A stretch of 64,000 nucleotides of DNA, taken from contig CACVBU010001197.1 in the NCBI GenBank assembly GCA_902728285.1, positions 195,140 to 259,139 on the forward strand. The letters are read 5' to 3'. Positions within the stretch are counted from its first letter, which is position 1, and every line of letters starts with the position of its first letter. The DNA is from Clytia hemisphaerica. Lineage: Eukaryota; Cnidaria; Hydrozoa; Leptothecata; Clytiidae. Positions 1 to 64,000 of this stretch are shown piece by piece. A model generated the notes under the pieces. That model saw nothing but the letters and a program-made list of their open reading frames with translations. It ran no database searches and was not told the origin of the DNA. The position numbers were made by a program, and so were the translations under genes.

Positions 1-89
1 ATCAAATTTTGCTATTATTTCACTGGTCATACTTTCTTTATAGAAAAAACACAACTTTCTAAACTAGTTTTAGTTTTAGTAAGTGAATT

Positions 90-135
90 GAATCCGTCCT
101 GTATTTTTATAAATTGATATATACAGGACGGATTC
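90..135. repeat. Short inverted repeat (stem-loop)
   Basis: A 15-base arm (GAATCCGTCCTGTAT) at 90-104 is repeated as its exact reverse complement at 121-135 with a 16-base AT-rich spacer. It could be a small foldback element. No gene is attached to it. Confidence 0.7.
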
Positions 136-233
136 GGAGCTCCCCGTCTGCTCGTTATTTGAATTCGTTCTGTAAATTTCTTTTATCCACGCTTGATTAT
201 TATGAAGACATTTTAGAATTTTGAATTTTATGA

Positions 234-345
234 ATACCGTATTACTTTGAATAAACGCCCCTCCTTTAAACGCTCCATCGAATAAACGCCCATCCTGAAA
301 ATCAAAAAATTTACGAGGGGGCGTTTATTCGAAGCAATACGGTAT
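234..345. mobile_element. Short MITE with terminal inverted repeats
   Basis: The ends are near-perfect inverted repeats: TACCGTATTACTTTGAATAA at the left and its complement (…TTCGAAGCAATACGGTA) at the right. The whole element is only about 110 bp, and the internal text 'GAATAAACGCCC' occurs three times in either orientation. It has no coding capacity. Confidence 0.7.
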
Positions 346-2479
346 AATTTTTGTGACTATGATTTTATATGAGGAAATAATGTAAACAAATTAAATATTT
401 TTTATGAATCTTAAATAATCAATTGGATATAATATTTCAATAAAACTGCTGTTGTCAAAGATGATTTCATTTATTTTCTATTTCTTCACTTCATACACAC
501 TCCCTGGTGACTATAGGCTGCGTCATATCTTCGAGCGTAAAAATTCTGCTCATGAAAAATGAGGAGCAAACAGTAACAGAATTTATTTTTATTTCTTAAT
601 TTTTCATCCGAAATTTTCCAAATTTTTATTTAATTTCTTCTAGTTCTTCTTTTAGTTTTCTTTTCGACAAGTAAAAAACTGCTATTTAATTTAAAACTCC
701 ATCACAGCTACATCCTTCTTTTTCTCCGTTGCAGATTTTATTTCTGTTTAAACGTTTTATTGAACGTTGGAAATCTGCACATTACAGTGAACAGAGGGGG
801 TACATGTTCAGTGTAGTAACCCATGGGGTAGTAACCTGATTTTCGGTAATTCTTAAAAAGTCTGGGACCACCACCCTTTTTTATTACATGGTACTAGTTT
901 TTTCTGGGACTTCTTTATGGGACCACCCTTTTTACTACCATATAGTAGCTATTACCACCAATTCAAATCCTTATACCACCCTTTTTAGTACGTTGTAGTA
1001 GATATCACCGCCCATATGAATCCCTATACCACCCTTTTAGTAACATGTAGTAGCTATCACCAGCCATTTCAATCCTCATACCACCCTTTTAATACCCTGT
1101 AGTGGCTACCATCACCTATCTTGAATCTTTACAACACCCTTTTTATACGCTGCAGGAAACTAACCACCATTAATAATAACCATTCTTTCTGGTTCTTTTG
1201 AAAAGCAATAACAAATACAGCCATTGATACTAACCATGATTTTTTTCCTAAAATTTTGGGATAGAAAAGCTTTCGCTGGCTCCTTGAACCTGCTTTAAAC
1301 CTATTGAAAAGTGAAAATAGAAAACTGAAAGATTTCTTACTAAAGTATAAGGGGAATTGGGGAGGATAAAAAAGAATAGTAAGTTATTCCCAGGCAGTTT
1401 ACTAAGCAATGAACAGAGTTTGAAAGAAGTTTCGTTATATCAATATAGAGTTTTTTTGAGTCAGTTACATAGATGATTTTGTTTGTTTACAAGTCTGAAT
1501 CTAATCTCAATTTCCAAAGCGCATTTACCATTCTCTCGTCTTTTCACATTTGTTAATGACTTCAAAATTCATTAAAAGCGTGTATTCTAGGCCTTACAAA
1601 TGCCTGCCATTTCTGGCAGGCAATCCATCTTTTTAACTGCCCAAATCATTTCTTGAGTTGATGACTATTTTACGGTTTGAATAAGTTAGTCCTTCAATAA
1701 CATTAAACGTAATGCAAGTTTTTCCACCGAGCCCCAAAACCCCCAATAGTACCTGAAAGAAATAACAACTTAATAATCAAAATATTTTCAAAGTAAGCAT
1801 AATGTGTCAGCTTACACCGCTCTAAAAAAGCTCCATTTAATTTCGCAATCATTTTTTATCGAGATTAAGCTACAAATTATAAAGCTGTTCAAATATCATA
1901 ATGTATTTCGTTTTTTTTGTCGGGAAAGTGACGAACTTATTTTCTTCGAATATTTTACCTGACTATTTTTCCGGATGGTATTTTTTTGCCATTCATTGTC
2001 AAAAGTTGACGGTTGAAAAATAATATAGTGAATAAGGAGGTGCAACTATGTTCCAAGGAGAGAAAGTTTCGGTTTGACCCCACAATATGCCTTAAAATTG
2101 CCCTATTTTAGACTGATTATGCCCTATCTCACAGCACTAGTTTTCCCACAGCGCGGATGAAAATTTCTGTTCAAATCCCAGTGGAGATAGAAATTTTATT
2201 GTGCCAAGCTTAAAAAATCCAGTCGGGATGGGTTTTGGTGTGCAAATTTTTACATTGAATTTCTAATTGGGATGAAGGCATTGTTAATCTCCCAGTGGGG
2301 CTGAAAGTGTAGGTTATTTTACCCAGACGAAAGAGAAATTTTGTATACGAAATTTTGGCCAAATTTTCCGGTGGGGCTGGGGACTCAGCGGGTCTGTGAC
2401 ACAGGGGTGTTTGTTTTTTCAAAAGCATTACATACTTCTATTCGTTACAGTTTAATAAAACATTAGACAAGCTTACACC
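346..2479. other. Upstream non-coding region of the HSD cluster
   Basis: Apart from the tandem repeat at about 895-1150, I see no gene here: long AT-rich stretches and only short chance ORFs. Close to the first HSD copy, 'ttctattcgttacag' ending at 2445 is a plausible splice acceptor about 34 bases before the ATG, so part of the region may be a 5' UTR intron. Confidence 0.5.
895..1150. repeat. Tandem repeat, about 53-bp unit
   Basis: About four to five degenerate copies of a unit built on 'ATACCACCCTTTTAGTA…GTAGTAGCTATCACC', with about 52-53 bases between successive 'ACCACCCTTTT' motifs. The TAGTA/ACTACC words recall the interior of the inverted-repeat element at 24894-25486, but I did not establish a common origin. 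Confidence 0.65.
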
Positions 2480-3397
2480 ATGGAAGAAACATACTTGGTC
2501 TATCTTGGCTGGTTATGTTTGATGTACATCACGTACCATATTGTTTCATACACTTGGTTTATCGTTCGTACTTATTATTTGACTCGTATCCCTTATTTTC
2601 GTAAGAATTTGAAGGAATATGGTCAATGGGCAGTAGTGACGGGTTGTACTGATGGAATAGGTAAAGAATATGCTAAACAACTTGCATCTCAAGGACTCAA
2701 TGTTATTCTCATCAGCCGTAATGTGGAAAAGTTAAATCAAGTAGCTTCTGAAATCAAAGAATCTAGTAATGTTGAAACGAAAATTATTCAACATGACTTT
2801 TGCAATATTGACGATGAAAAAGCTTATAAAATAATGGCTTCTGAGTTGAGTGGTTTGGATATTGGTATTTTGATCAATAATGTTGGATTGGCTTATGGCT
2901 ACGATTTACAACTCTTTCATGGATTCGATTTAACTCGAATGGCAAACATCATGAAAGTCAATATGTTTTCTGTGGTTCGAATGACACATATGATTCAAGG
3001 TGGAATGGTCGAAAGAGGTCGTGGCGCAATGGTTCATATTTCATCAGGAGCTGTCTTCACTAGAGCTGGTATGGCTAATACATATGCTGCCACAAAGTCG
3101 TTTGTTGTTAAACTGGCAGAATCGTTACGCTTAGAATGTCAAGGAATTGTCGATCATCAGGTCTTGACAACTCTGCAAGTATCAACGAAAATGTCAGATA
3201 GTAAACCCGATTTTAAAACACCAACTGCTTATGCTTATGTTTCATCAGCTTTACGTACCCTTGGTCTTACTAATGTTGCGTGTGGATATCCTGCTCATGA
3301 ATTCGTTCGTTTAATTCTGATCAGCTTACCAGAGTGGTTAAGTGATTCCATTTATAGAACAGTTATTAAAAGTAACATGAAAATAAAAACTCGCTAA
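2480..3397 (+). CDS. HSD17B12-like 3-ketoacyl-CoA reductase / 17beta-HSD, tandem copy 1
   Basis: A short-chain dehydrogenase/reductase of 305 residues. This family reduces 3-ketoacyl-CoA in very-long-chain fatty acid elongation at the endoplasmic reticulum and/or 17-ketosteroids, using NADPH. Visible: a hydrophobic N-terminal anchor (about 8-27), the cofactor motif TGCTDGIG (54-61), NNVG (133-136), Asn161, the catalytic serine in HISSG (186-190), and YAATK with Tyr202 and Lys206. All active-site residues are present. Length matches human HSD17B12 (312), but the human C-terminal di-lysine tail is replaced by a basic end (…KIKTR). The frame is intronless, whereas vertebrate HSD17B12 has many exons. 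A candidate acceptor at 2445 suggests a 5' UTR intron. First of three head-to-tail copies. Substrate cannot be told from sequence. Confidence 0.93.
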   Translation: MEETYLVYLGWLCLMYITYHIVSYTWFIVRTYYLTRIPYFRKNLKEYGQWAVVTGCTDGIGKEYAKQLASQGLNVILISRNVEKLNQVASEIKESSNVETKIIQHDFCNIDDEKAYKIMASELSGLDIGILINNVGLAYGYDLQLFHGFDLTRMANIMKVNMFSVVRMTHMIQGGMVERGRGAMVHISSGAVFTRAGMANTYAATKSFVVKLAESLRLECQGIVDHQVLTTLQVSTKMSDSKPDFKTPTAYAYVSSALRTLGLTNVACGYPAHEFVRLILISLPEWLSDSIYRTVIKSNMKIKTR

Positions 3398-4079
3398 TTT
3401 TTGTATACTTGTAATATCTAATCATTTTTAATTCGAAACATCATTTATATATTAGTACTCCGAAAAGCTGACCTTCCAAGTTTTAGTCTAAAATTGACCA
3501 ATATTATTCTCGTGTGCTCTTTCGTTTTTGATAATATGGATTACATACAATCGGGTGTTAGAAATATCAACATTTGCTATTCGAATCGCTCGGGAAGCCT
3601 TTGTACGGTCATCAGTTCAGCAAGAGAAAACTGCATAATTCTGCAGCCCTGTAATATTCCACAACGTTGATGGTTTTTGCAACGCTTCCGCCAGGGGTGC
3701 GCTGTAATTCTACGCAACGCTTTCAATTTTAAAGCTTGTAATTGAAAGTTATGAACGCCGACCAATTTTTTTCGAAAAAAGCGAAGTTTACATGTTTTGA
3801 GATCCCTTTTCAAAAGCAAAAGTTGCAATATTTTGCAGTGGACAGGAAAAGTTGCAAAATTTAACGTTGTAGAATTTGACAAAGCTAAAATTGTGGAATT
3901 TCGGAGTGCTGCAATTCTATGCAATTTTCCGAACTGGTTAGTTAGTCGTTTTGAAATTTTCCAGTAAATTCAGTTAAAAGCGTGGTTGATAAAGCTTGCA
4001 TGACAGTAAGTGTGCGAGATAGAGATTATTATATTTTGCTATCGTTGTAGACATAAAACAAAATATAAACAGCAAGAAC
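3398..4079. other. Spacer between HSD copies 1 and 2
   Basis: AT-rich, no convincing gene. It contains scattered 'GTTGCAAAATTT'/'TGCAATTCT' words at about 3650-3930 that open a 115-codon frame on the minus strand, which I regard as chance. A candidate splice acceptor (…tatcgttgtag) ends near 4049, about 30 bases before the copy 2 ATG. Confidence 0.5.
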
Positions 4080-5003
4080 ATGGAAGAAACATACTTGGTC
4101 TATCTTGGCTGGTTATGTTTGATGTACATTGTATACCATATTGTTTCATACATTTGGTTTATTGTTTGTACTTATTACTTTACTCGCATCCCTTATTTTC
4201 GTAAGGATTTGAAGGAATATGGTCAATGGGCAGTAGTGACGGGTTGTACTGATGGAATCGGTAAAGAATATGCTAAACAACTTGCATCTCAAGGACTCAA
4301 TGTTGTTCTCATCAGCCGTAATGTGGAAAAGTTAAATCAAGTGGCTTCTGAAATCAAAGAATCTAGTAATGTTGAAACGAAAATTATTCAACATGACTTT
4401 TGCAATATTGACGATGAAAAAACTTATGAATCAATGGCTTCTGACCTAAGGGATCTGGATATTGGAATTTTGGTCAATAACGTTGGAATGGCTCATGGTG
4501 GTCCTCTAAAAGCTTTTGACGAATTCAACCTTAATCGAATGTTAAGCATCATAAAAGTGAACAATTTTTCAACTGTTCGAATGACACACATGATTCAAGG
4601 TGGAATGGTCAAAAGAGGGCGTGGCGCAATGGTTCATATCTCGTCTGGACTTGTATTCTTTAAAGGTGCAAAGGCTAACACGTACACGGCTTCCAAACAG
4701 TTTGTTTTGAAGCTAGCAGAATCGTTACGCTTAGAATGTCAAGGAGTTGTAGATCACCAGGTACTCACCACTATGCAAGTGTCGACAAAAATGACTGGAG
4801 CAAATCCTGATTTTGCAACACCTACTTCTGAAAATTATGTGTCGTCAGCTCTTCGTACTATCGGCATTGCGCCCATAGCTTGCGGTACTCCAGTTCATGA
4901 ACTCCATCGTTTATTCATGATTTGTCTGTCGGAGAAAATCAGCAATTTGGTGCATACATATACTTTTAGTAGCAGAAGCGATGCAAAGGGCAAAAGAGAT
5001 TAA
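4080..5003 (+). CDS. HSD17B12-like 3-ketoacyl-CoA reductase / 17beta-HSD, tandem copy 2
   Basis: 307 residues, intronless, same family and predicted role as copy 1. The N-terminal anchor and Rossmann half are almost identical to copies 1 and 3 in DNA as well as protein up to about codon 115. After that the sequence diverges, most strongly in the substrate-binding half and the tail (…SDAKGKRD). Catalytic set intact: TGCTDGIG (54-61), NNVG, HISSG, and YTASK (Tyr202, Lys206). The start is the ATG where similarity to the sister copies begins. The stop at 5001-5003 lies 30 bases before a very long TTCG microsatellite, which would be in or next to the 3' UTR. Confidence 0.93.
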   Translation: MEETYLVYLGWLCLMYIVYHIVSYIWFIVCTYYFTRIPYFRKDLKEYGQWAVVTGCTDGIGKEYAKQLASQGLNVVLISRNVEKLNQVASEIKESSNVETKIIQHDFCNIDDEKTYESMASDLRDLDIGILVNNVGMAHGGPLKAFDEFNLNRMLSIIKVNNFSTVRMTHMIQGGMVKRGRGAMVHISSGLVFFKGAKANTYTASKQFVLKLAESLRLECQGVVDHQVLTTMQVSTKMTGANPDFATPTSENYVSSALRTIGIAPIACGTPVHELHRLFMICLSEKISNLVHTYTFSSRSDAKGKRD

Positions 5004-5033
5004 TTTCCTTTTCAATTTTTCCATTCGATTGTT

Positions 5034-5288
5034 TTCGTTCGTTCGTTCGTTCGTTCGTTCGTTCGTTCGTTCGTTCGTTCGTTCGTTCGTTCGTTCGTTC
5101 GTTCGTTCGTTCGTTCGTTCGTTCGTTCGTTCGTTCGTTCGTTCGTTCGTTCGTTCGTTCGTTCGTTCGTTCGTTCGTTCGTTCGTTCGTTCGTTCGTTC
5201 GTTCGTTCGTTCGTTCGTTCGTTCGTTCGTTCGTTCGTTCGTTCGTTCGTTCGTTCGTTCGTTCGTTCGTTCGTTCGTTCGTTCGTTC
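5034..5288. repeat. (TTCG)n microsatellite, about 64 units
   Basis: 255 uninterrupted bases of the tetranucleotide TTCG, beginning 31 bases after the stop of HSD copy 2. It is open in several frames and yields artificial NERT/FVRS polypeptides, which are not genes. Lack of interruptions suggests a young, length-variable locus. It is followed by short CATT/CACC-rich imperfect repeats to about 5335. Confidence 0.98.
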
Positions 5289-5503
5289 TCCAACCAGTCA
5301 TTCATTCATTCAACCGTCCACTCACCCATTCACACATTCTTTTATCTTTGAAATAATGATACACAAAAGAAAGTTACAACTTTTAAACGTTAGCATTTTC
5401 TTTCCATAATTTAATTTAGTAAAAGTACCTTTTGGGAATATATTTATGTATAGAGTTGGAGATGGCCGCTCTGCATCAAAATGAGGCCAGAAAAGATTTA
5501 CAG

Positions 5504-5852
5504 GCTTTTTTTATAAGAATATCTTCTATAAGAATATCAGGGTGAAAATTGGCCAAATCGTAAGAATACCTTAAGAATAACCTCTAGGGTGAGTTTCACA
5601 GAATTTGATAAGAATACTGTCATTTTGTATTTGGTTAATAAAAAAAAACTGCTTACTTTGTTAGACAGAAATGTAATTTTAGCTCCAAATGTTCATTCAA
5701 AAGTACAAAACTCTCAAATTGATCATTTCTCATGTTTGTAAAAAAAGTCTGAAAAATTAAGAATACGTTAAGAATATTTCACCCTCAATTTTGGCAATTT
5801 CTTAAAAATACTTGACCCTCATCGAAAGTACACTATTCTTATAAAAAAAAGC
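5504..5852. mobile_element. MITE with 'TTATAAGAAT' termini, copy 1
   Basis: Left end GCTTTTTTTATAAGAAT (5504-5520) is matched by its complement at 5834-5852, with one extra A in the run. The interior carries repeated 'TAAGAATA' words and 'agggtgaaaattggcc'. A second member lies at 53066-53391. It has no coding capacity and fills the space between HSD copies 2 and 3. Confidence 0.75.
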
Positions 5853-5944
5853 ATCTAATGTATTTAAAAAAAAGGTGCAAGAATCCATGGTATATAATAT
5901 TTTTGTTTTCATTGCAGATAAATAAAATTAAAAACAGGAAGAAA

Positions 5945-6856
5945 ATGGAAGAAACATACTTGGTCTATCTTGGCTGGTTATGTTTGATGTACATTGTATA
6001 CCATATTGTTTCATACACTTGGTTTATCGTTCGTACTTATTACTTGACTCGCATCCCTTATTTTCGTAAGAATTTGAAGGAATATGGTCAATGGGCAGTA
6101 GTGACGGGTTGTACTGATGGAATCGGTAAAGAATATGCTAAACAACTTGCATCTAAAGGACTCAATGTTGTTCTCATCAGCCGTAATGTGGAAAAGTTGA
6201 ATCAATTGGCTTCTGAAATCAAAGAATCTAGTAATGTTGAAACGAAAATTATTCAACATGACTTTTGTAATATTGACGATGAAAAAGCTTATGAAATAAT
6301 GGCTTCTGAGCTGAATGGTTTGGATATTGGTATTTTGATCAATAACGTTGGAATGGCTTATGGTGGCCCTTTGAAAATGCTCCACGATTTGGATCACGAT
6401 CGACTTTCTAACATCATGAAAGTAAATATGTTCAACGTGGTCCGTATGACACACATGCTTCAAGGTGGAATGGTCAAAAGAGGGCGTGGCGCTATTGTTC
6501 ATATCTCGTCTGGAACAGTCTTCTTGAAATCTGGAATGGCAAATGTTTATTCCTCTACTAAATCATTTGTATTGAAGATGGCTGAAACGCTACGTTTAGA
6601 ATGTCAAGGGATCGTCGATCACCAAGTTTTGACCACAATGTATGTTTCTTCTAAGATGTCCAAAGTGAGACCAGCTCCCACTATCCCGACTCCTCAAGAT
6701 TATGTTGCATCAGCTCTTCGAACCCTTGGTGTTGCCCCTATTGCATGTGGATACCCATCGCATGAAATGATAAGACTCATCTTGTTAGCTTTGCCGGAAA
6801 AAGTTTGTTATTGGGTTTTCAAGATTGCCAGAAGCAGGAAAGAAAAAATGAGATGA
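5945..6856 (+). CDS. HSD17B12-like 3-ketoacyl-CoA reductase / 17beta-HSD, tandem copy 3
   Basis: 303 residues from the ATG aligned with the starts of the other two copies. The frame stays open 29 codons further upstream, but that stretch lies across a likely splice acceptor (…ttttcattgcag at about 5917), so it is probably untranslated. SDR residues intact: TGCTDGIG, NNVG, HISSG, and YSSTK (Tyr202, Lys206). The N-terminal half is nearly identical to copies 1 and 2. The C-terminal half is distinct and ends in RKEKMR. Same predicted activity and ER membrane location. Differences between the copies fall where the acyl or steroid substrate would sit. Confidence 0.93.
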   Translation: MEETYLVYLGWLCLMYIVYHIVSYTWFIVRTYYLTRIPYFRKNLKEYGQWAVVTGCTDGIGKEYAKQLASKGLNVVLISRNVEKLNQLASEIKESSNVETKIIQHDFCNIDDEKAYEIMASELNGLDIGILINNVGMAYGGPLKMLHDLDHDRLSNIMKVNMFNVVRMTHMLQGGMVKRGRGAIVHISSGTVFLKSGMANVYSSTKSFVLKMAETLRLECQGIVDHQVLTTMYVSSKMSKVRPAPTIPTPQDYVASALRTLGVAPIACGYPSHEMIRLILLALPEKVCYWVFKIARSRKEKMR

Positions 6857-7764
6857 ACGGTTAAGGATGGAATATTAGAAATATTTTTGAAATTTATGGG
6901 GATTGCAATTTTGATCACTAAAATATGATTGATTTTTATGTTCAATTTTGATTTCTTTTCATTCGATTAATATGACATTATGATAGAATCATGATAGGTA
7001 GAATATATTTTGGAATTTAGTCAAATTATAATAAATGAATATTAGTAGATTTTTTTCCATTTAACTGTCTTGGCAGTATAGGGCAATAACAGAAGTTTTT
7101 TAATTACTTTGTTTTTGTTTGATTGGTTAAGTTCGAATCGACATTTCTGAGTTTAACCAAGATTCACGAAAGGTTTTTGACCCCGTGCTACCGCCCCAAG
7201 ATTCAGGAATGGTTAAATTAAAATAATAAGATTTAGGAACGTTCACTTTCTAATACGGTACAAAGAATTTATTCAATTTTATTTCATAATTTAGATGGAT
7301 TGGCATATAGGTTTGTATTTTTTTTCACAAATACAGTTAGCAATTTTGAATTTACAAAATGACCTTAGCATGAAACTTTTTCTTTCTGTTCTTAGAGATC
7401 TGGTGATCGACTTTAAAACACCCAATTCCTTAGGATAATGGACAAAACTGCTCACAAAATGGTGAAAATAAGAACATGTAAGAACATTTTTAGGCTAAAT
7501 AAAACTCAAAAAGTTAAGAAGATTTTAAATCTTTGCAGACTTTAAAATTCCCAATTCCTTAGGATAATGGACAAAACTGCTCACAAAATGGTGAAAATAA
7601 GAACATGTAAGAACATTTTTAGGCTTAAGACTTCTTCCAAAGGTTTCAAAATTTTTAGATATGTGAATGTGTAAATCTTCACAATACTCTTCCAAAATTA
7701 AATGTCTGTCTGTTTTTATCATTTAGAGAAATAATTATAAATAGATTAAAATACACTTGAAGAA
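6857..7764. other. Spacer with a duplicated dispersed repeat
   Basis: No gene seen. Two near-identical copies of an approximately 90-base segment (about 7413-7497 and 7538-7625) share 'cccaattccttaggataatgg' and 'aaaataagaacatgtaagaacattttt'. Diverged relatives occur near 45050-45170 and 61590-61740, and in reverse orientation near 60640-60760, so this is a dispersed repeat family. Confidence 0.65.
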
Positions 7765-10700
7765 ATGGTTAATCTTGCACAATATCTAAGATGTGAGATC
7801 ATTCACAAGAAAACAGAATTTGCTGAACCGGCAGCTCGTATCATTGCAAAACAATGGAATCATAAAGACTTTGAACTGAATCGAAATTTGAGAAGTATGG
7901 TACAAGATGGTCGTGATTCATTACCATGTCATTTAGCACTGGTTTTGAATATACCTCAAGATGTAGAAATTCCTGGTGTTACTAACAGCTCTGGAGATGT
8001 TGAACAGTCTAAGAATATTGATCACAGTGATGAAATAACCAGCTCCAGCTCTGGAGATCAGGATAAAAATTCTCAAGAATTGAGACTACCAGCAGGCGAG
8101 GATATAGTCGTTGGACACGTCAAGATTGCCAAAGCTGATGGACGATCAGATGGTGCTTGTTGTATTTCTTATTCATTAGTTGTGGATAGTGATTACCGTG
8201 GTTTAGGTTTGTATGACATAATTGCTTTGTAACAGTGTTCATAGTTCCTCCGTGTAAGACGGATTTCGGAAAAAAAAAGGTTAGGAGAGAGCGCCACTTT
8301 TTCTCCCCGCTAAAGATTTAAGTAATGGTGGTTTAGCCCCAGGGAAGCAATAAAATTCCTTATACATTTAGGGATAGAAGTGGGAAGTAACTGACTTTTT
8401 TGGGCTAGTGATTAAAACTTCCCCCGACTTTCCATAGCCTTCTGCCCATCCTCCAACGTTTTTACCCCGAGTAAAACTAGCGTTGCGCCAAATGACTAGA
8501 TGTGCCAAAAATACATTAATATATTATTTCGAGCGTGTTGATGTAAGCTTTTTAGAAATTTTTAAAAATTTGGAAATGGAGAAGAAGGTTGAAAGGGAAC
8601 TTATACTTTTCCGAAACTTTTAACCACACTGATTTTAAATATGCATTCAGATTTTTTATATCTCTTTTGGTATCTCTTTTGAATCAAAAGTTACAACCTT
8701 CGTTGATAGGTCCAAATAGGCAATAAATTAAAATCCCGTTTGACGTTTCTCAAAGTCCTAACATCATTTTCTTCCTATATGAATTTACACATTTGAAACT
8801 GAAAGGACGTGTCCCATTTTCTAGTTGAAGGGGACTAATCTCAAAAATTTTTCGGAGAAAAGTGACTAAAATTTTTTGGGGTGACTAAATTTATTCCTAC
8901 TTGTCCCCGATAAGGTTTATGAAAAAGTCTAGAGCACTAAAACAACATTTGATTTTGCAGGTTTTGGCAGAGTGTTGACTGAAAGAGCAGAAGATTATGC
9001 TCGATCGCTTGGTTTATCCTACATGTATCTCTCCACAGATGACAAGGTGAAATACTAACAAAGAGTTTTCTTAAAAAATCCTTTAAATGCCATTAGAATA
9101 ATATTATTTCAACAGTGTAGTGTGACTTTACGGAACTGACCCTTTTTTCAGACACCTGGCGAACGGAAAAAAAAGGTTTTCCTATAAATTTATTGATAGC
9201 TGCACATTTTTATCTACAATGGTGAAATACTATAAATTATCCTTATTTTCACTCTACACCAGTTAAAAAGATTCTTCAATTTAGCTGTCATGTCTCCTTT
9301 TTATCCCCTTGCTTTGACTCCACCTGTCTTTTATAGTCAGTGCGCGCAATCACTCTTACACAATCACTCTTAATACTAAAGAGGACTGAAACGGGTCTTT
9401 TACAAATTACATTACAACCAACTCGCGCCTCGTTTTGGAAATAATTTACTGACAACTTATCCCAAATGAATGTCTTAGAGGTATAATATTTGCCCTACAA
9501 AACGACTGGAGGTCTCAAGAGAGATAATCACCTTGGTACCGTAAATTGGTCTAATGTCGACATACCTCATCTAATCCTGATACTCTTCTTTAGAGAATGA
9601 TATTATGAAGGCGAAGATCACTAATTGAAACTATATCCTTAGATTAGCAGTCAGGGAGGAAAAACCTTTTATGAACCTTCGTATTATTCCTATCTCTAAA
9701 AAGAAGGGTGTCGAAATTAGATGAAGGATGTCGACATTAGACCAACTTACTTTAATTGCTACAAGAGGAGACAGAGGTTGAATGTGACTTAATTAATGAA
9801 AATGTATATTATTGTTTTCTCCTTTAACTTTCTAGGTCACATTTTACGAGCATCTTGGTTACAATCAATGCGAAGCCGTCTCATCCCTTGGAAGCAACTC
9901 CAAACTCTTGAACGCCAACCAAGTATCCGCATTAGAAGGTCTATTCGCTAAACGCATCAACATGTCACCACCTGCAGATTCGAACTGTAATACTTGGTTA
10001 AGGAAACGATTACTGGATGAATATCCCATAAAACCAGCTATGGAGAATGTTAAATTGTTGCCAATTTTGTCCCAAAAGATGGCTAATCTGTATGGTGATG
10101 TTGAATCAGTGAAATGTTGCAATTATGTTTGCTTTTGTATACCAATACCATGGCAACAACAAGCTGGACCGTCCTGTGGTGTGTCGGTTCTCAATATGGC
10201 AAATGAAAGCGTGAAAGGCCGCTCAACGAAACGAGAGGGAGAAGAGTTGAATATATGTAAGGAATGTGTAAAAGATGCTTCGATGGAGAAAATCGAGTCT
10301 GGTTTAAGTGCACTGAGAACGGCACTCAAACTTGGAGTCAGTTCAGACGGAGAGTTATTCTGTGCTTATAATTGTTCACTTGTCGGCCAGCTAGCCCTGG
10401 GTTTACATACTAATGTTCTGACGAACTGGGACGTTTCTGTTTTAGTGAACGAGATTTTAGCCGGATATCCGATCCTTGTTCCGTATGATCGTAGCCTGAG
10501 TGATCATCGACCAGGCACATTCCTGGGTGGTAAAGCACATTGGTGTATTGTAGCTGGGTTGATTATACCAGTCTCGGGAAATCGGGATTCGGAATTGATA
10601 AGCCCGATTGATTTCCCGAATGCTGTTTCGACATTATCGTTAGTGGATGACCGTGAAGCGTTCAAAGAAAAATACGAGGAAGGAATTTCGAAAATTGATG

Positions 10701-10870
10701 AAACATTGATTCTGGTTTGTATTCACAGCATGTCAAAATCACCGTTCCTTTGTACGTTCAAAGAGCTGCGTGATTCGAATCAACAACTGGAATGCTCAAA
10801 ATCCAAATTTTACATGGCACCTGAAAGCTTGTCCCATCTAAAATGCAAGTTTTTGACCATTAACCATTGA
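7765..10870 (+). CDS. NAA80-ACTMAP fusion: actin N-acetyltransferase joined to actin maturation protease
   Basis: Three exons in consistent phase (7765-8206, 8961-9046, 9836-10870) encode 520 residues. Residues 1 to about 195 form a GNAT acetyltransferase resembling NAA80: VVGHVKIAK, the acetyl-CoA motif RGLGFG (145-150), and STDDKVTFYEHLGY across the exon 2/3 junction. NAA80 acetylates the processed acidic N-terminus of actin. From about 230 to the end the protein resembles ACTMAP (C19orf54), the cysteine protease that removes the acetylated first residue of actin: a proline-containing segment (CIPIPW), the nucleophile in AGPSCG (Cys290), and the histidine in KAHW (His411). Proteolysis precedes NAA80 acetylation in animals, so one chain would hold both steps. 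An acidic, Ser-rich insert (about 75-115) interrupts the GNAT domain. The domain join lies inside exon 3 with no stop or splice site between. Introns hold AT-rich sequence with no recognised element. Cytosolic by homology. Confidence 0.88.
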
Positions 10871-11526
10871 ATTTTATTTAGCATTTTTAACATTCACGGA
10901 AATCTTGCAAAAACAGTCATTATACTTTATTTTTGATTGAATATAAAATTTTATTTCAAATTTATGACATTCTATTTATTTTATCATTTTGTAAGAATTG
11001 TATTTAATTTTTATATTAACAAAATATTTTATACAAACAATGTACACAATATTTTTGCATAGAAATTAGATTTATTTACCAATGTTGCTTACTTATTCTT
11101 ATTCTATCTCTCAAATTCGTTACTATTCGTTATTGGTAGATTTCCCTAGCTCTTTTCTAGACCCTTTATGAAAACTTTTTGATTGGTTACGTATTAGGTA
11201 GGACAACTCGTTTACAGGGATAATCAGATGGTTTGAGATTTTTCACTTGTGGATTCGTTTCATCGTCCTAAGCGAAACTTTCAAATTTGTTTGTCTAGTT
11301 AACTCTTTTCCAAATCGAGATTTAAGATTTATGTCAAATTTTTTTTTTTTTTTGCTGAAAATTAAAAACCTATACAAAATATTTTAAAACCATCTGACTA
11401 TCCTTTTAGGCTATACAATTTGTTGAATTCGTTATAGTGGTGAAAACCGCATGAATTGTGATTTCCTTTATACTTTTCATTTAGAGATTCGTTCATACTC
11501 CTTTTAATATTACTTTCATCTTCTAG
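10871..11526. other. Spacer between NAA80-ACTMAP and PAXX
   Basis: AT-rich 3' flank of the fusion gene, then a decayed TTAA-family MITE (11214-11408). A strong acceptor-like sequence (…tttcatcttctag) directly abuts the PAXX ATG, so PAXX probably has an upstream non-coding exon here whose position I cannot fix. Confidence 0.5.
11214..11408. mobile_element. Decayed foldback MITE related to the element at 58200
   Basis: The left end contains 'AGGGATAATCAGATGGT' and the right end 'AACCATCTGACTATCCT', the same terminal sequences as the well-preserved element at 58200-58502. The interior has diverged and the flanking TTAA is not preserved. Confidence 0.6.
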
Positions 11527-14500
11527 ATGAGTACACATACTAAATCAATAGAAGAAGAACTAAAAAATCTTTATTGTTATCTGGAAATCGATGGAGATAC
11601 CAAATTAACCGTTTTCACCAAAACTGATGATGGTGACGACAAATCTGTCATGATGTGGTAAGAAAGCTTCATTTTTTCCAAGACAGTAGCAAGAGATCAA
11701 TGATACCTTAAACCATGTTCGCACGTGACGGTTCCGTTTCGCTCCGAAACGGAATGAAGCCATTCTATTGTTTAGAAGTGACGTAACACTTGAATGTAAC
11801 CAATAGAATGACATCATTTAATCGTTTCGGAGTGAAACGGAACCGTCACGTGTGAACATGGTCTTATAGGAACGTGAACTATGGGAGTGACGAAAATAAT
11901 TTGTTTTATCGGAAAATATTTTAGTAGGTACAGAGGTTTTTAGTTACACATTTTCTGCCATTATGGAGGCAAACGTTGTGTATATGAAACCGGGAGGGAC
12001 GGAGAGTGACGAAAAATTGTTTATGGGAAATATTTCTATAGGTACATGTTTGACTGAGCTACGCAGTTTCTTATGGTAGTAAATGTTCGAATCTGCAGAG
12101 GTGATCCATTGCGCAAAGTAAATGTTTGCTTTCATAATGGCGGTCATTACGTAACATAACCAAACATGAACAACCTCTAGTTGATTTCAGTTTTCCGTCC
12201 TTTTCATTCAGCACATGTGATGGATGCAATGTTTTCACCTACACACTTTCTGATGGCAACATTACTGACTTGGTAAGACAAAGAAAGTCCATTTATTTAG
12301 ACAGACTCCTTTTGTTTTTTTGTCCAATGTCCAATGTAGGAAGAGAAAATTTCTTTCTGCATCAGTTTTTCTCTAAAGTGACGACAAAGGCTCATTATGT
12401 AAGAAGGTCGTCCAGTTATCACTTCATATGGATTTAGTTATGTGTTAGATGATTAATCTTTTTGGTCTGAAGTACTGTGATGATCTTTTTTAAAAGAGAA
12501 CGTTTGCCACGAACTGATCTTCTCGGATCCCTCTTTTGCTTGCAAAAGTAGCTTGAGCGTGCTAAAGCTATTTTATTATAAATACAAGATTTCAGGAGGG
12601 TAAGAAATGAAATCTTCTTTCAAATTTATAGGTAGCTGATGGGGGATTCTCAGACAGAAATTCTTTGTTGGATCATATCAGGTAAGATTTACATGTTAGT
12701 AAAAGCCCTTTTTCAATTACTCATCATCTGGTTGAGGCTATCACTATGACTCGCTACCAATCCGCCGACTTGTACCGCAAAAGACTATGTTCGAATCTCA
12801 AGAATTTCCAGGAAGGGTGTCAGGGAAGCATGCTGATAGACTCTCTACCTGTTTTTTTTGTTGATGACATCACAACGATAATCTTTTCCCGATATGCCTG
12901 AATACCGTACTGTCAGCATCTTGGTGATACCCCCTTGCCCTTGTTTTGCCTGAACCAAGAGTTGTAAAGAAGAATTAAGAAATGTTAGCTCTAGTTTAGA
13001 CGGTCGATTTTTATTCAAATTGATAGAGTAGGCAGAAAGTGGGCAGAAAAGTGGTTGTTAAAAACTGTGCAAAAAGATTGAAAGAAGTCAATGAAGTGCC
13101 ATCAACAGAGGGCTATGCATCGACTTTAGACAACCAACTTTCTGCCCACTTTAATTCATAATAAACCAGCTGCGCTGGAAGGTCAGCCTAAATTGCTTAA
13201 TATGATTAGAAAGATATGTTGTTAAAAATTGATATGATTTACTAAAACGAGAGTGAAAAAATCATCAAATTTACGTTTGTATACAATATGGATTAAAAAT
13301 ATGCCATGTTACAATCTGTATGAGAGAATAATTATTCGTCTCTTAATTATTAGGATAGATATTTAGATAATAAAAATTAGATATACAGATGAACAGCAAC
13401 AAAAGGCTACATCAACAACAGATTCATGAAAATAAAAATCCTTGCAAGGAAGTTAAAAGCAAGGCATACTGTACTTATCAAAAATCACAAAATTGTATAC
13501 ACTTTTCATTTTTCACTAAGCTTAGACTTATAATTATATTCTAGCTCAAACTGGACAAAAGATCAAAAAAGTTTCAAAAACAAAGATGCTGTAAATCAGT
13601 AAAAGTTAAAATGGTGTCATTCTTATTCATCTTAAAACTGCAGAGAAATAGTTTAGCTTAAAACTACATGTTTTTTATAATAAGCAATGAAAAATTCAAA
13701 AAAAGTTTACACTGATCTAAAATTTATTCAAATTTAAAGTTTTATGTTTAGCATACCCGGTGTCGTCCCAGAAAGACTGTAATTATTGTACTGTATTTTC
13801 CCTAATCTGAGCCTAAATATGCTTAAAAGTGCAATATTTATCTATTAAAAAATATTTAATCCATTTATATACATTTATTATTTATCATTATTAGTCCAAA
13901 ATGTATAAGTGTCCGCCATCAAATCACAGTGAAAAAATGCAAGTCTAGAAAAACATAATTTCTGTCAATAATTTGATGAAGAATACTTCAGCCTTTCTGA
14001 AATTTACATAAGGCGCTGCACTTTAAATATATATAGTTGATTAATTTCCATTTACGCTTGATCATAATTATCTCCAAGTCAAAAAGAACAAATGCAAGTG
14101 TCTGCTTTCAAATCGCAGTGAAAACTTAAGTCTAGAAAAAATCATTTTTACGTCAATAATTTGATCAAGAACTTCGGTCTTTCTCAAATTCACAAGGAGC
14201 GGTACTTTAATATACTTGATCAATTTCCATTTACGCTTTATCATAATTATCTCCAAGTCAGTCCGTCCAAAAAAACAAATGTATATAACTGCCATGAGTG
14301 AAAAACGCAAGTCTAAAAAAATCATTTTTGCGTCAATAATTTGATGAAGAACTTCGTTCTTTCTCAAATTTACATAGGAGTTGTACTTTAATATACTTGA
14401 TCAATTTCCATTTACGCTTTATCATAATTATCTCCAAGTCGGTCCAAAAAAACAAATGTAACTGCCAGTGAAAAACGCAAGTCTAGAAAAAAATCATTTT

Positions 14501-17500
14501 TGCATCAATAATTTGATGAAAAACTTTGTTCTTTCTCAAATTTACATAGGAGCTGTACTTTATTATACTTGATCAATTTCCATTTACGCTTTATTATAAT
14601 TATTTCCAAGTCGGTCCAAAAAAACAAACGTAACTGCCAGTGAAAAACGCAAGTCTAGAAAAAAATCATTTTTGCATCAATAATTTGATGAAGAACTTCG
14701 TTCTTTCTCAAATTTACATAGGAGCTGTACTTTAATATACTTGATCAATTTCCATTTACGCTTTATCATAATTATCTCCAAGTCGGTCCAAAAAAACAAA
14801 CGTAACTGCCAGTGAAAAACGCAAGTCTAGAAAAAAATCATTTTTGCGTCAATAATTTGATGAAGAACTTCGGTCTTTCTCAAATTCACATAGGAGCGAT
14901 ACTTTAATATACTTGATCAATTTCCATTTACACTTTATCAATATTATCTCCAAGTCCAGAAGAACAAGCATATAAAATGCCTATCAAATCAAAAAATAGA
15001 AAACACTCAAGTTCGAGAAAACATTATTTTTGTGAATAATCAGATAATTAAGCTGTGAACTGTAATATATATACACTCCATCAAATTCCAGTAATTGTTG
15101 GTCGTTATTCTATATTCAAGTCCAAAATGAAAAAATATGTTTTCATGCTACAAAATAAATAAATGAGGTTTATATCTAGCATGTAAAAAAATAACTCACA
15201 ATTCAGGAAAAAACTTGAGCAAATAAGTTAAAATCTTCATACTTTAAAGAAAAGAACATCCTTATAATTTAACTCCAGTGTTGCATCTTCCTTAGTTATA
15301 AGTTTAAAAGCCATTTCAACAAGATGTAATGATTGTATAAATAAAAGCTGGCAAGAGATAAACACCGAACGAACGAAAAAGACTTATTGCTTGAGCCGCC
15401 ATCTTGAAACACCACATTATGATCTGTAAAAACAACGCACGCTAAAAGTACGCAAAAAGTTAACCCGATCGGAAGAAAGTTTAGAAATCAAAGTGATATC
15501 GGGAAATCGGAATAAAAAAACCAAACTCTTAAGTTGCGGCTGGAAAAAAGGGATTTGAAGGGTCATCGGAGCTGACCAATAAGAATAGGCAAGGTGAAAA
15601 GTGGGCCGTCTAAACCAGAGCTAAAATGCCTCGATACTTTATCACAGGAGCTGTTTCCAAAGCAACACAGTGAAAGCTACCATATTTGATGAGTACGTCA
15701 TAACACGTTTTGAAAAGGACAGTCTCTCATTAACGTTGAAATGCCACAGTACAACAGCAGTGGAACGAAAGACTATCTTACAATACTCCTATCTCAAAAT
15801 GGCCGACGAACTAGAAAAATATAAAGCAAGAGTCAAAGGTTTGTTTTTGAAGCTATTACCAGTATTTGGTTTAATTTTATAGGAAGATAAAATGAGTTTA
15901 CCGATCTTTCTTGACTCGCATCAATACTCTTTTTTCATCGAGGCAAATTTTCTCCCTTGCCTCCGTTAGATTTTGTCAAAATCGATCAAAGCTCAGTTGG
16001 CTGAAGCATAGCTTTCGTATCATTTAAATGATGAGTTCACATCCATTTGTCGCGAGCATTAATATGATATATAGTTTTTACCTCTTTTTAAACTTCGAAA
16101 TTTTGAAATAAATTCAGTATAGAGAATTCTGCTAAATAATGTTCAACAACAATATACTCTTTCGTGCTTAATTATAAAGGGTTAGAATAAGCAGGGGGTG
16201 GTGCTCTAGGGAAAATCCATAAAATGGGGGGGGGGGGGGTCAATATTAATTAATTTTTGGGTGATCTTCCTAAACCCCCTAGAGGAAAATGAAGGTTTTT
16301 TCAGAAAAATTTCATAAAATGGGGGTAATTATGAAATGCTTTTTTTGTTTTTTTTTCGAAAAATTGCAAAGTGACCCCATCTACAATTAAGCACGAAAGA
16401 GTAAGTAGTTTTTACCTTATTGGTGTCAATTTTTAGAGCTTGAAGAGAGCAACAATAAAAGAAGTTTTGCAGAACCTTCTACATCCGTTATTACACCTTC
16501 CATCTTTGGTAATATCCCAATGCAATGTTTATTTATCACAATATCATAAGATTGGATGATTTGTGGCAAAATATTTACGTGGGAGCTTTTTTCGTTGCCA
16601 AGGTCTTTCCATTGTTCATACAATGTCTTTCCATCGTTCATACAATGTCTTTCCATCGTTCATACAATGTGTTCCGAAAAAAAGTGGACAAATTTTTGTA
16701 TGATGTAAAATCCTCATAATTTATGCCGAATTTCATGCTTTGTGTACTTAAAGTAAAATTTTCAAAATTTGTTTGAGGACTCCAAAATACTCAAAATGAC
16801 TGAAAATCATGTCTGAGGGGGATTTGGAATAGTTTTAATCCTTGAAAATAACTTTCAAAGGTCTCTTTAATATTTCAATCTCAAAAACCTCCGCATTCGG
16901 AAGCGATCACAAGGCTCTTCTTTCGATAGCTATCTACACGAAGGTAGGGGAGGACGTAGGGGAGGACTCCACTTACCCTTGATCCTTCTTTTAATTGTCA
17001 AGTAGAGAGGCATTAAGTAGTCTTTGGCATGACCCGACCGGGGACCTTGCGCACCGTAGCCGGATGCTCTACCATTGCACTATGGTCTCGATTCTACCTC
17101 TTTGTTTTTAGTGTGTTTCTTTTTTACATTTTAGAGCCTGACGTGAAACGACCCAAAGTTACAAAACCAAAAGTCAACAAAAATAGCAGTATTGTTAATC
17201 CTGGCGTCAGAAAGTAAGTTCACTCACATATCAAACCTCCAGGGTCACCAAAAATGGAGGATTTAAGAATCCAAATTCGAACTCTTAGTAAAAATGAGGA
17301 GGGTGAATAGCCTTTACTGACTGAAGAAACTTTACTTGGGACAAATTAGAAATGAGACAACCTGATGAGAAAGATATAAAACAAAAGACAAATTTTGGGT
17401 GCGTTTTTTTGGACTTGGAGATTTGTCACTAAAGCTGAAAGAAATATAGAATCGAATGGCGCTTCAAATTTTATTATTGGACTTTATTATTGGATATTAT

Positions 17501-17663
17501 TTTTACTATTGAAACTCTTTGTAACCGTTGAGAATTTCAAAAGCCATTTTTGCCATTGTTGAGAATTCATTTACATACTTCTAGACTAAAATAACTGTTT
17601 TTGCTTCTTATATTTTTTCGTTGTAGGAAGAAAGCAGCGAGAGGAGTAGTGTTTGATGACTGA
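11527..17663 (+). CDS. PAXX: PAXX, XRCC4-superfamily DNA end-joining factor
   Basis: Seven exons with matching phases: 11527-11657, 12212-12272, 12632-12681, 15663-15838, 16437-16508, 17135-17213, 17627-17663. Together they encode 201 residues, against 204 in human PAXX, which supports the start. PAXX stabilises Ku at double-strand breaks in non-homologous end joining. The N-terminal part fits the small beta-sandwich head (LYCYLEIDG…, TYTLSDGNITDL, EKDSLSLTLKC). Then comes a helix (KMADELEKYKARVK) matching the dimerising coiled coil, a polar linker, and a basic tail with SIVNPGVRKKKAARGVVFDD. That tail matches the human Ku-binding peptide (…INPGFKSKKPAGGVDFDET), including the NPG and the VxFD end. 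The large intron 3 contains a satellite array. A MITE ends 33 bases before exon 5. Nuclear by homology. PAXX evolves fast, so the C-terminal motif is the main evidence. Confidence 0.88.
11709..11868. mobile_element. Foldback MITE in PAXX intron 1
   Basis: Two long arms are near-exact inverted repeats: CCATGTTCGCACGTGACGGT at the left and ACCGTCACGTGTGAACATGG at the right, continuing inward as CCGTTTCGCTCCGAAACG and its complement. About 160 bp. A diverged relative is at about 60990-61240. Confidence 0.8.
11872..12100. repeat. Degenerate two-copy duplication
   Basis: Two similar segments, starting near 11885 and 12000, share 'gggagtgacgaaaa(a)t', 'tttatcggaaaatatttt/tttatgggaaatattt', 'aggtaca' and 'ttctgccattatgg/tttcttatgg'. 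It lies in PAXX intron 1 with no coding potential. Confidence 0.4.
13895..15050. repeat. Satellite array, about 172-180 bp unit, six or more copies
   Basis: Successive 'GATCAATTTCCATTTACGCT' motifs near 14040, 14220, 14400, 14572, 14744 and 14917 mark units of about 180 bp at the left and 172 bp in the centre. The inner units are the most alike and the outer ones are diverged, the usual pattern of a tandem array homogenised in its middle. It occupies about 1.1 kb of PAXX intron 3. Partial units trail to about 15050. No coding potential. Confidence 0.9.
16155..16403. mobile_element. TA-flanked MITE in PAXX intron 4
   Basis: Terminal inverted repeats TACTCTTTCGTGCTTAATTA and the complementary end at 16384-16403. 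The interior is G-rich ('aaaatggggggggg'). The right end is 33 bases from the acceptor of PAXX exon 5, so it supplies most of the sequence just upstream of that splice site. Confidence 0.75.
16608..16674. repeat. 21-bp tandem repeat, three copies
   Basis: 'tctttccatcgttcatacaatg' is repeated three times head to tail with one substitution in the first copy. Intronic (PAXX intron 5). Confidence 0.8.
17024..17092 (-). pseudogene. tRNA-related fossil (tRNA pseudogene or SINE head)
   Basis: The complement of this stretch reads like the body of a tRNA: an A-box-like 'ATGGTAGAGCATCCGG', a candidate anticodon loop CTACGGT (would be ACG, Arg), and 'AAGGTCCCCGG' leading into a B-box-like but defective 'GGTCGGGTC' that lacks the canonical GGTTCGANTCC. 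The anticodon and acceptor stems do not pair well, so I do not call it functional. It sits in PAXX intron 5, about 40 bases before exon 6. Confidence 0.5.
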
Positions 17664-19030
17664 ATGAAAAAGATAAACCAGAGAGATGTAAGCACATTCA
17701 AAATTTGTTTTGCTATAATAAGGTACATCGTTAGAATGAGGTACCCGAAGGAATTTCGCCAAAATTGTCCAAAATAAGTTCTAGCAAAACTGCTGTGCTA
17801 CATTAACGAAACTTTTTCCTAGTGTAAACCATTGCGGCTCCATATTATTCCCTTTCTCAAAATACTTTCAATGTCTTTTCATCTTCTTGTATTCAGGTAC
17901 GCTTTCAGATTCTTTACCCCCGTCCTTTCAAGAGTACCAATTTGATTGGCTGATTGGAAATATCAAATATCGAAAATTTTGTCGAAGAGAAAAATGTATT
18001 GGTAGCCAAATAGACTAAGTGGTGAGGACCTAAACTTGTTTAGGAAGAAAATTTGGCTTTGGAGAACTATGTACCTGAACTTCACTTGGATTTTATTGTT
18101 CATAATTTAATGGAAATCAAAAGCTGATGACTTTTACCATGGAATCAATGTACAGTTTTCTGTAGACGAAAACCGAAGATCGATATCGTTGAACTGGAAC
18201 GACCAGTATATTAAAAAAGTGGAAAACTTAAAAGTACCTAAAGTATTAATTCGATATTTTTTACTTTGTCTAAATGGAAATTATGACCGTATTTTAGCCA
18301 AGGAAATGGACCGTAAGGGATCGACCCTTTTCGCCTAAATCTCAACAAATTTGGCTAAACTTTCTCTGCACTGTGAGAGTCGGATTTCAACGGCCTAATT
18401 TTCCTAATTTTGGATCGCACGTACGGTTGTTTTTTGAATCGAGAGCCCCTCCTGGAGCTTTAAAAATATCTATGAGATGCTGTCAAAAAGATCCCGTTGT
18501 AGTAATTATTCTTTTATATGTATGAAAAACCGCTCTATCGGGTATCGAAATTTTTCCTTACATTGGCCCCTAACGAAGTCTTAAGAGGTACTAAATAGGC
18601 TCTAATTGAAATCAAAGGAAATTTTAGACGATAATCAGTTTATCATTGGAAAGGTGCATACTCCTTGGACGTAATTCAAACATCGTTTCTAATTTGTACT
18701 TTCAAACAAAGTAGGACATTTGAGTTCATACCAGAATGGACCAGGAGAAATCATTTTTAACATAGACCTATTGTATTGATTTGTAGAGGTCAAATTAAAA
18801 TGTTTTTTTGCAAAAGTTGGCATTTTTGGATTCGGAATATTACCCAATAAAAGTAATCATTTGCACTTTTAGATTATTTATTCTAAATAAACACTGTAGA
18901 TTAATTAGAAACTAAGTGATATGTATCCCAAATCTCTATATATTTGGTAAGCTTTGGCACCCATGCTTTTATTTCCAATCTAGTTCGTTTTTAAAGATTT
19001 TGGAATTACACAAAAATCATCATCATCATC
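17664..19030. other. Spacer between PAXX and the secreted-protein gene
   Basis: PAXX 3' flank followed by about 1.2 kb without any supported gene or clear repeat. The last about 100 bases contain a TATA-like box (about 18938) and the 5' leader of the next gene. Confidence 0.5.
18936..18947 (+). promoter_or_regulatory. Candidate TATA box for the secreted-protein gene
   Basis: 'tctatatatttgg' lies about 90 bases before the ATG at 19031, a sensible distance for a short 5' leader. It was identified by pattern alone in an AT-rich background, so it is weak evidence. Confidence 0.35.
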
Positions 19031-21115
19031 ATGAAGTATTTGGTTTTGATTGCTTTTATTGCTTTTGCTGCAGCACAGCCTGCTGTAAGTTCTTCACCAA
19101 TTTTTATCATAATTTTCTTTGTAACTTCTTGAAACAGATATTGTCCAAAGTCGGCTATAAGATTTTCATTGTTCCGGTGAGACAGGGCTGTTAGCTTGAA
19201 TTTTTGGAGGATCAAATTATTTTCTTTTGAAAGGAAGGATAAAGTTTTTTATCCAATGTATCCCCAAATCAAGCCTTAGATTTCTCTAGACCCCTAATGG
19301 AATTTGATGCTTCGTGCAATCGCATGTCACTTATCAAAATTTGATATAGCTCAATTTTTGACGTTTTTGGGCAGTCTCAGAAAAAAAAAATTATTATTCA
19401 TTTTTAGCATAGCCATAACTTTTGTTCTAGTGGACCAAATTAATGAATGACCCAAAGTTTAAGTTTATCGTTTTATCTTTTCTCTTTCCAATGGAATAAA
19501 TGTACTTCTGGTACACCCGGTACATTAGCAAAGATGAATGATTTGGACAAGAAGGGTGTTTTTTAGATGGTTATATCAGATTTTCTTCCTTAGAATGACA
19601 AAAGATTCTTCAATAAGATCACCAATTTTGGCAAGAATGTCGTCGATGCTGGTAAAGGTGCAGTTGATAAAGTCACCGATTATTTTGGTGGAGATGACAA
19701 ACCCTCAGTATGTATTTATTATTTAGATATTTGCTTATTTCAAAATTGTTTCAAATTAGTTTTGTGAGGGTACCTAGATTAGGCCAAAATTGTTTGAATG
19801 AACGAGAATATAAAAGCTCACTTTCAATGTTCATCTGTAACATGTTCTTCTTAAGCATTAATCTTTATCAACTTGTATTTCTGCGAAAACCACCTAAAAG
19901 TATTTTCTGTTATCGGTACCCAACAATAGAGAGGTTCTTGAAAAACCTCCGTATAATTCGTATTGTAATGTGTCTTTCGGCATTCTATTTTCAGCTCAAA
20001 GATAGATTGTCTGACTTGAAAGACGAATTGGAATTGATTCGAGTTCATAACGAAAAACATATGATGAATGTCACCAACAAAACTAACCATGGTCTTAACA
20101 GAGTTGCCAATGCTTTGGATAAACTCAATGATAATGCTATGGACAAAATTATCTCTGTAAGTTTTTATACGCAACACCTGTTCGTTATTTTCAGACGGTA
20201 GATAATTACCGTTATTTCTCCCACCTTGTTTTTTGACTTTTAAGACTGGTGATTTTAAGTAGTTTTTTTTTGTGCTTTGACCAGCAAAATTTACCGTTGG
20301 TCCGGGCCTTAATACCGAGTTTATGGTTTATGTATCGGAGGATACTGAAGACGATGGTATAAGTGAAATCGATACAAAACAAAGTCGATAGTTGATGTAC
20401 GGCTCTATATCGCCTTTGCTCACCTAAACAGACGACGGTAAGTGGACCACCAAAGTGGACGGTGATTTTGGAGAATCAACTTTATTTAATACCGTCCTCC
20501 TCGATTTATCTCGAATACATAAACTCGCTAATAAGACACCTGTAAGAGGTTTGCAATAAAGTGGTATTTATTTTATTAAAATGCTCACGTTAATAAATTG
20601 CCATTCTTAGGTTAATGTACATTAATTTAGCTACATGTTTTTTCTACAAGCATAATGTTTATAAGCATATGCAGGTTCAGTTTTTGGTACCAAACAATGG
20701 CTCTATTGTTGAGTACAATAGAATGCTAAGCATAATGCGAGCCTGATATAGGGGCAGACACTTTGCTTATAATTATTAAAAAACATGTAGGTATTTCCAA
20801 AATCACTTTCAACGTTTTTTGATTTAGTCTATCCATTCCCAATGTCTTGCAATCTCCTATGACGAGAAATTTTCCAGTCTCAATTCTTGTTTGAATTTCT
20901 AAATTAACTTTCCCTTCGGGTATCATCTTCTTTTTCAGGTCGAAGATGTTTTGAACGACTTGGCTATTCGTCTTGAGGACACTTTGAACAAAGCTTCAGC
21001 TTACATGAGAGACGGTATCGATTATCTTACAGACATGCAAGAAAAACACAAAGAACACTTTCAAGAACACATTGATGGCCTTAAAGGAGATGTTGAAGAC
21101 ATCAAAGAAGATTAA
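19031..21115 (+). CDS. Secreted 181-residue helical protein of unknown family
   Basis: Five exons, all joined in phase 0: 19031-19084, 19138-19176, 19594-19707, 19995-20156 and 20939-21115. Exon 1 is a clean signal peptide (MKYLVLIAFIAFAAAQPA). The mature protein has no cysteines and is rich in Lys, Asp, Glu and Asn with regularly spaced hydrophobics, e.g. FGKNVVDAGKGAVDKVTDYF, LKDRLSDLKDELELI and LNRVANALDKLNDNAMDKI. This suggests long amphipathic helices or a coiled coil. The C-terminus is strongly acidic (…DVEDIKED). It resembles small apolipoprotein-like or helix-bundle secreted proteins in character only. I recognise no family and assign no function. Consistent phase and good splice sites make the gene itself likely. 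The 39-base exon 2 is the least certain exon. Confidence 0.72.
20312..20534. mobile_element. Dispersed inverted-repeat element, copy 1
   Basis: Begins 'ACCGAGTTTATG' and ends 'CATAAACTCGCT', with shared internal text 'caaaacaaagtcgatagttg' and 'gcaaagtggacggtgattttgg'. A closely similar copy lies at 39488-39714. It is in intron 4 of the secreted-protein gene. Confidence 0.75.
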
Positions 21116-24100
21116 TTTTCTTATTTAATGATGGAAGAATGAAATATACAATGAAATACTCTCCCTTCAAAATAATTTCTTTTGTTGAAGTAATTTCAAA
21201 GTCATTTTTTGCTTACATACGATATCTTCTTGATAAGTATCAAATTCATGGCTTTTTTAGAGTTTATGTTATTTGGTTGACTTTCAAAAATTTTCTATTT
21301 GGCCAAAGCCTCCTTTACTATTCGAATATATGAACGATATGTTCTGAGCGCTGATCTACTAAATAATCCCTCCCTCATACGTAAATTAGTACAAATTAAG
21401 GAACACTCAGGGGCGCCGATTTGAAAAATCATTCCTGCAATTTTGATAAGGCAAGAGGCTCAGTCAGGGGTCTGCTTGACATGTGAATGACCATTTTTCT
21501 GCCGTGAATACAGTTGACGCTCTCTAAATTGACGTTCTACTCTTTGATAAGCTCCCATTTTCGATCCATTGGCGTTTTGACAGGGGGCCACGCCTCCCCA
21601 AGTTGAGCTTTTTTGAACGCCAAAATCTTGAAATTACCATAAAGTGTAATTGATCGCCCCCCACCAAAGAAAAAAATAATTGACCAAAAAGGTCAAAGTT
21701 TTCCCAACAGAATGTGAAGGGGTTTGTAGTTTTTGTGACTTTTTTCTGGCTACCTTTGACCTTTTTAAGGCCTCCTTTAAGCTGTTTGATATTTCTTAGA
21801 CAAAAATTTTAGCCTGCGGCGCCAAGATTACAAAGCAAACTCTCTGCGACATGAAATTTTATGCATTCTACACTTTTTGTGACCTTATTCGCGCTAACTT
21901 TGAGCTTGCTTAGAGCAAAAATTTACTCTGAAAAAACTTTCTCTGAAAATTTCCCCTAAAAAAGGTCAAAATTCTTCCAATCTCGCCCCCCCCCCCCCCG
22001 AAACGAAAACTCGTGGCTATGCCTCTGCTAGGATTTACTCAATCCATCTTGATGAACAATGTCGCAAATTTTTCTTGCTCGCTTCGCTCGCAATTCCTAA
22101 ATGTTTCTATAATGACCTAAATTTTAAGTTCAAATTCCGGTATACCAATGCGACCAAAAGGGGCACCAGAATAAGCCTACAAGGGGGCCCCTTAAGCCAA
22201 AATTCTACTTTTGCTTACCAGCCTGTACCTACCCAACACGCTACAGTTTGGTAATTGTAATAGAGAATTTTGGATGATGAAAAACCCGACCTTTATCGTC
22301 CACACATACCAAGCACCCATTTTTGCCTAAGTACCCCCTCCGGGGGACGAGTACCTAAAAAATGGGGAAAAATTGATCGGTATCGGTATTTGAACGAAAA
22401 AATTATCGATATATCGGTAATTGAGAGAAAAAGTGATCGGTATATCGGTATTACGAAGTCCCGTATGCCCCCCACTCTAAGATACCGGGTGTTCCAGAAA
22501 TGAGTTATCCTCTTTTATGTGAAACTTCCCAAGCTATATTACTTCTTTAGGACTCTAGTACTCCCCTAGTGTACTCCCCTGGGTGTTTTTCAAATGTAGA
22601 ACTTGAAATAATTTTCCTACCAGAGTGCATCTCACGTTTATCGCTTCGTAGTACAATCCTCTTCGGCAATGAACTTTGAAATCAGCCGTAGATATCGGGG
22701 GTCTGTTTACAGACAATAATTTTCCCGACCTTTTTGGGAATCCACAAACTGTAGTGAAGGGCGGTATTAATCTTTTCGCCGCCGCCCACCGTGGGAGTTG
22801 TTGCTCTGCCGCCTGTTTGGCGATTTGGATTGGCGCGAAAAAAAATTATAAACAAACATGGCGGCTTAAAAGCTGAGAAAGAAAAAACGTGCTCTGAAAA
22901 GTTTCAAGAGCTTTCCAGTTAATTTTGACAAGAAGCCCAGCTTTATCAACACATGAAGGAATCCATAAAGGAGTATTGTCAACAGTATGCAATGGCAAGC
23001 TTTTTGACTTTTCTTGTTTTCTTGAATGCACCCCTCTCCGCCTCTATCCAAAGCAAAAAAAATTACTCTGACTCTGACTCTGACTTTATTTTTTTCAAAT
23101 TAAGTAGTGCTGGTGGGGGCCAAACTTAAATGGAGATGACTACGTTTTGAGTAATCCAAGTAATTGAACCTTGTTTGGGCGGTCTGAGCTGATATTTTAA
23201 ATAATTTTCAATAATTGTGTCTTTAGTTGCGTGTTGTTTGTTTTGTAGGCAGGTACCGTCAACTGCTCTAACTTGGGACGATTGGTCGAAACATGGGACT
23301 GGTTGATATCTGGTCTGTATTTTCACTTACTGTTAAATCTCTTTGACAACAAATTTGTTTTCGTGTATTTTTTAATACGCCGTTCATTGAGTCAAATCAA
23401 ATGACTTTTTGGAGGTTTGGTGGTGAAAAATGGTGGCCGAATTGCCGTCCCATGTTGTGTCAGATAATCCCAAGTTAGAGCAGTTGACGGTATAAGATTC
23501 TTTTTTTGCCACTTTTCTAAGGCGAAAAAAGACCATGGCTTCGGGTAGCTCTTGAAAGGGGTCTGATCCCCCTTCTTAAATGATCCCCCCGCCCTTCTTG
23601 CCTTGGCATCTCCCAACCTTTAAAAATGCCTATCCCCCAAGAATTTTGGACAAAAATAAATAGCTAACAAATATATATGTGAAAATATCTTTAGACAGTT
23701 ACATCAATATGCCTTCTTACCTGTCTTTTAAAATATAAATAAAAGTAATCACGAAAAAGGACGCGAAAAAAAAAGACATAAGTGTGAGAACAGAGTAATC
23801 AAACTCGTTAGAAAAAGTACCATTAGAAGTCATAAAAAATCAACCTGAATAAATGCAATCGGAATTCCAGAGAACTTCATAATTCCCCAAACAACATTAC
23901 ATTACTATGTCAAACTCCCATTACATAAATTCTACAATTACGTCAGAGTAGACTACGCTCGCCACCGAAGAGGTTTATTTGGAAAGGGTAATTACATTTT
24001 ATTGTTCGCTTCTTTTTTAAAGAGTGGCCGGGTTGGAAAAGTATGAATTTCTTTGTACATATTTTACCTACCCCAAATATTTAGGAGGCTGAGTTTTAAA

Positions 24101-24893
24101 CGAATTGTCAAGTTGAAACGAACGATAAATGTATCAAGGTCTGTTTTATTTACCCCCTGGTGACTTAACAAAAGAGACTTAACTCGATGTTACAATCCAA
24201 TTATTGAAAGTTTGTCTCGGCCTTTTTATAATGAGCGAGACATACGTTCTCTGATTACGCAATTTTCATATTGACATTTTCGAGGCATTTTGATGTAACT
24301 GTTAGAGAGAGAAAGAGAAATAATAAACTTCTTTCTTCTTTTTCAGTCTAAGCTTAAACAGTGCGTCACAAACAGGGATATTTCGATCGCACGGAAGCGC
24401 TTCAAAAAACCAGCTTTTTTGGAGTTTTGTCTCGTTTACCCAAACGCTTCAATCTCGCGTAGGCTTAGGGGTCAAGACTAGAACCCCCAATACGAGACAT
24501 TTGCCTGACCGAAAAAAAATCATCATCATCAATTTTGTTAATTGTCAGAATCGTTTACTCACTGGAAATACGCAACTTTCTGAAGTTTCGTTTTTTTTCG
24601 GTTGTGCTTCATTTTAAAAATAACGAAGATGAAAAGTTACAATCAATCCCGCGAGTAAAAGAAAGTATTCCGACTAGTCTACGAAAATAGTATGTTATTT
24701 CATCTTATAACAATTTCATAAACTATGGTACGTCACAACCACGGAGCGCTGACTTTTATTTTCATGACTTGTTCTCACTGTTTGGTTTCCGTAATAAAAA
24801 GAAAGTCGTTATTTTGAACTTTGAACATGCTTAAAATCGAGGTACTTTCACTAACTGTTGCTTTTTTCATAAAAATTTCTGATCCCCTTTTCT
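21116..24893. other. Gene-poor interval
   Basis: No gene is supported. Contents seen: a single pogo-like terminus (TACAGTTGACGCTCTCTAAA at about 21506), C- and G-homopolymer-rich stretches (about 21990), a 'gatcggtatatcggtat' short-period repeat (about 22374-22455), a CpG-richer patch at about 22760-22860 ending in 'aaacATGGCGGC' that is followed at once by an in-frame stop, and a short 'GACTCT' repeat at about 23066-23085. The CpG-rich patch looks like a promoter or the debris of one, but no open frame follows. Confidence 0.45.
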
Positions 24894-25486
24894 CAGGGGG
24901 GGGTCGGTAGTAAAATCTCAGACATATATGAGTAGTAAAAGGATTTTTACGAATTTTTACATACCACCACCCAGACTCTTGGAAGAGGTATTTTACTACC
25001 CTGGTAGTAAAAGCTTTTGGGACAATTTGTCATGGAGACCACCTATTTTTTGGTTGCTTTTCGGACTAATTTTGCAAAAAAAGCTAAAAAATGATTATTT
25101 CTGTGACACATTTTTCACGTAGTGCAAAAATTAATGTTTTTCCCTTAGAATTAAAGTCTTTTTATATTGACAAAAAATTTCGAGAATTTTTTGTTTGCAG
25201 CAAACAACTTTCCAACAGAAAATCTTTTCAAATTATAAAAATTTTCAGATTTTTTCAGAAAAGTCATCCAGAAAATTAAAAGAATTACAAAAAATAGCTA
25301 AAATTTGCTAATTTTACCAGTTTTAACTACCCAGGTAGTAAAATTTTTTCAACATTTAACACATAGATACCACCCATTTTAGTATTTAACTACCCTGGGT
25401 AGTAAATTTTTTTTTCGATTTTTCGTCACACCACCACCGTAGTAAACGTCATTATGTCTGAGATTTTACTACCGACCCCCCCCCTG
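24894..25486. mobile_element. Non-autonomous hAT-like DNA transposon with target duplication
   Basis: Termini CAGGGGGGGGGTCGGTAGTA… and the exact complement at the right form inverted repeats of about 30 bp. Directly outside are identical 7-base repeats CTTTTCT (24887-24893 and 25487-25493), a target-site duplication. CAGGG ends and a short TSD suggest the hAT superfamily, although 8 bp is typical there. The interior repeats 'TAGTAAAA/TTTTACTACC' and encodes nothing. Confidence 0.85.
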
Positions 25487-27599
25487 CTTTTCTTCATTTT
25501 TTTGGAAGGTGTCATCCCCCTTAAGAAAAGGGGGACAAACTATGAGTTAGGCAGTTTCGTAAGTAAACACAAGATTTTCCATATATACCTTTAGAAAAAA
25601 ACCCTTTCCAATCTAATGCTGGATTATCCCAGGAAAATAGCAGAAAGATTTCAAAAAATTGATGGGAATCTTTGTGTGAAAATAGAAATCTTATACAAAA
25701 CGACGGTATGTGACAATCTAGCCAGTCGAGAAACATTGCAAATTAGGAGATCATTCTATAATCAAGAAAGTATTCCCTAATTAGGGGACTTCGCCTCTCC
25801 TAATTAGGGGATTGAGAAGGTTATCCTATTTTAATACCTGTGTAGTGGATAGTCGCACCTACTCGACTTAGCTAAGGGGCCGGAATAACAGTTGTCTGCA
25901 AAATAGCTAGTTTTTTGGGAATTGAAAAATTGGTGTCTTCATTCTTTAATTTCGACCAATTATCGATTCTTATTCATTCAGTTTCAACTATGAATAAAAT
26001 TAGCAAAATGCAAAAATTAGCATCATAAATGCAAGCATAAGGCTGTGGGATACATTTAAAGTTATGTACTAAAATCGTAGTTTTTCGAAAACTGCACAGG
26101 TTTGAGCAACTTTTGAAAGTTTGTTTTTCTTGAAATAACTCAACATTACTTCATGTGAGGTCCTCTGAGGTAGGGGCTAATTCCAGATGCAAAAGGAAAG
26201 CAGAAAAATCCTAAGAAGTGTCACGAAAATCTTAACTTTCAACTTTGAAGCCGCATAGGTCAAGTTTGCGACTTCGTAGATTTAGCCCCGACCTATGGTT
26301 GGGTCCGCAATTTATCTGGCTTTCAGGAAAACCCAAATGGGAATTTCCCTATCGAATATAACTGGTGCAGTTTTGAATTTAGTGAAACCCCCTAACCTGG
26401 CCAACCAATAGAAGCTTTGTTCGAATAATTTGTTAAATATTTGTCAATATTAAAAAGTGATTTTGGAAACACTTGTTAAAGCTACGAAGAAAGTGAGTCG
26501 CTAAGAAATTGAACTTAGAAACACTCCTTAATAAAATTACGAAGAACATACTCTTGAAAGCTACAAAGGAAATGAGTAATTAAAAATAGGCTAAGAGACA
26601 GGGGTGTAAACGAATTATTTTCAACTCAATTTAATGGTTTTATTAAATATTTCCTTTCCAGAAGGAAATATTTGTTAAAACGGTAATTTTTCTTCTCCTT
26701 CTTCTTCTTCTTCTTCTCCTCCAAGTCTAACGCTCGGTTTTGGTCAATTTCGTGAGTTTGTACACGAGTCTCTTTTTAAATCAAGCTCCGGCGGTAAAAA
26801 CAGTAGGATGTTCTTTTTTCGAGGCGGAAGACGTCATTTTTCCAAGACACGTCGTAGGAAATATGCGTACGGTTGTCTATTCTCCTTGCCGATCGGAAAA
26901 CGTCGCCCGGTTCGAAAGCGTATTGTTGATCGGACCACACTGCTTTTTAACAGTCATAACAAAGATGGAGGCAAAAAATAGACAACAAATGTTGCTCTTT
27001 CGCTATTTTTCTTTGGTTTTTATGCTTTCATGAGTTGAATTGGATCATGTTTTTTGTACGATTGTCTGGATTTGATGTTTCGTTTACATACTCTTGGTGT
27101 GAGAGATACAATCTCTTATCTTGATGGTCTTGGAAAAACAGGGCATTTTGTCAACTTACAACTTTCACAACAAGCTATAATAGCTAACTTCAATTTTGCC
27201 TGTTTACCTAAAGTGATTGTGGATAAATCTGACCATGTAATACCTGAAAAAAAAGTTTGAACTCACTTTTATGGTATGCACCACCCAATGCGCAATGGTC
27301 AGATCGCAGATGGCGATGGTTGGTGATGAACTATGATTTAGCTAGCTTTGAGCTAAAAATTTAAACATGGAGCAAAATTGACTGGTTAATGATTGAATTT
27401 CCCTTGGTGTTTTTATCTAAAACAATGAATTAACTGGTTAGTGACAGTTAGTGAAAACTCTCTTTGTGGGGAAAATTCTGTTGCGGTTCACAGAACTGTA
27501 ATTTCAAACTTTTTAAGCTGATATAACCGGAACACCTTGGCCAATATGAAGAATGTTAACTCTTAAAATTTTGATTGTATTGAATATGGAATTAAACAA

Positions 27600-27965
27600 T
27601 TGGAACGTGTGTATTAAACGTGGAAACTTTTGTTGTGAATTTGGAGATTTTCTTCCCCGTGCATTTAAAACGTGGAAAACTTTGGTTGTGAATTTGTAGA
27701 TTGTTTTCCACGTGCGTTTTAAAGGCAAAAGGTTGAAACTTTTGTTATAAATTTGGAGATTTCTTATATACATGTGCAATTAAACGATGGAAAACTTTTG
27801 TTATGAATTTATTTTCTTCAATGCGCGTTTGAAGACGTGGAAAACTTTATAAATTTGGAGATTTCTTACACGTGCATTTAAAAGATGGAAAACATTTGTT
27901 ATGAATATATATTTTCTTCAATGTACCCTAAAACTTGACATTTTCTTCCACATATGCATTTAAAA
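27600..27965. repeat. Tandem repeat, about 60-bp unit, about six copies
   Basis: Repeated 'AACGTGGAAACTTTTGTTGTGAATTTGGAGATTTTCTTC…CGTGCATTTAAA' with units of about 55-65 bases and increasing decay to the right. Non-coding. Confidence 0.75.
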
Positions 27966-28169
27966 AATGAAGAAAAATTTAGTGTCAATTGACAATTTTT
28001 TCAAGTGATTTCCTGGCCTGGCGACAACTTTTTTCCTTTTTGTCATTCTTTCATTTCAGATATTTCCCCTTTTAGGCTAATATTTCTGACAATAAGCGCT
28101 TAAAATAAAATTATATAATTATGCACTATCCCAAGGCCTTTTGATGTGTTCAATAACACAACACTCTAC

Positions 28170-28199
28170 TCAGCGGGTGCGACGCCGGGTGACGGCTAG
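28170..28199 (+). mobile_element. Helitron-like 3' terminus
   Basis: 'GCGGGTGCGACGCCGGGTGACGGCTAG' followed by T has the form of a Helitron 3' end: a GC-rich imperfect hairpin, a short spacer, then CTAG next to T. I could not find the matching 5' TC end, so element length is unknown. Confidence 0.4.
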
Positions 28200-28337
28200 T
28201 ATAATACTAAAATCCAACTAAAGTCCACCTACTCTCGGGTACCTAATAGCCGGGGGGATTGGAATAAGCGGGGGGTTGGAAAAAATCTCAAAACTTAATA
28301 AGTGGGGGGGGGGGGGTTGGAATAAAAATGGGTGGCA

Positions 28338-28524
28338 AATAGACCTTTTTTCAAAGAGCATGTCCTGTTGAATAATTATGTAGTCCAGCCATAACAACAA
28401 TGATAGAGCCATGCATAATTACTGTATCATGCATATTGTAATAATTATGCATGGTTTTATCACTTTTTTTCTGCTGGACTACATAATTATTCAACAGGGT
28501 GGCCTCTTTGGAAAAAGGTCTATT
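28338..28524. mobile_element. Foldback element nested in the G-rich MITE
   Basis: AATAGACCTTTTTTCAAAGAG at the left pairs with CTCTTTGGAAAAAGGTCTATT at the right. Inner arms 'CCTGTTGAATAATTATGTAG' and its complement continue the palindrome to a short central loop. The AATAGACC end resembles the ends of the palindromes at 41281 and 46153. Confidence 0.8.
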
Positions 28525-28670
28525 TTTTAAAAGGAGGCTAATACAGCAGAATTGGGACAAAAAAGGGAACTTTCAAAAACATTTTCTCAAAAATTAATAA
28601 GCGGGGGGGTTGGAATAAGAATGTCCTGGGTGGAAAACCCGGGGGGGTACCAGGGTTGGTGAATGAGGGG

Positions 28671-28980
28671 TACTCTTAGGTTCCAAATAAACGGGGGGGG
28701 TTCGAATAAACGGGGGGGGTTGGAAAATTTTCTAGATTTTAATAAACGGGGGGGACCTAATTGCCAGGGGGGTTGGAAATTGTACTTCTGAAACCCAAAA
28801 ATAAGGTAAAAATAGGCTAAAATCAGGCTATTTAGAGCAAAATAAGGGGCCTTCTCTTTGACAGCTGAAAATATTCTTAGAGATTAATAAACGGGGGGGT
28901 CCTAATAAGGTCCGGGGGGGTTGGAAAATTTTCGAAAAATTAACAAGCGGGGGGGCCCGTTTATTTGGAACCTAAGAGTA
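28671..28980. mobile_element. TA-flanked G-rich MITE, family copy 1
   Basis: Ends TACTCTTAGGTTCCAAATAA and TTATTTGGAACCTAAGAGTA are exact inverted repeats over 20 bases. The internal segment 'gaaacccaaaaataaggtaa' and 'ttgacagctgaaaatattct' is shared with copies at 48400-48711 and 60107-60391, so this is an active or recently active family. Confidence 0.88.
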
Positions 28981-29703
28981 TGTGCGAACAGGACCTCCAA
29001 AAACCGACCCTTAGAGAGACCAAATTTTAGTGAAAAAGTGACCCTTAGAGAGACTTTTTCGAAAAATTTTCTCTGATTTTCAAAAATTCCCTACCCTTAG
29101 TGAGACTTTAATGTAATTTTTCTCTCAAAATCAAAATTTTTTTCTAAAAATCGTGAGTTTTCCCACCCTTAGAGAGACTACTCTGAAATTTCCTGATTTT
29201 TGCAACCCTTAGAGAGACTTTGAAAGGTAAAAAACCCGACCCTTACCGTCTGCACATCTCCAGCACCTATTTTTGCCTAAGTATCCCCCCCCCCGGGTTG
29301 GAAAAGTACCCCCTCCCCTCGGGCTATTAGGTACCCGAGAGTAACGAAAATTAAAGGTTGTCTAGCCAATTTGGTTTCTGCATTGTTATTCTCAGTCGAG
29401 TTCAGTTTGGATATACTCCGTAATCCGTAGGTTTGAACCTTCGTCATCTTAGGAATAATCCTGCATATACTTGCAATTACATAAACGAATTTTGAAATTC
29501 TTGGGGACTTGTGTTGCTTGATGTTATCTGAGATAAAGCACTTTGAAATCTTTTGAGGACATCAATAATTATTTTATCATTTTTAAAGGAAATATTTATC
29601 CGCATCTTTGCGGCTCTTGTTAATCTTTTCATTTGGACATCGTGACCAACACGAAAGATTTTCAGTTGGTCAAATGGTTTTTCAGTTGGAGTTGCTTATT
29701 TGC

Positions 29704-30534
29704 ACCAGAGGTTTGTAATCGATAAAATCGATCATCAATAGCTAATCGAGGTCAAACAAATTGTGAATATCGATTAACGATCGAATAGCCAACGATTGAT
29801 ATTGATGAGCAATCGATTAATATCGATAACCTTGCCACATATTATCGATTATTCATCAATTATCTATCATATACTTACATGAGCCAGTGATTGTTATCGA
29901 CGAACTATCAATCAATTTCAATTACCTTATTATTATTGATTGACAATAGGTTGTTTTTTTGTCATTTTTTACTACTTTAATACAGTCAACCAGCAATAAT
30001 TTTTGTTTGATATCTTTTGATTGAATGAATATTTTTGAAATTGTTTTTCACAGTGATGATGATCTAAGATTGAAGAATCACTCCTGTGAAAATGGTAATC
30101 ATACCACATTTCTACAAGAAGTTGATTTTTTTTCTTCTTCATTTTTCATTTTCATTTTTCTTTTTATCTCAAATATTCTTTGCTTGATAATATTCCACTC
30201 ACAAATATCTTTTCAATGAGCACAAAATCGCAACTTGATTTGAATTCTATCAAAAGTTACAGCCATTTTTGTCTCAGCTGCAAATTATTTTGAGACAGAC
30301 TTTAGTATCGATGACATTGATTGATAATTGATATCAAAACATCCATAAATTAATAATTGATAACTAATCCATCGTATCGATGGGATCAATGGCAATTGAT
30401 ATAGCTAAAATCAAGGTTAAAAAATTGTGAATATCTATTAGCTATCGATTATAGATTTTGATTAATAACGATATATCGATTATCTATCGATTTAACTTGA
30501 TGATCAATTTTATCGATTATGACCGTCTGGTTTG
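29704..30534. mobile_element. ATCGAT-rich inverted-repeat transposon just upstream of HELQ
   Basis: The left terminus CCAGAGGTTTGTAATCGATA and the right terminus (complement CCAGACGGTCATAATCGATA) form imperfect inverted repeats of about 34 bases. The interior is saturated with ATCGAT/TAATCGAT palindromes. Flanking 8-mers (TATTTGCA and TTTGATCA) are only weakly similar, so the target duplication is uncertain. About 830 bp, non-coding. It ends about 82 bases before the HELQ start codon. Confidence 0.72.
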
Positions 30535-30616
30535 ATCATACTATTACATATTCTTCTAACACCTGTTATTTTACCTCTTGTCTGTCTCATCTTAGATAGT
30601 AAATGTATGAAAAATT

Positions 30617-33600
30617 ATGAATATGCTAAAGAGGAAGAGCCAAGGCAAGCCCTTGTTCAAGGTTATCAAAAAAGATGCATCACGATCAGCTGTGGTAAAC
30701 AATTTTGAAAGTCCTAACAAAGATCTTGTAAATTTTAATAATGACGAAGATGATTTCAAAATGCCTTCCACCAAATCTTCATCAAATAAACAGTGCCAAA
30801 GTACACCTGTGCGTAGAAGTGTAAGAAAATCTGGAAGTTGTAGCGGTAGTAAGAAGCGTAAGCAGAATAACAGAAGGCTACGTTCTGAATCAAAAAGACA
30901 ATGCCTATCTGAGAAAGGAAGCAACACTTCAACTATGGAGCCATACACCAATGAAGACGAAACAAGGATTTTAGACACTCCTGATAGGGAATTAGCAAAA
31001 ACTATAGATTTCGAACAAAGTGTTGGTGAAACACCTGGAAATTCAACATCGATTTTGAACACGTGTTTAAGCATAGATCCTATCGATGAAAAAGATGAAT
31101 CCAACAATTCCGTTGAAATTTCTTTTCAAGACCCAAATAAAACATTATCAGCACCTGAAGATGACTTTCTCTGTGACAGAACTATTGGAGAGAATAATGA
31201 AACAAATGTCCTAGACCATTGTTTACCATTGGAATCATCAGGGGTAGATCTTTTTCAACCAGACAAATCTAAAATTGATAAAACTGTTATAAAAGAATCA
31301 AATGAAACAAAGCTATTTGACGATTTCAATTTTACAAAGAATGAAAGTGCTCTGGTGAACATGAATTTAACAGATATTGAATCTTCAGCGAACAGTTATC
31401 CAGAAAATACATTTTATGGACTACCAATGACTGTGAAAGATATGTTACTACAGATAAGGGGAATCCCTAGCTTATATGGTAAACACATTTTGAAAGGCTT
31501 TATCAGACCTTCTCTACCAGTCTCTATACTATTTTATATGAGCTCTTTTGTTTTCAATTCTATTGCAGGCATAGTGGAGGAGACTAATAAAGTACCAAGG
31601 GAATTCTTCTTTAGATGTAGCTCTTTGGAAATGTGACCACTGCCATTTGTTGCTCATAAAAAGTGTTCATGGTTTTCTTTTGTAATATATAATATTAGTA
31701 TAATACTTTATATAACCTTTAACATCTTTATCTTAGAATGGCAAAATGATTGTTTGAATCTTTCATCAGTTATCAATCGAAAGAATATAGTGTATTCATT
31801 ACCAACAAGTGGTGGTAAAACATTAGTGGCTGAGATTCTGATGATGCAGGAAATCCTAGTCAAACAACGTAATGTGATTCTGGTTCTGCCCTATGTCTCC
31901 ATTGTGCAAGAAAAGGTACATACTCACGTTTCTTTTTGAAACTTAAAGCTATTTTGAAATCTAAGTGATATCGTAAATTTTTATTTAATGATTATGATTT
32001 CTTTTCACAAGTTCTATCATTTTTCTTGGATTATTTTTGCATTGGAAGAAAATGTTTAATTGTTGTTTATTTTTCAATGGAAACCTTTGATTTCTTAAAA
32101 AGGGACATCAGGCCAAATTTTTAACACACATTTTTTTTGCATTTAAAAAATTTAGAATGAGGCATAAGCTATATGTGTTATAATAGACGTTTGAAAATTT
32201 CGTTTTTTTTAATCTGCGACATAACGAATGTGTTTCTAGAGATGAGACTTTTTGAACAAAATTTGCTAAACAAGGTTTTTGGCAAAAAAAGAGAGCTTGC
32301 ACAATTAATGAAAACGATGGAATCGAAAATAACCAAAATACAAGATGTTTGATGAATAAAATGATATTTTATTAACCAACTCATTAGACATAGAATCTGA
32401 CAGAGTCAGATGAAGTAATCAGTGGGTTTTGAATTCCACATATGTCATGTAATTAACAAAAACCTTTTTCATTTTTTTCCAGCAGGAAAAGTGTCATCAT
32501 CTGCTCTATGAAGTGTCTTTGTAGTTAAAGTAGCTTTATTTAAAAATAAAACCCTGTTTCCAGCTTGAAATCTAATATACGTTCTTTGTTTCGTAATTCG
32601 AGCTGTTCTGAGTATGAAATTGGTGGCCTGAAAATTGGGGGATCTGTTCAAAAAATCGCAAATCCTTCCAAGCTGGCAAAAAAGAGCAGATATTTTTGTA
32701 GGCTATGTCATATTTTCCTGCGTTTCGAGCGTAAAACTCCTAATTTTCGGGATATGCACACTGCTCTTGTTTTGAAAATTGAAATCCTCCGGATGCATTG
32801 CATGCGCACTGAGGTTTTAATGAAACAATAGAGAGTTTCAAAACCTAAGACAATCAGCTCTGTTTTAAAAATTCTTTTATTTTAAATTGTACGCTCCCTA
32901 TCACATCACAGATTGTTGATATGTGAGAAATGTGAAGTGTCATAATTTGAAAAGAAAACTTTAAAGATAAAATAGTCATCACTAAAAAATTGATTAGCAT
33001 GTTTTCCACAAAGATATAAAAATCAAAACAACTTTTTGCACGCAAGAAATCCTTTAGTAGCCGGTTTCCTTTTGAATTTAATAAGACCAAAATACCTGAT
33101 TGTTATGTATTTTTCAAAGAAAATCCTTTAATTGTTGTATATTCTTCAAGGAAAATTCTTTTGTCGTTGTGTATTCTTCAAGGAAAATGCTTTGTCGTTG
33201 TGTATTCTTCAAGGAAAATGCTTTGTCGTTGTGTATTCTTCAAGGAAAATCTTCGATAGTTGTGTATTCTTCAAGGAAAGTCCTTGCTTGTTGTGTATTC
33301 CTACAGGAAAATCCTTGATTGTGGTGTATTCTTCAAGGAAAATCTTCAATTAATGTGTATTCTTCAAGGAAAATCCTTGATTGTTGTGTATTCTTCAAGT
33401 AAAATCCTTGACTATTGTATGTTTCTCAAGGAAAATCTTTGATAATTTTCTATTTTTCTATTTTTTCTAGGAAAGTTTTATCATTATAAAGGATTATTTT
33501 TCGAATGTTGTGTATTCTTCAAGGAAAATAAATCTGTGATTATTTTTTATTCTTTAAGAAATTGATAAATTTTATCTTATAGTATTATATGTTCTTCAAG

Positions 33601-36600
33601 GATAATCTTTGATGGTTGGTTCATTGCTCAAGGAAAATTTTTCATTTTGATAAGGAAAATCCTTTTTTGTTGTTGTATTTCTGAAGTACTTTGATTATTG
33701 CGTTTGCAGAAAAATCTTTGATTATTGTGTTTAAGGAAATTCTTTGATGATTGGGTATCCTTCTAGCTCTAGGCAAATCTTACTTGACAATAGTGAGGTC
33801 GTGTTTCTGTTTTTTATATGTTTTCCTGTTTTTAGGTTCGTGATTTATCGCCCTTTGCTGTGCAGTTAGGGTTTCACATCGAAGAATATGCCTCCAGGAA
33901 AGGTTGTCTGCCGCCTAAGAAACGAAGAAGAAAGAATTCTATATTCATTGCAACTATTGAAAAAGTATGCTTTTTTTTTACTCTGCCAAAAAAATCAACC
34001 TTTGGTATTTTAATTAGTCTCATTAACAATCTTCGGATTCTTTTGATTCACCACCAGCCTCGTGCTCGAACGATTTTGGGCGAGATAATCCTCTTTAGAT
34101 TGCAAGCTACTTTCAGCTACTTGGAAAACCTATAGTAAAACAACGACAAATCATCATTTGTTTCAATTCAAGCATAATAAATTATTTTATTCACTTCATT
34201 ATTGGGAAAAACTTTTGACGAAGTTTTTCTCGACAATAACTTGCCTGATTTAAGGTTTTCTCCTTTACGATATATAGAATTCCTTTCTCCTCATCAGGCA
34301 AATGCTATCATCAACAGTTTGGTTGAAAATGAAAGAACTGAGGAGCTTGGGAAAGTTGTGGTAGATGAGGTATGCTTTCTCTTGTGTTTTCTAAACTGAG
34401 AGGTCTTTGAAAACGAAAAACCTCACAAACGTCGGATTCTGCAAAATAATACTCCGCTTTTCACTAACGAATCATAATCTTAAATAATTATACATTTTGT
34501 TATTATGCCACCTTTTGCATATTTGGGCTCTTCCAGAAAATTTTTGTACATGGGGGATGGAGGATATAGTGTCCGCTGCGGGTAGTGAAAAATCTAGAAA
34601 ATTTGCCTTGTCCGGGGGGGGGGGTAAAGTTGCTCTGTTTGGGGGTAATTTTGCTCTGTTTGAGGATAATTTTGAATGTCCAGGGGGTCAACTGATGCTT
34701 GTCAGGAGAGTCAACTGATGCTTGTCCGGAGAGTCAGACCTGCTGTCTGGGGGTCAAAATAATTTTCCCAGTTAGAACAGTCTAGTATGCTAGACGTTTA
34801 ATCTAGACAGTAGAAAATAAGCAAGAAATAATGGAAATAAAGAATTTTAGTTTTTAGAAACTGAAGTTATCCCATGACAATTATTGTATTGTCGTGGAAC
34901 ACCAAATACCACTGTATTACATGGATCATAAACGATTCCATTCTACTGCCAGAAGTATTTCAAATTATCTGGACAGCTATCATTTTCATCTTGTTTTATA
35001 GAAGTTGTGAAAAAGGAGTCTGTATTTGAATTACGATTCTAGTCTAGAACCTGATTGTTAAATTGAATTTTGTTTTTTAAAAGAGGGGAGGTGTTAATTT
35101 TGTAACATGATTTTTTTTTTTCCGTTTTTGTCTGGGTTTGAACTGTATGTACGAACGGAATTGAATGTCTTTTCGTCGAATCTAGTTTTTCTTTTAATTT
35201 TTGAAAACTAAACTTTTACTTATAAAACTGGTAGATATCGATAAAGCTCTAATCAGGCATTCCAGAGAATAACGTATAAAGAACAAGAAGTTTTATTTCG
35301 TTTCAGCCAAAAGCTTTCCGGTAAAAAAATCATCATCTTCAGTGCTATTTTAATGTATTGCACTGAAGATTTTTTTTTTACCAAAAGATTTTGCCAAAAT
35401 AAAACTTCTTTCTACATCATATCGATGAAGGGATCACTGGTTGTATGTTAGACTTTCTCTCTCGAAATGTCTTGTAAAAAACAAAGAGGCTTTAACAGGG
35501 GCGGGGCTGTTTCTGTTCGGGGGTTAAACTAATGTTAATAGCTCCTGATGAGCTTTTGGCATGAAATTTTCTGTAAATTATTAACTGTTAGCTTTAAAAT
35601 AGAAAAAATTTACACCTAAAAATTTTCACACAATTGACACATTTCCAATACAAATTTATTCTTTATGTCAAATATATCGTTTAAACCGTAAATTTATTTA
35701 ATATTTAGGATAAAATAAGCATTTTGGACCAAGGGCATTTTGTTCTTAAGCCTTTTTTAGAATACAATAGCTATTTTTAACAACGAAGTAAATTTTCGGA
35801 TTTTACTCATTTTGAGCATGATGAGTGAATTCAACAAAAAAACATGACAAGGATCTTGTGTGCCAAATTTCATCCAAAAAAAGACCCACTAGATCAAAAG
35901 TTTAGGGATGGTACAGGAACAGCTCCCCCTAGTTTTGAACCGCCTCTAAAAGCCTAGTATGAATAGGGTTAAAGAGAGATGTCTTATTGATTTTTTATCG
36001 GCTTTATCTGAATTCAAATTTGAAATTTTGTTTGATAATTTTCATTAAGTTTGTCAAATGATCAAGGAAAACGTATGTAATCAGAGTTTAATTTAATCAG
36101 CGGGACAACTTTACAATAAAACTGTTCATTTTTATCATGTTCTTTCTGCCCTCTCACTTTTAAATATTTAACTTTCTTTTTGTCTCCAGTAGATGTTTAA
36201 TCCAATATGTTATTTAATAAAGACTATGTTCCCTGCAGGTGTATTTCGCGAATACTGTTGATTTGAAGTGAACACAAGAAATAAACTGTGAAATTCGAGA
36301 CTACATTGACTCTAGCTTAGAACGAGTTCAAAGTCACATAGATCGAGCTTTTCGCTTTTGATACAACAATTACGTTCTACTCAAATATCACCTCGAATCA
36401 ACCAAAATTTCAAACTGAACTCTATAATATACTGTTACCGAACAATTTGAAGAATACCCGTTCAATTAATTTGAAGATGTAAAGCCGATTCTCGAACAGA
36501 TATGGTCAGACATCTCCAGCTCTGTCTGGCAATACTGCTTTATTTGATGAACAAAAAATGTCACGGGGTTGTTGGTCGATATTTATCTCCAATCGGTGAT

Positions 36601-39600
36601 CCATACAACGTCCTTGGGATTGGTCAATCTTGTTATAATTTACCAATAAACCAAACTTCAACATTGAATTTGAAATCCAGATATCACAACAAAGCTGTGG
36701 ATTTCTTCTTCAAGAAAAATGACTACATACACCCATTATTCAGGAATAAAAGACTTTTCTTTTATCGATACTTTGATATATGTGGTGGCACTGATACAAA
36801 TAATGCTGAGCAACTGGTGACTTTACTGGTTGATTTGCTGTTGAATCCAACATTCACCATAACCAAGGATCCTTCCAAGAAAGCTAGACGTAAAATCACC
36901 AACTGGAAATACAGACCTAACATCCTTATCATGTTTACATATCTAGAGGACCACCTTTTTAAACTCCTCGCTGAAATGTTAAGTAAAACAGATATTCTGG
37001 TTTTAAATTTACGAAGTGACATTAGATTTCAACAAAACGCGTTTATTCTACCCTCACTAACGCTAGGCGCTGTCGATAAGGTGAAATCAAGTTTTCAAAA
37101 CTTGACCAAAACGATGAATTGGAAATACGTCACTATTGTGTTTCTCCAAGACCAATATTCGAATTCTGAATTTTATTTCAAAAATTACCGAGATCTATTT
37201 ATCAAATCTACATCATGTTTCAACATTGAAATTGTCAATGTGTTTCACTTTACGCCTACAGTAGCAAAGCTAAAGAATGACAGTAGCAATACTATAGTTT
37301 TAATCGGCTCTTCCATTCAACAACAACTGTTTTTAAGGGACTATGGACGTTCCAATAAAACATGGTTCGTCAACGAGAACTACAGGCCGTTATCTACGGG
37401 CCCCGGGTTTATAATATCGTTACGTGATAGCCGCTATGAACGAAAGACAAGGTCGTTATCCATTGTTAATGGACACGCTGGACTTTTCCACTATAGAATG
37501 TTGGATAATGTTTTGAAAGGTGTTTTTTCTTTGGAATACATTGTTAAACTTTACGAGGACTTGAATTTCTTTATACAACAGTACAAAGAAAAAGCTCGCT
37601 ACTTAACTGATCTTTTCATTTTGAAATGGTATGTTCGCCAGAGTTTTTATTATAGAGATTTCAAAGTTTATGTTAACAACAAACAGATTCAAAGCTCCTT
37701 AGATATTGGTGTTCTCTCTCTCATGTTAGCGCCCTATAAAACACCAACCGCCTGTCCACCAGTCGATTGTACACCTGGCACAGAATACATGTATACCAAG
37801 TTAGCCGCTAATCAGACATACTGGAATGAATCGTACCGGTGGACGTGTCAACCCTGTGCGAACGGCTTTTATAAAGGCTCTTACGGAAACACCACGTGTC
37901 GGCAATGTCCCATAATGCACCTTCCGAATAAACGAAGAAACTCTTGCTATGATCCTTATAGTAAACCAAGCATCTCTTCTCAAAAAACGTTCGCAATATT
38001 CGCTTTTCTCTTGACTTGTATTGGCTTACTATTTTGCCTTCTAGTTTTTATTGCTTTCGTGAGATATCGAACTACTCCTGTGATGAAAGCTGCTCATATT
38101 CCTATGACGTATGCCCACTTGCTTATGATTTGTACAGGATTAATTGTCCAGCTATTCGCTTACTTTGGTGAGCCTTCTATTGGTAAATGCTTTCTTCGAT
38201 TGATAACATTTACGTTGTTTTACACACTCATGATTGGTATGATACTCATCAGATCGCAAAAAGTATTAAGAGCATTTACAATGCGAGTGAAAATGACTCG
38301 AACAGACTTACGAAAATCAAAAGCTGGTGAAATCTTTTTCATTTTGGTCCTTGTCTTGGCTTTCAACTTGATATTATTCGTGCTGGCTTACACGGATCCT
38401 GTCCAAATTCATATTTGGGTCGACCAAGAAAAATTGACGAGGACATCTTATTGTGGTGTCGAATCAAAACTCAATTTTGTTATTGGATTTACCATATTAC
38501 TACAGTTCATTTGTTTCATCCAAGCATTCCGTGGTCGGCGATTACCGGGTGCTTTTAAGGAAACCATGTCAATCGTTTATGGTAGTTTTATTAACATACT
38601 GGTTCTCACCGTTTCTTACCCTATATCTATTTTCCAGAAAGATATTTTGAATCGTGAAATTGTGTATTGGATTGTTGGTGTATTATGTATGAATATTTTA
38701 GTGATTTTTTGTTATTTTCAACGCGTTTATGTAGCCATTTTTCGACCTGAGTTGAATACAGTTTCATATTCGAGGAATTTGTTGATGAACAAAATGAGTA
38801 AGGATTCTTCAAGAGCAAGTGAAAGAACGATGTCAACGGCCATAAGTTGTCAATGAACGACAACTGTATACTTTCTCGGATTTATATATTACTTAGGTGT
38901 ACAAACCTTCGCGAGCAGAGGTAAAAATTTGCGAAATTTATGGCATTTGCTTTAGCGAATTTAACGAAAAAAGATGTAAAAATGAATATTTTCACACGAA
39001 AAAATTACTTTGGGTGACAAATACTTCTTTGAATCGGGTTAAAAGGGTTTTTTCGCAAATGGCCCTTTCAAGAATAAAAAAATGGACTAAAAAGGATTAA
39101 AATTCGCGCAAATCGCGAAAAAATTCCTGCTCGCGAAAGTTTGTACGTTTGTACCCAAAGTATTATATGTTTGTAATTAATTATTTTATGAAGATTGTTT
39201 TTATTTGATCTTTAGAATAGGAATCTAAAAACTCAAATCCTGATGCAGTGGAGTCTCGATAGCTCAAGCCTCTATCACTCCAAACAGTTAGCTGTTTCCT
39301 TCAGTTAGCAACGCGTTATAAACTATACTCCATAAATCCAAATCTCCTTAACTCGAACAAATTTGCTCTTCTCATGCGTGATCGAGTTAAAGAGATTCCA
39401 TTGTATTCTAGGAGGGTGTGTTGAACGGTGATTAAGAATACGGCTATCATTATTTGATTAATCCGATCCAATTCGGTTCTCAAGGAATACCGAGTTTATG
39501 TCTCGGAGGATATCGAAGGCGGCTGTAAGTGAAATTGATACAAAACAAAGTCGATAGTTGATGTACGACTCTATATCGCCTTTGCTCACCTAAAAAACAC

Positions 39601-42600
39601 GGTATTTTGGTGTTTTTACCGTCGTCGAGCAAAGTGGACGGTGATTTTGGAGACATGTCAACTTTGCTTTATACCGTCCCCCTCGATTTTTCTCGAATAC
39701 ATAAACTCGCTAATGCAGAGTACAAGGAGGAAATTCGAAAAATTAATCGATTCGTAGGCTGAATCATAAAAATCTGCTAAAAACCGCTTGCTTTATGCCA
39801 CACGGTAATTACGGTAATTTATAAACCCCTGAAATATGATCCTAAAAGCTCCCTGGTCGTGGTCCTGCACAACAGGGAAATTCAAACGAAGGAGAAACCA
39901 AAAAGGCAAGAATTTAAAGCCTATTCAAGATCATCAAAACAAAAGATCAAATTCATGTTTTGATATGAATAAGTAATTGATTGTGATATTCCTTTAAATC
40001 CCAAATAGCAGTTCTGAGCACTAGAAAGTTATGCAAGGTTTAGGGTTATCTAAATTTCCTTTTGTCTCAAGAATGCATATAAGAATATATACTAGCTTCA
40101 TCCGTTAATCTGTATTTGTTCATTTCTTAGCTTCATATGATTGGTGAAGGCGGAGGTCGTGCAGCTTTGTTGGAAATATTGCTGACCAAAATCATGTTCA
40201 AATTCAGTAAGTTGTTACTGCGCATGTCACAGTTTGAAATGAAGATGGAGGGAATTCTTTTTCTCCAATAAGTTTTAGATAATCTTCATAGTGTTCTTCT
40301 TATCGAGAGTTTATTATTATTGTATTTTCTTTTAATATTTTATTTTTTTGCTCGAGACTTTTTTAATGACGTGATCTTTTCTAAAGGCAAAAGCGATTGA
40401 TAAAGGGTTTTCGCACATTTCGCGATAAAGTGGAGTCCGGCCTTTAATAGCGTAAAAGTCGATCAATTTTGAAATTTTCAGGTTTTCGTTTATGTTTTGA
40501 TCCTCATTTTCTCTCAAAATTATTCTTAAAGATATGTAGTCGATTTATTTGCTAGCCTAGTAATTCCTTAAGGGAGAAAAAAAGTCGGGGATGTTTCTTG
40601 CAGAAAATCTTAAAAGGAAATAAAAATAGATTCAAACTGAAGTACGGACATAATCTGCAATAATAATCTTCTAAATCAGAAAAGTAAAAGCTATCGAAAT
40701 TCTGCAACAAAAACTCAAAAAAACATGTATCTTAATTTGTTTAGAAAATTACAAAATTACAAAAACTAAGTAAAATGCTAAATAGAAAAAAAGTATCGGA
40801 TACTAAAACAAGTACGGACTGCTTAAGAAAATGATCAAAATGCTTATAAAAAAATACTACAGTATCAAAAAATTGTTGATACTGCTTGTTAGATCGTTGA
40901 ATTATGTTTAATTAGCGGGGTCAGGTTTTGCTGTGTGATTGTTAGGGTCAACGCATGCTTTGCATGAGTCATCGTATTCCAATCCAGCTTGGCATTGTTT
41001 GCAATAGGTGATTTTGTTACTGCAATGGTAGAATTTGGTTTTGTCGTTAAGTACGGCAAACATTCCGTCAGTTTGGGTTGTACAGAACGTAGTATCGCAT
41101 GTGACGGGAGCAACCGTATCTGTTACTGTGGCAACGACCGTTGGACACGTGACTTTGGTTTCTGTGGAGATGAAAGAGCAAGATATCGAAAATGTTACTG
41201 TTGTCACTAAGCTCGAAAACAAAAACTGACCTCGCCATACTTTTTGCACTTTTAGTTTTTGGAGCAACCCTGTGTAGGAGAATAGATCTTATCGGAGTTA
41301 TTGATTTTTCTAAAAAAGCGATGCATTGTGGGACTGTTTCGGGGGGATTACAATAGAAATCTCTTAGGAATTCCTCGAGGGAATTCTATTGTAATACCCC
41401 CGAAACAATCCCACAATGCATCGCTGTTTTAAAAAAATCAAAAACTCCGATAAGGTCTATTATCGACGTATAAAGAACTAGCTTACAATTGCGACACATT
41501 TTTTCATGCTGGCACAAACTTAACTTATATTATTATTATTACAGTCATTTCTCTCTAGTTCGAACCTCTGTTATTCGAATCTTTTTGTAATTCGAACTAA
41601 AACATTGGTCCCCTCAGCTGGAGAGTGGTATAAATCACTCTCTGTAATTTGAATCTTTCTTTAATTCGAATGAAATTTTTGGTCCCTCTTGAAGATCGAA
41701 TTAGAGGGAGTCAACTGTACTCTGCCTGCAGATTGCACTAGCATGGAACACCGTTTCACTGTATGTAGACGGTGTCAATAAAAGGTTCAACCCACAGTTC
41801 ATTTCTACTAAGTTTAAACTAAGAGTTCTTACCGTCGCTTTCTCTTAAGCACATGTTACATTTGTTGATAAAGTGAAGGTTGGGTGCACTGCATTGTTGG
41901 CATTCCGGTTGTCTGTTATCCTCAAAACATGTGTAAAACCAATTGCTGTTGTCAGGATGACGAAAGTTACCGACTTTGGTTCCACCAAAAACACCGCACT
42001 CATCCAATGAAACACCTGTAAAGGATTTTTAAGTTTTTTTTTACATTAGGCCAAATACGTTAGGAGTTTTTTTCCCATATTACAGTGCAAACCCGGGGGG
42101 GGGGGCAGTCAGGCAAATTGACCGACGGGTATTTGCGGCGGTTAAGAGTATGTTTTTCATAAATGCACTGTAAGGGTGGAAATTTCAGCAAATTTGGGAA
42201 AAATTGCAAACTTTTGCTCGAAAGTGTTGATTTTTTTTATCTAAAAGAGTTTAAAATTTGAAAAAATGCACTGTAAGGGTATAAATTTCACCGATTTTTT
42301 TCTGCACTGTAATGATGCCATTCTAAAAGCCAATTTTTTCGCCACACATACCATCAGTTGGTAAACCGAACCCACTGCCTCCCCGGGAGCGCAGACCAAA
42401 CGTGCTAGCCTGAAACTTAGAGTGATTACGTTGGACAGATTGTTTTGGTAGCTGTCATCATTCTTGTGTTGATACAGATAGGGGGAGGTCTGTAGAGGTT
42501 CCGTTTTCCCGTCAAAAGTTTTGCTGAATCCCGGAATCCCGAAAATTGAAAAAAATAATAACACCGTCACACCGGTTTGTAGAGGTTACAATACCGGTAT

Positions 42601-45600
42601 GATGACAGAAAATAAGGCTAAATACCGTCACTGTCTGATTTTAAAATACCGTTTTCCCGTCACTTTTTTCGTCAAATCCCGTAATATCGTACTAAAAAAG
42701 GGGCAATCCCGTCACACCGTAAAAGTACAACATCCCATACTTACATGCTTCTGTGACACGAGCTCGAGTTGGTTGGGTTGTGAAAGCAGGTTTTCCTATG
42801 AAGGAAGTTAGAAATAATTATGTAGACTTAGTTAAGATAAAAATTAAACTAACTAAGGTTTAAAATCTCTGGTCAAAAAGAAGTCCAAAGTAGAAAATAT
42901 TCAAATCCGTTTTGATTCCTACTGATTTTCAAATTTCCAGCCTGGAGAGTATTTAGAGTTAAGATAGTATACCTTCTGTGAGGACGATCGCCAGAGCGAA
43001 GAATGCCATTAATTTCAATGCCTCCATTTTTTAAATATTTCAAGTCGACTTCAATCGTCAATTAGCTGAAACTTCTGCTGGATTTGCTTTGGTTGCTTTG
43101 CGTTGTCGTTTGTATGATTTTCAAACCAAAATCTTCCATCTTTTATACAGCTTCGTTGTCAATTAGTTACATAAGAAAAGGTCAAACCTCAAAAATTAAA
43201 GATAGTATAATGACATAGTACTATTTCTTATTATTTTCTCACTTTACTGTAAAACCCTTTTATTACTTTGGGAAATCAGAATCACGATTTTCCTATCATT
43301 TAAAATACCCCAATTTTTTTAGTTACAGTAATCATTCAATTTGAGTAATACAGGTATTTTAATGATTTTAATTGCCAATTAAACTCAGGTAGATCTCAAT
43401 CATTTTTTTCTTTGATTGACATGGAATGAGATTAAATGTTATCAATTCAGGTCGTAGATATTGCAGGAAAATTAATGGTTCTATCCAAAAAAAACTTACA
43501 TCGACATACACAGTTTCTAAAATTTTAGAGTCAAGTGCAACTAAAAAAGTCTGGTACAGTTTGTACAGTTTGATACTCTCTTTGAGTGAACCATTGTTAA
43601 CAAATTCTTAATAAAACCTCTTTACAAACTAAAAGAACTTTCCAAACTACTTTAAACAACATCAAAACATCAGTCACATTTATAAAGGTTCCTTTCCATC
43701 AATCGGCCATTTTTTTAAAAATTAACATGCAGTTTTCATTTTTGATTTGTTTATCTTTTTTGTCAGCTTTTCCCATAAATTATGCGCGCGCATAAAAAAA
43801 ATCGAAAACATCGTAAATGATGCACTCGAAAATGCAGGGACAAATGCAAATATCCCTGCAGACGAGTTAGTTGTACCAGACCGTAAACCAGAGACAAGAT
43901 TATAAAAAAAAACTAGACGGTGAAATAGTTTACTGTCTGGATATCCAGGCTAGTTTTTCTCCTGTAAAATCTGAAAGGGAAATAAGACTCAGAAAGACAT
44001 AAGTGAGGGCCAACTATGGTTTGGCCCGAGGGGGAAATTTTGAAATTTAGAGCTCTAAATTGGCTAAAAACACACTCAAAAAACAAAAATAAAATTTAAA
44101 GGTAAAATACTCCATTTTATGAAAAAATCACTCTTAAAAAATAATCCCCCCGTAGCTACGGCACTGTTTTCTTTTCTATTGGTGGTACTCAGGTTTGTGC
44201 TCAACATTTATAATTATAGTTTTTGAAGGTCGAGCTCATAGTAAAAATATACTTTTGATTAAAAGTATCTCTATGTCTTTCGACCCCCATGAAATTGAAC
44301 AGTTTACCGGGATAGAATCGTCATCGATTAATGCTAAATGCTAAAATCTTCTTAGCCGCAACTTTTTACAAGATAAGTCTATAAAAGTCTTACTCGTCAT
44401 AATGTGGAAGCTTCAATAAGACCTTTAAAATTTTTATTAAATGTCACAGAAGAAAACCCTTTTTCTAGAAGCACCTTTTCTACACCGATGGAGCTTAAGC
44501 GTAAGGTTTATGCATGCCACAAAACAACTCCACCTTCATTTTTACTGGCTTTAGCCTAAGAACTCTTCTACTGAGTATCCAGTGTTCAAACTTCCCCCGT
44601 CTCAGACGGATTTCCGTCTTAGTGAAGTTAATAAAGAGGGATTTCGGTCTCAAAATTGAACATAATTTGCCGAAATTTCAAGCTGAAATTGCTATTTGAA
44701 ATTCTTTTTCCGTCCCGGACAAAAAATCTTGGTTTGACCACTGAGTATCTAACTAAATTGAATCAAACATTTTTCTCTGAGGCACATGCTTTAAGAAATC
44801 AGAATACAATTTCTGCTCAATTGCATATACAATGATTGATTGAATTATATAGATTACTTAAAATGTTAATTTTCCATTGACAACCTCCTTTCGAAATAAT
44901 ATCACGAACCAACACTGTCTCAACCATCAATTTTCCTGTAACTTTTCATCACGAGCATGATATACCACACCTAACATCCGTAGCTCCTCTTATATTAACA
45001 TTCTCACGATTTCAAAATACACGTTTTATAAACATTTTAATGCTTTGTAGGCTAAAACACCCAATTTCTTAGGAAATTATTACACAAAAACACTCACAAC
45101 ATGGCGAAATTAAGAACATATTTAAGCTTTATAAACTAAATAAATAAAAAACAACTAAAGGCTTAAAAAATGTAGATCTTCTCATAAAAAACATGTACGT
45201 GATTCAAAATCAAAAGGTAATTCTTGAAAGACAATCGATGTGTAAAACACCTTTTGATTTTTAAAAATGGAAGGTCAACATTATCTGCAATATACATTGG
45301 GGGAAATCACGATTTCTGTCCATTTTCCTCGTTTATTATCTTTTACTGACTCAATCTGACATTTTATATAGGATCTACTTACCTTAACACTGCCATAATA
45401 ACAATGACAATGGAATAACGGGGCAGAGGGGGAGCTGATTTTAAAATATTCTTCTTTCAAAATTTTGGCATTTTAGCGGGAATTCGTGTAGCCAGTATCA
45501 TCATAGAAACCTTTTGCTTATAAAAAGCTTGCATGTTTGATGCAGGATTACGCATTTGTCTGTAAGCAATCCCAATTTTCGGATCAGGTCTGGAGTTACT

Positions 45601-48600
45601 AAAGATTTTCCGGATTTCAGCCAAAAAGCTGCTTATGGATTTTGACCCAAAAATGCCTAGCAACTTCAAAAACTTTGACTTTCCATCTCATTTTTTGTCT
45701 AAAACACCTTAAATTTGGTATTAAAATACCATCCATACACATTTAAATGCCAAATAATGCAGAAAATGCCTTTTTTAAGGTATTTTTTGGTTCCTTTCCC
45801 GGTTAATGCTCAGTATGCAATCTAGATTGCTAAGACAAAGTTGCTCTTTTTTTTGGCCATTCTCAGGGCTGGACCCTTATAAAAAAATATGTTTAATCCC
45901 AATCGGGTACTTTGCCATACTGGTACACTTTTTCCCGATTATACCAATGAAAAAACACCTTCCACTACCCGCTCCTGAAGACTAAGCACTAATATGATAT
46001 AATGACAGAGTAAATGAACTCTTTAAATGCTTTAAAGTGCTATAGAGCAGGCAGACCTCAAGATACTGAGCATGATATCTTTTCTTTGATGTAAACAAAT
46101 GCACTTTCGAAAAATTTATCCAATGGCAAAGATTGATACTGAGTGGCCTACCTATAGACGTTATCGGAGTTTTTGATTTTTCTAAAAAAGCGATGCATTG
46201 TGGGATTGTTTCGAGTGTATTACAATAGAAATCTCTTAGGAATTCCTCGAGGGAATTCTATTGTAATACACTCAAGGCAATCCCACAATGCATCACTTTT
46301 TTTAGAAAAATCAAAAACTCCGATAAGGTCTATTCTCTAAGACTTGTTTTTCGAAAACCCAACTGAATTTAAAATCTTTTTTTTTTGGTCGTTCATGTAT
46401 TATTTCATGAATGTCACTGGCTCTTAATTCGTCTACTATCTTTCTTTTAGCACACGTTCAAATCATTGGTATGAGTGCAACTCTTGGTAATATGGATGAT
46501 TTGAAGAAGTTCCTTAACGCTCAGATCTTCACCAATGAGTTTCGCCCTGTAAGTTGTTTTTGAGGTTAAAGTGGTCATAATTTTTGTCAGGTAAAGTTAA
46601 AGTATTTTTTACCTTCATTTTTTTTTGTCTAAAATAATATACCAGAACCTTTGGCTTAATTTTGGCCTTAACCTTAGAACGAAGGAAAGACTAATCCTGG
46701 CCTAACATTTCACGAATTATCAAGAAAATGGTTTTTTACCCCTTTTAAGTCGATAAATGAATAAAGTAGACATGATAAAATATAATAAGCCTTGTGAAAA
46801 CGTGAAAGCAACCAAGCCTCAACCAAAATGTGCTGGTTTCAATTAAAAGTAGCGTGTTAGATTGCAAAAAACGATTCATTCCATTTAGTCTAGCATGCTA
46901 GACGAATAGTTGAAACATAGTAAAGATAAGCAAAAATAAGAATATGTCAAACTAGAGGACACTTTGTATAAAGTCGATCCTATATGACTACTTAGGACTA
47001 TTTCGCTCTTTTCAGGTTGAATTGACAGAATATGTCAAACTAGAGGACACTTTGTATAAAGTTGATTCTATGGCAAAAACAGACGAAGAGCTGTGCGTGG
47101 TCAACCGACAAATCACACACCCTGTGGTAAGTCAAAATGCATTCTCTTTGTATTGTAAGAACACGAAGCTGATAAGGGCCTAAAATCTTAATAAAGTCTT
47201 AGTTGAAACTCCTTGAATTTTTACTGAAGTCTGTTTCAGTATAATCTGCAAGGGAGCCAAAAAAGGCAGTAAATTTTTGTATTATTAATAAATATTTATA
47301 TTTTCAAAGAGCAAAAAAAACCGCCATCTACAATCAAAGTCATAATATTTGAGAAAAAAGGGAAATTCCCACGAAATCTGACAACCATAAACGATTTGGA
47401 AGCGCTCTAAATTAGATTCGACTGGTAGAGTTTTAACGCTAGAATTAATACTTAGGACCTTATTAGGATCTGAGGATAACTAAAAGTCCAAGAATGGTTC
47501 AATAGGGCTCGAATATAGCCTAGAAGTCTATAAACCCCTCCCAAATTGAAATATTCGAATAAATTTATCAATTTGCCCAAAAGTGACTTTTTCGCCCGAA
47601 CTTTAAATTGTCGAAAACAGCAACGACCGAGATTTTAATTCGAATTCTATAAAAAATTACAAGCCTTTTTTGTTGTCTCCGCAGTAGATGGAGAATTTTA
47701 TTTTAAAATTTACATTTGATGATAAACTGGTGTCAAGCTCTCACGTGGTTTTCATTTAACGTTGCAACCTATTTTATTTTAAGAACTCTTCTTTTTTTTT
47801 CTATACTTGCTGCTGGGCAGTAGAATCAATGTTTTATCATGCATTACAAATATTATCGCATTTGTCTTGAAATAAATATATGCATATTTATCTCAAACTT
47901 GTTTACCTTTGACAATTTTTTTTTGTTGTACTATCAACTTCAAGTTTTGTCCGGCTAAAGTCCGACTTAATTCAGAGCACTCTGACCTCAATGTCTGAAA
48001 CGAATTTTTTGTAAAGTTATGAGGTTTTCTAAAAACGAGGTCAAAATTGACTTGTAGAAAACTGACGTCGATTAGAATTCTCTCGTGTTCGTCAACTCAA
48101 GGGTTTGTATAATCATTCAAAATCATCGATAAAGTTTACGTTATAAAACAATTTAGTTTCTTACATCAATCAGTACTTCCAGCTAAAGGCCTGAAGAAAT
48201 GCTCAAACCTTTACCGCCCCCCCAAAATAAAAATAAATTATCGATAAAGTTTACGTTAAAACAATTTAGTCTCTTACATCAATCAGTACTTCCAGCTGAA
48301 AGCCCTGAAGAAATGCTCAAACTTTTACCAGCCCCCCACTCCCACTCAGTGGCATAACCAATAGGAAATGGAGAAAATAAAAATAAATCAGAAGTCCTGT
48401 ACTCTTAGGTTCCAAACAAAATTTATTCGGTGGGTTCGAATAAACGGGGGGTTGGAAAATTTTCGACATTTTAATAAATGGGGGGGGGCCTAATTGCCGG
48501 GGGTGGGCCTAATTGCCGGGGGTGGGTTGGAAATTGTACTTCTGAAACCCAAAAATAAGGTAAATATAGGCTATAATCAGGCTATTTAGAGCCAAAAAAG

Positions 48601-51600
48601 GGGCCTTCTCCTTGACAGCTGAAAATATTCTTAAGAATCAATAAACGGGGGGGTGGAAAATTTTCGAAAAATTAACAAGTGAGGGGGACGTTTATTTGGA
48701 ACCTAAGAGTAGGTAAAGATTTCATTCACTTTTTCACCTTTCTCTGGCTACATTTGACCTTTTTAAGGCCTTTTCCAGCTGTTTTTTGACCAACGTTTTT
48801 CATTGCAGCTCCCAAATTACAAGAATTACCTTCCGAAAAAAGAATTTAAACTCTTCTTTTATTTTGTGTGACCTATTCCTTGATGGCCTTGACCTTCTGA
48901 GGCCTTTTAGGGTGTTCTAACATTTTTCCATCAAAAAAGGTCTCAACACTTTTTTTTCAATCATGTGTCTTCCTAACCGAAAATGCAAGCAATATCAGCA
49001 GCAATATATTTCGGAAATTTATTGTGCTTTTCTCTGGCCTCAGAAAAATGACGAAAGGTTTTAAACAACGACGATATAAGGAATGTGTGAAAGAATTACA
49101 GTTGACGCTCTCTAATTCGATCTTCAGGGGGAATTGGATTTTCATCGAATAAAGGAGCTTATCGAATAAGGGAGCGACCTTTATGAGAATTTCTTGTTGA
49201 CGGGGACTTCAAATTTCATCGAATAAGGAAGCCTATCGAATAAGGGAGCCTATCGAAAAGTATAACGTCGAATTAGAGAGCGTCAACTGTATAACCAAAT
49301 TAGTTGTGTTTTCTTTCACTCTTGCGTCTGCTCCTGCAGATATAACTTTTTAGATATTTCAACACTTTACTTAAGTTTTTTAGCCGCGATGACCTAGGAT
49401 TTTATCGTCTTCTTGAAGCTGTTTGAATTTGAATGCAAGGCGTTTTGATAGATTTTTTTGGAACTATTTTATTTTTTGAAAGTGTTCCTTCAGATGACCT
49501 AGAATCTTATGCTGCATGCATCCCCTCTGATATGTTTTGATATAGGTGATACCCAAATTTGGGGTAACCTGTTTCGATTTCCTTTAAATAGATTTAAAAT
49601 TCCAATGATTGTATTAATCTCTGGCCATTCAAATTTTAAATTCAAATTTAATGAAATCTAAAGATCTAGCTAATCAAGTTTATAACTCGAGAACACTAAG
49701 GTGGGGGTAATTCTCGAGCGGGAATTTTATTCACGATATACGCATTCTCTATATCAAAACATATTAGAGGGGATGTGTGCAGCCTACTAGAATCGGGGAA
49801 TGCCTTTTTGTGTGTTCGTGTCTGTGTGTATATCCCAAATACTTTGGAGCAGCCTGGAGACTTCAAAGATGGTCGGATTTGGCACACCTTGGTTGAATAT
49901 CTAATGACTTTTTTTTTCATATTTCAAAAATGTAGAATTTTTGGGACCTGGGCACTAGTCTTCCAAAACGAGGTTAAATCTTTTTGGACTGCCTAAAGAC
50001 TCCCCAAATGGTGGGATTCGACTGAAATTTGGCACATTTATTCCTTGTTCGTTTGTTTTCCTACAATCTGGCCTTAAAAATCTTGAATAATTTGAAGGTC
50101 AAGAAATTGAGCCCGGTGCGTTGCGCACTACTCTTTAATAAAGATAATATTTATTAGAAATGGATGGTGGATCTTGGAAAAGGTCCTACTAACGAAGGAG
50201 ATAAATGGTCGAGAAGGAAAGAATATTTGGTGGTTGGTGGGTGTTTAAATGAGATCAGTTGCGGGATTCTATTTTATTAAAAACACAAATGGTCAGGGAG
50301 GTGTCAGAAAATCGTACATTGAAGTTTTCATTTAATCCCTTCCAAATTTTTCTATTAAATGATCTAAGTGAAATTGAAATTACTACAATAAAGTTAAAGT
50401 TAAAGTAAATTTTTCAAATAGTCACTACGACAAGGCTTCAGATGGCTTCAGGTGTGTCTTCATCGTTTGATTTTTCATCTTCCATTTCGTCTCCACCTTT
50501 GGGGCAGTTTCGGATGAAACAGGGTGTCATATCGTAGACTGTATCTGACAAGGACTTAGATGGTTCCATTTCGTCTCCACCTTTGGGGCAGTTTCGGATG
50601 AAACAGGGTGTCATATCGTAGACTGTATCTGACCAGGACTTAGATGGTTCCATTTCGTCTCCACCTTTGGGGCAGTTTCGGATGAAACAGGGCGCCGCAT
50701 TGTAGACTGTATCACCCCAGCCCATTTCGTCACCCCAGCCCTTTTCGTCACCCCAGCCCTTTTCGTCACCCCAGCCCATTTCGTCACCCCAGCCCATTTC
50801 GTCACCCCAGCCCATTGGATTTGCCAAGGTAGTAGTGGTCAGTGCAAGGACCAAAGCGAAGATAGTCAAGCCTTCCATTGTTTCTAAAAAATCACAAGAC
50901 TATATAATATTAATATCTTAAAGTAGTGAGACTGTGAAATGTGTTGCCCTGAACTGGGAATTTTCGGGCTAAGAATCTTCGAACAAGAAAGAAACCTAAT
51001 ACTTTGATGTTTTTTTCTTTCAAAGAAAACGTTGTTTTGCCTAGCCTGGTGGCCATTGACTAGTGAACCTGGACGCTACCTATCTATTTCGGACAAGAGA
51101 AAACAGGGCCTCAGAAACCGACAATGAAATTTCCCATACATAATTTTGCCCAATTCATCTAGTCTTCCTTTTGAAAGAGAATTTACAAAAGAAGACTCTT
51201 ACCTTATTTCGTCGTTTTTCAAACCAAAAATGATGAGAATTGTAAAAAATGGATGCCCATTTATGCATATAACTTATTTGAATTTTAGATAAAGAGTTCT
51301 ATTGTTTTATTGCGTTGCCTAACAAAACTAGCCTTAAATGTCTCTTTGTTTGGACATGCTGGCCTAGTATGTTGCTATGAGAATTATTTTTCGAATCTCG
51401 CATATCAAAGCAATTCGCTTTATTTTTTTTAAAATAAATTTTCTTTATTTTATAATTAATTTTTTTTGAAAATTTTCCGCGTTCTCTATCTTTTGCACGT
51501 TACTTGGTTTTATAGCGTCGTCATTTTATCGAGCCTCTAAATGAAAGAAACGATTCAGCCAGGCGTAAAACTGGTACCAAACTTCCTTTCGGGGAAACCA

Positions 51601-54600
51601 AAGCAATTCTCTTTTTTACAGAAGTGTTAAACTTTTGAATGATCTAGAAGAAGATATTGTTGAAGCACCATCCTTACAAGTCTTCAAAGAACGTTTGATA
51701 AAATAGAATGGGAGGGAAAACTTTGTGAAAAAATATAAAATCAAAGGTTCTGTTTCAAAGAGGTCAGTAGATCAGCGAAATATATTGCTATAAAATTGAA
51801 TTAAATTAATAAAAAAAAAAAATAGAAAAATATTATTTTGAAACAGAGCTAGTGATGATGTAACTCAAATTGATTCATACTTCGAATTTAAGAATCCAAT
51901 ACACGCTTTTTGGACCTACCCCGGTGGGGTAGAGGTCCTTTAAATTAACCGATGTCCGTCCGTTCGTCTGTTCGTCCGTTCGTCCGTCTGTTACCAGCTT
52001 TTCTCAGGATTGGCTCATTAGTTTTTTTTGATTTTTGGCACAATGATGCAAAATGGTAATGCCCAAAATGTGACGGAGCCCGATTTTCGAAAAAAAATTA
52101 TTTCCGGCCGAAAATGCCGGAAATATGCCGGAAAAACCGGTTTTTTGGCATTTTCTCGAGATTTCATCATTAGTTTTTTCTGATTTTTTGCACAAAGATG
52201 CGTATTAGCAATGCCCAAAACTTGGCCGAGTCCGATTTTTGAGAAAAAAATTTTTCCGGTCGAAAATGCCGGAAATATGCCGGAAATCGCCATTTTTGCA
52301 GATTTTCATCGGACTTTTTCCTTATTTTTTTTATTTCGTTGTCTTTCACACAAAAACATTATTAATAGCAATGCCCACCATTAAGCATGGTTCAATCGTC
52401 AATAGAACTGAGTTTTGAAGCCGGAACTTTCTAAAAATCGCCGGTGCAGCCCATTTTCGCCGGAAAAACGGTATTTCTTGATTTTCTCGAGCTGTACTTT
52501 ATATTTTTTTATGAAATTTTACACACTGATGCAAAATGATACTACCTAAAATGTGACGGAGCCCGATTTTGGAAAAAAAAATTTTCCGGCCGAAAATGCC
52601 GGAAATATGCCGGAAAAACAGGTTTTTTGACATTTTCTCGAGATTTTGTCATTAGTTTTTTCTGTTTTTTTGCTCAAAGATGCGTATTAACAATGCCCAA
52701 ATCATTGCCGAGTCCGATTTTTGAGAAAAGATTTTTCCGGCCGAAAATGCCGGAAATATGCCGGAAATCGCCGTTTTCGCAGATTTGAATTGGGCTTTTT
52801 CCATACATTTCTTTGTTTTTCACTTAAAAAAATTATTGATAACAATGCCACCATCAAGCATGATTCAATTGTCAATAAAACTTTTGCAATTCTGCAACCG
52901 GAACTTTCTATTTCTTTTTTCCCTAAACCCCTCCCCCCCCCCATCAACAATCAATGATGACATTTAATGCATTTTCGCTAAGCGCTATATTTTCTTAATG
53001 ATTGGTTTTCTCCTTATTGCTATCTAAGTTTCATCATCAGGTAGGTCCATTCAGCATGTTGCTTGTTCTTTTTATAAGAATACACTTTAAAATATAAGAA
53101 TGTCCATGATGAAAATGGCCAAAAATTTAAGAATAATGCTAAGAACATCACCCTCGTGGAATTTTGCTACTCAAGCTAAGAATGCCATTTTTTGTCAATT
53201 TGGGGTAATGCTCACTCCTTTCACAAAAATGTCAATTTTATGCTTGAGACGTATGTACTAAATGAATGTTAAATCTAGTCTGAATTAGGATCTTAACCTA
53301 AGAATGCAGTAAGAATATTTTAGGATGATTTTCCCAAAAAAGAAGAAGAAGAATATCCATGATGAAATGGATTTACACCATTCTTATAAAATTAGTAGTC
53401 ATTTAGTAGTCATCAGCGTGTAGTCATTTCTGGTGGGGATAGTCAAGATCTGACTATGAATCTTTTCTCTCGTACTGTCGGTGAGGAAGCCATTATTTCA
53501 CGTTTTTACTCCTTATGACAATATGAATTGACACAAATGTAAATAGTTTTATTGAAAAAAAAGTTTGTCTTCTCGTCTCAAAAAAAAGCCCGTTTCTTTC
53601 GACGTAAAATGGAGAACCAATCAAAATACGAGTAAATGAAATCTGTGTAAAACCATTTAGCTAAAGTCATCATCAAAACGTTCAGCCTATTGTTCACATC
53701 TCCTGTTTTATGGTTTTATGAGAGAAGGATCGGGACCAAAAGATCTAGTTGTTCGTCTCCTCCAATGCGCTTGCTTGTTGCAGTTAAGAAATTTAACGAA
53801 GTTTGTATGTTATGGATGGTTCTCAACTTTGTAGAATTTGGGAATGTCTGTCTGTGTGTATGCCCCAAAACTTTAGGGCAGCCTGGAGACTTCAAAAATG
53901 GCGGGATTTGGCTTAAATTTTGCACACTTGTTCCTTGGGTGAATATCTGGGGGTGTTTTTTTTCCATTTTTTGAAAATTTTACTTTTTGGAGACTGGTGA
54001 CGAGTTTTTCTCCAAAACGAGGCTAAAACTTTGGGGCAGCCTGGAGACTTCAAAAATGGTGGGATTTGGCTGAAATTTTTCACACTTGTTCCTTGGGTGA
54101 ATATCTGGGGGTATTTTTCCATTTTTTGAAAATTTTACTTTTTGGAGACTGGGGACGAGTTTTTCGCCAAAACGAGGATAAAACTTTGGGGCAGCCTGGA
54201 GACTTCAAAAATGGTGGGATTTGGCTGAAATTTTTCACACTTGTTCCTTGGGTGAATATCTGGGGGTATTTTTCCATTTTTTGAAAATTTTACTTTTTGG
54301 AGACTGGGGACGAGTTTTTCTCCAAAACGAGGCTAAAACTTTGGGGCAGCCTGGAGACTTCAAAAATGGTGGGATTTGGCTGAAATTTTTCACACTTGTT
54401 CCTTGGGTGAATATCTGGGGGTATTTTTCCATTTTTTGAAAATTTTACTTTTTGGAGACTGGGGACGAGTTTTTCGCCAAAACGAGGCTAAAACTTTGGG
54501 GCAGCCTGGAGACTTCAAAAATGGTCGGATTTGGCTGAAATTTTGCACACTTATTCCTTGGGTGAATATCTGGGGTCTACAATTGGGCCTATAGCTATAA

Positions 54601-57600
54601 AAAATTTGAAGCTACTGAAGTTGAGCCCAGTGCGTTGCGCACGTTCGACTATTTATGACTCAAAATTGTCCAATGATATTGTGATTTCCGCTTCTAAAGT
54701 TGACACTACACTTTTAAGAAACATGAGGCTCAGAATGCCTAAAATCTAAGAAACATCTAAGAAACATGCTGAGGCTGAGAATGAGAAAATAACATTGTTT
54801 ATTTAGTTTTTTTTTAAGAACCTTCCAATCAAAACAAATGCTTTTTTTTCTTTGCATGAAAAATAGGCTTGATTATGTCAAAAAGTTTAGAAACATGTAA
54901 GAAACGTTTTTAAAGGCTCAAAAGGCCGATTTCTTAAGAAACATTGAGGCTGCTTGGTAAAACTAGTTTCTTAAAAAAAAACGTGTATACTCTAATTTTT
55001 CTCATAGGGTTTTAAAGAAGAGAACAAACGTTCCGATCCTGACCATTTGTGTTCGTTAGCCTTGGAAGTGATTCCCCAACATTCTTGTATGGTGTTTTGT
55101 GCTACTAAGAAAAATTGTGAAAATGTTGCCTTGTTGATCGCACAAGGTCTACCAAGGTATTAATGAACGTGGCATCGGAATTCCATGCTCTTTTCGCTGA
55201 ATTTCTTTTTTGCCAAAACACCTGGTGAAGGCATTATTGCATTTGTCAAGGTGATAAAACTAGGTGTTACTGTTTAAATTAAGTTCTACAACCCTTACGG
55301 AACATCTGGGACAAATTTCAAGCTTTTGTAACAAACTGAAGTCTTTTTTGTGTTACCAGACTCCCCTTTTGAGTTTTCCGTTAAAAGGTCACGATGAATT
55401 TTTGTCATTCTTCCTGTGAGATTCTTTACAGACAGTGCCAGGCTTATAAGAACTTATAATTTCTGTATGGAGGAGATGGGACATAGTCCCACTATGGGTT
55501 ACATCTCATGTTATCTATCATAATTTTTATTTTTGTCACCTATTTAAGAGACTTGAGGAACCATCGGGAAGAAGAGAAATACGCCCTCCTTCAAAACATT
55601 CACAACGTAGCCAACGGTGTCTGTAAGACCCTGGCCAGGACCATACCCTTCGGTATAGCTTACCATCACAGTGGGTTAACCATGGATGAGAGGAAGCTTG
55701 TAGAGGAAGCTTATTCTTCTGGCGTTCTCTGTCTATTATGTTGTACGTCGACCTTAGCAGCAGGTGTCAATTTACCAGCTAAAAGGTATTATTGAGTGAT
55801 CATTTTCAAGAATGTTTTGATTTCGGATTCGATAAGAATTCCATAGCCCACTATATCTTTTTTGTTTTATTTTACGATTTACCAAACTAAATTGCGCCAT
55901 CATTGTTTTGAATTCAATAATGCCGGTGACGAACATTATATAGCCAAGTTATTTACGTCAAATGTTTGTTTGTATAGACCTTCACTAAGTCGTTCGAAAT
56001 CTTTGTTGTAAATTTAAAACACAATAAAGAACGACTATGAAAATTTAATGTTCAATCTTATGTTAAGTATGGCACTTACAAGACAATAACGTTAAAATAT
56101 CTACTGTAATTATTTCAAATTGAAATTCTTTTAACCCTATTTGGGCCGGGCCTTTTTTGAGGTTAAATAATTCGGAGGGGGGAAAAAACATCCCCCCCCC
56201 CCTTCCATAAAATCCACAAAAAGGGTTGAAAAAGCTTGAAAATTCTATCATGTAAGTTTATGTTTATACCAAGAAAAGTTTGATGTTACTCATAGTTTGA
56301 TGACGTCAGCACTTTTTTGTAAGAACTTCATGATTTAAACAGCTCCTGTTTTGATATTCTGGATAGCTAGATAAATTGTCTTTCGACAATATCTAATAAG
56401 ATATTCGAAATTGTCAAATTCTGGGTCTGTATAAGGCGCCAAAATCGAAAATATTATTTTTTTCGAAAATCGCGCGCCATTCTGAAAAAAATGACGTCAT
56501 CCAAAAATTCAATTCTTTCTTGCATTACAACATCTAGTTAAAGTCCATACGTTAACTGGTTCCCAAACTATCAGAGTTTGCATTTTCAAAAAAAATCGAG
56601 CCTTTTACCTGTAAAATTTGGGTCACTTTTTTAAAATGCTGACGTCATCAAATTTTGCGGGTTTGAATTTCAAAAATTTTTTGTTGGATAATGGGGTAAA
56701 ATAAAAGCTAGGAAAACTTTTGAAATTTCAAGGCAATAGCTCTAATTTTAAAAGTGTAACGACAAAATCTTTGTCAGGAATTATTTTGTCTCACCTGGTC
56801 CAAGTAGGGTTAAGAGTTAATATTTTAATCTTTTCTTGTTTGTAAGAGTAATACTTCGATCACCATATGTCGGAAACCAATGCATGTCACGTGCTCAATA
56901 CAAGCAAATGATTGGACGAGCCGGAAGGGCTGGGATTGACAGTTCAGGTGAAAGCATCCTAGTCATCGCAAAGAAAGACAAGAATAAACTCCACAAATTG
57001 ATCAGAGGAGCTATGGGATCTTGTTCAAGCAGTCTGATGTACGAAAAAGGGAAAGGACTCAGGCAGCTGATTCTGTCCCTGCTCGGCTTGAAGGTTAGTT
57101 GTTTTTGCACACTTTCAAACTGGGTTGATACCGCACCCTCTAAAGTTGAACCCCATTCTTTGTCAACCTACCCCAACCTTATCAAGAAATTCCTCTGAAC
57201 CCTATTACTTTCGGAGTAACTCCAAATCAAAATCATTTCACCCTTAGGCTCTGAGGGACGCGATTTTACATCTTGAAATAGTCGCAAAATACAAAATCCC
57301 ATACTTTAGGTCCCAGCTCCTTACGACTCGATTTAAAGGGGCATTGACCGTATGGTTTTTGAAAGAATATCAAATTACCTTTCAAATGGTACCAAAAGGA
57401 TTGTTTAACTTCCAGATTACAAGCTTTAATATCATTATGAAGTATTAAGTTTATTATAGATATAGAAATTATATAATTTTTTCTAGATTTTCAAAAATGT
57501 ATTCAAAGGGTTAAAACAAAACAGAAAACGTACTCTCTAAAAACGTACACCAAACTTTTTCTCCTACTCCTACGAGTTTAACCAAGAAATCGAGGTTAGA

Positions 57601-60600
57601 AGATTAGAAAACGCATGTGTTGTCCATTGCATGGTGGTATCAAAGTGTACAGAGGACCCTCTACTCTACTTTATAAATCTACCTTTCCCTTAAGGACGAC
57701 CTTTCGGAAGAATCTCTACCTACCGAGAATACTGCTATTTTCCAGTGTTTTTATGATAAGACAAATTTTGAATAATGTTGGCAAACCTAAATGCTAATTG
57801 TAATAATCCCGCCTTTAACCGAAACAAAAATTTGAAATAAATCTATATTTCCTTAACTCGCACAAATTTGCATTCCCCGTGTGCATTTAAGTTACGGAGA
57901 CTTCACTGTATTAAGAAATTCTCTCTTCGTCTTAGATTTGCGATTCTGTATCCGAGTTAGAAAATCTCCTCCGAACCACGCTATACCATGTGCAAGAGAC
58001 GAGCACTAATGCAGCAACATATGATAAAGAAAACCAAAAACCCAAGAGAGAAGACAGCGAGTCTCTCTTCCAAATGATCAACAAACAAATCGAAGCTTTA
58101 ATGTCTATGTCGATGATATCAAGAAAATGTATGAATAAGGGAGGGCAAGCTTTGGTCCAACCACATTTTTCTAAAAAAAAACACAACTTTAGACCTTAAA
58201 GGGATAATCAGATGGTCTGAGACATTTTGCCTGCAGATAGCTTCTAGGATGTTAGGAAAAACCTCTAAATTTTTCGGTGTACTTATTTTCCTAACTCAAC
58301 TTATGCCAATTTGAAATTTTGAACTTTTTCTTGAAAACAATAGAAAAAAGTGTGAAAAGTCCCTGAAAAGTCCCATTTTTCGAGATTTCAAAGTGGCATA
58401 ACTTGAGCTAGAAAAATAAGTACACCGAAAAATTTAGAGGTTTTTCCTAACATCCTAGATGCTATCTGCAGACAAAATATCTCAGACCATCTGATTATCC
58501 CTTTAAAAATACCGCTTTAGGGAATCTGGAAGGTTTGAAATTAGAAAAATATTTTTCGCTAACCATGATGTCATATACTTTTGTTACTAACTCCCTGCCG
58601 TTCTTTTCTTGAAGCCAATCCTGCTCATAGATAATTGAATTCGATTACACACTGAATAATGTTGGAAATTCCTTGAAAATTTTGATAACTGAACAAAAGG
58701 CAGAGTATCAGCCAGGCAAAACTAGCTGTTCAAAAAAGTAAAAAAAATAATGATCTTGAGAAATATCTAGCTACAGTTGACGCTCTCTAATTTGACGTTC
58801 TACTATTCAATATACGTTCCATTATTCGATAATATTGAAAGTCACCATCAACAAGAAACTCTTATAACCAATGCTCTACTATTCGATAATCCAATTGCCC
58901 TTAAAAATCGAATTGGAGAGCGCCAACTGTAAATCTTTTCATTATAGCCTCACCATGTCCGTCAAGAGAGAACTCGCAAGAAAGTATCACTATAGAAGGA
59001 GAATCTCAAACGAAAGATGAACAAAATAAAGCTGACGTCAGCAATGACACCAATGATAAGAAGCGAACCACCGATGATCCAGTGGACGGTGTCAATGTTG
59101 GATTAACTCCCAGTAAACTGGTCATCACTGACATCGGACGAGCTACTGTTAAAGGTTATAGTCAACTATCTTTAATTCGAACTTCTACAATCCGATTATT
59201 TCTGTAATTTGGACTAAAACATTGGTCCCCTCAGTGTAAAACGCTCACTATGATTCGAAGAAACATATAGTCCCATGGAGATCGAATAAGAAAGAGGCAA
59301 CTGTATATTTAAGGCATTATTTAACGTATCTCAATACCATTTGCTTACACTGAATTTTCAGAACAAAATAAAAAAGGACTTTCTCGCGAGCACAAATTTT
59401 CTAAAATTCCTTCAATAACTTTACTTTATCAACATAAGATGCTTTATCCCGGCACGCCGGAAGCTTTTTAAATCTGGTACGGCGAATGAGGAAATTTAGG
59501 CGATTTTACCGACGTTTTTTGGTCAATAATTAGCTTTGCTACGAGTGTTCTAATGTCACCTTTTTCTAAGAATATGTTTTTTTATATTTTGCTATTTCTT
59601 TTGGAAGTTTTTTTTTTGGTTTTGGTCAGAAATTAGTGCATGTTCTTTTGAAATTGTTATTTAAGAAACGTGTAATGAAATATTCATTATCTCCCTAGGT
59701 TGCATCGATATAGACTTCGTACCAACTCTCTACAAAGACTTGAAGAAATCACTACAAGGGATCGTGTTGGCTACTGAACTACATTTGTTATATTTGGCCA
59801 CGCCGATCGACCAAACAGCTATATTGACGGTGAAGTGGATGACTTATTATCGCCAGGTTGGTTTTCACGCTTAGTAAAGACCAAAGAGATTCTACCCACA
59901 CTCAAGATATTGCATTTTTGCTATTTTGGTGACGTCATCGTGCCTAAAGTGTGAAAATGTTTGCTTGCCTAAAGTCAATTAAAGCCTCATAGCTTCTCTC
60001 GTTGTATTCTCCATCAAATTTCTGATCCAACGATGGGTCAAGGCTCTCTTAAGAGAGTTTGCAATGTAAATATGGTGCAGTAATATGAGGAGTCATGGGG
60101 CATACATACTCGCGAGGGGGGTTGGAAAATTTTTGAGATTTCAATAAACGGGGGGGGGGGGACCTAATTGCCGGGGGGCTGGAAATTGTATTTCTGAAAA
60201 CCCAAAGATAAGGTAGATATAGGCTAAAACCATGCTATTTAGAGAAAAATAGGGGGTCTTCTCTTTGACAGCTGAAAATATTCTTAAAAATTAATAAACA
60301 AGGGGGTCCTAATAAGGTCCGGGGGGTTGAAAAAGTTTTCGAAAATTAACAAGCGGGGGGGGGGGGGTGGGTTATTTGGAACCTAAGAGTAACCCCTTTT
60401 ATATTAAACTTTTCATTAAGGGCACGGGTCACTTACTTGACTTGGCTTGCTTACCACATTAATTAAAATGCCTAAGGAAATATACCGTTATTTGTTTTAA
60501 ATATGGATATAAGCTATACCGGGTGGCCCACTGAAGGGTATAATCGCTAACTGTGTCCGTTATAATGCGAATCTTTAGAGATAAAAAATTTAAAATTAGG

Positions 60601-63600
60601 TACATACATTTCATTTGACGCTTTCAAGTTGCATTTCGGATGCTCTTAACTTTTTGAGTTTTAAGCCTAAAATGTTCTTAACGTGTTCCTATTTTAAACA
60701 TCTTGTTAGTACTTTTGTTCGCACTTTTCAAAGAAATCGGGTGTTTTAGATGCAGATGAATGTCTTATGTTCTTAACAAAAAACTGTTATCAACCTGTTC
60801 GTGTATGTCTTTTTCACTTTAGTTTTCCAAACTCAACGAGAATGAAACGAAAGCAGCGGAAATGATTGGTATTCAAGAAGGCATGTTAATGAAGAAAGCC
60901 ACCGGGAGTTCGTCCAAAAAGGTTAGTTAGTAAAGTCAATTTCTCATCTGAAGTCCCAATAGATTTTTCCTAAGACCATTTTCAAATGTTACAGATCCGT
61001 TCTGTTCCGTTCCGAAACGATTCCGAAACAAGTGTGAATGTCAAATTTCAAAACGTCAAAAAAGAAGACGTTACAAAGCAAAACAGATCAAAACGGTTTC
61101 GCTCCACTTTTTTCATCGGAACGGAACTGCTTCGTTTTCTTACTCCGAAACGTTCCGAAACCAATATGAACACACTCGATCCGTAACGAAAATTATACCG
61201 GAGCGAAACGGAACCGTATCGTGTGAACATGGTCTAAGATAACACACAAACGCACACAAAATAATTTTCCAGTTCTTAATGACTTTTAAAAGAACCACTT
61301 TGCTTGGTTTACACAGCGCTGTAACATTTTAAGGCTTTGCGTACTCTAAAGGCTGGTCTCCATTCACGCGCGCTGCGATCGCACCGTTTTGCTTCAATCC
61401 TTTTTGCTTGGAAAAAAGATTACGTCATAAAAATATACCGCGAGCTCGAAAAAAAAGTTGAATACATTTCAACTTTTATCAACCGTTACGTCAGATCGCG
61501 CCAATGAAATTGCTTCATTCTTCTTTTGACCAATAGCGAGGAAGCTTTGCCATATAAAGTGCGATCGCAGCGCGCTTAAGTGGGGACCGGCCTCAAAACA
61601 CCAATTTCTTAACAGGTTGCACAAACACTCACAAAATGGTGAAAATAAGAACATATTTTAAGAACATTTTTTAAGAACATTTTTGTTAGGATTAAAAACT
61701 GAAAAAGTTAAGAGCATCCGAAGGTTTCAAAAATAATTTTAATGTTTTTATGAAAAAGGTGTAATTGATGGACACGGACTTACTTTCCATTTTAGTTCGA
61801 AGAAACTACGTATAAGCGTTTCTACCTGACATTGATGCTTTACTTATTGGTCAAGAAGAAGACCATTTGGTATGTTGCAGAGCTCTTTGAAACTACTCGT
61901 GGTTTTTTGCAAAATTTGCTGTCGTCAGCAACATCATTTACTTCACTTCTTGTCTACTTCACGGCAGTAAGTTTTAGATATATTATTACTTTGTTGAAAT
62001 AAATGGGCTTTTCTAGAAAGAGTCCGTGCCCCCCTCCTTGTTGAGGATATCGGATATCCAGGGGTTAACAATTTTTGTTCAAAAGTGGATATCCAGGGGG
62101 TAAAGTGTCTTTTCAAGTAAAAAAATACGATATCTAGGGATATCTTTATAAGAGAGGATATCCAGGGGGTTGAGCACATTTTTAAGAGTGGAAATCCAGG
62201 GGGTCTTTACTAATAAAGTAGGATATCCAGGTGGTTTGATAAATCAATATCCTCAACAGTGGGGGTAAAATTATTTTCTGGAAAAGCCCATTGAGCTCTT
62301 CCAGAAAATGTTGTTTTGGTTCCGAAAAATATCATGAGCTATCTATTTACACCTGCAAGAGGCGAAAACCAATTTTTTTCCGGGGAGGGTCAACTTCTGA
62401 AATGTAATGTTTTATCTTCCACCCTCATGTAATTTCATATTTACCTTCTGGAGGTCCTATAAATTAACCCTTATTTGCCAGTACGTAGACTGGAGTCGTT
62501 TATAATGCGTGTAATACTAATAATACCAATACTAATAATAATAATACGGGATTTAGTTTGTATAAACGACTGGAAGAATCCGGTGTTCCAGCTTTATAGA
62601 TACAGGGGCTAGCTACGCAGAAACTTGCGTAGCGAGAAAACAATTTATCAAGCAACAACAAACTCTCAAAACGAAATCAACTCAAATGAAAAACTTTCAA
62701 TACACAAATCCACACATATTTTTTTTCTCAAGAATTATTTTGAGCAGGGAAAAATTATAATTGCAATATTGACACTTTTCTTTTATTTGGAGTTAGTGCA
62801 CAAAGGTTTCTAGACGACTAAAATTGTTCCATTCATTACTTTTTGCTTTATTTCTACTATGTATAAGTTAGTCGTCTAGCTTGCTAGACTAGCCAGTACG
62901 TCCTTTTGTCTGTTTGTCTGTTGCCAGCTTTTCTAGGGAACGACTTATTAGTTCTTCTTATATTTTGCACAAATATACTAAATGGAAATGAAGCCCGATT
63001 TTCGATATTTTTTTGTTCGGTCAAAAATACCTGAAAACCCCGGTTAGTCCCGCAGTCTGATTGCCTAAATATGCGGCCGAGCTTAGTTTTTGTTGTTCTT
63101 ACATTTTGGCCAAATTTCAGTTTTGCGTTTGTAGAAAACCCGGGGGGAGGGGTACTAGGGTTGCGAGCTAACGGGGGGGGGGTGCCGCCCGACTTTCGAA
63201 CTTTGGACCCTTACGGGGACTAAAAAGGAAAAAACAAAGGAAAATTTTGGGAATTTTGCGACCCTTAGCGGGACAAATTTGACCAATTTTGACCAAATTT
63301 CGATCTTTCAGGGGGTAAAAAGTTGAAATTTTCCTATTTATCCGACCCTTATTGGGACTGAAATTTGATTTTCTGATTTTTCCTACCCTTAGCGGGACTT
63401 TGGAAGTCCCAAAAAGGTACCCTGAAGGGCGGCACATACCGTACCCTCCATTTGCCTAAGTAAACCCCCCCCCCGGGTAGAAAACCGTGTATTTGGCCTT
63501 TGATCCATTGACTTTGAATATAAAAATCAAAGTGAAGTGAGATTCTTTATTCAACTGGTTGATTTTCAATTGCAGGAGATTCCAGAATTCTGGACCTTGA

Positions 63601-63689
63601 AGTTGCTCTTTCAAGATTTGGTATCTCATCTCACTAATACTGGAGATGTTGATCTGCTACCGTTGATGGAAATTCCCGGAGTCAAACAG
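30617..63689 (+). CDS. HELQ: HELQ, 3'-5' DNA repair helicase (C-terminus beyond window)
   Basis: Sixteen exons in continuous phase: 30617-31478, 31737-31915, 33836-33964, 34298-34369, 40131-40206, 46451-46548, 47016-47126, 55008-55156, 55549-55785, 56847-57093, 57936-58128, 58948-59154, 59699-59856, 60823-60921, 61796-61966, 63576-63689. They give 1034 residues; human HELQ has 1101, so about 70-80 C-terminal residues are missing. HELQ is a superfamily 2 (Ski2-like) helicase that unwinds forked DNA in crosslink repair and homologous recombination, with RPA and RAD51 paralogues. Seen: a disordered Ser/Lys/Glu-rich N-terminus (1 to about 265), Walker A PTSGGKT (310-316), DELH box (413-416), SAT (448-450), AYHHSGL and [12 protein letters not shown] in the second RecA lobe, [10 protein letters not shown] (658-667), then winged-helix and ratchet-type regions ([16 protein letters not shown]). 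Residues around exons 11-12 form an unusually long acidic linker. Three other genes lie in introns 4, 5 and 7. Nuclear by homology. Confidence 0.95.
33100..33740. repeat. About 36-bp tandem repeat in HELQ intron 2
   Basis: Many head-to-tail copies of 'TTCTTCAAGGAAAATCCTTGATTGTTGTGTA', regular from about 33105 to 33460 and progressively degenerate to about 33740. 'AAGGAAAATCCTT' is itself partly palindromic. The overlapping frames through it (CIFQRK…/VVYSSRK…) are artefacts of periodicity, not genes. Confidence 0.9.
34525..34772. mobile_element. G-rich inverted-repeat element in HELQ intron 4 (tentative)
   Basis: Begins 'TTGGGCTCTTCCAGAAAATT' and ends 'AATAATTTTCCCAG', with internal G-runs and the duplicated phrase 'gtcaactgatgcttgtc'. 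The left end resembles the sequence at 62292-62312, and the layout resembles the element at 62003-62291. Confidence 0.45.
35288..35416. mobile_element. Foldback element in HELQ intron 4
   Basis: Left arm 'AGAAGTTTTATTTCG…' with 'GGTAAAAAAATCATCATCTTC' pairs with the right arm 'GAAGATTTTTTTTTTACC…AAATAAAACTTCTT'; the loop is about 25 bases. About 130 bp, non-coding. Confidence 0.7.
36502..38856 (+). CDS. Class C (mGluR-like) G-protein-coupled receptor, intronless, nested in HELQ intron 4
   Basis: One exon, 784 residues. N-terminal signal peptide (about 1-22), then an extracellular region of about 390 residues in the place of the Venus-flytrap ligand domain (e.g. [20 protein letters not shown]). 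Next is a cysteine-rich segment (about 417-483, with CPPVDC, CQPC, CRQC) matching the NCD3G domain that links flytrap to membrane in metabotropic glutamate, calcium-sensing and taste receptors. Seven membrane helices run from about 496 to 746 (first [15 protein letters not shown]), then a short Ser-rich tail. Ligand-binding residues of glutamate receptors are not recognisable, so the ligand is unknown. A plausible 5' UTR acceptor (ttccctgcag, ending about 36238) lies upstream. Same strand as HELQ. Absence of coding introns suggests retroposition or the intronless habit of many lineage-expanded GPCRs. Confidence 0.92.
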   Translation: MVRHLQLCLAILLYLMNKKCHGVVGRYLSPIGDPYNVLGIGQSCYNLPINQTSTLNLKSRYHNKAVDFFFKKNDYIHPLFRNKRLFFYRYFDICGGTDTNNAEQLVTLLVDLLLNPTFTITKDPSKKARRKITNWKYRPNILIMFTYLEDHLFKLLAEMLSKTDILVLNLRSDIRFQQNAFILPSLTLGAVDKVKSSFQNLTKTMNWKYVTIVFLQDQYSNSEFYFKNYRDLFIKSTSCFNIEIVNVFHFTPTVAKLKNDSSNTIVLIGSSIQQQLFLRDYGRSNKTWFVNENYRPLSTGPGFIISLRDSRYERKTRSLSIVNGHAGLFHYRMLDNVLKGVFSLEYIVKLYEDLNFFIQQYKEKARYLTDLFILKWYVRQSFYYRDFKVYVNNKQIQSSLDIGVLSLMLAPYKTPTACPPVDCTPGTEYMYTKLAANQTYWNESYRWTCQPCANGFYKGSYGNTTCRQCPIMHLPNKRRNSCYDPYSKPSISSQKTFAIFAFLLTCIGLLFCLLVFIAFVRYRTTPVMKAAHIPMTYAHLLMICTGLIVQLFAYFGEPSIGKCFLRLITFTLFYTLMIGMILIRSQKVLRAFTMRVKMTRTDLRKSKAGEIFFILVLVLAFNLILFVLAYTDPVQIHIWVDQEKLTRTSYCGVESKLNFVIGFTILLQFICFIQAFRGRRLPGAFKETMSIVYGSFINILVLTVSYPISIFQKDILNREIVYWIVGVLCMNILVIFCYFQRVYVAIFRPELNTVSYSRNLLMNKMSKDSSRASERTMSTAISCQ
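38897..39148. mobile_element. Inverted-repeat element after the GPCR
   Basis: Left end 'GTACAAACCTTCGCGAGCAG' and right end 'CTGCTCGCGAAAGTTTGTAC' are inverted repeats with one mismatch in 20 bases. The interior has 'TTCGCAAAT' and 'AATTCGCG' words. About 250 bp. Confidence 0.7.
39488..39714. mobile_element. Dispersed inverted-repeat element, copy 2
   Basis: Second copy of the element at 20312-20534: begins TACCGAGTTTATG, ends CATAAACTCGCTAA, with the same internal 'aaaacaaagtcgatagttga' and 'aaagtggacggtgattttgg'. It lies in HELQ intron 4. Confidence 0.78.
40908..43027 (-). CDS. Secreted protein with two peritrophin-type chitin-binding domains, nested antisense in HELQ intron 5
   Basis: Minus strand, four exons (42973-43027, 42745-42795, 41833-42015, 40908-41161), all joined in phase 1, the pattern of shuffled extracellular modules. 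They encode 180 residues. Exon 1 is a signal peptide ([19 protein letters not shown]). Two cysteine-rich modules follow. The first, in exon 3, runs CGVFGG…[10 protein letters not shown]…CQQC…CNMC. The second, in exon 4, runs [20 protein letters not shown]…[14 protein letters not shown]. Both have the spacing of CBM14/peritrophin-A domains, including the aromatic-Tyr-x-C core, so binding of chitin or another glycan in a matrix, mucus or cuticle is likely. A Thr/Val-rich linker precedes the second module. The gene spans HELQ introns only and overlaps no HELQ exon except by lying between exons 5 and 6: its 3' end is at 40908, after exon 5 (40206). Confidence 0.85.
41281..41461. mobile_element. 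Near-perfect palindromic foldback element, copy A
   Basis: Arms 'TTATCGGAGTTATTGATTTT…' and their complement form an almost complete hairpin of about 180 bp with a TCGA-centred middle (GGAATTCCTCGAGGGAATTC). A sister copy is at 46153-46334. It lies in intron 3 of the chitin-binding gene. Confidence 0.92.
41540..41719. mobile_element. pogo/Tigger-like MITE
   Basis: Ends TTACAGTCATTTCTCTCTAG and 'ATTAGAGGGAGTCAACTGTA' with repeated 'ATTCGAA' inside, and TA at the borders. The terminal motif TACAGTTGACxCTCTCTAAT is shared with elements at 49097, 58771 and 59157. Confidence 0.72.
43028..46152. other. Upstream flank of the chitin-binding gene / HELQ intron 5 remainder
   Basis: No gene seen in about 3 kb. 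It contains the presumed promoter of the chitin-binding gene (just above 43027), a 'GCGCGCGC' spot at about 43784, and a relative of the 'aagaacat' dispersed repeat at about 45050-45170. Confidence 0.45.
46153..46334. mobile_element. Near-perfect palindromic foldback element, copy B
   Basis: Same family as 41281-41461. Both arms carry 'GAGTGTATTACAATAG' where both arms of copy A carry 'GGGGG-ATTACAATAG', so the differences are matched across the hairpin. It ends about 115 bases before HELQ exon 6. Confidence 0.92.
46939..46986 (+). pseudogene. Partial duplicate of HELQ exon 7 inside intron 6
   Basis: 'gaatatgtcaaactagagga' and the following bases to 'aaagtcgatcctat' repeat the start of exon 7 (47028-47073) with about three substitutions. 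It lacks an acceptor directly in front and a donor after, so it is an exon fragment, not an alternative exon. Confidence 0.8.
48124..48350. repeat. Tandem duplication, about 115-bp unit, two copies
   Basis: 'atcgataaagtttacgtta' begins both copies (about 48124 and 48240), continuing 'acatcaatcagtacttccag' and 'gaagaaatgctcaaac' with a few differences. HELQ intron 7. Confidence 0.85.
48400..48711. mobile_element. TA-flanked G-rich MITE, family copy 2
   Basis: Same termini (TACTCTTAGGTTCCAAA… and …TTTGGAACCTAAGAGTA) and the same interior as the element at 28671-28980. It contains a small internal duplication 'gcctaattgccgggggtggg'. HELQ intron 7. Confidence 0.87.
49097..49291. mobile_element. 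pogo/Tigger-like MITE with long exact termini
   Basis: TACAGTTGACGCTCTCTAAT at the left and its exact complement at the right. Interior 'ATCGAATAAGGGAGC' repeated. TA at both borders. HELQ intron 7. Confidence 0.88.
49785..50125. repeat. Dispersed repeat related to the 155-bp array, single-unit copy
   Basis: Contains 'gcctggagacttcaaagatg', 'tgaatatcta', 'ccaaaacgagg' and ends 'gagcccggtgcgttgcgcac', matching the start, unit and end of the array at 53800-54645. Here there are only one to two diverged units. Confidence 0.7.
50438..50878 (-). CDS. Secreted precursor with three Lys-conopressin (vasopressin/oxytocin-type) peptide copies and no neurophysin
   Basis: Minus strand, one coding exon of 146 residues in HELQ intron 7. 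Signal peptide 1 to about 19 ([19 protein letters not shown]). Then six tandem GWGD[E/T] units (22-57). Then three repeats of 28 residues (84 bases), each containing [10 protein letters not shown] at 64-73, 92-101 and 120-129, followed by an acidic tail. CFIRNCPKG is the sequence of Lys-conopressin. Cys1-Cys6 for the ring, Asn5, Pro7, Gly9 and an extra Gly for amidation are all present in every copy. The six peptide cysteines are the only ones, so the 14-cysteine neurophysin domain is absent. No KR/RR site flanks the peptides: each is preceded by Thr-Pro or Ala-Pro and followed by Asp-Glu. Upstream, 'tgattttttag' at about 50885 and 'cgaaataag|gtaagagt' at about 51203 suggest a 5' UTR intron. 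It may be a hormone, a secreted exocrine/venom peptide or a mimic; sequence alone does not decide. Confidence 0.85.
   Translation of the reverse strand: MEGLTIFALVLALTTTTLANPMGWGDEMGWGDEMGWGDEKGWGDEKGWGDEMGWGDTVYNAAPCFIRNCPKGGDEMEPSKSWSDTVYDMTPCFIRNCPKGGDEMEPSKSLSDTVYDMTPCFIRNCPKGGDEMEDEKSNDEDTPEAI
50885..51202 (-). other. Predicted 5' UTR intron of the conopressin-like gene
   Basis: On the minus strand a consensus donor (AAG|gtaagag) at 51203/51202 and an acceptor (ttttttag) ending at 50884 bound a 318-base interval. The acceptor falls six bases before the ATG. The first exon would lie just above 51203. No coding potential inside. Confidence 0.45.
51905..52960. repeat. Repeat with a roughly 482-bp unit duplicated, CCGG/TGCCGG-rich
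   Basis: It starts at a small palindrome 'TACCCCGGTGGGGTA' and a CCGTCCGTTCGTC run, then two copies of a roughly 482-base unit (first anchored at 52079, second at 52562). Each has 'gaaaatgccggaaatatgcc' twice. Each unit is itself a pair of diverged half-units. The short frames through it are periodicity artefacts. A relative of the CCGTC…CCAGCTTTTCT start is at 62889. Confidence 0.8.
53066..53391. mobile_element. MITE with 'TTATAAGAAT' termini, copy 2
   Basis: Left 'TTTTTATAAGAATACA' and right 'ATTCTTATAAAA' are inverted repeats. 'gtccatgatgaaaatggcc' near the left end recurs inverted-symmetrically as 'tccatgatgaaatgg' at the right. Same family as 5504-5852. Confidence 0.7.
53800..54645. repeat. 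155-bp tandem array, about five units, with palindromic terminus
   Basis: 'TTTGGGGCAGCCTGGAGACT' recurs at about 53872, 54030, 54185, 54340 and 54495, i.e. every 155 bases, with few differences in the inner units. The array begins after a non-repeated lead-in ('gaatgtctgtctgtgtgtat') and ends 'gagcccagtgcgttgcgcac'. The repeated 65-72 codon frames on both strands come from the repeat and are not genes. Confidence 0.93.
56131..56813. mobile_element. Non-autonomous piggyBac-like element (TTAA target site)
   Basis: TTAA|CCCTATTTGGGCCGGG at the left and the complement of TTAA|CCCTACTTGGACCAGG at the right: CCCT…AGGG termini bounded by TTAA on both sides, the hallmark of piggyBac insertions. About 675 bp with three TGACGTCA-like words and no transposase frame. 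It ends 33 bases before HELQ exon 10. Confidence 0.85.
58196..58506. mobile_element. TTAA-flanked foldback MITE, intact copy
   Basis: TTAA (58196-58199) then AGGGATAATCAGATGGTCTG; at the other end the complement, then TTAA (58503-58506). The arms continue inward for over 100 bases ('aaaaacctctaaatttttcgg' and its complement), so the whole element can fold. A decayed relative is at 11214-11408. HELQ intron 11. Confidence 0.88.
58771..58931. mobile_element. pogo/Tigger-like MITE ending 16 bases before HELQ exon 12
   Basis: TACAGTTGACGCTCTCTAAT at the left, and 'ATTGGAGAGCGCCAACTGTA' at the right, with 'ATTCGATAA' words inside. Only 16 bases separate its end from the exon 12 start at 58948. Confidence 0.82.
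59157..59305. mobile_element. pogo/Tigger-like MITE abutting the HELQ exon 12 donor
   Basis: It begins TATAGTCAACTATCTTTAAT two bases after the donor GT (59155-59156) and ends 'AAAGAGGCAACTGTA'. Interior 'actaaaacattggtcccctc' is shared with the element at 41540-41719. Confidence 0.75.
60107..60391. mobile_element. G-rich MITE, family copy 3 (left end altered)
   Basis: The interior ('cccaaagataaggtagatat', 'gacagctgaaaatattctt') and right end 'TTATTTGGAACCTAAGAGTA' match copies at 28671 and 48400. The left end is shortened and reads TACTCGCGAGGGGGG instead of TACTCTTAGG. HELQ intron 13. Confidence 0.8.
60985..61242. mobile_element. Foldback MITE related to 11709-11868
   Basis: Left 'AGACCATTTTCAAATGTTAC…CCGTTCCGAAACG' and right 'GGAGCGAAACGGAACCGT…GTGTGAACATGGTCT' are diverged inverted repeats sharing CCGTTTCGCTCCG and GTGTGAACATGG with the element in PAXX intron 1. 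HELQ intron 14. Confidence 0.65.
61590..61740. repeat. Dispersed 'aagaacat' repeat, member
   Basis: 'ccaatttcttaacagg', 'cactcacaaaatggtgaaaa', and 'aagaacatattttaagaaca' match the duplicated segment at 7413-7625. HELQ intron 14. Confidence 0.65.
62003..62292. mobile_element. MITE with internal GGATATCC repeats
   Basis: Ends TGGGCTTTTCTAGAAA and TTTTCTGGAAAAGCCCA. The interior holds about seven copies of 'GGATATCCAGGGGGT', i.e. a palindromic EcoRV-like core spaced irregularly. HELQ intron 15. Confidence 0.75.
62493..62575. repeat. Inverted repeat enclosing an AAT-rich microsatellite
   Basis: 'AGTCGTTTATA' at the left and 'TATAAACGACT' at the right enclose 'taatactaataataccaata'-type repeats. 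About 80 bp. Confidence 0.65.
62886..63480. mobile_element. Adjacent repeat fragments in HELQ intron 15
   Basis: 62889-63060 resembles the start of the repeat at 51930 ('gtctgttgccagcttttcta'). 63130-63480 is a G/C-run element whose two ends read 'AAAACCCGGGGGGAGGGGTA' and (complement) 'GTTTTCTACCCGGGGGG', with the 'CTTAGCGGGACT' phrase repeated; it resembles parts of 28630-29300. Confidence 0.55.
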
Positions 63690-64000
63690 GTAGGCTCATA
63701 ATCTAAATTTTTTAATTTGATTCGAGTTGAAAAACGAGCCCCATTTTCAACTGGTTAAAAAAGCTCGCTAACCAAACGGAATGTTAAGGTCTTAGAAAAC
63801 TACAGATAGTTGTCAATGACCAAAGTCTTTGAGTCGACAACACTATATTGAAATGACAAGCATTGCCTTAAAGGACGTAACGGGGAATAATTTTTCGAAT
63901 GGAAAGGTGGAAAACTTCACGCCACGGCACGAGTTTGCCACCTCTTGACTCCATTTTTCCTATTTTACTTTCTGACATGTACTTCCCAAATGTCGCACAT
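63690..64000. other. Start of HELQ intron 16
   Basis: A donor (CAG|gtaggc) follows exon 16; the rest is AT-rich intron. The last HELQ exon or exons, encoding the helix-hairpin-helix end, must lie beyond the window. Confidence 0.7.

What the first reader, a model, noticed from the sequence alone, without database searches (positions are those of the whole stretch)
50438..50878. Three-copy Lys-conopressin precursor without a neurophysin domain
Seen: a 146-residue secreted precursor with three exact copies of [10 protein letters not shown] in 84-base repeats and no other cysteines. Known: CFIRNCPKG (amidated) is Lys-conopressin, a vasopressin/oxytocin family peptide, and the standard precursor in this family has one hormone plus a 14-cysteine neurophysin. 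Inference: either the hormone was moved into a multi-copy, neurophysin-free precursor, or this secreted protein evolved the sequence independently (exocrine, venom or mimic). Neurophysin-free or multi-copy arrangements may have been proposed for some basal animals; I cannot check.
Basis: partly seen in the sequence, partly recalled or inferred. Interest (0 to 1): 0.95.

Follow-up and report, generated by a model that had tools for sequence, protein, structure and literature searches.

The report
Jellyfish protein carrying a conopressin sequence
A probably secreted repeat protein of the jellyfish Clytia carries three exact copies of a snail and leech hormone, but little around them looks like a hormone gene, so it is either a striking convergence or a hormone mimic that can now be tested directly.

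Summary
Window 50438-50878 (-) encodes 146 aa: a hydrophobic leader, six GWGD repeats and three [10 protein letters not shown] units, with only six cysteines. A second locus in the same genome encodes exactly UniRef A0A7M5V478 of the jellyfish Clytia hemisphaerica. The two genes lie in a dispersed ~2.2-kb duplication. My searches found no other coding member, only a relic.

CFIRNCPKG equals Lys-conopressin. The precursor, however, fails defining features of the oxytocin/vasopressin family that I could test: no neurophysin in it, not single-copy behind the leader, no GKR/GR or dibasic site. In the second gene one of three units is CYVHGYCGGE with GGDEME kept, so the apparent amidation GG belongs to the spacer. 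Published trees show no medusozoan receptor in the cnidarian group nearest the oxytocin/vasopressin cluster (PMC11087051).

Best reading: a Clytia-restricted secreted Cys-loop repeat precursor, convergent with conopressin. A selected hormone mimic or a true rearranged hormone is not excluded. Expression, processing and receptors remain untested.

The parts
50438..50878 (-). Coding sequence of the 146-aa precursor (putative exon 2)
   Evidence: the paralogue L002 also has an intact frame and encodes UniRef A0A7M5V478 exactly
50819..50878 (-). Leader [20 protein letters not shown], putative signal peptide; identical DNA in the paralogue
   Evidence: hydropathy only, no SignalP
50712..50816 (-). 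18-nt repeat array, 5.8 copies, giving GWGD six times; absent from the paralogue
50660..50689 (-). Unit 1 [10 protein letters not shown] (residues 64-73), preceded by NAAP
50576..50605 (-). Unit 2 [10 protein letters not shown] (residues 92-101), preceded by DMTP
50492..50521 (-). Unit 3 [10 protein letters not shown] (residues 120-129), preceded by DMTP
50884..51202 (-). Putative 5' intron: donor AATAAG|GTAAGAG, acceptor TTTTTTAG|AAACAATGG; the donor is also present in the paralogue and in the C908 relic
   Evidence: read from sequence, no transcript
51203..51404 (-). Upstream part with putative non-coding exon 1; inside an 84% match (window 51151-51404) to a relic on contig C908 where no coding exon was recognised
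50150..50278 (-). Region of possible polyadenylation signals: AATAAA at 50278 (not kept in the paralogue) and at 50155 (kept)
49290..51516 (.). Whole duplicated block, matching C431:100999-103094; sharp ends, no terminal inverted repeat or clear target-site duplication seen

Best explanation
This is a young, Clytia-restricted gene family with two coding members and one relic known. It encodes an acidic, probably secreted repeat protein built of units P-C-x4/5-C-...-GGDEME. Each unit most likely closes one small disulfide loop. The protein is exported whole or is cut, by non-dibasic proteases, into short non-amidated cyclic pieces such as (M)[12 protein letters not shown]. Its identity to Lys-conopressin is convergence inside a fast-changing tandem repeat, then spread to five of six units by unequal exchange or gene conversion. 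It is not descent from an oxytocin/vasopressin-neurophysin gene. Shown: frame, units, paralogue, duplication, absence of usual processing sites. Inferred: secretion, disulfides, lack of hormone activity, cause of the convergence.
For: The one relative listed among 5.8 billion clustered proteins, in two searches with 407 and 537 candidates, is from Clytia (the method needs shared 5-residue words). No GR, GK or dibasic site in the window protein; one GK in the tail of the paralogue. One of six units has the loop CYVHGYCGGE but keeps P-C and GGDEME, so P-C and the spacer are the constant parts and the conopressin residues are not. The DNA of [10 protein letters not shown] is identical in the five copies, as expected from recent exchange. 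In the 76 aligned last codons of the two genes there are four differences, all replacements and none silent, two in spacers and two in the C-terminal tail. No neurophysin seen. Clytia planulae are reported to make other Clytia-only short secreted proteins with conserved cysteines, PF1 (PMC12225738, sections 7 and 8 and passages).
Against: An exact nine-residue match to a natural hormone in a leader-bearing protein is rare by chance: about 6e-7 in an assumed 450,000 secreted residues. Clytia has another probable Cys-looped neuropeptide with prolines before the first Cys, GPPCRWGCamide (PMC8638164, passage), and TP-C / AP-C here resembles that. Identical DNA in the copies also means that selection on the loop cannot be excluded. 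'Clytia-restricted' rests on these two protein searches; no other hydrozoan genome could be searched directly.
Confidence: 0.55

Rival explanations
1. Selected mimic: an exocrine peptide (tentacle, gland or mucus) that evolved to act on oxytocin/vasopressin-type receptors of bilaterian prey, competitors or predators, as conopressins of cone-snail venom are thought to do.
For: Exact identity to a peptide of molluscs and a leech (PMC7181382 table, passage). Hormone mimics in venoms and secretions are a known kind (PMC12962067 passages; ribbon-worm toxins with vasotocin-neurophysin homology, PMC9132205 passage). No neurophysin and no receptor of its own would be needed.
Against: No amidation signal. 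In Aplysia the disulfide-bonded peptide without amide has EC50 3,500 and 1,000 nM on the two receptors, against 65 and 70 nM for the amidated form synthesised without the bond, which the authors found no different from the native peptide (PMC10067623 passages). Proline directly before Cys1 in 6 of 6 units. A sister unit without the hormone residues. No expression data.
Confidence: 0.2
2. True oxytocin/vasopressin family member: an inherited or horizontally acquired hormone segment moved into a repeat precursor that lost neurophysin and uses cnidarian-style cleavage at acidic residues.
For: Exact nonapeptide. Cnidarian precursors are often multi-copy and flanked by acidic residues on the N side (PMC9545775, section 5 read). 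VYD/MTPC and GG/DEME place acidic residues on both sides in the DMTP units.
Against: On the C side cnidarian processing is described as classical (PMC9545775) and that is missing here. No neurophysin seen. Anthozoan receptors near the oxytocin/vasopressin cluster have no medusozoan members (PMC11087051, section 9 read). Only a Clytia relative found. Sister unit CYVHGYCGGE. Screens of 80 cnidarian species found little or no resemblance to bilaterian neuropeptides (PMC9545775).
Confidence: 0.13
3. Strictly structural, adhesive or mucus repeat protein whose loops act as cross-links and are never released; the hormone match is pure coincidence. A narrower form of the best explanation, counted apart here.
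For: 31 acidic against 11 basic residues, repeats rich in Gly, Trp, Asp and Glu, no usual cleavage sites. A chance CFLRNCP exists in a dispersed repeat of this genome.
Against: Short, with only six cysteines; the same low chance of the exact match.
Confidence: 0.09
4. Not a working gene: an open frame left by repeat expansion in a duplicated block.
For: The block is recent, its downstream part is made of dispersed repeats, and a relic copy exists. No transcript was seen here.
Against: Two intact frames whose net length difference, 120 nt, keeps the frame; gaps outside are mixed, some multiples of three and some not, so this is weak. Leader DNA identical against 90-98% in the other parts. GC 0.51 and 0.48 in the frames against 0.35 in the window. 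The second gene is a UniRef protein.
Confidence: 0.03

Closest known systems
Lys-conopressin / oxytocin-vasopressin-neurophysin precursors (Conus, Lymnaea, Erpobdella; PMC7181382 passages)
   Same: Nonapeptide CFIRNCPKG letter for letter, here also followed by Gly
   Different: Three copies, not directly behind the leader, no neurophysin, Asp-Glu where a basic cleavage site would be expected after GG, Pro before Cys1, cnidarian host
Clytia RWGamide precursors with the probable cyclic neuropeptide GPPCRWGCamide (PMC8638164, passage)
   Same: Clytia, short Cys-looped peptide, proline just before the first Cys
   Different: There one cyclic copy among linear amidated peptides; this gene has no amidation or cleavage sites
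PF1 short secreted Cys proteins of the Clytia planula (PMC12225738)
   Same: Reported as Clytia-only, short, secreted, with conserved cysteines and several homologous genes
   Different: No PF1 sequence was seen here, so no comparison was made; the link is by kind only
Doppelganger hormone peptides of venoms and secretions (PMC12962067, passages)
   Same: Hormone sequence outside the normal hormone gene context
   Different: No evidence yet of expression in a venom or secretory tissue or of receptor action

Membership tests
Oxytocin/vasopressin (neurohypophysial hormone) family | Nonapeptide motif C-[LIFY]2-x-N-[CS]-P-x-G (pattern recalled) | tested here: met
   3 matches in the six-frame window, each CFIRNCPKG of this ORF; identity to Lys-conopressin from the PMC7181382 table
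Oxytocin/vasopressin (neurohypophysial hormone) family | Pfam Hormone_4 (PF00220) above its cut-off | tested here: not met
   6.8 bits against 17.1, residues 68-72, E 8; all 8 families listed were below cut-off, best CxC7 at E 0.007. The model has nine positions, so this is a weak test
Oxytocin/vasopressin (neurohypophysial hormone) family | Cys-rich neurophysin domain in the precursor | tested here: not met
   The frame ends 17 residues after unit 3 with no further Cys. In open stretches of 25 or more residues of the window the most Cys in 80 residues is 9, in other genes or frames. Genome search with PF00184 gave 0 matches, but no control genome rang
Oxytocin/vasopressin (neurohypophysial hormone) family | Single copy directly after the signal peptide (PMC8557429, passage) | tested here: not met
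   Three copies, the first at residue 64
Oxytocin/vasopressin (neurohypophysial hormone) family | Gly plus basic residues for cleavage and amidation | tested here: not met
   GR 0, GK 0, dibasic none in the window protein
Oxytocin/vasopressin (neurohypophysial hormone) family | Orthologous receptor in the same animal | not tested
   Literature only: no medusozoan members in the nearest cnidarian receptor group (PMC11087051)
Cnidarian multi-copy neuropeptide preprohormone (hallmarks of PMC8638164) | Signal sequence | tested here: inconclusive
   Hydrophobic leader, highest mean hydropathy 2.65 over 11 residues from residue 3; SignalP not available
Cnidarian multi-copy neuropeptide preprohormone (hallmarks of PMC8638164) | High similarity among the copies | tested here: met
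   3 of 3 units identical in the window protein; 2 of 3 in the paralogue
Cnidarian multi-copy neuropeptide preprohormone (hallmarks of PMC8638164) | Canonical C-terminal sites GKR, GKK or GR | tested here: not met
   0 in the window protein
Cnidarian multi-copy neuropeptide preprohormone (hallmarks of PMC8638164) | N-terminal protection (pGlu, XP, XPP) | tested here: inconclusive
   Pro precedes Cys1 in 6 of 6 units (TP, AP, NP), but the real N-terminus is unknown
Venom/secretion hormone mimic | Expression in a secretory or stinging tissue and action on another animal's receptor | not testable with these tools
   No expression or assay data

The most novel reading that the evidence does not exclude
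A cnidarian makes an oxytocin/vasopressin-receptor-active cyclic peptide identical to Lys-conopressin from a multi-copy, neurophysin-free precursor cut at acidic and Gly sites, either as its own signal or as a mimic aimed at other animals.
Probability: 0.27. Interest if true: 0.93.

Novelty: new variant of a known kind. Interest (0 to 1): 0.66.

Why it matters
A 2020 review calls it an open question whether cnidarians make oxytocin/vasopressin-type peptides at all (PMC7266959, section 8 read). This is an exact family sequence in a jellyfish that is a laboratory model. The hydrozoan screen of PMC8638164 needs three GR/GKR/GKK sites, which the window protein lacks (it also used TBLASTN with known precursors). 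The 2025 screen of PMC12440616 needs KK, RK, KR, RR, GK or GR; the window protein has none, the paralogue has one GK, and whether it is among that paper's 36 new Clytia genes could not be checked because its supplement was not open to me. If the peptide is made and active, the family's history or the reach of hormone mimicry changes. If not, it is a clean case of a nine-residue hormone sequence arising in an unrelated repeat protein, a caution for motif-based neuropeptide discovery.

Tried and rejected
Haplotype copy or assembly artefact: rejected, because the long match between contigs C827 and C431 ends sharply on both sides of a ~2.2-kb block within the 18.5 kb of C431 and 22 kb of window compared; beyond it only short repeat matches were found. 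Transposon capture: best terminal inverted repeat 12 of 20, longest shared flank words 6 and 7 nt. More family members: the GGDEME DNA pattern gave 11 hits, 6 in the two genes and 5 unrelated frames (reversed-pattern control 2). The CF-x-[RS]NCP pattern gave 8 hits, 5 in the two genes and 3 copies of one dispersed repeat (control 1); it cannot find loops of the CYVHGYC kind. The block as DNA gave 81 rows, 40 of 1,611 candidates scored: itself, the C431 copy (2 rows), a relic on C908 (2 rows) and 76 rows of repeats matching window 49504-50152. The C908 relic has exon 1 and the donor, pieces in changed order, and no coding exon recognised in 9.9 kb. RNA folding of the coding strand: z 0.14. Solved structures: 4 matches at E 0.13 to 7.3, taken as chance. 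Structure prediction was not run.

Limits. The neurophysin genome search has no positive control. Receptor genes were not searched. Expression could not be checked: the single-cell paper PMC8626072 is not held and supplements could not be opened. Only the shorter paralogue, not the window protein, was listed in the protein database.

Not-in-print statement: ten searches: (4 papers; 12; 14; 0; 50, 20 listed; 3; 16; 2; CFIRNCPKG anywhere, 8) and 80 (207, 15 listed). No listed title names such a gene in a cnidarian; passages or sections of 14 papers were read, none whole. The library lacks most subscription journals.

Full report
Observation. The reading frame at 50438-50878 (-) is as described: 146 aa, ATG start, three [10 protein letters not shown] units, six cysteines in all. 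An 84-nt repeat carries the units (two copies 99% alike, the third 79%), and an 18-nt repeat in front gives GWGD six times. From window residue frequencies, 0.0011 exact CFIRNCPKG are expected in six frames of 417 Mb, so the match is not ordinary noise. The looser family motif is expected about 14 times in six frames, and 0.16 times in an assumed 10 million coding residues.

Host. The genome (G000, 417 Mb, 951 contigs) holds a second copy on contig C431. Its 106-aa product equals UniRef A0A7M5V478, 'Cnidarian restricted protein' of Clytia hemisphaerica, residue for residue. The animal is therefore Clytia hemisphaerica or something extremely close, a hydrozoan.

Gene family. The two genes sit in a duplicated block, window 49290-51516 and C431:100999-103094, with sharp ends. 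Identity in one alignment is 0.97 upstream, 0.98 in the putative intron, 1.0 over the leader, 0.94 over the aligned coding part (where 120 positions are gaps), 0.90 in the 3' part and 0.95 further down. A putative 5' intron (donor at 51202, acceptor ending at 50884) lies before the ATG; a spliced-leader acceptor at the same place is an alternative (recalled, not tested). A third contig, C908, keeps the upstream exon and donor at 84% with no coding exon recognised. No other coding member was found by the searches made.

What the paralogue teaches. The second gene also has three units, but its first loop is CYVHGYC followed by GGE and then the same GGDEME. Across the six units, Pro-Cys at the start and GGDEME at the end are constant in 6 of 6, and [10 protein letters not shown] in 5 of 6. 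So the glycine pair that looks like an amidation donor belongs to the spacer. Because the five hormone units are identical in DNA, the data cannot show whether selection or recent exchange keeps them alike. The 76 aligned last codons differ at four places, all replacements, two in spacers and two in the C-terminal tail.

Processing. There is no GR, GK or dibasic site in the window protein; the paralogue has one GK in its tail. Cnidarian precursors are described as classical on the C side and flanked by acidic residues on the N side (PMC9545775, section 5 read). Here both sides can be acidic (VYD/MTP-C...; GG/DEME), although unit 1 has VYN/AAP. Release is conceivable but would need unusual cleavage, and amidation would need a cut between Gly and Asp. 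In Aplysia, which uses the same nonapeptide, the form without amide has EC50 1,000-3,500 nM against 65-70 nM reported for the amidated form (PMC10067623, passages).

Hormone system. No neurophysin-like frame was seen in the window, nor a match by the genome HMM search, the latter without a positive control. Published receptor trees place a small group of anthozoan orphans, without medusozoan members, near the oxytocin/vasopressin cluster (PMC11087051, section 9 read). The hydrozoan neuropeptide screen that included Clytia has 0 occurrences of vasopressin or oxytocin in its main text (PMC8638164); its script needs three GR/GKR/GKK sites, and it added TBLASTN with known precursors. The 2025 screen needs KK, RK, KR, RR, GK or GR and neuronal expression, and names no such peptide in the section read (PMC12440616, section 6); its supplement was not seen. 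Vasopressin-like staining in Hydra was traced to Hym-355, whose C-terminal PRGamide it shares with vasopressin (PMC7266959).

Verdict. What it works like: a probably secreted multi-unit Cys-loop protein, possibly a peptide precursor. What it belongs to: not the oxytocin/vasopressin family by the features tested (neurophysin in the precursor, copy number, processing), despite the exact nonapeptide. The exact match in a leader-bearing protein keeps the mimic and true-hormone readings alive at about 0.2 and 0.13. Results against my reading are the low chance expectation and the likeness to Clytia's own Cys-looped GPPCRWGCamide (PMC8638164, passage).

Noticed in passing
window 2459-6856 (+): Three tandem short-chain dehydrogenase frames (PF00106), open over 312, 326 and 346 residues.
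   Followed up: partly
window 5034-5288: A perfect TTCG microsatellite of about 64 copies begins about 30 bases behind the second dehydrogenase frame and is open in several frames.
   Followed up: no
window 36475-38856 (+): A class C GPCR (7tm_3) in one uninterrupted 793-residue frame; that it has no intron struck me as unusual (recalled expectation, not tested) and might mean a retrocopy.
   Followed up: no
window 53867-54575 and 49504-50152: A 155-nt tandem array 3 kb away is related to a dispersed repeat that also forms the downstream part of the duplicated block; 76 listed repeat rows genome-wide, a lower bound.
   Followed up: partly
L019, L020, L023: A dispersed ~280-nt repeat carries a 19-aa frame with CFLRNCP, showing how a hormone-like heptamer can arise in repeat DNA.
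   Followed up: yes
L039:4217-4867 (C908): Relic of the gene's upstream part, exon 1 and donor, with pieces in changed order and no coding exon recognised.
   Followed up: yes
window 9836-10870, 40911-41288, 56821-57198: Frames with ACTMAP-like protease, chitin-binding CBM_14 and HTH_61 domains.
   Followed up: no
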